Shown piece after piece: positions 1 through 64,000 of a DNA stretch of 64,000 nucleotides; position 1 is the first letter of the stretch, and every line of letters begins with the position of its first letter. Both the position numbers and the translations under genes were made by a program. Under the pieces are notes generated by a model. The model saw only the letters and a list, made by a program, of their open reading frames with translations. It was not told the DNA's origin and made no database searches. Source of the DNA: Liolophura sinensis (lineage: Eukaryota; Mollusca; Polyplacophora; Chitonida; Chitonidae); the NCBI RefSeq assembly GCF_032854445.1, contig NC_088302.1:8427338-8491337 (forward strand), written 5' to 3'.

Positions 1-2954
1 CTTTCTTAGTTATTTTGTTGTTTTTTATATACAATTATAAAGTCGTTTCATTGCTTTGTGATAAGCAGAATAAGGCTCCCGTGTTTTATTCGGTGTTTCG
101 TTTTCTTTCTAGTGTGTTTTTCACGTTATTGTCCTTCTGATAGAACCCCGATACCTGACTATATTTCTAACTTTCACATAATCGTGAACAGAAATCTTCT
201 TTTTTGTGAATTATCAGCCTTAATCGATTTAAATTGATTTACGTCGTAAAGCGAAATCAAAATAGAGAAAAAGGTAAAGAAAGACGTCAATGTAGATCAT
301 CAACAAGTGGTGAATCGCTTGGGTGAAGAACTGTAGAGTGGAATCATCTTTAGTATGACAGAATCCATAACTAAATGGACGCGAAAATGCCTTTAAAAAA
401 TTCTGTCTAACAATCCGTCCATTATTTTAACAACTTTTGAAACATCCAGTGGGACAGAGTCTGGCACTTGCTCTCCCTTAGGAAAATTGGAGCAAAAGCG
501 CATTGGACTCGCATTGTTTTGTAGTAGTGTCCGTTTTAGGGCAGTTCATCTAACTCCGTATTACCGACTCATATTATCGGCTCGTCGTCGTTGCTCTGGG
601 TTTTACTCTCTGTGCTGCACACCTTTAATTATATTATCATGTAGACAGGGACTATATACTCCGTGACACGATGACGTCATGTAACAAGGGGGAAGTCATT
701 ATGTAATTCTTTAAGCGTGTATCAGAATGATGGCTAAAACGGCAATTGGATTGTGAATGTTTGCGGATGTATCCTCGTTCATGGATGATTCCCCGAATGT
801 CGGGTAAAACTGTGTTAGTGTCAAAATCAACACGCCACGTGGTTCAAAGCCTGAAAGACTGTTAGATGTTTACGGATAGTGAATAGAGATTTCCCCGCGG
901 GAGAAAATAACCTTCGCACAAACGATGCTACGTGTATAATATACAGCCTTTAGGGCCTGTTCACGTAAGTTTGACGTAACGTAATTAAAGGAAGTTTAGA
1001 CGGGTCGATATAGATACAGCCCCTAGAAGTCTGACCGCAGCTATAATGTGATCTCACAGTGATTTACTCGGTAAAGAAAAATATTAGCTTAGCCCAAATT
1101 GATATAAGGAGAGAAAGATCTGACAAAGGCGATAGACTGAGAGTAATCTTATTTTTCGCACCAGCATCAAAGAACGGTGTTCTACCACGCAGAGTTTCTA
1201 AATGTATGAAGCAGACAGCTTAATCGTCCGGCGTTTATTTATCCACGGACTATTGGCAGTTCACTGGTCGTACAGATACGTCATGGTGGTGAATGTTATA
1301 GCCGCAAACATCTGCAGTGTACCAGTACTACAGTGTCGAAGACTATCAGATAGATAGGACTTTTCAACATGTTCTTGAAAAAGCCGAGGTTCCGTTAATT
1401 CAATCAGGAAATGAAATATCTGCATTTCCTTCCCTAGTTACCTCTGACTTTTATGTCCAATGAAAAACATGAACACACAAAGATTTCCACTCGTCTTAAT
1501 AGAGTTGTAGCAGTTAAGAGAAAAAGAGACTGTTTAATGAGCTTCACAGCCTCAGAAGAGCCCATGTTCAATGAGGTATACTGTTTACCGTGATAGGATT
1601 CTGGACATGTGGTTTATAGTTTGTTTAAATACTTAGGTAATTGTTTTCTGTGGCTTAATTTCAGTGGAATCGGATATATTTAGTGGCGTATCGCTGGACG
1701 TATATTCGCTCCAAAACTCCACCGTTTTCAACAAATGCTCTATGTTAATGTGGCCATAAGAAGAACATAGAACTCCTGAAGGACTAATTACACCCGGTAA
1801 ACTGAAATTGGTTCGAGCCAAGTCTTAATAAAGAGAAAAATAAGGAAAGGGTGTGCGAGAATATTGGCCCCAAAGTGGGCCATAAATGAGATACACTTTG
1901 AACAGCTTGGGTAATGTTTGTCTCGGCACACCGGAAGTTGGCTTTGCAATGTGAAAACGTTTTGTTAGGATCATGAAACGACACTTGGCATTGTTAACCT
2001 TTCTCCACCTGTTAAAATCTGGCCATAGTTTTGTGTGTTTAACGCGTCTTTTTTCTGATTTACTTACCTGAACGCTTTCATTTTGTACAATATGGTATAT
2101 ACCTGTTTCATCTAGCCTAGGCGTTTCTTTACTGAGCAAACTGCCTCAGTTATGACAGCTTTTCAGTTTTAAGCACCAGTCTCTCGAAGCCATACTACTT
2201 TATTTTTGCGAAAGGTTCAATTCTGGGTTAAAATTAAAATCGCTCTTAAAGTGTGTTATATAGGGTGTCAAACCATTCACTGATCATTTGTAAACCATCA
2301 CACTGTCGTAGCAACTCTGGTTTTACTCTTCATCCTGTAGTCTTTTTGTACCTCTTTCCATCACCCCATAATCCATAATGATGGTGACGAGCACTAAAGA
2401 ATACAGACGGTTTCCTTTGATTATGACACATTTTAAAAACTTGATTAATAAAATAATCTTTTCTAAAGCCGTACAAACTCATATTTTCCGTTAGAAACCT
2501 ATAGATAAATTACTATGGGTGCGCCTGTCTGGGGGTATTTAGTTAATTTATGTATTCATTTGATTGTTATTTTACGTTATGCTCAAAAAATCTTTACTGA
2601 TGCGATGGCGATTTCGTGGATGAGAAACCCGAGGGAATTTACGGAAACGAAGTTGTGATTTATCGTCCACTAATGTCATTGTTCTGTGTAGAAAAATGAG
2701 TGTTTCCTCGCCAGACGAAACAACAACCAGCCCACTCATCGTGCACACGGTTAAATAGGAAAATGGCAACAGTGTGATATCATGGCGGCCTGTGTGAAGG
2801 TTACCGCATCAAATAATTATCTGGCAAAAAGTAACCAGTTAACGTTGTAGTCGTTATAGATGGTACGTTTATACGCGTACGACAGAATTAGCAGGGGAGG
2901 GGCGTAAGACGGTCACTTGGTTGTACTAAAAATGCCCTGAATGCATAAGTGAAG
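1..2954. other. Gene-free stretch, no recognised feature
   Basis: No reading frame here exceeds about 105 codons. None has recognisable protein similarity or convincing splice borders. The DNA is AT-rich and mostly unique-looking. I see no RNA gene or tandem array. Confidence 0.6.
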
Positions 2955-3040
2955 GTTATTTATTTGACGTGTTTTACGATGTACTCAAGAATATTTCACT
3001 TATACGACGGTGGCCAGTGTTATGGTGGGAGGAAACAGGG
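2955..3040 (-). repeat. SINE family A, 3' fragment
   Basis: Read on the minus strand, this holds the diagnostic SINE-A tail: CCACCATAA-like, then a GTCGTATAAGTGAAATATTC-like block, then a TACxxCGTAAAACA-like block and an A/T-rich end. The tRNA-related head is absent. The copy is diverged and therefore old. Confidence 0.75.
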
Positions 3041-3515
3041 CATAAATAAAGACAGTATCCATAGAACACACACATATACTGGATAGTTAAGACCGGACAC
3101 TGTCTAGGGTTTATACGGTTAGACCGTTATATTTTTTTCATTTTCATCATTTTCCCGACTACATGGATAGACCACAAAGTAGTCTGACACAACAGATGTG
3201 TACCGGTAGGGACAAGTTTGTATACCATTTTCTTAATACAAAATGTATATATGATATATTGAACAAAACGATGAGAAGCGATGAAGGCGTTCCCGTTGCA
3301 TCCCGTTTCTAGTAATGAAGCCGACTTGGTTACTTCATGAATTTTAGTTCTCTCCCTGAAGACAATGTGAGCCAGGGGTACGGTTAAGGGCATTGGGAGG
3401 TGGACGTTAGGATGGAGGGGAGGAGTGTGATCTGATTGTGCTGGAAGCATAAGATCGGCTTACTCTGGATAATTTGATTTCCCCCTGAGTACAATAGGTT
3501 TTGGTCATGTGCGTC

Positions 3516-3518
<3 letters not shown>

Positions 3519-3599
<81 letters not shown>
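3519..3599. repeat. (AT)n microsatellite
   Basis: An uninterrupted run of about 40 AT dinucleotides. It produces spurious open frames encoding alternating Ile-Tyr on both strands. A short CT-rich run lies 170 bp further on (about 3768-3785). Confidence 0.98.
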
Positions 3600-3600
<1 letters not shown>

Positions 3601-5380
3601 TTCGGTGCCATTTGTTGGCCTACTCTATCAAAAAAGTTGACTTAGCTGGGGTTAAGTCAGGCCTCTCTATTAGACCCCTGCGGCATACACGGAAGTACCT
3701 CAATTAGGTCATCCATAATGCCTGCTGTATTCAGAAGAGCGCATGGTGTAATTGTACAACAGGAAATCACTCTCTCTCTCTCGCTCCGCCTCCTTCGCAC
3801 CCCTTTCCCACCGTACCACACAAGCCGCGAGCGTGATATCGCCAAACAAGCCAAGCAAACGCCTATTACCTACTTTCCAACTCACCGTGTAAGGCCTCTG
3901 GCATATTCCAATGTGTGGCATGGAATCCAATTTGTGTCATGACTACTTTGTTCTATATGCAAATCACCACAGGCGCGGTGATCTATATTTTCCGCATTGA
4001 TGGGAGGGTAACCGCGTTCTCCGGACATCGGTTGTCTTTTATCTGTCATCCGGGGTGAGTCGTATAGCTTGAGGGGTTAAAGACACTCGTCTGATGTGCC
4101 ATAGATATAAGATTTGGAGAGTAAAACCACAGACGACCGTGTGAAAGTTTGTAAATGGTCACCTGTAATTCTTGAAATTCGCCTTGATTTCTAGGTTTTT
4201 AATGTTGACATAGACATATACGCTCTTTATAGCAACATAGCTTAAGCAGAAGGAGAAAAATGCGTGGATGTTAATGCCAATTTATTAGACTTCATTGATC
4301 TTGAATTTCTTAAATTGCTTCTTTTATCGAGAATGCTTGAACACCGACAAATTGTTTGAAAAGCTGTTGTTTTTTTTTCAAACGTTTTTCTCCATGTATA
4401 TCATACTAAACAGAGCTGGATTGTTAGAGTGGGAAATGCAAATCTGCACCAAACCTATAGACATAATGAAGTATTTATTTATTCTCACCAAATTTAACGC
4501 TTATCCCAAGAGTGTTTTACTATACACAATAGCGTCAAGATATAATGACAGAGGAAAACTAGAGAATCCCCACGCCACAGGCACCTGTCAAATGCTTTAT
4601 GAAATGCCACAGAGAAACATAAGGTTGGGTCCGAACCCACGATCATATAATTTGGTAAATGGGCGAGTTTGCCGGTAGAACTCATTGAACGACGCAGCCG
4701 GCGTATGCCGCTATATGTAATATTCTCACCCAGACCACACACAATCGAACATTGTATATGCACACTGACACATTTCCGAAGTAGGAAACCCTCGACTGTT
4801 TTTTTTTCCCGAACTAAGCAAACAAGCCTGAAATTTTATTTGCTTACATTTTCCCAGCCTGACATTTTCAGTCGATACATTTAACCCGCTCGACTTTCTG
4901 TCACCAGTTTCTTACCTGTAGCAGGTGACCAAATCGCTTGACTTAGGTAATTTCGAACTGTGAAACCCAACTAGTGTTGAAAATTGTTGGTTTGGATGGC
5001 ATTTGTTTCTTGAACAGCTAGATTGCTCTTTTTTTCGTGTGGATTATATGCTATGAGATATTCCGTCAACTCCAGTAGTCATACATGTATGTCCAAAATC
5101 CCCGTATTCAGGCTGCCACAGTATGTAATTTGGAACAAATCTCCAGGATGAATGAATGAGCGATTAGGGCTTAACGTGTCAGTATTTCAGCCCTGCTGTG
5201 TCGGCAAACCTCCCCCGGGCATAACAAACTTATATTGCTTAAACTTTCCTACCTAGTGCCTAATATTTAGTGCCTTATGATTAACGCTGAATGACTCATG
5301 TTTAATGCGTGTTAGCCAATGCTTAGTATTTAGTGCTGCATGCCTGGCACATAATGCCGAATTCTTTATATGTCTTAACC
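3600..5380. other. Gene-free stretch
   Basis: No supported gene. A frame of 127 codons at 4295-4678 has no family features and no plausible splice or start context. A tRNA T-arm-like sequence near 4625-4640 (minus) may be a decayed SINE head. Confidence 0.5.
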
Positions 5381-5520
5381 TGCTGGTTTCCTCTCAGGTC
5401 GTATGTTGGAAGGTCTGACAGCAACCTACGGATGGTCATGTACGGTTTCATCGAATAATAATGCTGGCCGCCGTCGTATAACTGCAATAGTCTGGAGAAC
5501 GGTGTAAATAAATAAATAAA
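5381..5520 (+). repeat. SINE family A, 3' half, degenerate
   Basis: Shows the SINE-A middle and tail in order: TGCTGGTTTCCTCTC, GGAAGGTCTGACAGCAACCT, AATGCTGGCCGCCGTCGTAT, then an (AATA)n end. The tRNA-derived head is missing, so this is a 5'-truncated or heavily decayed copy. Confidence 0.85.
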
Positions 5521-5969
5521 AATATAATACGTCTTGATTAATGATATAATTAATGACTTTTGATACTTACTGCTTCATACGTCAAACTTGATGCGTAAGG
5601 CACTCAGTGTACTGTATAAGTTCATATCACACATTCAGAGAGATGATTGTAGGTGAAAAGTTTTGGTTAACTTGAGAGTATACTGAAAAAAATAATAATA
5701 TTAAGGGCTTCGTTGTTATGGATTGGATTCGCGTGATGTGAAAACTACACCGCGTAACAGCTGCATCCGTGTTTATTGAATCTCTTCAACGATAACCGAT
5801 TATCATTTAATGTAGAATCATGATGAGATGCTAATCTCCCTTAGCTGACATTATTGTCCAGAGGATGTAAATATTCTCCAACATCAGATAAAATGTTCTG
5901 CTTATATGTCCTCAGGCCAAGGTTATATGATAGGCCGGGCGTACATCACTTACGCGATGTGTTCCGGTT

Positions 5970-6095
5970 GACAGGTATTGTACACGATTCTATCACGACT
6001 TAACTACGATCGTATCAATTCATAACTGCGATTGTAACACGACAAAACTGCGATTGTTCCACGGCTACATACTATTATACGACTGCATCCACCAC
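5970..6095. repeat. Short degenerate tandem repeat, about 22 bp
   Basis: About four imperfect copies of a roughly 22-bp motif built around ACTGCGATTGT / CACGAC. Weak and poorly bounded. Confidence 0.35.
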
Positions 6096-9000
6096 AACTG
6101 TGTCGTCATATATCAAACTTGGATGGACAGTCTAATGCCTCTTTGTCAAAAAGCATGTGTCCTTTCCTCTCTTCATGTTTTGGAGACTGTAGGTTACATG
6201 TAGCGTTTAACCCTTTGCATTGGTGGGCTGACTGAAACCTTCGCCCTTTCGTTGCTAGGCTAATCGAAATCTTCATATTTAGTTGCTAACCGTCGACATC
6301 TGCAACTATATTTATGCTACAAATAACAAGTATCAAAATGTTTAAGAAGAATTATGACCGTATTGTAAAATGGGCGCCAGATTATTATCTTCTCTGTTAC
6401 CATATATACCACGGGATATGTCAATAGTTTGTTACCTCTGAGGACTGAATCTTGACTGGAACTCCGTTTAATTTCTTTTGAAAAAAAATATTTTGTTACG
6501 TATACATGGACGCCAGTACAAATATAAATTGTTATGAACACATGTCTACTACGAAAGGGTTTATTCGTTGGTTATGTGCAATGATTGTCAAGGACTCGCC
6601 TCACGAAGCGCGTCACAAATGTCTGTGAATTATGCTTGAACTTCATTAACACCGTGACCTCGTGGACAGACGCAAAGCTCCCCATTCTGTCCTCTTAAAC
6701 AATGCGAGATGCTTCTTGAAATGGGACACCACGTGATAACGTTTCGGACGCCTGGCGCCTGGCTATGTAACATTGCAGGGATTCTCAGACGTCCATCTGA
6801 GTTAGTATTGCAGATGAGTTGGACGTGTGTGTGATGGAGAATTGTGTATTACCCAAGGGAAAGGGCCGTCTCGTCAGTAAATGTCCATACCGTGGTTACA
6901 GCTGTTGACTCGCTGACTACTGTTCCAACAATAGACATGTGGTTTATGACATGCGGAACAAATCCGTAGTCTCAATGCATTGTAAATCATATTATTTATT
7001 AGCGTTGGGTTAAACAAGGTGAGAATTCTGTTCAGCAAATACAATAATTATTCAGTTCCGCCGTGTGGTACTGATTTTCTTCATTGTCACTTTTAGGCTT
7101 GATTCTTCCTTACGACCAGGAAAAACAATCAAATTCACTTCAGGTGTTGAATGTGAAAATAATCACACTCTTCAGTGTAATTCAAGCACCTTTTTGTGCC
7201 TGCTGGTTTTATTTATGCCCACAATCCTAAATAAACATGACAGACAATTTCCATATAAACGAAAGCAAAATGCATTCAAATGACAAGTGAAGAAAGCAGA
7301 TGATAAAAATAAGGTTCATGTCTTTGGCATTTTATCGAAGGACTTTTTTTAACGTTCTTGCGATATAATTTCTAATGTTAATGTAATATTTGAAATCAAC
7401 GGGTAATATTCAGGATGATGAATGAATGTGAACAGCGAATTGAAAAAAAAACAACATATGAATTAAACTCAGTTCAGAAAAGGTTTTACGCAGAAAATCA
7501 AGCAATGTTCCACACGGGGCCTCCTTCATGGCCTATGCTGCTTGGATGAGTGACAATTGTGTGGTGGCTTTGAACGCGACACATCGGTCAGTAATTGAAG
7601 ATTTGTTAATGGAGGATATCGGTGTTTCACCAGTGTAGTGCGTCCATTTTCAGCTTAACTCGCCGCTTGCTGTTCTATCAGGACTCTCATGTGGGATGCT
7701 AATCGGCTGATGAGAAGCTTTATCTAATGTTAACATGGGAACATTGCGCTTGCTGTTACATGGTTATTAGGACAAGGGATCATGTTGATGCTAAGTTTAC
7801 AGATTGTCAAGAAAACAGGGAACGCAGTACTTTCGAGGCAAGCGACATTTTTAACAATATCCAACATTTTTGCTGGAGATCTAAGCGTTCAATGGCCGAG
7901 ATGCTGTTGACCAAGTGACATCCAATCGATGAGTACCTTGGGGAGACTTGTACTCTTAATTATGTATAAGGCGGATGGAGATTTGCAGTGATTTTAAATA
8001 AATCTCACTTCGCGCAAATATAACACACAGATAATGAAGCCAGTGAGAGAGAGCTTAGACATCTATCAGTGGCAGATTCAGTGGCCAACTGTGACAGATG
8101 CACATGAAATTCTCATGAAATCCAATCATGTTTACATAAGTCATAACTATCGCTGAAGCAGAAAATGATTCACCTTTGTTACCTGACCTAAGTGTGAAGA
8201 CTTCGGCATCACACATGAAAATTAACTCATGTTTTTCTTTTGCATTGTTGATATTTTGACCCAAATATGTAATGAGCAATCCTGATGAAGTAATTAACCT
8301 GCACCTCTGATTCTTGTGAGTGAGGTTTTCTTCGCTAATGAATATGATCAAGTAAGCTTAATCTTTGAAGATCAGATAATAGATAAAGGTAAACGAAAAA
8401 ACGTCCCAGTTTTATTTTATGCCTGGGAGGCCAAATGTCATTGATTTGAGCAAATTTGACACTTTAAAAAGAACAGTGAAAATGTTAAACGAACAAGTTA
8501 CAAGGAATAAAATCGTCATGGAATTAAAAAAAAATAAAAAAAAAATAAATGGCTTACATTTAAAGAATTCGTCGTAATTGCCTTTAACTTTTTTTGTTTA
8601 TTTATAATTTTATTTATATCTGTAAAAAAAACCAACTGCCATTATTTCTGCATCTCAGGATTTGGCAAATACTACCAACAACAGGCGCTTTGGAAAAAGA
8701 AATTAATTCCATACTATAGGAATAGGAATCTATTATTAGAAACCTCCACTGAAGTACCTAAACTGACTGAAAGATAAATATTTCTTAAAAATGGTGGTTT
8801 AACCTGCTGTCCTTTTTTAATATAATATACCACTGTTGAAAGGAATAGTTGTTGGAATGTTCTGACTAAGATCGCGATCTGAATGATTTACCAAACATGT
8901 GGCTTTAGAACCCCGTTGATTAAAAGGCCCACATTATTTCTAGGTACAAAAACGCTAAAGTAAAATCGTATTAAAACATCTGATTCTACGGTTTTCCATA

Positions 9001-9762
9001 GTGACATCGCCTCAATATTTTTGGCTTGAAATAGTTCATTCGGCGAAGGCATTCATAGAGGTCTTTCCGATATACAGAACTATTTTCAGTTATGAAATCT
9101 GTATAGACTTGCAAAACCTTGATGTGATGTCATTGGTTCTATTTGGTCAGAAAAGGTCATCGTAGAATCCAAAGTTTTAAATGCATTTTACCTGGTTGAT
9201 AACATTTCAAAACAGTATACTATTCTAATATACTTCATTTTTTATTAGTGTTTTCTTTGCCTATTATGAAAACCGTTCGCCCCGTTACGTCCTAATTAAG
9301 AAGCTGTGGGCAGTATGTCAATAAGCTATGACTTAAGCATATTGTTTATTATGATCGTAAGTTATGATAGCGAATGCTTGCCTACTTTCACCATTTAGTT
9401 ACTATACCAGCCATATTGAAACAAATCATGATTTCCGTTGATTTTCATGTCGAGTTCTCTGATATTACAATCCAAGCGTCAAATGGACCCTCGTCTACCG
9501 CATATCTTACATGGAAAGGGCGTTAAACATTGGTAACCTCTACAGCCATTTGCAGGCACAAACCTTGAATTCTATGAATCAAATAATAAAATGTTTTTAA
9601 ACAATATTTAAAAGAGGATCAATCATCAGCTTTTAATGTTATCTTTATTCCAGTGACAAAATCTAAATAAGTCTTCAACTTCGAGTGAGGGTAATATCAC
9701 TATTTTCTTTATAAAGATATGTATTTCAGTTGTGCTTCACTTTCAACTCTTCATATAATGAC
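6096..9762. other. Gene-free stretch
   Basis: No open frame with recognisable protein character. AT-rich with several A-runs near 8520-8560 and 8615. Nothing more can be supported. Confidence 0.55.
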
Positions 9763-12700
9763 AATATGTATGTGCAAATAATGATGCTTGTAAATACACT
9801 AACCTTAGGTGTAGCGGGCACCATGAATGTATTTGGGCAAGTAACGATGCTTATAAATACCACAACTTGGGGTGTAGCGGGCATCATGCATGTATATGGG
9901 CAAGTATTGATGCTTACAAATACCACAACTTGTGGTGTAGCGGGCATCATGCATGTATATGGGCAAGTATTGATGCTTACAAATACCACAACTTGTGGTG
10001 TAGCGGGCATCATGCATGTATATGGGCAAGTATTGATGCTTATAAATACCACAACTTGTGATGTAGCGGGCATCATGCATGTATATGGGCAAGTATTGAT
10101 GCTTATAAATACCACAACTTGTCGTGTAGCGGACATCATGCGTGTATATGGGCAAGTATTGATGCTTATAAATACCACAACTTGTGGTGTAGCGGGCATC
10201 ATGCATGTATATGGGCAAGTATTGATGCTTATAAATACCACAACTTGGGGTGTAGCGGGCATCATGCATGTATATGGGCAAGTATTGATGCTTATAAATA
10301 CCACAACTTGGGGTGTAGCGGGCATCATGCATGTATATGGGCAAGTATTCATGCTTATAGATACCACAACTTGGGGTGTAGCGGGCATCATGCATGTATA
10401 TGGGCAAGTATTGATGCTTATAAATACCACAACTTGGGGTGTAGCGGGCATCATGCATGTATATGGGCAAGTATTAATGCTTATAAATACCACAACTTGT
10501 GGTGTAGCGGGCATCATGCATGTATATGGGCAAGTATTGATGCTTACAAATACCACAACTTGTCGTGTAGCGGACATCATGCGTGTATATGGGCAAGTAT
10601 TGATGCTTATAAATACCACAACTTGTGGTGTAGCGGGCATCATGCATGTATATGGGCAAGTATTGATGCTTATAAATACCACAACTTGGGGTGTAGCGGG
10701 CATCATGCATGTATATGGGCAAGTATTGATGCTTATAAATACCACAACTTGTGTTGTAGCGGGCATCATGCATGTATATGGGCAAGTATTGATGCTTATA
10801 AATACCACAACTTGGGGTGTAGCGGGCATCATGCATGTATATGGGCAAGTATTGATGCTTATAAATACCACAACTTGTGGTGTAGCGGGCATCATGCATG
10901 TATATGGGCAAGTATTGATGCTTATAAATACCACAACTTGTGTTGTAGCGGGCATCATGCATGTATATGGGCAAGTATTGATGCTTATAAATACCACAAC
11001 TTGTGTTGTAGCGGGCATCATGCATGTATATGGGCAAGTATTGATGCTTATAAATACCACAACTTGGGGTGTAGCGGGCATCATGCATGTATATGGGCAA
11101 GTATTGATGCTTATAAATACCACAACTTGTGGTGTAGCGGGCATCATGCATGTATATGGGCAAGTATTGATACTTATAAATACCACAACTTGGGGTGTAG
11201 CGGGCATCATGCATGTATATGGGCAAGTATTGATACTTATAAATACCATAACTTGGGGTGTAGCGGGCATCATGCATGTATATGGGCAAGTATTGATGCT
11301 TATAAATACCACAACTTGGGGTGTAGCGGGCATCATGCATGTATATGGGCAAGTATTGGTACTTATAAATACCATAACTTGGGGTGTAGCGGGCATCATG
11401 CATGTATATGGGCACGTATTGATGCTTATAAATACCACAACTTGTGGTGTAGCGGGCATCATGCATGTATATGGGCAAGTATTGATGCTTATAAATACCA
11501 CAACTTGTGGTGTAGCGGGCATCATGCATGTATATGGGCAAGTATTGATACTTATAAATACCATAACCTTGGGTGTAGCGGGCATCATGCATGTATATGG
11601 GCAAGTATTGATGCTTATAAATACCACAACTTTTGGTGTAGCGGGCATCATGCATGTATATGGGCAAGTATTGATGCTTATAAATACCACAACTTGGGGT
11701 GTAGCGGGCATCATGCATGTATATGGGCAAGTATTGATGCTTATAAATACCACAACTTGTGTTGTAGCGGGCATCATGCATGTATATGGGCACGTATTGA
11801 TGCTTATAAATACCACAACTTGTGGTGTAGCGGGCATCATGCATGTATATGGGCAAGTATTGATGCTTATAAATACCACAACTTGTGGTGTAGCGGGCAT
11901 CATGCATGTATATGGGCAAGTATTGATACTTATAAACACCATAACTTGGGGTGTAGCGGGCATCATGCATGTATATGGGCAAGTATTGATACTTATAAAT
12001 ACCACAACTTGTGGTGTAGCGGGCATCATGCATGTATATGGGCAAGTATTGATGCTTATAAATACCACAACTTGTGGTGTAGCGGGCATCATGCATGTAT
12101 ATGGGCAAGTATTGATGCTTATAAATACCACAACTTGTGGTGTAGCGGGCATCATGCATGTATATGGGCAAGTATTGATACTTATAAATACCACAACTTG
12201 GGGTGTAGCGGGCATCATGCATGTATATGGGCAAGTATTGATGCTTATAAATACCACAACTTGGGGTGTAGCGGGCATCATGCATGTATATGGGCAAGTA
12301 TTGATGCTTATAAATACCACAACTTGGGGTGTAGCGGGCATCATGCATGTATATGGGCAAGTATTGATGCTTATAAATACCACAACTTGTGGTGTAGCGG
12401 GCATCATGCATGTATATGGGCAAGTATTGATACTTATAAATACCACAACTTGGGGTGTAGCGGGCATCATGCATGTATATGGGCAAGTATTGATGCTTAT
12501 AAATACCACAACTTGGGGTGTAGCGGGCATCATGCATGTATATGGGCAAGTATTGATGCTTATAAATACCACAACTTGGGGTGTAGCGGGCATCATGCAT
12601 GTATATGGGCAAGTATTGATGCTTATAAATACCACAACTTGGGGTGTAGCGGGCATCATGCATGTATATGGGCAAGTATTGGTACTTATAAATACCATAA

Positions 12701-13812
12701 CTTGGGGTGTAGCGGGCATCATGCATGTATATGGGCACGTATTGATGCTTATAAATACCACAACTTGTGGTGTAGCGGGCATCATGCATGTATATGGGCA
12801 AGTATTGATACTTATAAATACCACAACTTGTGGTGTAGCGGGCATCATGCATGTATATGGGCAACTATTGATACTTATAAATACCATAACCTTGGGTGTA
12901 GCGGGCATCATGCATGTATATGGGCAAGTATTGATGCTTATAAATACCACAACTTTTGGTGTAGCGGGCATCATGCATGTATATGGGCACGTATTGATGC
13001 TTATAAATACCACAACTTGTGGTGTAGCGGGCATCATGCATGTATATGGGCAAGTATTGATGCTTATAAATACCACAACTTGTGGTGTAGCGGGCATCAT
13101 GCATGTATATGGGCAAGTATTGATACTTATAAATACCATAACTTGGGGTGTAGCGGGCATCATGCATGTATATGGGCAAGTATTGATACTTATAAATACC
13201 ACAACTTGTGGTGTAGCGGGCATCATGCATGTATATGGGCAAGTATTGATGCTTATAAATACCACAACTTGTGGTGTAGCGGGCATCATGCATGTATATG
13301 GGCAAGTATTGATGCTTATAAATACCACAACTTGTGGTGTAGCGGGCATCATGCATGTATATGGGCAAGTATTGATACTTATAAATACCACAACTTGGGG
13401 TGTAGCGGGCATCATGCATGTATATGGGCAAGTATTGATGCTTATAAATACCACAACTTGGGGTGTAGCGGGCATCATGCATGTATATGGGCAAGTATTG
13501 ATACTTATAAATACCACAACTTGGGGTGTAGCGGGCATCATGCATGTATATGGGCAACTATTGATACTTATAAATACCATAACCTTGGGTGTAGCGGGCA
13601 TCATGCATGTATATGGGCAAGTATTGATGCTTATAAATACCACAACTTGGGGTGTAGCGGGCATCATGCATGTATATGGGCAAGTATTGATACTTATAAA
13701 TACCATAACCTTGGGTGTAGCGGACAACGTGCGTGTATATACGCCAGTACTAATACTTATAAATACCATAGCCTTGGGGTGTAGCGGGCAACATGCTTGT
13801 ATATGCAAATAT
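9763..13812. repeat. 63-bp satellite array, about 64 units
   Basis: A continuous head-to-tail array of a 63-bp unit. The first and last one or two units are diverged, as expected at array edges; the internal ones differ at a handful of positions. Using GGGCAAGTAT as unit position 1, each unit holds TATAAATA (positions 18-25), TGATGC (11-16) paired with GCATCA (47-52), the palindrome CATGCATG (51-58) and, in one variant class, ACCACAA-C-TTGTGGT (25-39). Because 63 is divisible by 3 and the unit lacks stops in several frames, open frames of more than 1200 codons run on both strands. The between-unit changes (ATG/ATA, ACA/ATA, TGT/TGG/TTT, CAA/CAC in the longest + frame) alter amino acids and show no codon-position bias, so I read it as non-coding satellite DNA. 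Confidence 0.95.
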
Positions 13813-16800
13813 TGATTCAAATATTGATTTCTATACAGTCACTGTGACCATGTTCCACTTCAATGGAACTGAAGACAATTATCAGAGAGAATATCACCAA
13901 TTCCGAAGGTTCTGGTCCTAACTGCACATGCCAGTGTTGGTTTGGTTGTAAGGTTTCAGAAAAGTTCAGTTGTAGCTATAATGCATATTTATGTATACTT
14001 CGGTTTTTACGTTGTACTGAACAATTTTTCCCATCTCATAATGACAAGCAATCATAAAGTGTGTGTACATACACAGTGTTTTCTTGTAGCAGGGCGAGTC
14101 TACATCACCAAGGTGCTGCAGACTCTCAAGTTTAATGCCAGTCGCTAGACACCCCACCGAGTCATATTCCTGATTCCGTGTTCTGATCCCACAGTGCTGA
14201 GCGCCAAGCGAGCCAGCAACAAGAACCATTTTCAATGTCTTTGGTATGAGTGGTTGTTATAAAACCTCAAGAATAGCCTCGTACCTGTTAAAGGATCCTA
14301 TCGGGAATTGTATTACAGAAGACATGATAATTATTATTATTATAAAAAAACACAAAACAACAACAACAAAAAATAAAACAGAAAAAAGCAATGGAGACTC
14401 ACATACAGTTTTTTACCTGAATGAGAAAGAAGCACTATTTATTTGTAAAAAAAACATAAAGTAGAAATGTTTGTTATGAGATGGCGCAGTTAAGATGGTC
14501 CTGTGGGAGATGGGCTGCATGTGGGTTTATTAGGGTAAATGCTTTAATGGTTAACAAACGGACTAAAGTAATGGGAAAATAACTCTGTCAGCTTTCATCT
14601 GGCCTGACAGCCACAATTTCAAAGGCTTAGACGCGTATCGCGAGAACTAAACTCTGCAAGAAAATGTCCCCGAGATACAAACCAAAGTCTGTAAGCATTA
14701 CCAACAACAAGAACCTTGGCACATGCTCGCTGACTGCACAGCGCGTACATATTTCCTAATTTACCCCTTTGTAAGTGAACAAGTAGACAATCAAGCTCTA
14801 CATCTCTCGGTCATGTTAACATGTGGTTAATGGACAACCCATCAAGAGAGGCATCCAGTAGCAGCGAGATATAGTGCAGCGTCTTTCTCTAACCCTCGCG
14901 GCTTACCTCTTTAGCTCATTTGTTTAACTTCTTAAACGATTACGATACCTTTAGGAAAGTTTGTCAGTGTATTTTGAGGCACATTGGCTCTCTCCGAATT
15001 CAAAGTACATACCTCACTACCATCTTATTAGCCAAATGCGACATTAAATAAAAGCTGAGATAAAACAAAGAGACTTTGTTTCTAATATACCTGGTAATAA
15101 GAGTATTTCTAGCATAAAGCAACGTTTCGGCGAACAGTTATCCTGATAATATTAGCAAAAGCTGCTGACAGGTTTCAATGATATACAACAAGAATTCACA
15201 AGTACAGTATAAAATATTTACAACCTGAAATGTCGAAGCGAACAGAATGAACATCCTTCCCAATAATGGAGACAACGAACTGTTTAAATTGCGAAGGTTT
15301 CTGCATCGTCCCTCTGTCGTGCTAGTAAAGCAAGAGGTAGTTTAAAAGCAATGTAACTTATTCGGAAAGGCTTGTGCTGGCAGCAAATGTTGAATGAGCA
15401 CGAACATTGTTGTTCATTTTACCGGCGTGGAACGGGATACCTAACTGTTTGAAATTTGCACATGATTTTTTGATCATTGTGAAATAGTTGTTCAGATTGT
15501 AGTCGATTTTGCACTTACTTTTTCTCTTAGTATACCTTTTGGTTGATTTCAGCAAGTTTTGTTAGTTATTTGTGAGATAGAGTCAAGTAACGATATACGA
15601 ATTCACGTGGCTTCAGTGTTGCCAGGGAGATACAATAAGTGCTATTAGGAGATTTCGTCGCATCCAATTCAAAACACTATCTGTCACAATTCCATTACAC
15701 ATGAAGACTCATGAGCGTAACGTGTGTCCAGAGGCCGTCCGATAAGTCAGCGCTATCTCTTCACTTCTTTCTGGTATCGATCTGATACCTAAGTTACCAG
15801 CGGAGGTCGCTTGTGTCGCTTCGATGATTTTAAAATCTGCACAAGGGATAATAGAGCGGGACAACTGCTTAGAAATCGGTGGATCGCCATTGGATGTAAC
15901 CTGGCCTCGCAAGCAAATTTCCTCATTTATATACGCGAAGTTTTCCAGTTAACACCGATGCTGGAATTTATTCATTTAATTGGTAACGAATAAAAGGAAG
16001 TATCATCCGTGGTGTGAAGTAGACAATCATCTGCGTTGATTTTGCGTCTATCCGAATCATTGACGCGGAAAAGGCTCTAAGAGAAGTCCGTGACAAATCC
16101 AGGCTTAAGCGCCGGTATTGCATAAGTCAACACAGTCCTAAGGCTGTTCGTTGTTGTTTTGCGCAGTGTGCTGGGAATAGGTGGCATGAATATGCAAATT
16201 AGCTATGCCTGGAGAGAGGTCAAACAAGCGTTAGTGGAAACCATGGCATAGCACTGGAAGAACGACATCGACGGTTATACATCCCAGCTACACTTACTCG
16301 GTAATTGTATACTCATGTAAGTTATTTCAGAAAGATGTCATTTCATTTTACGTCGTGGAGATTGTGTGTTATTGTGTCTTCGCGCAATAACTTTACTGGC
16401 GTAAATTTACCAGCAATATTCGGGTCGTGCATGAGGAAAACGGACCAGGGTCCACATTTGGAAGCCTGCTACACTCCATGACGGCCCACCTCCTAAGGTT
16501 CCTCAATTTAACTCCAAAAGCAAGATTCGTAACATTTTTTACAGTTAAATTTGAATTTGGTAAAATAAATGGTAAACCTGAAAACTGAAAGCGGATATAC
16601 ACGTACTAGTTGAAATAGGGGTTACTTATAAGCCCGTAGACATATGTTTGCGGAAAGCATTTTGTAATGAAATTAACCAATTAATCATCTAGGAATCATG
16701 TAGGATAGTGTTAAGCTGTTTTTTACTTGTTTGTGTGTAAAATGAAAACTATTTTTATAGAAAACATTCTCTCAAATTGTCAGACAAAGTATTCTGGTCA

Positions 16801-17669
16801 GAAATGGGTAGACTGGTTTTTTATCATGCAAGCATCGTGCGGATTCATTTACTGACTGTATTTATGTCTGTTCATAATCGTACTAGAAATAATAGACAAA
16901 TTAGGCCTTCGTAGATCTTTCTGTTGGCTTCATTGGAATTGCCCGTCTTTCGCTTGGACGCTAAGCTTGCAATGTAGATTCCCGGGAAACCTTCAAGGTT
17001 TGATAAAGGAAGCCGTCTGTCGATAACTGTTTTCGCTTCTCTTAATGAAAGACCATTGTAAGAGCTGATTGGATTCTCTAAGGAAAGGTTCATCCTCAGA
17101 ATTGCGATGAGGAAGACATAAGGTTTCTACGATTGTACGAAGACAAATATATAGATTTATTTTCACCTTAAGGCGAAATCTGTTGGTCTCTACGTCGGTT
17201 AGATATCGAAAGTCGATATACAACAAACTTGACAGGTTTCGGTAAGAATGTTCGTTGGTCAGGCTAACAGATTGGAAATCAGCAATGATGAAAGCTTGTG
17301 GTTTTGATATCCAGCCAGTCTGGTTAAAATGTCCCCCTATGATTGTCAGTATACCGGCCAGCTTTTCGCTTGTCATTTTGAAGATCCATCCCTGCCTTCA
17401 GCGGACTGAAGCTGCACCGCCACTTCTCTCTGCGTCCAATCAATAAGCTGAAGGGACGAAGACTAGATCAAATGTTCGGAAAGTCTCCGCTGCTTTAAGG
17501 CATTGCTGTGTTCACATTCAGACTCCCGTGGTCTACGTTACGTGTCGTGCAACTCACGTAAAACTTATTCTAAATATCATTAACCAATGTTAGTGATTTT
17601 TGTGGACGTTAACTTATGTGCACCATCTTCTGTCTAATTCCGTCTAAAACCTGTATCCTCTTATTGCAG
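13813..17669. other. Gene-free stretch upstream of the GPCR
   Basis: No protein-coding exon recognised. It should contain the promoter and one or more non-coding 5' exons of the receptor gene starting at 17.67 kb, because that coding exon is preceded by a good splice acceptor. I cannot place them. Confidence 0.5.
14165..14245 (-). repeat. SINE family C fragment
   Basis: Shares the block CACAGTGCTGAGCGCCAAGC / AGCCAGCAACAAG and a following CTTTGGTATG with copies at about 47.2 kb (same orientation) and 55.95 kb (opposite). The tRNA-like head is not preserved here. Confidence 0.55.
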
Positions 17670-17751
17670 ATTTGCCGGTAAAAGGTTATGAATGGGTGAA
17701 GATTCGGCACCGGTAATGTAAATTTTTTTCTTCGAGAAAGAAGAAGAAGCC

Positions 17752-18231
17752 ATGGTTAACCTTACCAACGTCTTGGATTACCTGGATGATGTTCAAAATG
17801 GCACGAGCATAGTACTGGAGTTTAATAACTCAACGCGAAGCAATGCCACTGAGGCTACTCCCTTGGATAGCGTTCACGATTTGCAATACAACAAGACGAT
17901 ACGGATTGTTTGTCTATACGCCCTGATCATTCTGGGGCTGATAGGGTCTACCCTTGTCTTCATTTGGATGTGGTTTAACCGTCGACTCAAGTCCAGAGTG
18001 AACTTACTTATATTAAACCTTACTCTTGCTGACCTCGTCGTTGTGTTTTTCGGATGCATTCCTCAGCTCATATGGGAATATTTCGACAGAGACTGGATCG
18101 CTGGAGAGTTTATGTGTAAAACAGTGAAATATTTGCAAGGTATCGGGTTGATGTCCAGTTCGTACATGCTGGTCATTTTGGCTATAGACAGACATCAGGC
18201 TATCCGGGCACCTCTGCGGGAACCACCACCG
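17752..18231 (+). CDS. Rhodopsin-family peptide GPCR, coding exon 1 (residues 1-160)
   Basis: Encodes the N-terminus to the end of TM3 of a class A G-protein-coupled receptor. Residues 1-49 form an extracellular tail with NxS/T sequons at N3, N16, N25/N26, N31 and N47. TM1 spans about 50-72, TM2 carries the NLTLADL signature (89-95), ECL1 has W115, C122 is the conserved TM3 cysteine, and the DRY position reads D146-R147-H148. The ATG has a good context (GCCATGG). An acceptor (pyrimidine run, then CAG at 17667-17669) lies 82 nt upstream, so a 5' non-coding exon exists. The exon ends CCG|GTTTGT in phase 0. Without splicing the frame stops after 12 intronic codons. The second exon is at 26023. 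Subfamily (vasopressin/GnRH/AKH/corazonin/CCAP/NPS group) is inferred; the ligand is unknown. Confidence 0.9.
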
Positions 18232-19044
18232 GTTTGTATTGTCTTGTTTTATTTCAAGCGTAGAATTTAAAAGTTAAAAGTGTCTTAACGTAGCACAAAG
18301 AAACCATTTTTTTTATTTCAAGGACATTGAAGAATGTACTGTGGAAGATATTTTATGTGACAAAGATTGTATCCTCAGCTCTATGACACACACATGTACA
18401 GAGCACTCTTTAAAGTCATCTTCATAGATATATTTAAACCCTTTCAACTGAAGTGTCAAATATCTTCAACTCATTTAAAATTCACGCAAAATTTCATAAA
18501 CGTTTTTTTCGGCTCAACAATTCATTAGCTTTATCTTTGCGTCGAAACAAGCATTCGTATAACAGCTGTAAACCAATAAAGACGTTCCAGGTCAATAATT
18601 GCAATGCCTCCAAAACGACGCATAAAACAAACCAGAAAAGAAATAAGAAAGTATACAAAGTACGACCATAGGATTGAATCATGCAAAGAGAAGCACTCAA
18701 CAGTTTCCAACTGTGTTGGAAATACGCAAGGTATGTTCTAGGCGAGTGAGTGAAATCTGTACTCAAATCGTATACCATGCTAGAGTATAAGTTGTCGGTA
18801 ACAAAATATGTATCTTAGTGGCGCCTTGGTCGCAACTGTTCATATATTCAGCGTGGCGATCTAATTCAACACGATGAAGATAAAGACCCTAGCCCCAGGT
18901 TAAGTGTACAATGAATAATTTTGAACGAAATAATAAAAGCGACACTCACGACACTAGTGTTTCACGAACATCCCCTTACAGACACTTGATCTTTAACGGC
19001 TACATTAAAAAGGTTTTCTTAATAGATCTAGGCGTTGAAGTAAA

Positions 19045-19140
19045 CCAACCCTCTATCATAGTGGTCGTTCCAAGTCTATAATCGCAAGAATAATTTCCAA
19101 AACAACGCTTAACAAAAACCACTAAAGAACTAAGCAAGGA
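19045..19140. repeat. Dispersed repeat, copy also near 33.6 kb
   Basis: Shares several blocks (for example TTCCAAAACA, AAAGAACTAAG) in the same order with 33595-33690. It could be part of a larger unrecognised interspersed element; ends not defined. Confidence 0.45.
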
Positions 19141-20706
19141 TATAGAGTAGAAATTGGAATGAATTGTTGAGTTAGTCGCATTTTTTCCAAGAAGCGAAAT
19201 CACACAAATCATATTTCAGGTTGTCAACTGGTAAAAAAATATACACAGCCAAAGTCCGAAAAACCGGTTTCATTAATAAAATTAGCATCATAATTTCTTG
19301 AAGGAAAAATTAACCGAAAATTGCTTCATGGAAGTAGAGGTACTCCTTGGCGTGGGAAAGATACATACGTAATATCCGATTCCTTGAATCCAGTGCGTAC
19401 GTACTCCACAACACTTTGTATGTTAAAGTATGGGAAGACCAGTATATTATGCACAACATCTTGTTATAAAGCAAAGGGTGTACAAGTATCTGCGTACGCT
19501 TCTATTGCAAGTGTTCATATAGATGCATGTTTACAAATTATAGCGCAATAGATCTGTCACGCTGTGATTTAAATTGCAATTAATAACTTGAAAGTTTTGC
19601 AAAGTTAAAAGACTTTGAGTGGCTGATAGTAAAACCTTGAATATTTAAAGCACAGTTCCATTTAAAACTGCCATCTTTGTTACCCAGTGCTGGTCAAACA
19701 ACCAAGCTTTATCATAGTCACAAATAACCACCTTTACCCCTCCCTTGCACGTAGTTGTCTTTGACCTGCCTCTGGCAACTGTGAACCAGGCCCGTTTTTC
19801 ATTGTTTGCTCAAGTTTCTGAAAACGTCAATATAAACTTAATTTCATTTTATGCCCCGCAGAAATACAAGTGATAGTTCTCGAGGCGCATTTTAGCGCAG
19901 CTCATTTATCACCATTTTCACTCGCAGAAACATCCTTGCGAATCCACTTGGAATGATCATCGTGGCTAGCACCCTTGTCATAAACAATCCTGTTATGTTT
20001 TATGTATGACTGAAGCTCTGTAAATGAAACCCTCTATGTCAAAGAACGTTTGCACAGTGTACACGTTTCAGTCTGGTCAACCTATCCAAGCCGAACCTCA
20101 TTTGAGATTTTGCAAGAACTTTGATAACGGCTTACGATGAGTGTCATGGGTGATTGGGGATGTCTTATTCATATTTTCGCGAGGGACTGTGCAGTGCTCT
20201 ACGCTTCACGGCTGGTTGAGATACTTCATTTGTCGATTCCATGCTTGGTGTCTGAGCTTGTATTGTGTAGTCGAGGGAGCTGCTGACGATGCTAGCCTTT
20301 GCCTTCAGGAAAATAATGACTGCGAGTAACGGACTGTCAAATACACTTGATATAACCCAGACACATTCAACCCTCTGAGCAGCAGTCAATGCCGATGTCA
20401 TAGGGTCATATGTTCTTACAAGATCGCAATAGCCATCTGTTCAGGTAAACCTATATTTCCCTACAATACTCACTGTTTCTGATTGTCTTGAAAAAGAGTA
20501 TTAGATACTTATGAGAGATATAAATAATACTAAATATCCATCAAATGCAACATTAGGTAAAATCTGAAGTGGTTAAATCTGAAATATATCAAAAGCTATA
20601 CAGAAATCAGCAAACACCAGGTAGACATATCAGATCACTTGTTCATGACGATTGAGTTCTCTAAAAAAAACCCAATAGAATTACGTTTAGACTACATTTA
20701 ATACTG

Positions 20707-20972
20707 GGCCTCCATGGCCGTGGTGTTTAGCGTGCCAGCGTGGTGCAGTGACAGAGAGGCCTCTCACCAATGCGGTCGCTGTGAGTTCAATTCCAGCTCA
20801 TGCTGGCTTCGTCTCCGGTCGCTCGAGGGAAAGTCTATCGGCAAACTGCGGATGGTCGTATGTTTCCCCTAGGCTCTGACCGGTTTCGCCCCACCATAAT
20901 GTTGACAGTAGTCGTATAAGTGAAAAATTCATAAGTATGGCTTGAAAAACCAAATAAATGTTTAAATAAATA
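20707..20972 (+). repeat. SINE family A, near full length
   Basis: Contains head, body and tail in order: GGCCTCCATGGCCGTGG head, CACCAATGCGGTCGCTGTGA, B-box-like GTTCAATTCC, TGCTGGCTTCGTCTCCGG, the CCACCATAATGTTGA block, GTCGTATAAGTGAAA and an (AAATA)n end. The A box region is partly decayed. It lies inside the GPCR intron in sense orientation. Confidence 0.9.
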
Positions 20973-23900
20973 TATTTGATGCTCTATATACATTTGTACA
21001 TCAAAAGTACATCCCAGAGGTGATCGTCATCTGACCAATGGGGCAGCTGATTCACTTCCAGATCTCGCTGGTTTTGGTGCAGCTTTAAGGCAGGAGATTT
21101 ATCAATGAATTGCGCTGTAAAAGATGTTGAGTAGCGCGATACAAAGACTCAAGCAAATAAATGTATACCCATTTTGGCCAGTCGGTCCGTACGATACCAA
21201 ATTATTGACCACTTTTTGGTTAGCTGCCATTTTCAGAATTATACCTTGTGGTTGAAGTTGTATGGCATTCGCTGATGACCGGGAAATTTTCAGTTTTATG
21301 CCCAAGATCTGAACTATTTTCGTTATGAGAATCTTTGGTGGTTTGAGGTGTGATGTGTAGCTCAATCATCTAACTTTTTTGACATTTTTGTCACATACAG
21401 AGTAAACTCCTGTATGTAAGGATTGAACATTATTTCGAGCAGTGTAATCCCTGCCCTTGGATACGCCCGCGTCGCTCAAAAAGCAAGTCTCTGCTTTTCA
21501 TTGTTTGCTGAAGTTTCGATAACCTTTTTCATTTCAAGTCACGTGTACATAGCCCAGTAAGGTCATTCCCCACCTAATTGGAACTCAGACTTAAATTTGC
21601 TCTTTTTTTTTTTTTGCAAATAAAACCATCACTGAAAGCTGTCTTTTTTACCTTTGTAAACTTATGGAATAAGGACTGATGTAAACTAACATATTTGCTT
21701 GGTTAGAGGCAATTCTAGATCCCAACTACAGGCTATAAACCTTGCCATTTAAACTAGCAGACTCTGGTAAACAAACCCAATCACAATTACTTAATGGGCT
21801 TTCTTTAACTAAAAGATGCTTTTTCTCAACATGAATACCAAAAACGTGACTGAGCATTTATCATTGCCATCGTTTAGCAGCAAGCCTTCAAATTTTCTCA
21901 CTGCAGCATGCTGTGCATTTTATCTGACGCATGGCCAACAGCACTTAACGGCGAAGTGTGACATATTTTTGTCTATTATAAACACCCTTGCTAAGTTTTT
22001 CTCCGCGCCGACGCAGCTGGGGCAGTGGTTGTTCTGACAACGGTCTAATAGAGGCGTACAGAAAGATGACTAGGGCTTAATCTCTGCAATGCATCGTCAC
22101 TCGGAGCGCCTCCGACGAATAAATCAATATCATTAAGTAAAGCCCTTCCATTACCAAACCGATTAAGCCAATTTATTCCGGGCAAGAGGTTAAAGGAGCG
22201 ATAACAGAAGTAGACGTCCCACTGTTTTCCCTAATAGCGACTTTAGCGCCTGCGAAATTACCTGCACGCCACACCATGCTATAGATCGTATTTGAAATTT
22301 TAGGGTGATCTGGGTTTTTCAAATGTTCGCCAAGAGCGTGTGAATGTTGAAATGGCGTCGTCAGCTAAGTGCACTTCGAACATAAGAGGGACGCAAAGCG
22401 GCGACGAGTTTAACCAAGCGGATAACGGATTCTACGACGTTTTCACATATACATGCTCAAGGGGCTCGATCCGCCTGTAGGAACTATACCTCTAATGCCT
22501 GGACGGAAATCACTCAGCGTAGATGAACTATAAAGACGTAAAAGTTTGACATTTTAGTATCGAAAAAAATAACAACTGGAATTTTAACGCCTATTTAGTA
22601 AACGAATGGTAAAATTACATTTTTGTGAACTATTTATTCACTGGCTAAGCTGCGAGACGTCACACATGATTCGTCTTGGACACGGTGATGAATCGTTTTC
22701 TGATCCATGTCTAGTACTGACACTATCTGGCAGAAATTTTGTCACGATAAATGAAATATTACATTTTAAATCCGCATTAGATGAAACAGATGTACATTCC
22801 ATGAATGCTGTTAGAAATAGTAAAATACATTTCCGGAATAATATCTGTTATTAACAGTTACTAATTGCTTCTAAACATACTCATACAAATTTTTAACAGC
22901 CTGTAAAGAATGAGTGTTGTTAAATTTACTAAAACAAGTTATGGTGCTTATAAAGTTTTCTACCGGATATTTGCCTGAACAGTTACAACTGAGTTACATT
23001 ATCGTCATTATCGTCTCTGCAAAGCGCAGATTCCAGCCCGAAAAATCAGCTAAGACTACTCTGGGATTCGAATAAGCTACCTCAGTGTAAGGCACCTAAT
23101 TAACTATTCGGCTAATACGGCTTTCACAGAAAATAGGAGATATTAGATAACCAGTGGGGTGACAGCAGGGTGAACATGCATTAGCCCTCTGACAGTGCTC
23201 ATTTACAACCACTAGAATCAGCGCCGTTTCCCCAAAGCGTAAATCCCGAATGGTCTAGACGTTTACTATGTTACTGGCGATTAGGTCAGATCAGATTGCG
23301 CAGATGTTGTCAAGAGCCCCGAACTAGCCTCAGCCAAAGCTTAAGAAAAGAGTGTGAGGACGATTCCATTTCTGACTTCAATAAAAAGTTCTTCATGAGC
23401 CTCAGATTTTTGTACTGAAATTTGGACACATTTGTCTTAAGACAATATTGTGAAGTGCAAAAATAAATGGTGCCTAAAACCTAATATAAACTTTACGATC
23501 ATATTTCAAATTTGGGCTTTGTAAAGTCGGTACCTTTGCCATACCCAGGCAGTTTAAATCTCAGTCAACAACCCTGTTCCTTAAACCACTATTTATGAGA
23601 TCAATCTGTCCCGTTTTTTTAATCAAAATTAAGAATCTGAAACGTAATGGCATGGACATCGTTACCACTATATACTATCCATGTCTGCCTAAATTTACTT
23701 ATTTTATCTGATTCTGATTTTGCCTTTTTTTCCTTTCCACGCAACCCGTCTAATTTATGAGTTTTCAGCAATCCATCATATTTATATACTTTTTTGGAAC
23801 TTGGGAATATGGAACTGATATTAATTGTTATGCTAATGGATTTGAATATTGCATTAATCGATCGAGTGCGTCATTTTGCGACTTTACACAAAAATTACTG

Positions 23901-24282
23901 CTATTCAATTATATTTAGTGGAGGATAATTAATTATTCATACGGAGAGCCAATGCGGACCCAGATATTGAAGATGTAGGTAAATGTCGTATACACAGTTC
24001 ATAACATCCCCATACAGCCAATGCTTGTTGATATTAAATATATTTAATGAATGTAAGAGTATTTCCTGTAAACTAGTTATTGTGGGATAAACGTCTGTAA
24101 AAATGAACTCAAATAGGTTCTCCAGGAAGTCCACAAGCACAATGATGTCGCTCGTTAACATATGGCTCCCTCTGGAATACACGACTGCAGCTGTATTCCA
24201 TCAGGCTGATAATGTACCTGGAACGATGTGGTGCTTTCTTCAAGGCTGTATCCTGAAATTAAGACTTTTATCAAAAAACTAA

Positions 24283-24388
24283 AGTTCAGTCAAATAAATA
24301 AACGTTCAATCAATAAATACGAGTTCAATCAAATAAATAAAAGATCAATCAAATAATTAAAAGTTTTTCAAATAAATAAAGAGAGAAA
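24283..24388. repeat. Short AT-rich tandem repeat
   Basis: Four to five imperfect copies of a roughly 24-bp motif of the form TTCAATCAAATAAATAAA, inside the GPCR intron. It may derive from expansion of a SINE A/T-rich tail, but no SINE body is attached. Confidence 0.6.
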
Positions 24389-25589
24389 TGAACTAATAAA
24401 TGAATGACGAATAAATCCTCCATATTTTCCTCAGCATCCTCTTGTGCAACATGTTCCGTTCAGCGTTGTTGTAAACAAAATGTCGTTTGTTACGGGATTT
24501 GCGCCTCGTTAAATATGTACAGTTGAAAAACATGGGGGAAGCAGTCAGGCTTAACGTAGGAGTGAACTCCATTTCAAGCAAAGTGGCCCAGTTATAGCAC
24601 TTCCTGCTAGAATATGCTCTCTGTGTGCAAACAACTCTGCGTGAAAATCACTTCAAATCTTTAAGGACATTGATGGCGAGCTCTGTAGATGTTTTTCGCG
24701 TAAATAACTTATATATTTGATGGTTGTTGCACGCCCTATATACATAATGTTTCAATGAATTAGATCGCCACGTTCCATGTATTTCTGGTGGTTTGTGTTG
24801 AACTTGGTGTTAAAGATTTGTCTTGTGATTAATAATCCGGAACATCCAATGTGGTTCACAGCCGCGGTTTTTCACCTCATACGATGGCTTTCATTTTCAT
24901 GAGTTGAGGTAGCTGGAGTTCACACGATAAACCACAGATCTTTGGCAAGTTACTGATGAACTTTCCAACATATTAGATACAGCAGACCTATTGGAGGAAG
25001 ACAAGTGGTCTTCAAGGAACTTAAGGCTGCGCAAATTGTCCGCTTTTTGTCACCAAGATCCCAATGACAACTGAAACAACAAATTCCCTATTCAAGGACT
25101 GACTCAGCACCCTCGTTTTAATGATTTTATGCTCATATTTTATAGTACGTCCTTCGTTCTTGTCCTTTCTTACATTAGTCAAAACTGAAGTATAGTCCCA
25201 TTTTAACAAAAGCCAATTCAGATTCAAAATTTTTGTAGAAGCCGCCTATTTATGAAATTTAGGAAGTTAATCTGTTGTCTATTACAACTTCTCTTATTAT
25301 ACAATAACCTCCCCAAAACCATTATAACTTACACCCTAAAGGGAGTGAGTTACATTTTCAGAATACCCTTTTATACAGAATGGTGGAACAGATTATTTCA
25401 TTGCTATAAACTATTATCTTACACATAAGGAACTTAGTATTTTAACACAATAACATGTTATGTATTCCACCAAGATATGATTGTTGGTGTTACGAGGTAT
25501 AGTGTAGTCCATAACATAATCTTAGTCTACAGTTGTATAATCTGTTTCGTTAGATTTAACACATAAAAGGTGTATTCTGTAAAATTCTG

Positions 25590-25700
25590 CTTAGCCAGGC
25601 ACTAGGAGCCCTATATTCATCCTGTTGAAATACACCACAACGTTAGATGTATGGGCAGTTGCAATAAAAGTGAAACAGAGATGGGAATATTATTCTCGAC
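25590..25700 (+). repeat. Dispersed repeat, copy also near 61.2 kb
   Basis: Resembles 61155-61250 in the same orientation: GTATTCATC-like, CACAACGTTAGAT / CCACGTTGGAT, then GCAAT-AAA-TGAAACAGAGAT / GCGCAACTGAGAT. Diverged; the family is not identified. Confidence 0.4.
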
Positions 25701-26022
25701 AATTTATACACTAGCACGGTACACGATTTGAATGCTGATTTCACTTATTCACCTTGAACATACAGATACATAGGCTGCTCCTCTTTTCAAATGATTCCGT
25801 CTTAATTTTATACCTTATACACTTTCTTAGTTTTTTTGGAGGTTTGTATTAATATTTGTGAATTGGCTTTGAGATTATTGACTTGGGACGTTTGTATTGG
25901 AAGACAGCTTGTATAGGAATGTCTTGTTTGATGCATAGATTCTGAACTATGAATCAGTTGGAATATACTTTAAGGCTAACATAGTTGATTTTATCTCACA
26001 TATTCATTATGGTCAATTTCAG

Positions 26023-26733
26023 GTATGGGTTATGGCGGGCATCGGATGGGGAATCTCCTTGGCAGGCGCTTTTCCACAGCTCTTCGTCTTTCACCTGAAT
26101 CACACCAACGGCCACTGCGAGAACATATTCCGAGAGACGGAGAAATCGAACCGTGCAGCTTATTTGACGTACGCCTTGGTTTTGTCCTTCCTCATTCCGC
26201 TCATCATCCTCGCTATATGCTACGCTCGGATCTTTCTGAAAATTTCCCAAAAAGCAGCAGAGAGCAATACAAACAGGCGCCAGACCTTTAAACCAGGGAA
26301 AGTCCACCTCCAGAGTACGCCATCGTCGTCCTTACCTAAGGCAAAGATAAAAACACTCAAGATGACTTTTGTGATCGTCTCCACTTTCATTTTCTTTGGA
26401 CTGCCGTACTTCATCGCCGAGATGATCATGTCATACGGAGATCACCGAGTTTTGAACGCACACCTGTACGCAGTCCTCGGCGCTGTTGCTCCAGCATCCT
26501 CTTCTGTTAACCCCTATGTATTCCTTTTGTTCAACGCCAACTGGCGTTGCCTTGCCGGACTGGGAAATTCCCTCCCTTGGAGCAACGCCGTGCATGATAG
26601 GCGGCGCTATATTTACTCCAATACAAGTTTGAGAACGGAATTCACTTCCGTCAACAGTGACATTGTAAGGTCATCAATGTACAAGCCAGCCATCGTGGAC
26701 AAAGACACGGTAGAGATGTATACCCTCCATTGA
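26023..26733 (+). CDS. Rhodopsin-family peptide GPCR, coding exon 2 (residues 161-396)
   Basis: Completes the receptor. TM4 starts VWVMAG and contains W169 and a PQ pair (178-179) followed by LFVF, typical of vasopressin/GnRH/AKH-type receptors. ECL2 has C192, partner for C122. TM5 has P219. ICL3 is basic (about 233-272) and leads into TM6. In TM6 the usual CWxP reads F285-G286-L287-P288, and in TM7 NPxxY reads N323-P324-Y325-V326-F327. The C-terminal tail (about 331-396) is rich in Ser/Thr/Tyr and lacks an obvious palmitoylated Cys after helix 8. The exon starts after ATTTCAG at 26022 in phase 0 and ends with a TGA stop, giving 396 aa, normal for the family. No canonical AATAAA lies within about 150 bp of the stop. 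The changed TM6/TM7 switches could reflect a divergent paralogue or altered signalling. Confidence 0.9.
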   Translation, partial: VWVMAGIGWGISLAGAFPQLFVFHLNHTNGHCENIFRETEKSNRAAYLTYALVLSFLIPLIILAICYARIFLKISQKAAESNTNRRQTFKPGKVHLQSTPSSSLPKAKIKTLKMTFVIVSTFIFFGLPYFIAEMIMSYGDHRVLNAHLYAVLGAVAPASSSVNPYVFLLFNANWRCLAGLGNSLPWSNAVHDRRRYIYSNTSLRTEFTSVNSDIVRSSMYKPAIVDKDTVEMYTLH

Positions 26734-28540
26734 TCCAATTCCATGGCATAGTACTTAATTTGTAGTTGAACCATTTCAAATGTGTGCATACAGAATATAT
26801 TAGTAGCATCTTACTTCATGGGATAGACAGTGACGTGTAGTAAAAAAGAAATTTAATAGGATAAGCTATATTTATATATAATGGACATAGTTGAAAGGCT
26901 TATCTATCTCAAATTTGAATGGCGATTACTGATGATGAATGAATTATATATCCTCATTAGTTATGCTATTTGCTACTCCTGTCAAAGTGGGACATTTTAA
27001 TTCAACCTAGCATAGATCAGTTACTTTGTCTATATTATAAATGTGGGCGGCTGAAGACGTCTGGATGGTCAGAGGAATGCTGTGCCAATGGCTGATACCT
27101 AGCACCGTTTTCGAGAAAATTGTTTAAAATTTGCCCGACATCTCCGTGAAGTGTAACAAAATTTATGTGATTTTTGCCAGGAATAGAGGAAACACGGTTT
27201 GGGACATTTTAAGTACTGAAGAAGACTCGATGTCTCAAAAATCCCCATTTGATATTGTGGTTATATGTTCGAAATACATGACGCATCTGTTCCAGAAAAA
27301 AGAGGTAAAAGAAAACGTGAGATGTTTATGAAAAAAGAAAGACCAGATGAAATTGGATAGGAACGCTGTGGGAAAGTCGACATTAATTACCCTGCGCCAG
27401 TTTGTTTCTTCGGCCAGTCTCTTTCATGGCGCCCACTTCGTAGGTTTATTGCGTGCCTCAAAAACACTGCACCATTCCTCGAAGATAATGAAGGATTTCT
27501 CCCCATAATATCGGGATCTCCACCAGCTTTAATTGTTTTCTATCGACTCGACGTTTAATTGAATGTCTTTAGTTCAAATGATGAAGGTGATGCTGCTAAA
27601 CCTTTACCTTTATGGGTGTTGTACCAGAGACTTTGTCAGTGTAATAAAGTAACAGTCAGCAGATAGTCTACAGGCGCCTGTTGTGGGATTAAGGGTATCT
27701 CTTGTTAATAGGTTTCACCATAGACCGGGTAAATATTAATCTTGTGGATTTGACACAACGGAATCTCTCGGATCAACTCAGAGTGATTTTGAAGGTCTGT
27801 TGGATCACCCATGGATCACTTAGCGCTGAAGCAATATTGACAGGTGCTTGAGACACGATGTAGGTTAAAGCCTCAGAGCTCATAAAAAAACAAGAATTGT
27901 GCAATGGTTGACAGGGGTAATCTGTCCAGTCTGTTCGTAGCGCTGACCACCCACGTGTCTTCACAATACAGTGGTTCAGCACCATTACCTGTTTCAATGA
28001 ACCGTTTTAATGGATTTTCTCAGAATAACTAGTGTGTAATTATACCTGAGCGCCTAGAGGCTTGCCATCGTGTGTATTGAATGGAATAAACCGTCTAGAT
28101 TACCATAGTTTGTTTGCCTTGCCCTTAGAAATTAAAAAAAAGTGTCCACCACAAGTTGAAGTTCCAACTTCTAGAGTCACGTAAATTGTTAAATTTAAAT
28201 CTTGTGAACGATTTGTCCTATGTGGTAATAGATCTTGAGTTTTTGTTTCGATTTTCAAGCATTGTACTCCAGTTCAATAAACATCCCCATATTTAAAACG
28301 TTCACGTAATATGCTGTAATAATTGTTGTAATTGGTTGAATCAAGGATTATATTAGTGAAAGATTTATGCCTTTCTCAACAGCATATTCAATAGCATAAA
28401 TATTATCACACCTGGAAATCAATATTTTACAGCCGTTAGTAATTTCCTATAATTGAGCGGTTACTTTGTGGATTTATTAAAAGAAAACACCTTAGATTAC
28501 TTAAAGGCCTTGAAAGCACTATTTTCGAAACATTTATTTA
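26734..28540. other. Downstream of GPCR, no gene seen
   Basis: Presumably starts with the receptor 3' UTR. No further coding exon, RNA gene or clear repeat was recognised. Confidence 0.5.
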
Positions 28541-28771
28541 TTGGATTGGTGCATGTTTTACGGTGTTTTGGAGGATATTTCACTTATACGAAAACGACCA
28601 GCAATATAGTAGGAGGAAACTAGGCAGAGCCCGGGAGAAACCCACGACCATCAGCAGGTTGCTGACATACCTTCCCAGATGTACAGGAAGCCAAAATGAG
28701 CTGGACTTAAACTCACAGTGTCTGCGTTGGTGTCATACTACACTAGCACGCTAACTACTGGGCCACTTAGG
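28541..28771 (-). repeat. SINE family A, near full length
   Basis: On the minus strand it reads head (GGCCxAGTAGTTAGCGTG), GAGTTTAAGTCCAGCTCAT, body, CCTACTATATTGCTGG, GTATAAGTGAAATAT and a terminal AACACCG block. Several point changes mark it as an older copy. Confidence 0.85.
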
Positions 28772-28824
28772 ACCCTGTTAACCCTACAATATATACATGA
28801 TATAACTAGATAGCGTCAGTTATC

Positions 28825-28960
28825 CCACTTCATGCTGGTTTCCTCTTCGGCCGTACGCGGGAAGGTCTGCCAGCAATGTGGATTGTTGTGGGTTTCGACG
28901 GGCTCTACCAAGTTTGCTTCCACCATAGTGCTGATCGATATCGCATGAGTGAAGCACGTT
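28825..28960 (+). repeat. SINE family A, body and partial tail
   Basis: Starts at TTCATGCTGGTTTCCTCTTC and proceeds through GCCGTACGCGGGAAGGTCTG to CACCATAGTGCTGATCG and a GTGAAG end. It lies 54 bp from the oppositely oriented copy before it, forming an imperfect inverted SINE pair. Confidence 0.8.
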
Positions 28961-29290
28961 ACTGGCGATCTCTCCCATGCGCACTTAACGTGGTCAGCAG
29001 TGAACGTCAGACTGTGTTAACGCCAACGCGAGAGTTGTCGACCGTTTTGGCCCAAAGTGTGAGATTCGGGCAATCTACAAATTCCCATTCCAAGGCCGGG
29101 TTTGGATCCACACATCATGCGTCCTTTCATTAAAAAGCAAGAAACGTCACCGGTCCGTCACGCTCACCCAATGAATGGGGTGATTCATTTATCTGCCGAG
29201 GCATGGTAATTATGTAACAAGCTGCATGCCAGTATTATGTGGGAAGTAAACATGTGCATACAAGTGGTATATTTTGTGGTGCTGAAATGT

Positions 29291-29448
29291 GAACACAAAA
29301 ACATTAAATTATGACAAAATAAAATGCGAACACGTAGTCAGTCCCGCACAATGCTAATGGTGGGAGGGGGAACACAAGAACATTAAATTATTACTAAATA
29401 CAGTGCGAACACGTGATTAGTCCAGCACAATGTTAATGGTGGGAAGGG
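29291..29448. repeat. Two tandem copies of a 79-bp unit
   Basis: GAACACAAAAACATTAAATT... at 29291-29369 is repeated at 29370-29448 with about ten changes. Each unit ends in GGTGGGA(G/A)GGGGG. Confidence 0.85.
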
Positions 29449-29545
29449 GGCATTACTCTTCAAAGTAAAAAGGAAATGCCTTTATACTATCAGCACAATA
29501 TCTGTCCAATATCGTTGAAGATTCCACACGACCACGATAAAAAAA

Positions 29546-29770
29546 GGTCACAACGATGACGACGACAATCTTGATAACGCTGACCACAGAAGTGAATATA
29601 ATGACAAAACGACGGTGATGACAACAATGACGATGACCACGAAGATGAATTTAATAACAACGACAAAGACACTCGTGAAGACGACGATGATGACAATGAT
29701 CACGACAACCATGTCGTCAAAGACGATGATGACGACAATCACACTTGGCAATGTGTATAATGACGGCAAC
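29546..29770. repeat. GAC/GAT-type imperfect trinucleotide tract
   Basis: A purine-strand GATGAC / ACGACGATGA low-complexity tract. It creates open frames rich in Thr/Met on one strand and in Val/Ile or Ser on the other. No sign of coding. Confidence 0.75.
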
Positions 29771-30936
29771 GATGATAATATGTGTTTCTGTTTCATACAT
29801 ATATACAATTACTCCCAGCCAGATTACTTAACAACGTATTTGGTGGACTTGACACTTCAAGAGAGCTTCAGGAGAATCCGAATTCCGTTTGAGAACTAAA
29901 TTACGTCGCCGTAAAACACAAACATAGGCAGAGACACATTAACGGAATTTTGTTCCGAAGATTTTGGTCATATGGATGTAGGCAACCACACTGAGAGCGA
30001 AAGAGGAACAAATTTTTCTACCTACTACAAATACACATTTTCATGTGTTTTGGATCTGGCTTCTTGTATATTTCTTTCCTTATAACCGATGGAGTATTTC
30101 TAGGGATACGTATAGATATAGCCATAGTTGAGTCCAGGATGACAAGCAATGTTTCTTTTAGAAGGACATCATCTACAAAAAGAGTCGAAAAGCTTCTACT
30201 CGGTCACCATGGGCAAGACCAATCTCAAACATGTGGTGTCTGAACATATTTTTGATACCGTGCATTTCGAAAGAGCCATGAACTATGTTCACAAATATAA
30301 TAAGGGATGAATGATGTTTAGACGAACTTTTAAGACTATGCATGCATAATTGTATGCTTTGGTTTTTGCGTCGCTTTTAACAATTTTTCAGTCATACCAC
30401 TGCAGTTTTATGACCATATAAATCTCTGTAGAATCCCTCTACAATTTTGTAGAATTAAAATTTAAATTAAAATTTCGACCAAATTATGGTTTAATTTGTC
30501 TGTCAAAATCAATCGTCGTTAATTTATCAGTTCAATTTCATTTTCGTCCTCAGAATTTTATGGAAGAAGAACGTTTAGGAAATCGAAGTAAATGCATGAC
30601 AAAGGATGGAAAAGAAAGGGGTTTTAGCCGTTTTGAAAATTCGTATTAAAAGTGAAAATAAACTTGTAAGCTGTGTAAGCCGATAAAAAGGTATATGGAA
30701 ATCGAAACTGAAAATAAAGGTTTGATGATAATTTCCGCCAGTTGAGCGTATGGGTCTTAACGCAAATTCTGTCATTTTCAAATCTGACGTCCCTAACCAA
30801 TTTCACTTTGCATAAACAGAGGTTTTTATCACGAATTCATGAATTTGCAATTTGTTATATCTTACCCATGTCTGTATCTACTGATGAGACCTAACCGTAG
30901 TTTTCATCCCCAACTTTCTGTTTTACGGTAGAAGGG
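29771..30936. other. Gene-free stretch
   Basis: No supported gene. Short open frames (up to 68 codons) lack family features. Confidence 0.5.
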
Positions 30937-31160
30937 CTTCTGTGGCCTGTTAGATAGCGTGTCAGCGCGGTGCAGTGACTTCAGTCCAGCTCATGCTAGC
31001 TTCCTCTCCGGCCGTACATGGGAAGGTTTGTCAGCAACACGCGAATGGTCATCGGTTTTCCGCGGCCTCTGTCCAGTTTCCTCCCACCATAATTCTGGCC
31101 GCCGTCGTATAAGTGACTTATTCTACGGCATGTAACACCAATTATCACTAAGTAAATCAA
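30937..31160 (+). repeat. SINE family A, internally deleted
   Basis: The head (GGGCTTCTGTGGCCTGTTAG) is followed, after loss of the CACCAATGCGG segment, by CAGTCCAGCTCATGCTAGCT, the body, CCACCATAATTCTGG, CCGCCGTCGTATAAGTGA and an AACACCAATTATCA end. Confidence 0.85.
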
Positions 31161-31587
31161 ATATTTTATGTTATACATTCATAGCTATCTGGGTTTGTTT
31201 TTCTAGGAACAAAATGAGAAGAAATATATAAGGAAATATCGCGATGATTTTTAGTACTTTCTATAACATATTCATTCTGTAATGTAACACACGTAACTCT
31301 ACAATCAACTTTTCAAAGTTTTTTTCTGAAACGCCAAATTGTTACATTGTAATGATTTATATTCGATTAACTTCATTGACTGAATAATATTTTTACTAAT
31401 GCCTTCATTGATATTGTTAGATTTCTCCAGAGTGAGGATCTGTTACCCTATCTATGGGTACATGCATCCCGCTGTCTCGGGTGCCGCTGTATGTCAGAAC
31501 CTTGATCAGGTAAACATGATGTGGTGGGGTAGTTAAATAAAGTTAACAAGTAAATATATGCAATAAAGATGCATATGTCATGTCAAT

Positions 31588-31720
31588 TATTTATTTGATT
31601 TTTTTACGCCGTAGTCAAGAAAATATCAACTATATACGACGGTGGCCAGCATTAAGGTGAGAGGTAACCGGACAGAACCCCCCGTGGGGGCACCCGAGGC
31701 CATTCACAGGATGGTATAAT
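31588..31720 (-). repeat. SINE family A, 3' half
   Basis: Minus-strand tail and body: the GGCCACCGTCGTATA-like, ACTACGGCGTAAAA-like and ATAAATA end signatures are recognisable. The 5' part is missing. Confidence 0.75.
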
Positions 31721-32975
31721 ATTAAGATTTAGAACGAAACCAAAATTATTTAAACATACATTTCTTAAGAAGAGAGAGAGAACAGGAACAGGGGAAAAAT
31801 TCGTGCTCGGTCGAGCAGAAAATGTTTCCTCAGGCATTTTCGTTCTATAAATGTTTATTTACTAAAAACCATCTGTGAAGTAGCTTTCTGTTTATAACTC
31901 AGGTACAGATACTGCTGTCCGAAAGTACAAGTAATGACCAACTTTACACTCAACCTATACTGATACTCTCACTGCGTACAGTACGGTATGGCGATATGTA
32001 CTTTAGCCTATCCGAGTCATGTGATACGTGTGTAAGTGTCTACAATGGTCCGATACCGTATATACCGCTATGTTTTTTGGATTTCTATGATTTGGAGGAA
32101 ATTTTGGTAGATAGTTCTAGCGTGATTAAATGGATGATTTTGATTTTACGGCAGTAGTTCATTCATATCATGGCGATAGAATAGCTGGATTTATCTATTT
32201 ATTTATTTCATATAAATAAAAAAACAAAAAAAATATTTCACTTATATTCGACAGCGACTAGTAATATGGAAGAAGTGGTTCATAGCTGATTCATAAGTAC
32301 ATGTAGTAGTCATGTCATGAACAGAAAACAAAATACGCCATTCATATTACAATTCGCACATAAACGTGATTAGTTATAAACAAACGAGGAAATGAACTGA
32401 ATTGAAAGGGACAAAATAAATAAATAAATAAATGGGAGCAAGTATTGGATTCGACCAGCTGTGGTCTGTTTTAGGGTTAGTCTGTTATTTCTGATCCAGT
32501 TATCGACAAGTCAGTATAGGTACTACCTATATTGAATACAAGCTAGCATCAACTGATTTGAGACTGAACATTGCCGTCGTTTTTAACGTCGTCCTTAAAG
32601 TCCCATACAACGCAATTTAGCGGAACATTGTGTGTATATGAAGTGTATATTTAACAGCTGATATTTTCCTTCGCATAAAGTCATTCATGTATTTATTTAT
32701 ATCTGAACTTTCATTAATACTGTTTTCCCACAAGGACACGAGATTAATTCATTTTTTTCTTCACTTTTTTGAAGTCTTATGCTGTCGTCAAGAATACCTT
32801 TTCTTAATGGCGACAACCAGGAGAATCGACGTAACAAATCGCATAGAGCGCTGAAGTAACCTCACAAGGTACTAAACACGGCTCCTGACGTAATGCCACA
32901 GCCGACAAATAGGGGTACAGGACTGAATCAAATGACCTCATCGATCAGGGGGATTTCTCTGCATCTTGTCTAAAT
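31721..32975. other. Gene-free, with weak SINE-A remnants
   Basis: Minus-strand SINE-A tail-like sequence is faintly visible near 32240-32275 and 32770-32830. Nothing else recognised. Confidence 0.4.
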
Positions 32976-33085
32976 AAGGGTATGTACCACATATTTTGAG
33001 GATGGTCCTGGGTATCCCCGGATCTCCTCCCTTTTCCCTCCCACCATAATGCTGGCCACCGTTGAATAGAAATAAATAAATGTAT
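32976..33085 (+). repeat. SINE family A fragment
   Basis: Contains the degraded GGATGGTC-TGGG body, CCTCCCACCATAATGCTGGC, CACCGTTGAAT and (AAATA)n. 5' and internal parts are lost. Confidence 0.65.
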
Positions 33086-36000
33086 AGCATGTGACCACAA
33101 TGTAGCAACAACGGGAGCTTTTTCAGTACTTATCCTAGCCAGAGCGGGTAAGAATATAGCTAAAAGAATTACTGGATTTTGGATTAAGGGACCGGAGTTA
33201 AAATCCCAGAAACCCAGAAAGCAAATTCTTCAAACACCTATCTATACATCTATCTATATAAATAAATATATAAAACCAGAGCAGCAATGAAAATGTGACA
33301 GGCGACAGATGATCACGCGCAGTGCCTTGTCATTTGATACGGTATGATTATTATCCCATGATCGATATTTAAAAAGCCGAGGACAACATTCACAAAATTC
33401 TGTCAGTTGTCAGTAACATGAAGAGTTATATCCCAGTTTAGAACGTTACCAGAGAAAAATAAATACGGGAGAAATTTAGTCTTCGATGTATTTTGGAGAA
33501 CGTTGTCACATGCAAACGTCTTTTCAAATAATTTTAACGAGCTTTATTGTTTCCTGACAGTAAGTTCTCCAACCTAAACACCGTTAGATGGAGGGGTCGT
33601 AATCATCAACTATAGTGGACGTTACAGGGCAATGATCGCAAGACCAATTCCAAAACAGCGTTCAACGCAAAACACAAAGAACTAAGGCAGCCCTGTACAT
33701 ATACAAAAACACTTTACCACAGAGTCATGTTAAGAAAGTAATTTGTAATGATGTAAAAATGACGTAATGAATGTTAAGTGTGCCTACATTTAATCGTTAT
33801 CCTAATTGTGTACCATGCTAGTTGTAAGTTGTTCAATTATTTATGTGTATGTCAGTTACGCATAATTTGATTGCAATTCAACTTCAAGTATATCCTGTGT
33901 GGTGATTTTATTCAAGGCGAATACATATTCATCAAGGCGAATACATACATGTGCACCAACCACTTCAACAAGTCATGGCATACACACGTCTATCCAACAG
34001 TGTTTACACCAAAGAAGTCATTTTATACTTAAATGTACATATAAATATTTGCACTGGTAGTTTAGTACAGTTAAACACATAAACATTCCTAGCGATTGGA
34101 GTTTCATAAAGTACTTCCCTGTGCAATTCTCGCTTATCGTCCTTTTTTTCATAATTCCTGGTGAAGTTGACATGGTTGGTAAAGTGCACATGATAGCCAA
34201 ACCGCTATAAATCATGACACGAAAAGCAAACAAAATACCCCCGTTACCGGCTTGTGAGAGAGGACAGAGTCAATGTTACAGCCTTGCAGTAGCTCGCTAT
34301 ACGAAAACCGCCCATGACGTGTGGTTCACAAAATACTTCTCTGGATATATGTTTTTTCTATCTTTCGGAAAACCCGTGTGAGACCCGGAAGTTGTTTACA
34401 ACACACAGTGGAGATACAGTGGAGGTACCCACACCTACGGCCACTGAGATTAATTTTCAACCACCGTAGCCTTCCTGTTACATCATATCAAAGTAGTTTT
34501 GTGTGTCGCTTGATATGTGTACAAATACACGTAGCGCGTTTATACTGCATAGGCATGCTCGAATATAGGTGAACGCTCCCTGCGTATAGCAAAATGACAT
34601 ATGCACAAACTGCACAAGTATACTAAATTTTACTTAGTACACAATTCACAGCTAACTATTTTGACTCGTCATATTGGACCTATAACCAATTATTTACTCC
34701 CATCGTCATTTCATAAATAAAAAAACAAAATGGAATCAATTGGACAAAATTCTGAAAAAAATCTCATTGTACACTATTCTCCGATAAAGAAGGAAGAAGG
34801 GATCGGAGAATCCAGTAATTGTGTAATTACATGTCATACGTATGTCCCGATTATAAACCTCTCGTTATAATTAATGACCGATATATCTACACGCCGGTTT
34901 TTACTGATATCCGAGGTTATCATGTGACAATCTGGGGATTTCCCGGCGAAAAGTGAACAGCCAATCAGTGGGCTCTTTACATTTGGTGTCCAGGACAGTG
35001 TGAACATCCTGGATTTAAAAAACTGGAACTTCTCAGAAGCAATCATTTGTTAGGACTTTTACAAATAGCGGCTTTTGTAGAGGTAAGTGATAGAGCTTTA
35101 TAGTCTGCCCTTTTAAAGCAAGTAGTAAAGCAAGACTGCGGTATTGCCAGACAAACCTAGCAGAGAGAAGCTGCTGACCGCATAGCACTACAATACCTTG
35201 AGGTTCGTATCTCATTTTTATTTGTCATTTATTCCCGCGATCTGAAAAAACAAAGAAAGAAACGATGGCTACTCTTCCAACGCTCTTAGTTAAAAAATAA
35301 TAACCAACCCTTTAACCCTTTTGAATAAATTTGTTTACTTTAATGATAGAAAATTATCCAACTTGAAATGACACTAGAAACGTTAAACAGGTCACGTGAA
35401 CTGTAGCCTATATTAAGGACGTGATAAATAGTGCTGGGAAGCCTATAAAATATTTAATTCTTAATTTCCTGGGAGAAACCTATGACTATCCACAGATTGC
35501 TTTTTTAAAAAATATTTCTTGTTCGGTTCTTTTGGGGTTGGTATATAATAGCCAGGAATTCCGTTGAAATGAAAAAAAAAATATATTATGCGCATTTAAA
35601 GTCTATGCGCCAAATCTACTGATACTTCGAGGTCTGTTGTTTCGGTTGTTAGATAATTATAGTTGTAAATTATTTTTTGATAATTCATAGACGCATAATA
35701 ATCGTCACGATTCATGGGTTACAAGTGACAGGTAATGGTATATTTAGACTGTGTAAATTCTGACGCTACTCTTGTGTTAACTATTACCCTGTACGTGTGG
35801 GCCTTCATAACTCATATAGGCCGTTATATTGTGAAATTCAAGAAATCCTGAAGGAATAAAAGGAAATACCCCCTAATGCAAGAGAAAATCAAATAATAAT
35901 CTCTTGTTAACATGCTTGGAATAATTAACTAAATCAGAGATAAACGAGACGAAAACAGAAATAATATAGGGAAAACTCTAGTTCATGAGAAATCCAACCC

Positions 36001-37379
36001 CTATAAATATGTACCCCTATAACAGGCAAATAGCAGTGTACAAACATACACACCTATGTATGTCTACTGTAAGCCCCTGGGGTCACGGATTGTGAATTTA
36101 CCTCTGTCGTCTTCTTGTCACGTTTACCTGTCGTCTTAACAAGGAAGTTCCCTTGACGTAAGAAACACCAGGGTATTTGAATTTCTAGGCGGAGTATTTT
36201 TCTTCTATACCGCTACACAACAAAACACGTAGCTCTAGTGGAAAAATCCAGGGTTACTTGATAAAAGTTGTAGGTTAGCCAAAACATAAAACCTTATACA
36301 ACTATACTGCCAGTGGTGTTGATGACATTAGACAGGGTGATATAGTCGGCCCATTATAGTGTATGTACAGCCTGGGGATCTGTTCAATGTTTACGTCTAC
36401 AGATTTAACGTACTTTAAGAATTACGTTGAAGAAACGAGTGGTAACCACGCTATGTAGTTGTTTAATTTGTTACGAAATATTTTACCAAAGTGTGCAGAT
36501 TAAAAAAGCAAACTGTACGGCTTGAAGTCACGAATTTTAACAAAAATTGAGATGAAAGATTGGAGCTCTGGTGGGAAAGGAAACAAGATATAACGTACGG
36601 TAGTGGAAGTACATGTATTACGTTTTGAAATTGGCTATGTGATAGAGTACTTACATCACGTCAGTCAAACGAAAAAAATGTATGCAATAACACCAAACTT
36701 TAATCCCCACTGTACAAAAAATAAAAGAAAAGTAAATGTAAATAATTCATAGAAGCAAGCGAATATAGCTCAATAGATATATGTGGTTTTAGGTTATCTA
36801 AGCGAAACAACAGAAATGACACGTACCCATCAAAAATACAATGTCCTCTTATAGGGCAATCAACTTTTAAGTTTCTTCACATTTGCCGTATTACTGCATT
36901 TGTTAGATAAAATAAACTTTTGTTAACTAAAAGAAAAAAGTTTATTTTTATTATATAAAAGAATCAGTCTGAACTAAGAAAAAGTGATGAGTATACACAC
37001 ATCTACATTTTCTAAATTAAAAACAAATGAGAGAATGGACTACAGTTAAACCAAAATGTATGTAATTCAAAAAAACCCATATATGAATTTTGTAAATGAA
37101 AAAAAGTTGCCAAAGTTTTTTGATATTTGATATCGTAACACAAAGTCTAGTATTATAATAGTCTGACGTCCTTTTTCACTTTTTTTATTTTCCCCGAAAA
37201 TGTCCAGTCATTCATAGCCGGATCTGACCGACCACATGACCATAACAAACGCTGTGGATACTTAGATGAAATTCTATGTCACGTTTAACCAGGAAGCAAA
37301 CAGAAAGCAAATTTTCCTTGAGAGTGCCAAAATCTGACGATTTTCTTTTATGCGCGATCGTTTGCAACCTTTATAAACA
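33086..37379. other. Gene-free stretch
   Basis: AT-rich DNA without a supported gene. 33595-33690 is related to 19045-19140 in the GPCR intron. Open frames up to 83 codons have no family features. Confidence 0.5.
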
Positions 37380-37570
37380 AATGTATCCCACTACAATAAT
37401 TGTAGGTCTAGTGACCTTCGGCGGTCCTTGACGGTTGTGTGCTGGATTGAACGAATGATTATGGCTTAAACCACGTCGAAAATATTTCACCCTTATTATG
37501 GCGATCAAGGGTTTGAATCCAAGTCTCGCTGTCGCGGTTTTAAGAGCGGAGGTTTCTCCGGAACCTGGTG
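37380..37570 (-). repeat. Possible diverged SINE with A-type tail
   Basis: On the minus strand, a B-box-like GGATTCAAACCC is followed by a GGTGAAATATTTTCGACGTG block and a TAAGCCATAATCA end, parallel to the SINE-A tail (GTGAAATATTC, then a CGTAAAACACCAATCA-like block). The 112-codon open frame across it is therefore unlikely to be a gene. Confidence 0.4.
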
Positions 37571-38060
37571 AAAGATGGAAGTTACATGTAATTCTGGGCT
37601 GCGTCAAGCATACTTGACAATGCAAGGTCATGTCGTAAAATATTTGTATACAGAATCCAACACTTATCACAATAAATAACGGAGCCGTGATCCTGAAAGT
37701 CGTTCCCATTTCCAGACATTACACGTCAACAAAACAAACAGATACATATATAATAAACCAGGGAGAGACCATCTCCGGCAGTGAAGTATTGTTTTCAATG
37801 TTAACACACACTAAGCTTGCCATGTTCATTAAAAAAGATCTACATTTGCTTCGAAATTATTTCAATGTTAGTCCAAATTGAATGATACTGTGATATGTAC
37901 TTGCCTGATATTGTACATGGCTGTGACGTCAACAGTTTTGTACGTAAAGCGTAAGGGTTTGGTATAGAAGCGAATAAATTAGGGATTTTCCTCAACATGT
38001 ACAGACACCCATAGATGTTTTAAAGGGTATACACCAGGTAAAAATGGACATATTCCTGTG
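37571..38060. other. Gene-free stretch
   Basis: No gene or clear repeat seen before the SINE insertion. Confidence 0.45.
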
Positions 38061-38359
38061 AGTTCCCCGTGGGGGCCTCCGTGGCTCAGTCGGTTAAAGC
38101 GCTAGCGCAGCGTAATGACCCAGGAGTCTCTCACCAATGCGGTCGCTGTGAGTTCAAGTCCAGCTCATGCTGGCTTCCTCTCCGGCCGTACGTGGGAAGG
38201 TCTGTCAGCAACCTGCGGATGGTCGTGGGTTTCCCCCGGGCTCTGCCCGGTTTCCACCCACCATAATGCTGACCGCCGTCGTATAAGTGAAATATTCTTG
38301 AGTACGGCGTAAAACACCAATCAAAAAAAAAAAAAAAAAAAAAAAAAAAGTTCCCCGTG
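38061..38359 (+). mobile_element. Full-length young SINE family A with target-site duplication
   Basis: A non-autonomous retroposon. The tRNA-derived head has an intact Pol III A box (TGGCTCAGTCGG, 38082-38093) and B box (GTTCAAGTCC, 38152-38161). It is followed by the family-specific body (TGCTGGCTTCCTCTCCGG, GACCGCCGTCGTATAAGTGA) and a 3' end AACACCAATC plus about 26 A. The element (38072-38348) is flanked by perfect 11-bp direct repeats AGTTCCCCGTG at 38061-38071 and 38349-38359. The intact tail and duplication indicate recent insertion. It looks like the V-SINE-type molluscan families; which named family it is I cannot confirm. Confidence 0.95.
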
Positions 38360-38590
38360 CATGTGGGCTGGGGAAAAATACTATACAGGTAGTTAAATCC
38401 TTTGCTTTGTTTGCTTTAAAGTGGCAGTTGCCTTTTTCAAAACATACATTTGGAAAGCATTTGAAACCTGATGACGACAGATGGAGCTATAGTAGTGGAG
38501 TTTTTTTTACATGCTAACACGCTAGGCAGACGTTCACCTTTTTCGGCTATGAATCCGTGTATCAGTCTAGGCAGGGTGAGGTGTGTGTGT

Positions 38591-38635
38591 GGGGGGGTTA
38601 TTGAGGTTGGTGGTTGGGGGGTGGGGGTGAGGGGG
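38591..38635 (+). other. G-rich tract, possible G-quadruplex
   Basis: Four runs of five to seven G (38591-38597, 38616-38621, 38623-38627, 38631-38635) on the + strand. It lies about 0.9 kb upstream of the membrane-protein gene, so a regulatory role is possible but not shown. Confidence 0.5.
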
Positions 38636-39544
38636 TCCTTGATTATGACTTCTCGCAGAATTTCACGGATTTCTTTATTCATACAGCTGGTCTTTCAGTT
38701 GCAGATCTACATGTACATGTAAACACAGTCAAATTACTTGCCAAAGTGTATTCAGCATGCATTTATGGAAATGAATATATTATTTTTAACAGTTACTTTG
38801 CCTAATTTATGAACAGCCTGTAATTGGACTGCTATACTTAAATGTCTAGAGGTGGGGTGTTCTTACTATATTTATACTTACGCGATAAGAGCTTATTTGC
38901 TCTGTTGGCCTACTCACGATCGCCTACTTAATGTTCATAACCGCTGACTGGTTAATGGGTGGAGGAAAGTGGGTGGACCGTGCACGATATCACTGCAGCT
39001 CACTTAGTACTTGACAAGCAGTCTGAATGCTACCGGATTCGAACACACCTCTCCGTTAGTCACTTGTTCGCGGCCTAAATTGAGGAAGTGCGTTACAATA
39101 ACCAGTACTGAGTGGATCTACATGCATGTACCTACGCATAGTAATTTATCAGCTAAATAGAATAATGCTTATAAAGGATGTGAAATGGTATAAAATATTG
39201 AATTGTTACTCAGTTGTTTAATTGAGACTTAGCGTGTAGGGTACATTAGGTTGACGAGCTTATTGTACAGTTGGCATAAACTTGCCTCGTTGACTGGTTC
39301 ACGATTTTGTGAATTAAATGCATTTAAAACCACTTGTGTGTGTTGAAGCTCAATTTAGGGCTTGGAAGTCGCTAATTATCTCTCTCTGTCTTTTCATCTT
39401 TCATTACGTTTGTATTATTGTAACTTCTTGTAACTTTTCATCATGTAAGAAGATCTCGTATGCTATATCTGCCGTTATCGTTGAACTATATTTTCGTGAT
39501 TCGAATAGAGACTTGAAATAATTCAGATCTTTTGTCTGATTCAG
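38636..39544. other. Upstream region of the two-pass membrane protein gene
   Basis: No coding exon recognised. A splice acceptor (TTTTGTCTGATTCAG, ending at 39544) marks the start of the coding exon, so a 5' non-coding exon and promoter probably lie here or further upstream. Confidence 0.5.
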
Positions 39545-39554
39545 GATAATAAAG

Positions 39555-40757
39555 ATGGATAGATCGAAAATAAAAGTTGACAGAATGATGACAAAGATGG
39601 ACAGGGCAGCAAATGGATCCCCTGAAACGTGGAAACCCTGGACAGAAAACAAAAGCCGAGACCAGTTTGCAAATCGTGAGTGTCCAGAGTTCCCGTCCTT
39701 CGGGTCTGAGTGCTGTAGCCTTGTTGGCATGCTCTGCGTATTGTTCTGCTGTGGACCGTGTCAGAATTCTTTGCCATGGACGTTACGTGTTGTCCCTTTT
39801 TGCGCTTGCGTACTTTTCCTTGCCGTCCTAGTTGTATCTGTGATACAGTATGGTTACTATCGAGATCGGAATTTCCACCTCTCACCGACTGACATTCTTC
39901 GTGTTGTCGACAATCGGTCAGCTGCCTTCTGCAGTGAGTTTGACCTGGACTCTACGAGCCGATTTACGGCATACTTGTTCGACCAACAACCTGTTGTAAA
40001 CCAGGACGTCAAGACTCGCCACATGTGGACAGAAACTGTCTTTGTACAAAATAACAAGCCTGTCGAGAAAAGTCTCTTACTGTTGAAAGGTTCTGTGATG
40101 AAACTGAAAATCTGTCCCGACTACAATCTCAACTTTTGTGCTATCGAAGGCGAGAAGGCGTTTCAGAGCTGGACTAAACACAAGTCACCATCAAACTGTT
40201 TTCAGAGCGGGAAGATCAATCGCGAAAAATGTCGGTCGGTTGAAATGAAATCAAAAAACTCAGGACACATTTACTTCATCTTTACTGCAACAAAATCTGC
40301 AACGTGGGTTGATCTGACCTTTACTCTAAACAGGACCAACTATGACGTCAAGAAAGCTGTAGAATTCTGTGACGTCACACAGCATTGCCAGTTTTCTATA
40401 CCGTTTCACTCGCGGAGCACTGTTGTTGTATCAAGTTTTATAAATGGGGGAGCGGATACTGTCCTAAAAACTCATTGTAGTCCAGGAATCATGTTTTACG
40501 TTTTCATTTTTGTGATTCCAGTGGTTGCCTGTCTTGTTTTAGGTATGGTTTTTGTCTATGTTGTCAGACAAGATGTTAACAGAAAGTTGGATTTAGACAG
40601 AAGATTGAATTCCGTCGCCCGTCGCCCTGCAGATAGTCATCTTAAAGTCAGCCTGCTGAAGTCCAACCTTATCCACTACCACACTTTTCATAAAAATTCA
40701 GAAATACCAAAATGCTTAGCCTCACCGAAAAATTCTAACACATTTGGCAGTTCTTAA
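39555..40757 (+). CDS. Two-pass membrane protein with APD1-4-like ectodomain, 400 aa
   Basis: Complete open frame in one exon, with a strong start context (AAAGATGG) 10 nt after a splice acceptor. Layout: polar N-tail 1-52; Cys cluster C43, C53, C54, C61, C65, C66, C69; TM1 about 78-100; a 210-residue loop 101-310 with sequons N120 and N259 and many Cys; TM2 311-338; Lys/Arg-rich tail 339-400. The loop contains LLLLKGS (174-180), HIYFIFTA (238-245) and LTFTLNRTNYDV (254-265), followed by CDVTQHCQF. From memory this order matches the extracellular part of APD1-4-type proteins (plant RING E3 ligases and many uncharacterised lophotrochozoan proteins). The cytoplasmic tail has only one Cys and no RING, so ligase activity is not expected from this product. 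Family assignment is tentative; function unknown. No close neighbour suggests a role. Confidence 0.85.
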   Translation: MDRSKIKVDRMMTKMDRAANGSPETWKPWTENKSRDQFANRECPEFPSFGSECCSLVGMLCVLFCCGPCQNSLPWTLRVVPFCACVLFLAVLVVSVIQYGYYRDRNFHLSPTDILRVVDNRSAAFCSEFDLDSTSRFTAYLFDQQPVVNQDVKTRHMWTETVFVQNNKPVEKSLLLLKGSVMKLKICPDYNLNFCAIEGEKAFQSWTKHKSPSNCFQSGKINREKCRSVEMKSKNSGHIYFIFTATKSATWVDLTFTLNRTNYDVKKAVEFCDVTQHCQFSIPFHSRSTVVVSSFINGGADTVLKTHCSPGIMFYVFIFVIPVVACLVLGMVFVYVVRQDVNRKLDLDRRLNSVARRPADSHLKVSLLKSNLIHYHTFHKNSEIPKCLASPKNSNTFGSS

Positions 40758-40873
40758 GAGGTTTAGTTTGTTAACTTTTAGGCTTGTATACAGGATGTAT
40801 CTAAATGTTTTAGTCTTTCAGACTGGAACAAATTGTTTTGTACTTTGTATTTCCTTGGGAAATTAGTGCTTAA

Positions 40874-40900
40874 AATAAAATATAAAGAAATTAAAATAAA
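40874..40900 (+). terminator. Polyadenylation signals of the membrane protein gene
   Basis: Two canonical AATAAA hexamers (40874-40879 and 40895-40900) lie 117-143 nt downstream of the stop codon, implying a short 3' UTR. Confidence 0.7.
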
Positions 40901-41439
40901 CATCATGGGAAAATACACTGAAAATTATATACATTTTTAAAAAAATTTTCCTGATTGAAGTGAATGCAGTTAAATGCTTGAATGCTGGAGTGAGGTTTTT
41001 ATGGGCCACAGACCTATTGATATAGTCGTATGCTAGCAGTGTAAATAAGACCATTCCAATATTGAACATTCCGTTATGTAGGCCTACAGCAAAGCCTTGT
41101 CGTCCTAAAATATAGCAGCATCATTAGTTTCAACATTAAGCGTTGCAGACCTCCAATGCTTTTTATATTCTGTATGCTTTCCCTTCACTCGAGAAAAAAA
41201 ACCCTTCAGAAATAGATCAGAAATTGATAAAGAGACCGAGTGGAAATGAGTTGACATGGTTACTCGCAGACCCTGTATTTACACTACCGCATAATATCTT
41301 TTGTTATATTGTTATAGTCACTTATAAGGGACTTCAGCAGGACTTAATAAGGAAGTATTTTGTTTCCCTGCTTAAACGGGTTTTTCAGGTTTAGTCTTGG
41401 GTTTGATTTATGTTTATCTTTTGCAAGAATTGCTACGAA
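40901..41439. other. Gene-free stretch 3' of the membrane protein gene
   Basis: No gene seen; an 83-codon open frame at 41143-41394 has no recognised features. Confidence 0.45.
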
Positions 41440-42545
41440 TGATTTATGATGACTTATTATGTTGATGATTTATTATGTTTGTTTGAAAAATGATTTATCT
41501 AGGTAATGTCAGTTTTGAATTGTGAGTTGAATCTTACTCGTCAGTTAAATATGTAACCTTGTGATGATTTTTTAATGTGCTTTAACAGTGTATCAGGAAG
41601 TTGTCATTGTATCTGATAAATATGACGAATTATGTACTGTGTTTGGAGTTTTAGTAAGTCAACTTTCATGCTGTCATATGTAAATGATGATTTATGTTCG
41701 TGTTAATCAGTAAATACATCGTTTTTACACCTGTTACATGTGATGATTTATGCAGTGTGGTAGTGTGTAAATAAGCCACCATCATACTTGCTACACATGA
41801 TGGTTTATGTACTGTTTTATTGTATCAATAATGTATAATCATGTGCGTTACATGTCTGATGACATTTGCACTGTGTTAGTGTGTAAATCGCCATCATACC
41901 TGTTACATATGATGGTTTATTTACTTTGTTATTGTATCGATAATATATGATCATGCCTGTTACATATGATGACTTTTGTACAGTGTGTGTTTTAGGGTGC
42001 AAATAAATCGCCATCATACCTCTAACATATATCATGATTTATGCACTGTGCTGTAGTATCAGTTATGCGTGATCATGTCTGTTACATATGATGATTTATG
42101 TACAGGGTTATTGTATCAATAATGTATGATCATGCCTGTTACATGTGATGACATTTGCACTGTGTTAGTGTGTAAATAAATCGCCATCATACCTGCTACA
42201 TATGATGATTTATGCACCGTGCTATGATATCAGTAATGCATGATCATGTCTGTTACATGTGGTTACTTTTGTACCGTGGTAGTGAGCAAATAAGACGTAA
42301 TCATACATATGATGATATATACACTGTGATAGTGTACAAATAATGTGTGATCATGCCAGTTAATTGTGATTTTTTTGTACTGTGTTAGTGTGTAAAAATA
42401 TCGTCATCTTGCCTGTTACACATGGGGATTTATGTTTTGTGTTATTGTGTCAATAGTGCGTGAGCATTCTTGTTACTTATGATGACTTTTGTATTGCGTT
42501 GTTATTGTGTAAATAAATTGCCGTCATATACCTGTTACTTGTCAT
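41440..42545. repeat. Degenerate minisatellite, unit about 70-75 bp, paired
   Basis: A motif ACCTGTTACATATGATGATT / TATGCACTGTG / TTAGTGTGTAAATAA recurs about 14 times with heavy divergence. Successive units alternate between endings like AAATCGCCATCATACC and ATGTATGATCATGCC, so the effective period is about 140-150 bp. Unit boundaries are approximate, and the 5' edge fades gradually. Confidence 0.8.
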
Positions 42546-43165
42546 TCGTCGACTCACATAATTAAATAAAGGGAGACAATTAACAGAAAGATCAGTTATA
42601 ACTTGAAGACACGGTTATCGGCCTTGAAAGCTAAGGTTTACGACCCACTTTTGTCAATAAGAGATTAAGAGTAAACAAGAATGCAGAAAAAACAACGTTT
42701 GTTTACATATATTTCTAACTGTGTAACGTATAACATTTTAGTGAAATCCATTGATCTTCCTTTGTAAATGGAACTGACATCTCTCTTCATACATCTCTAA
42801 ATCTGAGTCTGTATTTACCATTGCCGATCATGGATTGTTGAGAAAGACTGGCGAGCGTAACACTGATCTGCGCATGGCAGCCGTAAATGTATAGACTCTA
42901 AAAGATTTGGCACAGTACTTGTTACATGTGCTGCTTTGTTACATGTGAGGAATTACGACACAATGGAGAATGTAAAACGTGACTTTAAAAATAAACAGGA
43001 GCGGTTCAGTTATTCTACCTTCACTTTGTAACACTCGATGACTGTTTGATAGGTGTTTTGAAGAATACATCCCTCACACGACGGCGTGTATTTGTAGAGA
43101 ACATGGAAGTGACCGGAGGAAAGCGCCAGAATAGGAACTAACTCGCCAACGTCTCACTTTCGAAG
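42546..43165. other. Gene-free spacer
   Basis: Unique-looking DNA between two minisatellites; no gene seen. Confidence 0.45.
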
Positions 43166-43427
43166 AACATCTTAGTGTAAATAGGCCTATCCCTCATTTA
43201 TCACATGAACATCTCAGTGTAGATAGGACTATCCCTCATTTATCGTAAGAACATCTTAGTGTAGATAGGCCTATCCCACATTTATCACATGAACATCTTG
43301 GTTTAGATAGGTCTATCCCTCATTTATCAGCTGAAAATCTTAGTGTAGCTAGGCCTATCCCTCATTTATCAACTGAACATCTTAGTGTAGAAAGGCCTAT
43401 CCCTCATTTATCACATGAACATTTTGG
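43166..43427. repeat. 42-bp minisatellite, six full units plus a partial
   Basis: Six exactly 42-bp units (43166-43417) of the form AACATCTTAGTGTAGATAGG / CCTATCCCTCATTTATCACA / TG, then a partial AACATTTTGG. Units differ by one to five bases and have no length change. Confidence 0.95.
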
Positions 43428-44242
43428 ATATAATAATTTTCAAGTAAAAGGCATTTATTCTATACTTCTGGTTGTCGAGTTTATATGGCAATATGGATTT
43501 TTTTTCTCCAGGACGAATGTTTTTCGTATATCACTGAGGACTGAAGTCTTCTTTCCTCATACATGCATGCAGATTTTAGACCTGTGTTTTTGTATTCAGA
43601 GAACCTTAAATGTTAATCAACTTAGAACTCTTTCGATACCCATTTATGCTTACACTGGGATTCACACATCCTCTTTTATCAGGAGTTTGCTCTCGTTTTC
43701 TGGTCACGCATAATCTCTCATCTATTCGTGTGAAAGATTGAACCCCAAATTGAACTCGAGCTCTGAAGGATATCCTGTGTGCTTATTCGGACAGCAGTTC
43801 AAGGGAAGTAACTTTTACTCCCCCAATTCACGGGAAATTGAGCAGTATTATGAAATGTTTCATTATTGTATATGGTAGATCTCGCGAGACTGCATTGTGT
43901 CACGTAAAGTGCACACCTGGTTGGGTTTATTTGCACACCACACTAACAACTCCCTGCAGTCGGGAAGTATGACGTAAGCCTGTCTAGAATTTACACTGGC
44001 CCACGTCTGGGATTTCATAGCAACCGTCATATTATCATGTCCCTATGCAGTACATGAGAACGGAGTTGAGAGCCTTACACTCGTCCATAATGCCCAACAT
44101 GTAATTTCTTTCTTTCTCGTTCTCATTCTTTTCAAACTGAGGTGAAGGTTTCGCGTTTATTCATGTTTACTTTGTAGATGTGTTATTTTCTAGAGTAACT
44201 TACCCTTCTCCACCAGCACAATGCAATACTTAGTGACGCATG
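43428..44242. other. Gene-free stretch
   Basis: Nothing recognised. Confidence 0.45.
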
Positions 44243-44422
44243 GACTCCGTGGCCGAGTTGGTAAGAGTTGATTTCGAGTCCTGCTATTGCTGGGGAAGGT
44301 TTTTCGGCAACCTGCGGATGAGCGGGCTCTGTCTGGTTTCCTCACACCATAATGCTGGCCCCCGACGTACAAATGAAATATTCGTGGGTACGGCGTAAAA
44401 CACCAGTCAAATAAATAAATAT
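44243..44422 (+). repeat. SINE family A, internally shortened
   Basis: The head TGGACTCCGTGGCCGAGTTG and B-box-like TTCGAGTCC are followed directly by the body (GGCAACCTGCGGATG), CACCATAATGCTGGCC, CGACGTACAAATGAAATATT, GGTACGGCGTAAAACACCAG and (AAATA)n. Part of the head-body junction is deleted. Confidence 0.9.
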
Positions 44423-45341
44423 TTTGTGAGGCTGTAAAAAAAGATTCCCATTTCGTTTGCAGTTTCAGGGATTTTTTATTCCTGCGTGCTTACTGAGAAA
44501 GAATAGAAAAGAGAAATTAAGTTGTACCAGTTTTCCTTAGCTAAGAGAAACAATCAAATTGCTAGTATCTGAAATAATAGTTTCTCATTGACAACTAAAT
44601 CAGTGTGAACAGATTTCAGGGGTTTGTTTTCTTCTCTAAAATTTTGACAGTGTGGAGTGCAGCATTTCCACTGGTTCACCATGTCAGAGAAAAATTAAAT
44701 CGTGAAGTGGTTGCGAGTGTGTCGAAAGCGTTTCGGTGTCTCTTAAAATGATACCCGTACGCGTACGTTACATATCAAACGTACATTAAAACTATACAAT
44801 GATGTTAAGCTGGATGTGAGCTCCTATATTGAATGAGTGGTTAATTGTTCAAAGATGTGTAAGAAATTCAGACAAACTTGAATCTTAAGTCTGTCTCCTA
44901 CATAACACAGAGGCTATTGTCATCAAAGGGACATTTTGACCCCAGTTTGATGCTAACAGCTGCACCTGAAAGTCTGCTACACATGAACCAAGACTAGTTA
45001 AAATACCGCTGTTTAGGAACGTTAATGATGGAGTAACAATATTGTGACTGTTCTCGACAAGCCTATTCAAGCTCCATGGCTTAGACAGAGATGGAGATAT
45101 CTACACTGTAATAAAGCAAGATTATCATGGGTTCGCTACATGGAACAAGGATAGGCTAACCTACAAACAAAAATCACACACTTTTTATACTCTGCTTCTC
45201 AATGATAAATCTATACAATGATGTTAGCCTGGATGTGGGCTGTTTTTGATAGTGTTATCTGTATCTATGATGGCCATATCACAGGGATGGGGTGAACATA
45301 GTAACATACATTGTATACAAACTGAGCTTGAAAAAGTTAGG
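44423..45341. other. Upstream region of SLC5 exon copy 1
   Basis: No coding exon seen. A roughly 30-bp sequence CTATACAATGATGTTA... is present twice as a direct repeat (44792-44821 and 45211-45240). The promoter or 5' UTR of copy 1 should be here, but no clear core element was recognised. Confidence 0.45.
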
Positions 45342-45686
45342 ATGCGAGAGTCATTTACTATCCACCCGGCGGACTATGCTGTTTGTGGGGTTACCACGGC
45401 CTTATCTCTAGGGATAGGATTTTACCATGCCTTGGCTAAAGGTGGCCAAAACTCTACCTCCAAATACCTGGTTGGTAACCGTGACATGGGCTTGATCCCG
45501 GTGTCCTTCTCTCTCGTTGTGACATACATGTCCTCTATATTCGTGTTGGGGTCTCCCGCAGAGGCCTACGTTTACGGTGTTCCGAACGTCCTGTCTTTCT
45601 CGCTGGTTATCCTATTTTCTAACGCACTGGCCGCCTGGATAACCGTACCGCTTCTACATCCGCTCAACATCACCAGTGCTTACGAG
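45342..45686 (+). CDS. SLC5-type sodium:solute symporter, first coding exon, copy 1
   Basis: Encodes the first 115 residues of a sodium-coupled solute transporter of the SLC5 family, closest in character to the SMCT/SMVT/NIS branch (SLC5A5/6/8/12). Visible: TM1 about 11-30 (SLGIGFYHALAKGGQ), the SKYLVGNRDM linker, the broken second helix IPVSFSLVVTYMSS then LGSPAEAYVYG, a third helix about 80-104, and ITSAYE at the end. The start is the Met conserved in the other copies; the frame is open 32 codons further upstream, but that part is not conserved. The exon ends GAG|GTAAGG in phase 0, where the next residues in family members are YLELRF-like. No following exon was recognised nearby. It differs from copies 2/3 at many positions, so it is an older paralogue. 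Confidence 0.85.
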
Positions 45687-45699
45687 GTAAGGCAGCATT

Positions 45700-45765
45700 T
45701 CTGTCTTTATTTATTTATTTTATTGTTATTTTACGCCGTAACCAAAAACATAGATGGCTGGTAAA
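45700..45765 (-). repeat. SINE family A tail fragment
   Basis: TTTATTTATTTTATTGTTAT followed by TTTTACGCCGTAACCAAAAA, i.e. the SINE-A 3' end on the minus strand, starting 14 nt after the donor of SLC5 exon copy 1. Short, so moderate support. Confidence 0.6.
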
Positions 45766-46263
45766 TTACATTAGATGTTTGGCTTCCACAGTAGCTCTGT
45801 GACACAGAGATTCCGGGCTCGACTCCGGCTAGGGTCAGATGCCTTATCTCTATCCCTGTTTTGATGAACATCTATACATTTGTCAGATGGTCTGTTTACA
45901 TGTAGTAATCATCTCGCAACGGGATACGGAAATAACATCCATCCGGCTAGAAAAGTAAAATTAACCGGCTACTTACGACGTCATATAACGAGAAGCTGTT
46001 ATAAAAACAAAAACAAAGAAGTAGTATATAGTCGTAGGCTTACACAGATACAGCAATTAATTCATCTGCAAAGTCACCTAAAGGAAGTCATCATCTCTCT
46101 GACGGCCAATCAAACCAACTGTGTTACATTAATGTTGGCCGATGGACTGGAATAACCATCACAAAGCACTTCCTCATGTGTAAACATGACAGTTCCTTAC
46201 CCGGGACTGAGAATTTTCAAGATGATTACAGATCTGGGCCATGGAATATTTGTTAAGATCACG
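45766..46263. other. Intergenic or intronic, no exon seen
   Basis: A tRNA B-box-like GGCTCGACTCC near 45815 may be the remains of another SINE. No SLC5 exon recognised. Confidence 0.4.
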
Positions 46264-46475
46264 GTCAGTATGTTTTATTTTTTTTTTTATTTGATTGGTG
46301 TTTTACGCCGTACTAAAGAATATTTCCCTTATACAACGGCGACCAGCATTATGATGGGAGGAAACCGGACAGAAACATCCGCAGGTTGCTGCAGACCTTC
46401 CCATGTACATCCGGAGAGGAAGCCAGCATGAGCTGGACAATCAACTGAGCCGTTGAGGTCCTCCAGTCAGTATGT
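46264..46475 (-). mobile_element. SINE family A, 5'-truncated, with target-site duplication
   Basis: The minus-strand copy 46274-46465 runs from GCTCAGTTGATTGTCCAGCT through the body to AACACCAATC and an A-rich end. It is flanked by perfect 10-bp repeats GTCAGTATGT at 46264-46273 and 46466-46475. Most of the tRNA head is lost or altered. Confidence 0.88.
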
Positions 46476-47189
46476 CACCCCTGCTTTCAAAACCATCCTA
46501 AATACATTTTCTCGCCGTTCATAAGCAACGAAATTGTTTCACGTGCTGGTTAAACCACGTTGTGCATACTTTAGGTAAAGAGAATATATGTGTGTACAGT
46601 CACATTGGAAAGAAAGGTTGAAACGAAGTTCTTGCCTTTTCTGACATCACTTCCTGTTTCATCACTGTGGCCCCATTGACTGCGTTCAATATTACTCGAT
46701 ATTTCTGTACAAAGTTTGCTAGCGGTGGTAGCGATGCAAACCGAGCGTAGAGGGCGTCACATGCGCTGGAGGACGCTCGAGAGACCACTTTACGGTCTGC
46801 CCCACCCGAGATTGATAAAATCGTTAAACAATGATACTAATATAAATTTAATAAATTTAAAACCAGTAATTCATCGAATGTATTACAAGGTTTGGAAACA
46901 TTTTACCACTTAGCACTGGAACGAAGGAGCAATGTAAGTAGACTATAAAACAGCTAATATATGTGTGTTATGTCTACATTGCCAGTGATATACTTTGTAT
47001 CAGGTTTGCCAGCAATCTACATGTACATCTCTAATGCGTATACAACGTGTATCACCGTTTATTTCCAATTGTTCGCTTTGCCTGATAGTCTGCCACATCC
47101 TTTACGTCCAGTCGTTTAGCATTCATGTGCCTCTTATAAGTTACTATGGGCCATTTGTTTAACCAAAGGTCTGCCCAACCAGTCATGTT
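46476..47189. other. Gene-free stretch
   Basis: No exon or repeat recognised. Confidence 0.4.
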
Positions 47190-47335
47190 TACTTGCTCTA
47201 TCCTCACAGTGCTTGGCGTCAAGCGAGGCAGCAACAAGTACCAATCTTAATCAATCAATAAATTATTAAAGTCTGGGGTATGGCCCGGGTTTGATCCCGG
47301 GTCTCCCGATTCGAGGCAGGCTTCATAGAAAGATC
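47190..47335 (-). repeat. SINE family C with tRNA-like T-arm
   Basis: On the minus strand a B box in a perfect T-arm-like stem (GACCCGGGATCAAACCCGGG) is followed by GCCATACC, then GTACTTGTTGCTGCCTCGC and a CAAGCACTGTGAGG block. Related to 55945-56140 (+) and 14165-14245 (-). Confidence 0.7.
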
Positions 47336-48736
47336 GTAGATTACTTCGTGAATATTAGAATTGTGACATATAAAAAGTACAACCATTTTGATCACACGAT
47401 GGATGTGCCAGAAGAATAATGTATTGCTCATTATATACTTATATCGGAAAAAACACCTGCACATATAGGCCTTACTTTAAATATGAATACCCATGCCTCA
47501 CTGACAAGTGCAAATTTAAAGACCCTTTGTTAAATATAAGGTAGTTTACTGAATTAAGTCATACATGTATGTCTGCTTGGGGTTTTACGTCGTATTTAAC
47601 CCTGTCTCAGTCATATGACAGCTGCGCGTATAGTCCACAGACATGCCTTATCTCTGAATTATGATAATAAATTATACATAGTAATACGATTGAAGTACTG
47701 GTTTAAAACGGGACGAAATCCAAGTCCAAATATATTTGTTGGACATGAGCCACATCTGCATTTAGGGCTTAATTACGCAGAGACGATATGTACCAAGAGC
47801 TGGTCCCTAATATCACCATACCAAGAAAAAAAAAGAAAACTCAAAGAAAAAAGGAAGATATATTGATGATCATATGTGCAAATAACTTTCCATGTGTCCA
47901 TCTGAAGATTTCTTCACGTTTATTTTTTGCCCACCGTTAACAATGTATGCTGGCCTTAAATTAGCATCGAAGTATCCCGCTGTATGATACATTGCCTGTC
48001 CTGAAAGGTAACTTTCAGGATATAAAATGTCAAATTGCTGCACGGGTACGTTTTCTCGGTATTATCAGCCCTGCATGAATCAACGGGGGAACAAATGACA
48101 TTTTTATCCCTTTAAATTGTTGTAATGTTATTGTATGTTAAATGTGATGACAACACAGAATTTTGAAAATTCTAGACCGTGACGTCTTGTAAATTTTAAT
48201 TAACAGCACTGCATTTTTTGTCTCTACTTCTGCGTAAGGCATGGTACTAGGAGGCGTGTAATTTGCTACTATTTATGCATCTACATGAACAGTCAGAATA
48301 ATCCCAAAACTGAGAGATTATTGACAAGAGGACGTATTTTCACCGGTTACGTGTGACCATTTGCCAGCTATCACACGGTCGTCGATGCTGCTATCTTACT
48401 CTCTGTGCTCTGCGTCTACAATGACATTCGTGTTAAATGCAGTTGCGTCATAGGCTGTGGAATGTGTAACCAAACAATGACTTATTTAAATGTCTTTTAA
48501 AACACAAACTCTTGAGTCATAGTGTCTTTGGGGTCGACCTGTTCATCATGTAGTCACATCGACATCTACTAAAAGCCTTATTATCAAATTTCACTTTGTG
48601 TAACGTGAACTTTTTAACATTTTGTTAATTGCTATTTGGGTAAATAAACTTTTCACTGTATGTATGTAACATGGACACACACGATCACGCAGCACTCGAG
48701 TGGGTAGGCCTATATGTCAAGCGACAGCTGTCAACC
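47336..48736. other. Gene-free stretch
   Basis: No SLC5 exon, other gene or clear repeat recognised, although this is the interval where exons following copy 1 could lie if it were a complete separate gene. Exons shorter than about 60 codons could have been missed. Confidence 0.4.
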
Positions 48737-49031
48737 ACACAAAACTGTATGTGATCAGTGGTTTGCTTGCGCCTGCGCGTGTTCCAAAAACCTGCAGACA
48801 ATAGTCAGAGCTCACGGTGTCACCTCCCCTACCTGTAGACAATAGCCAGGGCTCACGGTATCACATCCCTTGTGTGCATTACAGCACGTTTTGGTATAAT
48901 TTACTTGTTTGTACCTGCTAGATATGCATAGTCACAGTTTTGATGAACACAGGTAGATATTAATTTTCTCATTGCTCACAAGTAGGATAAAAACTTCTCC
49001 AGGGTAAGAGACTCTCCATTGCGCCAGCAGA

Positions 49032-49379
49032 ATGGAGAGAAATACATTTACAATTCACGCGGCAGACTATGCTATTGCAGGAGCTACAACGGCTGTCTCC
49101 CTGGGGATTGGAATTTATCACGCAATGGCCAAAGGTGGCCAAAAATCAACGGCCAAATACCTGGTGGGCGACCGGAACATGAGCGTGATTCCAGTGTCGT
49201 TCTCACTGGTCGTTACGTACATGTCGTCTATTTTCCTTCTTGGAAATCCGGCCGAAGCGTACGTATACGGGATTCCCAACGTTTTGGCCTTTTCCTTGGT
49301 CATTTTCTTCTCCAACGCCCTGGCAGCTTGGTTGACTGTGCCACTCTTGCATCCGCTTCACATTACCAGCTCTTATGAG
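49032..49379 (+). CDS. SLC5-type sodium:solute symporter, first coding exon, copy 2
   Basis: 116 codons, one residue longer than copy 1. Starts MERNTFTIHAADYAIAG and ends at the same TYE-equivalent (SSYE), with donor GAG|GTAATT in phase 0. Conserved features: YHAMAKGGQ, KYLVGDRNM, the second helix with VTYMSS, LGNPAEAYVYG, and FFSNALAAW in the third helix. A TATA-like GATAAAAA sits about 50 bp upstream of the ATG, in sequence shared with copy 3. A pyrimidine-rich acceptor-like TTTTCTTTCTTTACACAG ends at 49404, only 25 nt past the donor and also present in copy 3; that is too close to be this exon's own acceptor. Twelve nucleotide differences from copy 3, eight synonymous, indicate past or present coding constraint. 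Confidence 0.87.
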
Positions 49380-49944
49380 GTAATTATTTTCTTTCTTTAC
49401 ACAGGTTTAGTGTCCTTACTATACTGAAAAGCACTTATATGCGGACGACATGAAGTATTCAAAAATTGTTCCGTCTCGAATAAACGCTACGATACATATA
49501 CACCGTAAAATCATTATAGAGTTTCCTAAAGCCTTTCTAAGTTTATCAAGCACGACCGTCATATGTTTGTACTAAGTCCGAATTGACTACAAGTTTTCTA
49601 TGGTAAAGATGCTATAACCATGGTATCGATTTTCTTATTGTCACCACTATATCATATTCTGTCTATATGTGAGCATTCTACTCATATTTATCACCGAATG
49701 ACTCCCCGTTGTCATTTGACTCAAACAATGTCCCACGTAAAAAAACCCCAAGCATACATCCATCCATACATCTCTGCCATAAATATAAACCAACATCAAA
49801 ACTGAAAATTTGTTTCAAACATAGTTAAAAACGTACAGCATAGAGATTGAAATCAGAATAGCAACCACAGTGTGATAGTTTGCAAATGATCACACGCATA
49901 CATGCAAATGGAGAAATAAGGCCTTCTTGTCAGTTACTTCAGGT

Positions 49945-50217
49945 ACCACTGGGGTGACCTAATGAATAGAGCGTTCGCCTCGAAGTACCGGCCCCGCTTG
50001 GTGGAGCGCCCATTTCGGGGGCGGTAGAACCAGGGTCAATCCTGGGTCGGTCACACCGAACACCTTCAAAAGAGAAAGGCGTAACTTTCTCGCTTGGCAT
50101 TCAGCATTAAGGGGATAGTCCTTCGACTGGTTGACCAGTAAAAATTTTATGGCTCAGACAGGGGCGGCTTACTTAACCTCGTTAAGCTGTCTCGGTGAAG
50201 CAGCTCTAGATAAAATA
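49945..50217 (+). repeat. SINE family B, copy 1
   Basis: tRNA-like head (GACCTAATGAATAGAGCGTT), a B-box region CCAGGGTCAATCCTGGGTCG in a T-arm-like stem, then AAGGGGATAGTCCTTCGACT / GGTTGACCAG, GGGGCGGCTTACTTAACCTC, GTCTCGGTGAAGCAGC and a short A-rich end. It is shared with unit B, so it was inserted before the segmental duplication. Confidence 0.8.
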
Positions 50218-50234
50218 CATTTAATTATCATCAA

Positions 50235-50620
50235 CTATTTTACTAGTATGGTACAAGATTTGGATAATTGACCATTTTTTGGATTTTTCCACCAGAAAAC
50301 TACTGAAAGCTTGTCTTTACACGCTACCGTCCCAATTTCGTACTTTATATAATTTCGTCTTTGATGGATTCTGTTAAACGTTTTTGACAATTGACCTTGC
50401 GATAATTGGCCCGGAACATCCAATTGAGTTCATGGCTGGTATACGAATGTCTGTTTTGCATACGAATGTCGGTTTTGACGTAGAGATTCACATCTACTGT
50501 TATTACTTGCTGGTTTTCATGGAAAGATTTCTACATTAGGTAAACACTTAAATATCATTAGACGTGAACCGACCGAAATTATCTTACGGACAAGGCGATA
50601 ATGTACGCACTATTGAAAAA
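50235..50620 (+). repeat. Dispersed block, copies at 57.66 and 61.26 kb
   Basis: A block from GGTACAAGATTTGGATAAT to GATAATGTACGCACTATTG. It is shared with 57660-58045 and, more diverged, 61265-61620. In the third copy it lies upstream of the SLC5 exon rather than downstream, so the duplication is mosaic. Confidence 0.85.
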
Positions 50621-51080
50621 TTACAGTGTTGCACCTTTCCAACGTTTTAGAGTGGAGCATCTTATTTACTGGGGCACATCCCACTCTCGGGATGGCCTGT
50701 AAATCCTGAGTTGGTAAAACCTATATACCCGACGATAAACCATATTCAATTCACATTGTTCATTTTTAATAACCAATCGATCGTGACTTAACATAAATTA
50801 CACACGGGAAGAGTGTCAACTGAAACTGGGTCAACAACAAGGGATTTCCAGTATGCTGATCGAATAAATCTTCAAACTAAATCAAATACTTAAACCTTTC
50901 AAGGGCCTCAAATTAATTGTATGTCGATACTTGTCGAACAATCTGAGCCAGAATACAATTTTCGTCATTAACACTCTACAGTCTAAATGTTGATAAGAGT
51001 GATAGACTAAGCGCATTTTCTCAAAATATTCAAGACCATGAAGTTGCCGTTGTCAGAATCTATTCTAGAAGTCTTATACA

Positions 51081-51415
51081 AAATTCGAGTGTTTCATCAT
51101 GCTCGAGTGTTTCATCAAGCTCGAGTGTTTCATCAAGCTCGAGTGTTTTCTCAAGCTGGAGTATTTTATCAAGCTCGGGTACTAGTATTTTATCAAGGTC
51201 GAGTGTTTCATCAAGCTCGAGTGTTTCATCACACTGGAGTATTTTTGCAGGGTTGTTTTATTAAAGTCGAGTGTTTTTGCAAGCTTGTTTTTTATGCTCG
51301 AGTGTTTTATCAAGCTCGAGTTGTGTTTATCAAGCTCAAGTGTTTTTTCAAGCTCAAGTGTTTTTCCAAGCTAGAATGTTTCATCAAACTCGAGTGTTTC
51401 ATCAAGCAAGTTTAA
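51081..51415 (+). repeat. 18-bp minisatellite with CTCGAG core
   Basis: About 18 imperfect units of AAGCTCGAGTGTTTCATC. The related array is at 62236-62480. A 125-codon open frame across it (VFHQAR-type repeats) is a by-product of the 18-nt period. Confidence 0.92.
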
Positions 51416-51958
51416 ATCCCGATATACCCTTATCAAGACGCAGATAATTTAAAATGTACTATTTACATGCCCCAAGTACTATTTCATGCATATAGCGGCG
51501 TACCCAGGAAATGTAGAATGATTTCAGTTCTTTGTGGTGATTGCCTATATATATCTAGGTCACGTAAACAAACTGAGATTTGACCTTATACTACAAGTTT
51601 TAGAACTCTCGGTAGAAGAAACAGAATTTCATTAACTCAGCCAAATGCATTCAGACAGATAACAGTTACACGGCTGTGTAGCTCAAAATACCTCTATGTT
51701 TCTTCGCGAAAGTCGCAAACACCGCCTTGCCGCAAATCTGGTCCACGCGCCCCGGAGCAGAAGTTGAAAGCCATTAGTGACGAATGCTCGATAAATGAAC
51801 AGTGTGAATATAAATGAGAAAGTTTTTCATCCATTTTTTGTTGTAAGGAAAGCTTAAACAACGATCATAAAAATACATCAAGAAATTTAACAGACATTGA
51901 TATGAAATATAACTAGAACTGCATGCAGTTATACGGCTTCCAAGAGGTCTGTACTCAC

Positions 51959-52056
51959 AGCTCTTAGCGTCCATTCTCTACAACTTTCCACTTTCCCCAC
52001 CACAGGTCGTTCAAATCTATTAGTACTGTGCTCTTCTGAAAACATCCCAGGTTTGT
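51959..52056 (-). other. Candidate 98-nt minus-strand exon, copy A
   Basis: On the minus strand a pyrimidine-rich acceptor (TCTATTTTTTGCTCGTATTAG) precedes, and a consensus donor GTGAGT follows, an open 98-nt segment reading KPGMFSEEHSTNRFERPV and onward to WTLRA. The segment has the same length without indels in copy B (59502-59599). No known family recognised. It may be chance; no partner exons found. Confidence 0.2.
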
Positions 52057-52125
52057 CTAATACGAGCAAAAAATAGACATAATTCATATCAGACAGTAAA
52101 CATTCCGCACGAGTAAAGTGAATGT

Positions 52126-53850
52126 AATTTGACGTCCTGATCATGAATCTGGTCGTATTTTTCCCTTCAAGATCTATTTATGTCGCACATTGCCATGACA
52201 AATGGGCAATTTGCAATTTTCCACCATATCTGTAGGTCACGTAACAGAAAACTAATAAAGCTGTAATTCAAAATTGCTGAGTAGAAGGGACTATATATGT
52301 AGTGTCTGCATGCTGAAAATCTGTAAGCTGTCTTAATAAATACAGAATATACAGGGCTTCAAATTTGACAAAAGGCCGATTTACTATATTTTGGCACATT
52401 TACAAAAGTATGTTATATAATGCATATACACTCTTTTCGTAACTAGGATGAATGTAGAAATATTGCAAATATGCCACTCGATGTAGTTTGACGTCCTGAT
52501 CACAAATCCGGTCTTATTTTTTCCTGCGGTGCATATTTTTGTCGCAAATTGTGATCAACACTCGTAAAAGCGCAATTTCCTCCATTTTTTTCAAATCACG
52601 TGACAGAAAACTGTTACAGCTTTAAACCTGAAAATCGCAGTATACAAAGGGCTGTACATGTACTGTACTTATGGTGAAAATTGTTGCGTCAATAAACAAT
52701 ACTTGCACGCTTTTGAATAATGTCCAAAGGCAGATTTACCACATTTGGCACATTTACTTATAAATGTTGAATAGTGTAATGCAATGTATGGATGGCTACC
52801 AAGAATATGTATCATGTATATGTTCTCTTGATTATCTGGTTTGCACTACAGTTGCGATTGGGTTACCCAGTGCCTTTGCAACCCAATGCTGTGTGTGTAT
52901 TTCTGAAAGCCAGCTTTGTGTTGCGCAAACCTTGTCTTCTTTACTACACGCTAACCAGGCCCCGGTGATTGACAGATATCTACATATGCCCTGGTCCAGG
53001 TGTTCGTTTTCTGACAACGGCCGAGCTATTAGTAATGCACTCAGTCTGTGGATCGCAGGTCGTGGATTTATACATGGAAGTATAGACTTGCTGTTACAAG
53101 GGCCATGCTTTTTGCGTTATTTCTTACAAATAGGCATCATAAGTCTGAGAAGGGATCGCAGTTTCTCATTAGACAGAGCACAGCAGCATCATCAAGCTCG
53201 CCGATCTATTCGCGGGAATGCGAATGACCGGCCAACTGCCTCTGTGACAGTTGTCGCATTGACAATTTCGAAGCCTTGTATCTGGTTATGTGTTTATTTT
53301 CGACCAATAACTTATGCTCTCATATGAAAGATATGAGTATCTCATATAAGTGTGCAGAAAATGTGTATGGAAATTTGAAATGAAAATGGCGACTACCTCG
53401 TGGACTTAGTTACATATATAATAGAGTGGATGGTAGAGGAGATGTTGTCGAAATTTTCCCTGACTAGACCTAATTACATAAGGACTTAAACCCTAACCTC
53501 CTCCCAGCTGTATGGTATGACGCTGATTTGTCTTGGGCAGTTGAACGTCGAAAATTATTGACGTCGGGAAATTGACATTAGGCAGATCGCGAGGTATAGT
53601 TTTGCCGCAAATTGCGAAAAAAGCGCAATTTCCTCCATATTTAGCGGCCACGTCATAGAAAATTGTTACAGCTGTAAAGCTGAAAATCACTGAGTGCAAA
53701 GCGCTATACATGTACCCTGTGTATGCTGAAAATAGTTGAGCTGCGTGTGGTTAAAAAAGAGAGGACGTGCACGCCTTCAAATACTGCCCAGAGGTCGATT
53801 TACTCCGGTTGACACATCTACATACATATGATATACAGTGTACTTACAAT
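52126..53850 (+). repeat. Three diverged copies of a roughly 300-350-bp repeat
   Basis: Copies at about 52126-52480, 52486-52770 and 53520-53850 share, in order, a GACGTC(C/G)-type start, GTCGCAAATTG, CGCAATTTCCTCCAT, CACGTGACAGAAAACTGTTA / CAGCT, a TACATGTAC block and GATTTAC..ACACAT. A fourth copy in unit B (60375-60540 and 60766-60830) is split by a SINE-B. Probably an unidentified non-autonomous element. Confidence 0.7.
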
Positions 53851-54898
53851 GCTACGAAGAATGTAGGCTTTCTGATTAAAATAGCTATGAAAATATACAT
53901 GCCTTCCCTTAAGGTAACTCGAAGTGACATCACATAGACCGGCATCCCGCTTGAACCCCGGCATCGCTGCTTTAGTGGCTATATTTTTGATGTTTTTTGG
54001 TCATATCCTAAAAACTATACCAAGTACAAACATAACTTATACAGATTTGTAATCCAGGCGTCAAGCAGTATTGGCAGTGTGTTTATTTAATCATTTTAAG
54101 CAGTTTTTAGACTTGACCTACTTTTAAGCTAATTTCATTGGTTTGTTACACCACAACTTGCGTACTAAACAAAATGTTTTTGTACAATATAAGTACGGCG
54201 ATCCACCTAATACTTGCAAACGAAATTTCATCCAAAGGTCATCAGCCCATTCACAAAAGAGATGGTTTAAGCTTATCAATAAAATTTAAAATGGCTGCTA
54301 AATCACTTGACTGGCCAATCAGCACTAAACGTCAAAAGCTGCATCATATTTTGCCTATTAAAAATGCCAAGTTTGTTTTTCTACCTTTACCAGTTTTGAA
54401 GATATTTTCTCTCAAAACGGAAAAAAAAGTTGTCAGAGGAGAAGGAAAATATTCTGAGCAAGAACAATAGTTTTCCTAATAGCCTTATAATGTTAATGCA
54501 CACCAGACCCACAAGTATGAAGGTTGACTTGCGTCACTGTGCACGTCTGTATATCTCAATAGGTTTCAATTTAGTTGAGTGTCTGTGGTTCAACGTGGCT
54601 TTGAAATTTGAACTTCTGCAAACATACGATAAAATGTAGATCATATCAATGTATGGCGAGTATTCAATAGTTTTGTTGAAAAAAAAAACATGTAAAGACA
54701 CTTGATTCCCTAGGCAAGAAAGCACGTAAGCGCATAGTTCCCTAGGCAAGAAAGCAACATAAGTCTTAAGTAGTACTTTATGACATACGTTTAAGTAAAA
54801 TATGGAAACGAGCGTATTTGTAGTACATGTCGGTCATGCAAGTTATGTAACGCTGTCAGATGTCCTTTAGTTTTCTAGGTCAGCTTTGTTTACATAAT
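53851..54898. other. Gene-free stretch
   Basis: Not part of the A/B duplication. A 110-codon open frame at 54138-54470 has no recognised family features and no splice or start support. Confidence 0.45.
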
Positions 54899-55710
54899 CT
54901 ACGTATACTTTGTTTGATGTTTGATCACAGGCACGTTCTGACCACTTGCTTTTAACGGGATGAGGATCTTCCCACCTACCATTGTCTGGTTAACAACGTT
55001 AGGACAATGCCATATAGAACTAGAATGCCATCTGAAAGGACCAACATTTGAAACAGTCAAATGTACAAATACCGCCTCACACACAAATGGGCAAACAGCA
55101 TTTTTGTCAATTGTGAAAAATCGCTAGAATGATGATCATCAAAATTAAATGTATTTTTCCTTAGTAAACATGTGAACAAAAATTCATTTAAAGCCTTGCG
55201 TTAAATTTCTTTCATGTTGCTGAAAGGCAATATCTTCCTTGGCGGAAGAAGTTAACCTGGATCAGTTAAACTTCTTGGAACAATCATTTGAATAAATGAA
55301 CTGTTTGTACCCATATTGCAAACTAAGCATTAGGTGTTTGTTTTAACTGTTCCTGTAAATGTTTAAGTCTAAACTGTACCAAATTAAACGCCCTAATCAC
55401 CATGCCTTGAGTAGAATTAAATAAAATACAGTGCTGTTACTTGCAATTTATTAGACGTCAATGATGTAGAATTTAAAGAATTTTAATTGTTTAGACATGT
55501 TTTAAACTTTTAAAATATTGTGAGCGAAAGTTATAACTGTCCGGAGACGAAGTTTCCAGCAGTTTTCAGTGAAGCCGATCCTGATTATAGTTTATGAATT
55601 AAAAGAAATTACATGTACTATCTATTCAATTTTTTTTAAATTTAGCAGATTATATTGAAACTTTGCGATATGCACCTATATGTACAGCTAGTGACACAGG
55701 TGAATTTGAC
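54899..55710 (+). repeat. Duplicated block, copy at 62523-63290
   Basis: Shares many ordered segments with 62523-63290: TACCATTGTCTGGT, AAACAGTCAAATGTACAAAT, AAAGCCTTGCGTTAAATTTC, TTTAAACTTTTAAAATA and GTGGAGCCGATCCTGATTA-like. It places the sequence after unit A parallel to the sequence after SLC5 exon copy 4. Confidence 0.85.
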
Positions 55711-55944
55711 GCTTACTTACAATGGTGACTGTGAGATTCCACAATCATTATGTCGAATATTTTTCGCCTTTCCAAAAGCCTATCTAAAGAGTGTATAGAA
55801 TCTCTTTCACAAACATATACCAACCTGAAAACTAAAAATTTACATCAAATATAATTAAATAAATATAAATTTATATTAAAATAGATTAAAGACATAAAAA
55901 AAATGTTAAGTACCACGGTAAACCCTGAGCACTCACTCACTCAC
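55711..55944. other. AT-rich spacer
   Basis: No recognised feature. Confidence 0.4.
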
Positions 55945-56140
55945 ACAGCACCGAATTCGAGAGACATGGGATCAAACCTGGGCTGTGTCATACCAAAGAT
56001 TTTAAAATTGTTGCTTGTTGCTGCCTCCCACTGCGCTCAGCACCTAGGTTAGAGCGAAGGACTGGCTGGCCCGGTGTTTCTATATTGTGATTGTGTGGGG
56101 TATCGTGTCTAGTGTCTTACACACACCTAATGGCTCCTCA
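55945..56140 (+). repeat. SINE family C
   Basis: B-box-like GGGATCAAACCTGGG in a T-arm-like context, followed by TCATACCAAAGATTTTAAAA, TTGTTGCTGCCTCCCACTGC, GCTCAGCACCTAGG and GGCCCGGTGTTTCTATATTG. Opposite in orientation to the 47.2-kb copy. Confidence 0.65.
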
Positions 56141-56584
56141 TCGTCCTATGACTAAACATTGTTAAGTACATGTACGGTGCCCAACCCCACTATTCATTCA
56201 TTCATTGTCTTGTATATTCCGTATGTCCTGTAAGTAGTGGAGACACAACCTGCAAACCTTATTACATCTGCATTCAGGCAGTAGTGGGTTTTTGTGTCTT
56301 GCTTTTAATATCAATTTTCCTACTGCAGACATCGACACAAAACTGTAAGTGATCGTTTGTTTGCTTGGGCCTGCGCATGTTGCCAAAACCTGCAGACAAT
56401 AGTCAGGGCTCACGGTGTCACATCCCTTATGTGCATTATGGCACATTGATATAATTTACTTGTTTGCACCTGCTAGATATGCATAGTCAGTTTTTATGAA
56501 CACAGGTAGATATTAATTTTCTCATTGCTCACAAGTAGGATAAATACTTCTCCAGGGTAAGAGACTCTCCATTGCGCCACCAGA

Positions 56585-56932
56585 ATGGAGAGACATACAT
56601 TTACAATTCACGCGGCGGACTATGCTATTGCAGGAGCTACAACGGCTGTCTCCCTGGGGATTGGAATTTACCACGCAATGGCCAAAGGTGGCCAAAAATC
56701 AACGGCCAAGTATCTGGTGGGTGACCGGAACATGAGCGTGATTCCAGTGTCGATCTCTCTGGTCGTTACGTACATGTCGTCTATTTTCCTTCTTGGAAAT
56801 CCGGCCGAAGCGTACGTATACGGGATTCCCAACGTCTTGGCCCTTTCCTTGGTCATTTTCTTCTCCATCGCCCTGGCGGCTTGGTTGACTGTGCCACTCT
56901 TGCATCCGCTTCACATTACCAGCTCTTATGAG
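56585..56932 (+). CDS. SLC5-type sodium:solute symporter, first coding exon, copy 3
   Basis: 116 codons, 336/348 nt identical to copy 2. Same ATG, same phase-0 donor GAG|GTAATT, same upstream sequence with a TATA-like GATAAATA about 45 bp before the ATG. Four amino-acid changes from copy 2: N4H; the Phe of PVSFSL becomes Ile; AFSL becomes ALSL; SNAL in the third helix becomes SIAL. Asn at that last place is kept in copies 1 and 2, so a helix-lining polar residue is lost here. The four replacements against eight silent changes leave copy 3 looking functional. No downstream SLC5 exon recognised before copy 4. Confidence 0.87.
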
Positions 56933-57380
56933 GTAATTATTTTCTTTCTTTACACAGGTTTAGTGTCCTTGATACACTGAAACGCACTTATATGCGGACA
57001 ACATGAAGCATACAAAAACTATTCCTTCTCGAAGAAACACTACGGTGCATATACACCGTAAAATCATTATATAGAATTTCCCCCCCTTTCCTAAAGCCTT
57101 TCTAAGTTTATCAAGCCGTCATATGTTTTTTCTAAATCCGAAATTGTCATTTGACTCAAACAATGTTCCAAAAAAAAAAAACCTAAGCATACATCCATCC
57201 ATACATCTCTGCCATAAATATAAACCAACATCAAAACTGAAAATTTGTTTCAAACATAATTAAAGACGTACAAGGACAGAGATTGAAATCAGAATAGCAA
57301 CCATAGTATGATAGTTTGCAAATGATCACACGCATACATGCAAATGGAGAAATAAGGCCTTCTTGTCAGTTACTTCAGGT

Positions 57381-57630
57381 ACCACTTGGGTGACCTAATC
57401 AATAGCGCGTTCGCCTCGAAGTACCGGCCCCGCTTGGTGGAGCGCCCATTTTGGGGGCGGTAGAACCAGGGTCAATCCTGGGTCGGTCACACCGAACACC
57501 TTCAAAAGCTTGGTTTTCAGCATTAAGGGGATAGTCCAACGACTGGTTGACCAGATACAATATAATGTCTCAGACAGGGGCGGCTTACTTCACTTCGGTA
57601 AGTTGTCTCGGTGAAGCTGCTTTGGATAAA
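57381..57630 (+). repeat. SINE family B, copy 2
   Basis: Orthologous to the 49945 copy by duplication, with a roughly 20-bp deletion after ACCTTCAAAAG. B-box region CCAGGGTCAATCCTGGGTCG retained. Confidence 0.8.
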
Positions 57631-57659
57631 AAAAATATTTTAATTATCATCAACTATTT

Positions 57660-58045
57660 TACTAGTATGGTACAAGATTTGAATAATATTTTCATTCATT
57701 CGCCTTGACCATTCCTTAGGTTTTTCCACCAGAAAACTACTGAAAGCTTGTCTTGGCACGTTACCGTCCTAATTTTGTACTCTATATAACTTCTTCTTTG
57801 ATGGTTTGTGTTAAACGTTTTTGACAACTGACCTTGCGATAATCGGCCCGGAACATCCAATTGAGTTCATGGCTGGTATACGAATGTCTGTTTTGCATAC
57901 GAATGTCGGTTTTGACGTAGAGATTCACATCTACTGTTATTACTTGCTGATTTTCATGGAAAGTTTTCTACATTAGGTAAACACTTAAAAGTCATTACAC
58001 GTGAACCGACCGAAATTATCTTACGGACAAGGCGATAATGTACGC
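57660..58045 (+). repeat. Dispersed block, second copy
   Basis: Equivalent of 50235-50620 in unit B, with one small extra segment (TTTCATTCATTCGCCTTGAC) that is also present in the 61.26-kb copy. Confidence 0.8.
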
Positions 58046-58330
58046 ACTATTGAAAAATTACACGCTTGCACGTTTCCCACGTTTTAGAGTTGAACATCTT
58101 ATTTACTGGGGCACATCCCACTCTCGGGATGGCCTGTAAATCCTGAGTTGGTAAAACCTTTAAACCCGACGATAAACCATAATCAGATTACATTGTTTAT
58201 TTTTAATAACCGATCGTTCATGCCTTAACATAAATTACACACGGGAAGAGTGTCAACTGAAACTGGGTCAACAACAAGGGATTTTCAGTGTGCAGATCGG
58301 ATAAATCTATAAACTAAATCAAACATCAGG

Positions 58331-58366
58331 ATATATATATATATATATATATAAATATATATATTC
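58331..58366. repeat. (AT)n microsatellite
   Basis: About 18 AT units with one interruption. It marks the point where unit B departs from unit A. Confidence 0.9.
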
Positions 58367-59090
58367 ATTCTTCGGCGGATTTTTTTCCTTCAGAGTTAAT
58401 TTCTTCGAGAACATCGTACTAAAATCATTCAGTTGATTACACACCATCATGTTTGTGGCAGTGTCGTGCATGATGTGAATTTGTAGGAAAATAACGCACG
58501 GAATATGAATACTAGAAGACTGATGTTTAACGCTATAGTGAAAAACTATTCACTCGTACGGAGTTCAGATAAATCGGAGAGCCCTGCGTAACCCACTGTT
58601 ATTGAACTTTTCCACATGTGAAACGCTGTGCACACCGTATTGATGAAAAAGAAGTGGTACGATAGCAGAAGTGGGATGAATTTACAAATTTGAAAGATCT
58701 TATGATTGATATAAGCCCTAAATTGTTTGGTTCTTAAATGATATAGGAAAATAGGTAAAAAATGTTGAAACAAATTCGTTTCAATTGAATTTTGAAGGTT
58801 TTGTGACCGGAAATTATTACCCTATGAATCTGAAAATGGGGGACAGTCCACAACTATAAGAGGTCTTCCATTCCCCTAAAGTTGCACATCTCTAGTTGTC
58901 AGTGCCGAATATATGGCGGTTAAAAGTAGCAAAATGAAAATTATACCACTTATCCTTACATCATCCGTGGTTCTCGATTTCCGCTGGCTGATCAGGCGGG
59001 TTAAAAATTGGCATAAACTTGTTAGAGCTGCAGGCCATGACCACAAGGGACATGTGATATTTAAATCCTGCACAACGGCGGCTCAGGGTT
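58367..59090. other. Unit-B-specific DNA
   Basis: Not present in unit A; no gene or known repeat recognised. Confidence 0.45.
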
Positions 59091-59228
59091 AAAATTTCAC
59101 ATCCACGGTTTAAATCCCGATATACCCTGACCAAGACGCAGATAACTGAAAATATACTATTTACATGCCCCAAGTAATGTTTCATGCATATAGTGGCGTA
59201 AATGCAGACAGGCAACAGTTACACGGCT
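59091..59228 (+). repeat. Left arm of an inverted repeat
   Basis: Pairs with 59674-59835 read on the opposite strand across a 445-bp spacer. Shared blocks include GTTTAAATCCCGATATACCC, CAAGACGCAGATAACTGAAA, TTACATGCCCCAAGTAATGT and CAGTTACACGGCT. Confidence 0.92.
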
Positions 59229-59501
59229 GTGTATCTCAAAATATCTCCATGCTTATTCGCGAAAGTTAAAAACAAATCTGGTCCACGCGCCCCGAGGCAG
59301 AAGTTGAAAGCCATTAGTGACGAATGCTTGACAAATGAATAGCTGTATGGGTATAAATAAGAAAGTTTTTCATCCATTTTTTGTCGTGAGGAAAGCTTAA
59401 ACAACGGTCATAAAAATGCATCAAGAAATATGACAGACATTAATATGAAATATAACTAGAACTGTATGCAGTTGTACCGCTTCCAAGCGGCCTGTACTCA
59501 C

Positions 59502-59599
59502 AGCTCTTAGCGTCCATTCTCTACAACTTTCCACTTTCCCCAGCACATGCCGTTCAAATCTATTAGTACTGTGCTCTTCTGAAAACATCCCAGGTTTGT
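59502..59599 (-). other. Candidate 98-nt minus-strand exon, copy B
   Basis: Same length and frame as 51959-52056, donor GTGAGT intact, with changes altering at least two residues (RPVVG to RHVLG). The acceptor's pyrimidine tract has been replaced by inverted DNA, so this copy is probably unusable even if copy A is real. Confidence 0.15.
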
Positions 59600-59673
59600 C
59601 TAATACGTGGGGCCTGGTTAGCGTGTAGTAAAGAAGACAAGGTTTGCGCAACACAAAGATGGCTTTCAGAGAA

Positions 59674-59835
59674 AGCCGTGTAACTGTTTGCCTGTCTGCA
59701 TTTACGCCACTATATGCATGAAACATTACTTGGGGCATGTAAATAGTATATTTTCAGTTATCTGCGTCTTGATCAGGGTATATCGGGATCAGGATATATT
59801 TTATATCGGGATTTAAACCGTGGATATGAAATTTT
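59674..59835 (-). repeat. Right arm of an inverted repeat
   Basis: Inverse complement of 59091-59228, with a roughly 25-bp internal duplication around ATCGGGATCAGGATATA. The adjacent 59608-59671 is the inverse of 52901-52964 in unit A, so this arm belongs to a local inversion. Confidence 0.9.
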
Positions 59836-60540
59836 GACAGATATCTACATATGCCCTGGTCCAGGGTTTCGTTTTCTGACAACGGCCGAGCTATTAGTAA
59901 TGCACTCAGCCTGTGGATCGCAGGTCATGGATTTATACATGGTAGTATAGACTTGCTGTTGCTTTTTGCGTTTTTTTTTACAAACAGGCATCATAAGTCT
60001 GAGAAGGGATCGCAGTTTCTCATTAGACAGAGCACAGCAGCATCATCAAGCTCGCCGAATTATTCCCGGGAATGCGAATGACCGGCCAACTGCCTCTGTG
60101 ACAGCTGTCGCATTGACAGTTTCGAAGCCTTGTATCTGGTTATGTATTTATTTTCGACCAATAACTTATGCTCTCATATGAAAGATATGTGTGCAGAAAA
60201 TGTGTATGGAAAATTGAAGTGAAAATAGCGACTACCTCGTGGACTTAGTTACATATATAATAGAGAGGATGGTAGAGGAGATGTTGTCGAAATTTCCCCT
60301 GACTAGACCTAATTACATAAGGACTTAAACGCTAAGCGTCTCCCGGCTGTGTGGTATGACGCAGATGTGTTTCAGGCAGTTGAATGGCGAAAATTATTGA
60401 CGTCGGGAAATTGACAAAAGGCAGATCGCGACGTATAGTTTTGCCGCAAATTGCGAAAAAGCGCAATTTCCACCATGCTTACAGACACAGTCACAGAAAA
60501 CTGTTGCAGTTGCGAAGCTGAATATCACTGACTGCAAACA

Positions 60541-60765
60541 CCGGCCCGGATAGCACAGTTGGTAGAGCGTTCGCTTCGCGACCGGTAGATCCAGGATCAA
60601 TCCTTGATCGAATCACAACTAAGACTTGAAAAGGCGTTCAGCGTGAAGGGGATAGTGCAACGACTGGTTGATCTGTATCAGTATAATGGCTCGGGCGGGG
60701 CTGCTTACTTGCCTTCGGTAAGTCGTCTCAGTGAAGCAGCACTAAATAAAAGAGCGGTGTAAATC
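60541..60765 (+). mobile_element. SINE family B, copy 3, unit-B-specific insertion
   Basis: Head GGCCCGGATAGCACAGTTGG (A box TAGCACAGTTGG), TAGAGCGTTCGCTTCGCGAC, B-box-like GATCAATCCTTGATC, then AAGGGGATAGTGCAACGACT / GGTTGAT, GGGCGGGGCTGCTTACTT, GTCTCAGTGAAGCAGC and an AAATAAAA end. It interrupts a repeat that is continuous in unit A (near 53700). Target-site duplication is not clear. Confidence 0.85.
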
Positions 60766-61154
60766 CGTCCTGCAACTGAAAATAGTTGAGCTACGTTTGG
60801 TTAAAAAAGAGAGGATTATATCCCACAGAAAAAGTTTTCTGCAAACTTAAAACACAAGTTCTTTGTGCTGAGAGATGGCGAAGGGAGAAACTGATGTTAT
60901 TTTTTTGATCTTGTGGATTCAGTTTTGACCAAAGGTTCCTGCATATGGCATGTAAATATTTAGCCTTGTTTGGATTCGATCCTATGTGTTGCGTGACGAT
61001 TTGAGTCAACGCCAGAAATTATTACTGCAAAACATGGTGTGTCAAGGTTATTCCATCCACCTTCATTCTAAGATTTACAATGAGTATTATTCTCTTGTAA
61101 GTAAATGCGGACAAATCCGGAATCTCTTTTACTCAGCTTTGTGAATGTGTCTAA

Positions 61155-61250
61155 TTCCACTCAGGGGTTTTGTATTCATCGTGTTGACTTTGAACGCCAC
61201 GTTGGATATATGAACAATAGCAATCAAAGCGCAACTGAGATACGCATATA
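61155..61250 (+). repeat. Dispersed repeat, related to 25.6 kb
   Basis: Diverged relative of 25590-25700; see that entry for shared blocks. Confidence 0.4.
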
Positions 61251-61264
61251 AATTATGATCTAGC

Positions 61265-61620
61265 ATGGTACAAGATTTGGATAATGGTTTCATTCATTCG
61301 CCTTGAACATTCTTTGAAAACTACTGAAAGCTTGTCTTTGAATGCTTCTGTCCTAATTTCGTATTATATATAACTTCATCGCTCTGTGGTGTTTTGTGTT
61401 AAAGGTCATTTTGACAATTGGCCTTGCGATAATTGACCCGGAACATCCAATTGGGTTGACGACTGGTATACGAATGTCTGTTTAGACGTAGAGATTCACA
61501 TCCACACTTATTCCTTGATGATGTTCAGGGAATATTTTCTATATTAAGGAAAACTTGAATATCATTAGACGTCAACCGACCGAAATTATCTTACGGATAA
61601 GCGATAATGTACGCACAAAT
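61265..61620 (+). repeat. Dispersed block, third copy
   Basis: Diverged copy of 50235-50620 with internal deletions (one GTTTTGCATACGAATGTC unit lost). It ends about 100 bp upstream of SLC5 exon copy 4. Confidence 0.8.
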
Positions 61621-61726
61621 AAAAAAATATTATATTTACCGGTTGTTCAAAATCTGCCAAGGTGTGGTACACTATACCAAAGGGGAAAAGCTGAGAACCT
61701 CTGAAGAGTTTTCGGGAGTCAGTAGA

Positions 61727-62061
61727 ATGAAGAAAACGTTCACAATCCAGCCGGCCGATCAGGTCATTTGTGGGGTAACCACGACCATTTCCCTGGGGAT
61801 AGGGATGTACCACACCGTGGCCAAAGGTCCACAACCAAATATCTGGTTGGTAACCGAAGCATGAGTATTCTACCAGTGAGTTTTTCTTTGCTGGCCACAT
61901 GCATGTCCTCCGTCTTTGCGCTGGGGCAGTCCGCAGAAGCTTCTGTCTACGGGGTTCCAAAAGTCCTTGGATTCTCTTTGGTTATCGTGTTGTCGTGCCC
62001 TCTAATGGCTTGGATCACCTTACCGCTACTCCACCCACTTAACATCACCAGTTCCTATGCG
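61727..62061 (+). pseudogene. SLC5 first coding exon, copy 4, frameshifted
   Basis: 335 nt, exactly 10 fewer than copy 1. Starts MKKTFTIQPADQVICGVTT and keeps SLGIGMYHTVAKG, then a 10-nt deletion just after the AAAGGT codons shifts the frame and gives a stop at 61862-61864. The other frame resumes with STTKYLVGNRSMSILPVSFS and runs to LLHPLNITSSYA. The donor GCG|GTAAAC is intact and at the family position. Glu before the donor is changed to Ala, and conserved SN and AY residues are altered. More diverged than copies 2/3. It could be a true pseudogene exon, an assembly error, or start at the downstream ATG (61861), which would lose the first helix. Confidence 0.8.
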
Positions 62062-62235
62062 GTAAACACTTACATCGTCTTTTTTCGGAAAACTATGGAT
62101 TCACAGATAAGAAGGACCCTGAAAATTAAATGATTTCGATTTGAATTGTCTTTTCTTTCATATGAATATGTAATGAATTCGTTCTTTCTTGAAAAAGTCT
62201 GTGGAAAACGTAACCTAAATATTCTAGGACTCGCA

Positions 62236-62480
62236 TTTTAGTGTTTTATCAAGCTCGATTGTTTTATCAAGCTCGAGTGTTTTATCAAGCTCGAGTGTTT
62301 GGTCAAGTTCAAGTGTTTCATCAAGGTCGAGGGTTTCATTAAGTTGGAGCATTTTTTTTTTCAAGTTTGTTTTATCAAGCTTGAATAACTCGAGTTATTT
62401 TGTCAGGCCGAGTATTTCATTAAGCTGGAGTGTTTCATCAAGCTGGAGTGTTTCATCGAGCTGGAGTGTTTTCATCAAGG
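62236..62480 (+). repeat. 18-bp minisatellite with CTCGAG core, second array
   Basis: About 13 imperfect units related to 51081-51415 (TCAAGCTCGAGTGTTTTA). It begins about 175 bp downstream of the donor of SLC5 exon copy 4, whereas in unit A the array is 1.7 kb downstream of the exon. Confidence 0.92.
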
Positions 62481-62522
62481 GATTCCCGTGACGATTTTAG
62501 TCATATTTAGTACATGTTAACC

Positions 62523-63290
62523 AACTACGTATATGTTGTTTGAGCAAGCGAGTTCTAACAACTTGTTTTTAGCGGCATTAGGTTCTTCCCAACTACCATT
62601 GTCTGGTGAACATCATAAGGACAAAGCCATACAGAACTACGATGCCCTCTGGGAGCACAAACATATGAAACAGTCAAATGTACAAATTATCGCCCAGCAT
62701 GCAAAGAGGCAAACACAACATTTTTGTCTTGCGTGCATCTGTCAATTGTGAAAAATCGCAATTCAAAAAACTGTGAACAAAAATCCACATAAAGCCTTGC
62801 ATTAAATTTCGGGAAAGTTGCTGAAAGACAACGTCAGATCGACGTCAGTCAAATACATAGTCTCCTTGGCGGAAGTAATTAACCTGGGTCAGTTAAATTT
62901 CTTGGAACTTCTAGCAGTCATTTAAATACATGGATTATTTGTACTCTTGTTGCAAACTAAGCCTTGGGGGTTTATTCTAACTGTTCGTGTAAATGCTTAA
63001 GCCTGAATTGTACCACAGTACACGCCCAATCACCATGCATTAAGTAGAACTGAACAAAATGCAGTGGAGTTTTTGCTATTTATTAGACGTCAGTGGCGTA
63101 GAATATAAACAATTTTTATTGTTTAGACGTGTTTTAAACTTTTAAAATAATGTGAACGACAGTTATAACTGTCTGGGAGACGAAGTATTCAACAGTTTTG
63201 AGTGATATTCAGTGGAGCCGATCCTGATTAAAGATTTATGAATTAATTGAAACTACATGATATCAATGACACAGCTGAATTTGAATTTGA
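62523..63290 (+). repeat. Duplicated block, copy of 54899-55710
   Basis: Ordered matches to the earlier block; a 72-codon open frame at its start is not conserved in the other copy. Confidence 0.85.
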
Positions 63291-64000
63291 ATTCATAGCC
63301 TTATCACTGTTTCGATTGTACATCAGTACGCATGCGCTGAAAGTCAGACGTGATATAAAGAAAAGAACATTGGATTTATTGGAAAGCACATGGTAATTTA
63401 TTGAAGACCACATTGTGATTTATGCATATATTGTCCCTACAACATTGGTGACGGCCAAGGATTCATCTCTGCCTCCATCCTTCTCAGTTTTCAGCTTGAT
63501 GCTGTGCTCCACTCCAAGCACTTGTTGAAAACCTAAGTGTGACATGTGCTATTAACAATCAGATCTACCTTGTTCTAATGTGCACACAGCACGGATCTTT
63601 TGCACTTTACTTACTGACTGGTTATACAGTGTGTCTACAAAGTTTCACCTTGGCTAGTGTCACGTAAGAAATTATATAAAATATTTTGTCCTTCTGTCTA
63701 AACTGGCTACTGAACGTGAGTTGATTGTCATTCCTTCATCGGAGTCTTCTTATTTTCTTGTCAGCAATAATCAAATTAATATATACAAAATGTTTTTAAT
63801 TATTTTGGTTCCTTAGCCATATTGCCTGTGGTAAGAGTCTATAAATGTATGCAGTTGCATGAAGTCCAGGGCATATCATATAGCCTTTGGCTCAGATATG
63901 ATCTCTCAGTTGAGACCTGTGTTTAGTTTGTCCGTTGTCCTAGATATAATGTTTTCTCATGGATCACGCAGTAAATGTTTGTCCAAGGGCTAAATCAGCG
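63291..64000. other. End of window, no gene seen
   Basis: No exon recognised. If the SLC5 first exons share downstream exons, those must begin beyond this point or be too short for me to see. Confidence 0.45.

What the first reader, a model, noticed from the sequence alone, without database searches (positions are those of the whole stretch)
45342..62061. Four tandem copies of only the first coding exon of an SLC5 transporter: a possible alternative-first-exon cluster
Exons at 45342, 49032, 56585 and 61727, all on +, begin at a homologous ATG, end at the homologous codon and have a phase-0 GT donor. I recognise no second exon (YLELRF-like start) in the 3.3, 7.2, 4.8 and 1.9 kb that follow them. 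This is the architecture of clusters in which variable first exons are spliced to one constant set, as in UGT1A. It would give one transporter body with exchangeable N-termini, including helix 1 and the broken sodium-site helix, each under its own promoter. The plainer alternative is tandem duplication of an exon-1 segment, or of whole genes with short exons I missed.
Basis: partly seen in the sequence, partly recalled or inferred. Interest (0 to 1): 0.85.

Follow-up and report, generated by a model that had tools for sequence, protein, structure and literature searches.

The report
Six first exons, one transporter gene
In a chiton genome, six tandem copies of the first exon of a sodium-coupled transporter gene stand in front of a single copy of the rest of the gene, so one transporter may be made with a choice of beginnings, as in known vertebrate gene clusters; no RNA evidence was available to prove it.

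Summary
The genome's contig lengths equal those of a published Liolophura chiton assembly. Four SLC5 first exons (E1) are present, but the fourth is frameshifted by a 10-base deletion. Two more intact E1s follow outside the window, then one downstream exon set (body A; 14 exons found, canonical splice sites, 3' end not modelled). No credible body exon was found between the copies. A decayed second body without E1 follows. Elsewhere this family pairs one E1 with one body (25 of 25 paired bodies); here it is 6:1. The five intact E1s share a phase-0 donor and show purifying selection, also in a pair duplicated without a body (8 of 12 differences synonymous). Best reading: a variable-first-exon cluster like UGT1 or protocadherins. 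Against: no transcripts; body A as assembled has four single-base indels in three exons, without excess amino-acid change; no shared upstream motif. The presumed sodium-site stretch is well conserved among copies, so its exchange is not what they offer.

The parts
45342..45686 (+). E1-1: intact SLC5 first coding exon (115 codons), donor GAG|gtaagg, phase 0
49032..49379 (+). E1-2: intact first coding exon (116 codons), donor GAG|gtaatt, phase 0
56585..56932 (+). E1-3: intact first coding exon (116 codons), recent tandem copy of E1-2 with flanks (86-92% over blocks from 48.7-53.7 kb against 56.3-60.5 kb)
61727..62061 (+). E1-4: broken first exon (335 nt, 10-base deletion, frameshift, last codon GCG). 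Parts beyond the window end (E1-5, E1-6, body A, body B) are listed with continuing coordinates in the full report

Best explanation
This is a variable-first-exon cluster of an SLC5 (SMCT/NIS/SMVT-type) transporter gene. Shown: six tandem E1 copies (five intact), one downstream exon set (body A), compatible phases, and purifying selection on the E1s. Inferred: each intact E1 has its own transcription start, and its phase-0 donor is spliced over the downstream E1s (which as first exons would lack an acceptor) to the single exon 2 of body A. The result would be one transporter with five alternative N-termini covering the first two or so helices. Because the presumed sodium-site stretch is well conserved and change is densest just after it and in the N-terminal segment, I think the choice serves mainly where and when the gene is switched on, with modest tuning of the protein. 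E1-4 and body B are dead by-products of birth and death in the array.
For: Six E1 in a row and no credible body exon among them. One body with 14 exons bounded by AG and GT, E2 at phase 0. Of 26 bodies with an upstream E1 in this genome, 25 have one E1 and this one has six. Array E1s lie behind one branch of support 100/99, with one flagged long row among them. Between the older E1s synonymous change is near or beyond saturation while dN is 0.12-0.33. The E1-1/E1-2 DNA alignment ends 4 nt past the donor. E1-2/E1-3 were duplicated without a body and still show 8 synonymous of 12 differences (null mean 3.5, P 0.009), and 12 substitutions with no indel in 348 nt against 155 of 2245 aligned sites in four flanking blocks (Fisher P 0.013). 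The broken E1-4 changed 10 of 61 otherwise agreed residues; E1-1, -2, -3 and -6 changed 1-5 of 62-66. In six exon pieces bodies A and B differ at 68 of 591 sites (11.5%), in four noncoding blocks at 20-27%, with 36 synonymous of 68 against 18.7 expected.
Against: No transcript was available. Body A as assembled has three single-base insertions and one deletion in three successive exons, so standard splicing would not give a full transporter. Its exon 2 has lost the glutamate of YLE-RF and is only 43% identical to the C2 paralogue; E10 is only 41%. E1-5, the most divergent copy, changed 14 of 75 agreed residues. No word is shared by the 300-nt upstream regions of four E1s, though this test has little power (control median 0); UGT1 variable exons do have a conserved upstream motif (PMC1885805, passages). 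The acceptor scan neither finds nor excludes an upstream leader exon. The post-duplication selection test rests on 12 differences.
Confidence: 0.58

Rival explanations
1. Relic array: the cluster once worked but body A has recently died, and the intact E1s are leftovers that have not yet decayed.
For: Four frame lesions in body A; a broken E1-4 and a dead body B show that the locus does decay; weak-looking E9 acceptor taaaaaatag; a 4-kb tandem repeat in the window is indel-free, so assembly errors are not obviously common here.
Against: The lesioned exons E8-E9b (77 codons compared) show no excess amino-acid change (identity to the C2 paralogue 0.65, pN 0.246) against E2-E7 (204 codons; 0.63, 0.235), so the lesions are very recent or assembly errors in a 14x HiFi assembly (PMC11068029, passages). 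The other modelled body-A exons and five E1s have no frame-breaking indel.
Confidence: 0.24
2. Only E1-6 is joined to the body; the upstream E1s are exon-1 segmental duplicates that are silent, or are read on their own as short proteins running into the intron.
For: E1-6 lies 1.4 kb from E2, near the E1-E2 spacing of the paralogue C2a (about 0.8 kb). Stop-to-stop frames around the intact E1s are 139-178 aa.
Against: Silent copies should not show synonymous excess after a body-less duplication. The E1-1/E1-2 similarity ends just past the donor, so what is kept is an exon with its splice site, not a read-through protein.
Confidence: 0.12
3. Mutually exclusive internal exons: a shared leader exon upstream is spliced to one of the E1s, which then joins exon 2.
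For: Two of six copies have an upstream AG scoring near real acceptors and above the random 90% point of 8.4 (E1-2 9.3, E1-6 9.6; median of the 24 training acceptors 9.7).
Against: Those two lie 128-147 nt upstream; over all six copies scores range 3.0-9.6 around a random median of 5.0, and there is no common position.
Confidence: 0.06

Closest known systems
Vertebrate UGT1 cluster (UGT1A)
   Same: Tandem similar variable first exons of almost identical length and the same frame, pseudogenes or relics among them, one set of constant exons (PMC1885805, passages seen).
   Different: Enzyme, not transporter; the variable exon there encodes a substrate-recognition domain; conserved upstream motif there, none found here; mRNAs known there, none seen here.
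Clustered protocadherins (Pcdh alpha and gamma) and GCNT2
   Same: Variable first exons spliced to a common constant set (PMC1885805, passages).
   Different: Unrelated proteins; transcripts known there; three constant exons in Pcdh alpha and gamma, two in GCNT2, at least 14 here.
SLC5 SMCT/NIS/SMVT transporters
   Same: E1-1 protein matches SMCT1 (7sl9), NIS and SMVT chains at 2.1e-15 to 8.5e-15; body exons lie in the same order as in two paralogues of this genome.
   Different: In this genome the other bodies that have an E1 have just one.
Oyster AOX with duplicated exon 10
   Same: Alternative use of a duplicated exon in a mollusc; its authors call it the first such case in a mollusc (PMC5589949, abstract).
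   Different: Two copies of a last exon, shown by mRNA; here six copies of a first exon, no mRNA seen.

Membership tests
Variable-first-exon cluster (UGT1/PCDH kind) | several similar first coding exons in tandem, same frame and end | tested here: met
   five intact and one broken E1
Variable-first-exon cluster (UGT1/PCDH kind) | no constant exons between the variable exons; one constant set downstream | tested here: met
   (none credible between); body A. A second, decayed body lies further downstream
Variable-first-exon cluster (UGT1/PCDH kind) | constant set encodes a working protein | tested here: inconclusive
   four single-base indels in three exons as assembled, no excess amino-acid change there
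Variable-first-exon cluster (UGT1/PCDH kind) | transcripts join each variable exon to the same constant exon | not testable with these tools
   no RNA data held
Variable-first-exon cluster (UGT1/PCDH kind) | own promoter before each variable exon | not testable with these tools
   no expression data; see next row for sequence motifs
UGT1 cluster in the narrow sense | conserved sequence motif upstream of each variable exon | tested here: not met
   no 9- or 10-mer (1 mismatch) or 12-mer (2 mismatches) shared by four 300-nt upstream regions; control median 0, so low power
SLC5 / sodium:solute symporter family (PF00474) | profile match over the curated cut-off | tested here: met
   E1-1 30.5 and E1-2 29.7 bits, cut-off 22.8; the five intact E1s over the cut-off in the genome search, 27.3-32.9 bits
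SLC5 / sodium:solute symporter family (PF00474) | full transporter encoded | tested here: inconclusive
   14 body exons found in order, frame broken in three; 3' end not modelled

The most novel reading that the evidence does not exclude
A working UGT1A-like cluster in a membrane transporter of a mollusc: five promoters and five interchangeable N-terminal helix segments feeding one SLC5 body, which would extend this gene architecture to the core of a LeuT-fold carrier.
Probability: 0.5. Interest if true: 0.72.

Novelty: new member of a known kind. Interest (0 to 1): 0.56.

Why it matters
Clusters of variable first exons are described in numbers in the human genome (PMC1885805, abstract and passages); the ones I read about here are vertebrate enzymes and adhesion proteins. 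A case in a chiton transporter would suggest that the design arose again elsewhere, in a protein whose first helices belong to the transport core, and it can be tested at once with published RNA reads. It would also be a warning to annotators (my inference): gene predictors may call upstream E1s noise or separate truncated genes.

Tried and rejected
Rejected: full genes with short missed exons between copies. Allelic false duplication of E1-2/E1-3: they differ by about 7% in flanks, while heterozygosity is 1.24% (PMC11068029, passages). Family-wide habit of several first exons per body: 25 of 26 bodies with an E1 have just one. Haplotig copy of the lesioned exons: the DNA search found only the locus itself and body B. 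Shared upstream motif: none found, low power.

Led nowhere: comparison with the two distant paralogues alone (mostly repeats); (noise). The displays were cut, and rows of repeat-like peptides were filtered out by a word list. The exon-2 motif scan missed the locus's own exon 2. One minus-strand hit of the E7 peptide at window 17000-16956 (E 0.001) was read and set aside as chance: 15 residues, no neighbouring exon seen; not pursued further.

Rows merged or dropped before counting: the 35 rows became 34 loci (E1-4 gave two rows). The 50 rows (E up to 1; roughly the lower half of the list is above 0.001) became 29 bodies by proximity. Three E1 loci had no body hit within 60 kb: C1:95044026 (though one search lists an SSF stretch 7 kb further on), C13:1196150, and the 10-kb contig C609. 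Three bodies had no E1: C13:1139951, C2:21920362 and body B. Four further E1 loci were read and left out of the tree: L036 has a stop and a gap, L037 is split over two frames, L035 matches only to about residue 77-85, L038 is diverged. So damage in this family is not confined to the array. E1-4 was left out of the tree and of the dN/dS table. In the tree one distant row (R5, branch 2.63) falls among the array rows; the program flags such rows as unsure.

Literature: searches (3 of 3 listed; 10 of 99; 1 of 1; 8 of 427; 12 of 11,712; 12 of 51) listed no paper that by its title or abstract start describes a variable-first-exon cluster in an SLC5 gene or in a chiton. Mostly listings were seen, so this is not proof of absence.
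Full report
WHAT WAS CHECKED. The window is C8:8427338-8491337, + strand, of a genome of 609,464,459 bases in 632 contigs. Contig C1 is 96,433,062 and C9 37,343,639 bases long. These equal the longest scaffold and the N50 of the chiton assembly published as Liolophura japonica, with 632 scaffolds (PMC11068029, passages), later corrected to L. sinensis (PMC12441733, whole text). The identity is thus inferred from lengths, not given.

PARTS BEYOND THE WINDOW END (continuing coordinate = C8 position minus 8427337; all +). E1-5 65992-66336 and E1-6 71140-71484, intact first exons. Body A: E2 72903-72971, E2b 73458-73509, E3 73796-73863, E4 74572-74652, E5a 76319-76392, E5 76546-76683, E6 78033-78168, E7 78833-78921, E8 79973-80086, E9a 81910-81981, E9b 83332-83418, E9 85109-85320, E10 86230-86330, E11 88572-88699. 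Body B 99965-111239, a decayed tandem copy of body A, 72-86% over blocks.

FIRST EXONS. The four reported exons are real. The translations of copies 1 and 2 match the SSF family (the five intact copies also in the genome search), and copy 1 matches solved SMCT1, NIS and SMVT chains. Copies 1-3 are intact with donor GAG|gt at phase 0. Copy 4 is 335 nt long with a 10-base deletion, reads into stops and ends GCG|gt. Two further intact copies lie at 65992 and 71140. A genome-wide protein search gave 35 rows, 34 loci, six of them here.

NO BODY BETWEEN THEM. blastn of all 14 body-A exons against the 134 kb found, besides body B, only short chance matches. tblastn of 13 of 14 body-A exon peptides over 1-72.8 kb, both strands, gave nothing better than E 0.08 on the + strand. 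tblastn of paralogue exons over 45-104 kb, + strand rows only, gave its first body hit at 72915. The best hit was a 15-residue minus-strand match at 17.0 kb, set aside after reading it. The motif scan found no exon 2 either, but it also missed the real one.

ONE BODY AFTER THEM. From 72903 to 88699 lie 14 exons, each bounded by AG and GT, in the same order as in two paralogues. Further 3' exons must exist and were not modelled. Exon 2 starts YLLLRY where the paralogues have YLEKRF and YLELRF. By their lengths the phases agree from E1 through E7 and from E9 to E11. In E8, E9a and E9b single-base indels (three insertions, one deletion) break the frame. A second copy of the body, 99965-111239, has no E1 or E2 that I could find, lacks several other exons, and has a frame break and stops; it is dead. 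There are no N in the 134 kb read.

IS 6:1 UNUSUAL? Pairing the 34 E1 loci with 29 body loci: 31 E1s have a body within 60 kb downstream on the same strand. Of 26 bodies so paired, 25 have one E1 and this one has six. The body hits include weak ones (E up to 1), and the tool warns that counts are lower bounds. Array E1s lie behind one branch of support 100/99, and in all of 200 bootstrap trees they are one group against the other named group; one very long row falls among them. So the copies most likely arose here by duplication of E1 segments. E1-2 and E1-3 share 86-92% over blocks of a unit of roughly 7.5 kb in which no body exon was found.

ARE THE COPIES USED? Among the older copies synonymous change is near or beyond saturation, while dN is 0.12 to 0.33. 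That alone could date from a time when each had its own body. The recent pair answers part of this objection. It was duplicated without a body, and of its 12 differences 8 are synonymous (null mean 3.5, P 0.009), with no indel in 348 nt, while four flanking blocks differ at 155 of 2245 aligned sites and have indels (P 0.013). These P values are modest and rest on 12 changes. The broken copy E1-4 shows what lack of constraint looks like (10 of 61 agreed residues changed, with an uncertain alignment next to its deletion), although the divergent copy E1-5 also has 14 of 75.

IS THE BODY ALIVE? In six exon pieces shared by A and B, 68 of 591 sites differ; in four noncoding blocks 20-27% do. Of the 68, 36 are synonymous against 18.7 expected. 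So at least one of the two was under selection for much of the time since they split. The four indels sit within three successive exons, and those exons (77 codons compared) show no excess amino-acid change against E2-E7 (204 codons). A long-dead stretch with four indels should show many changes. Hence either very recent loss or local assembly error. The assembly used hifiasm on 14x HiFi reads; in the passages I read, the word polish occurs only for library preparation. On the other side, a 4-kb tandem repeat in the window is indel-free, so errors are not obviously common here. I cannot decide between the two.

WHAT VARIES. Among the five intact E1s 25 of 39 columns are invariant in residues 39-77, which hold the presumed broken sodium-site helix (placement recalled from the family, with the SMCT1 alignment), 6 of 23 in residues 78-100, 12 of 16 in 101-116 and 17 of 38 in 1-38 (the borders are mine). 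So the copies differ most just after the sodium-site stretch and in the N-terminal segment.

PROMOTERS. No 9-, 10- or 12-mer is shared by four 300-nt upstream regions, a test of low power. The acceptor scan before the ATGs shows nothing consistent. Separate promoters are therefore an inference.

MECHANISM. Most likely each intact E1 is a first exon with its own start, spliced past later E1s to exon 2, as described for UGT1 and PCDH (PMC1885805, passages). Shown: anatomy, phases, constraint. Inferred: starts, splicing, protein. Membership in the variable-first-exon kind is met on anatomy, open on transcripts and on an intact constant part; a UGT1-type upstream motif was not found.

VERDICT. The layout is secure at the level of this assembly. 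A functional cluster is somewhat more likely than not (0.58). A recently dead cluster is the main rival (0.24).

Noticed in passing
window 9769-13816: 64.3 copies of a 63-bp unit, 95% match and 0% indels; because 63 is a multiple of 3 several frames on both strands stay open for up to 1370 aa. Probably a satellite, not a gene.
   Followed up: no
window 17722-18270 and 25939-26733, +: Two exons of a rhodopsin-type GPCR (PF00001, E 1.4e-19 and 6.3e-22).
   Followed up: partly
window 39540-40757, +: 405-aa open frame with an APD1-4 middle domain (PF16041, E 9.6e-13).
   Followed up: no
continuing coordinates 71673-72410 (L001 7673-8410): Short-period tandem repeat in the intron between E1-6 and exon 2 (self-comparison).
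   Followed up: no
C2:8798950-8799390 (L036) and C8:57219550-57219990 (L037): First exons of other family members with damage (a stop and a gap in L036; match split over two frames in L037), so decay or assembly error touches this family elsewhere too.
   Followed up: partly
C2:21920362-21921493: A body of the same family with no E1 hit within 60 kb upstream.
   Followed up: no
continuing coordinates 81895-82014 against 106444-106562: E9a of body A and of the dead body B are 95.8% identical in DNA while the blocks around them are 72-86%, which may mean gene conversion between them or local constraint.
   Followed up: partly
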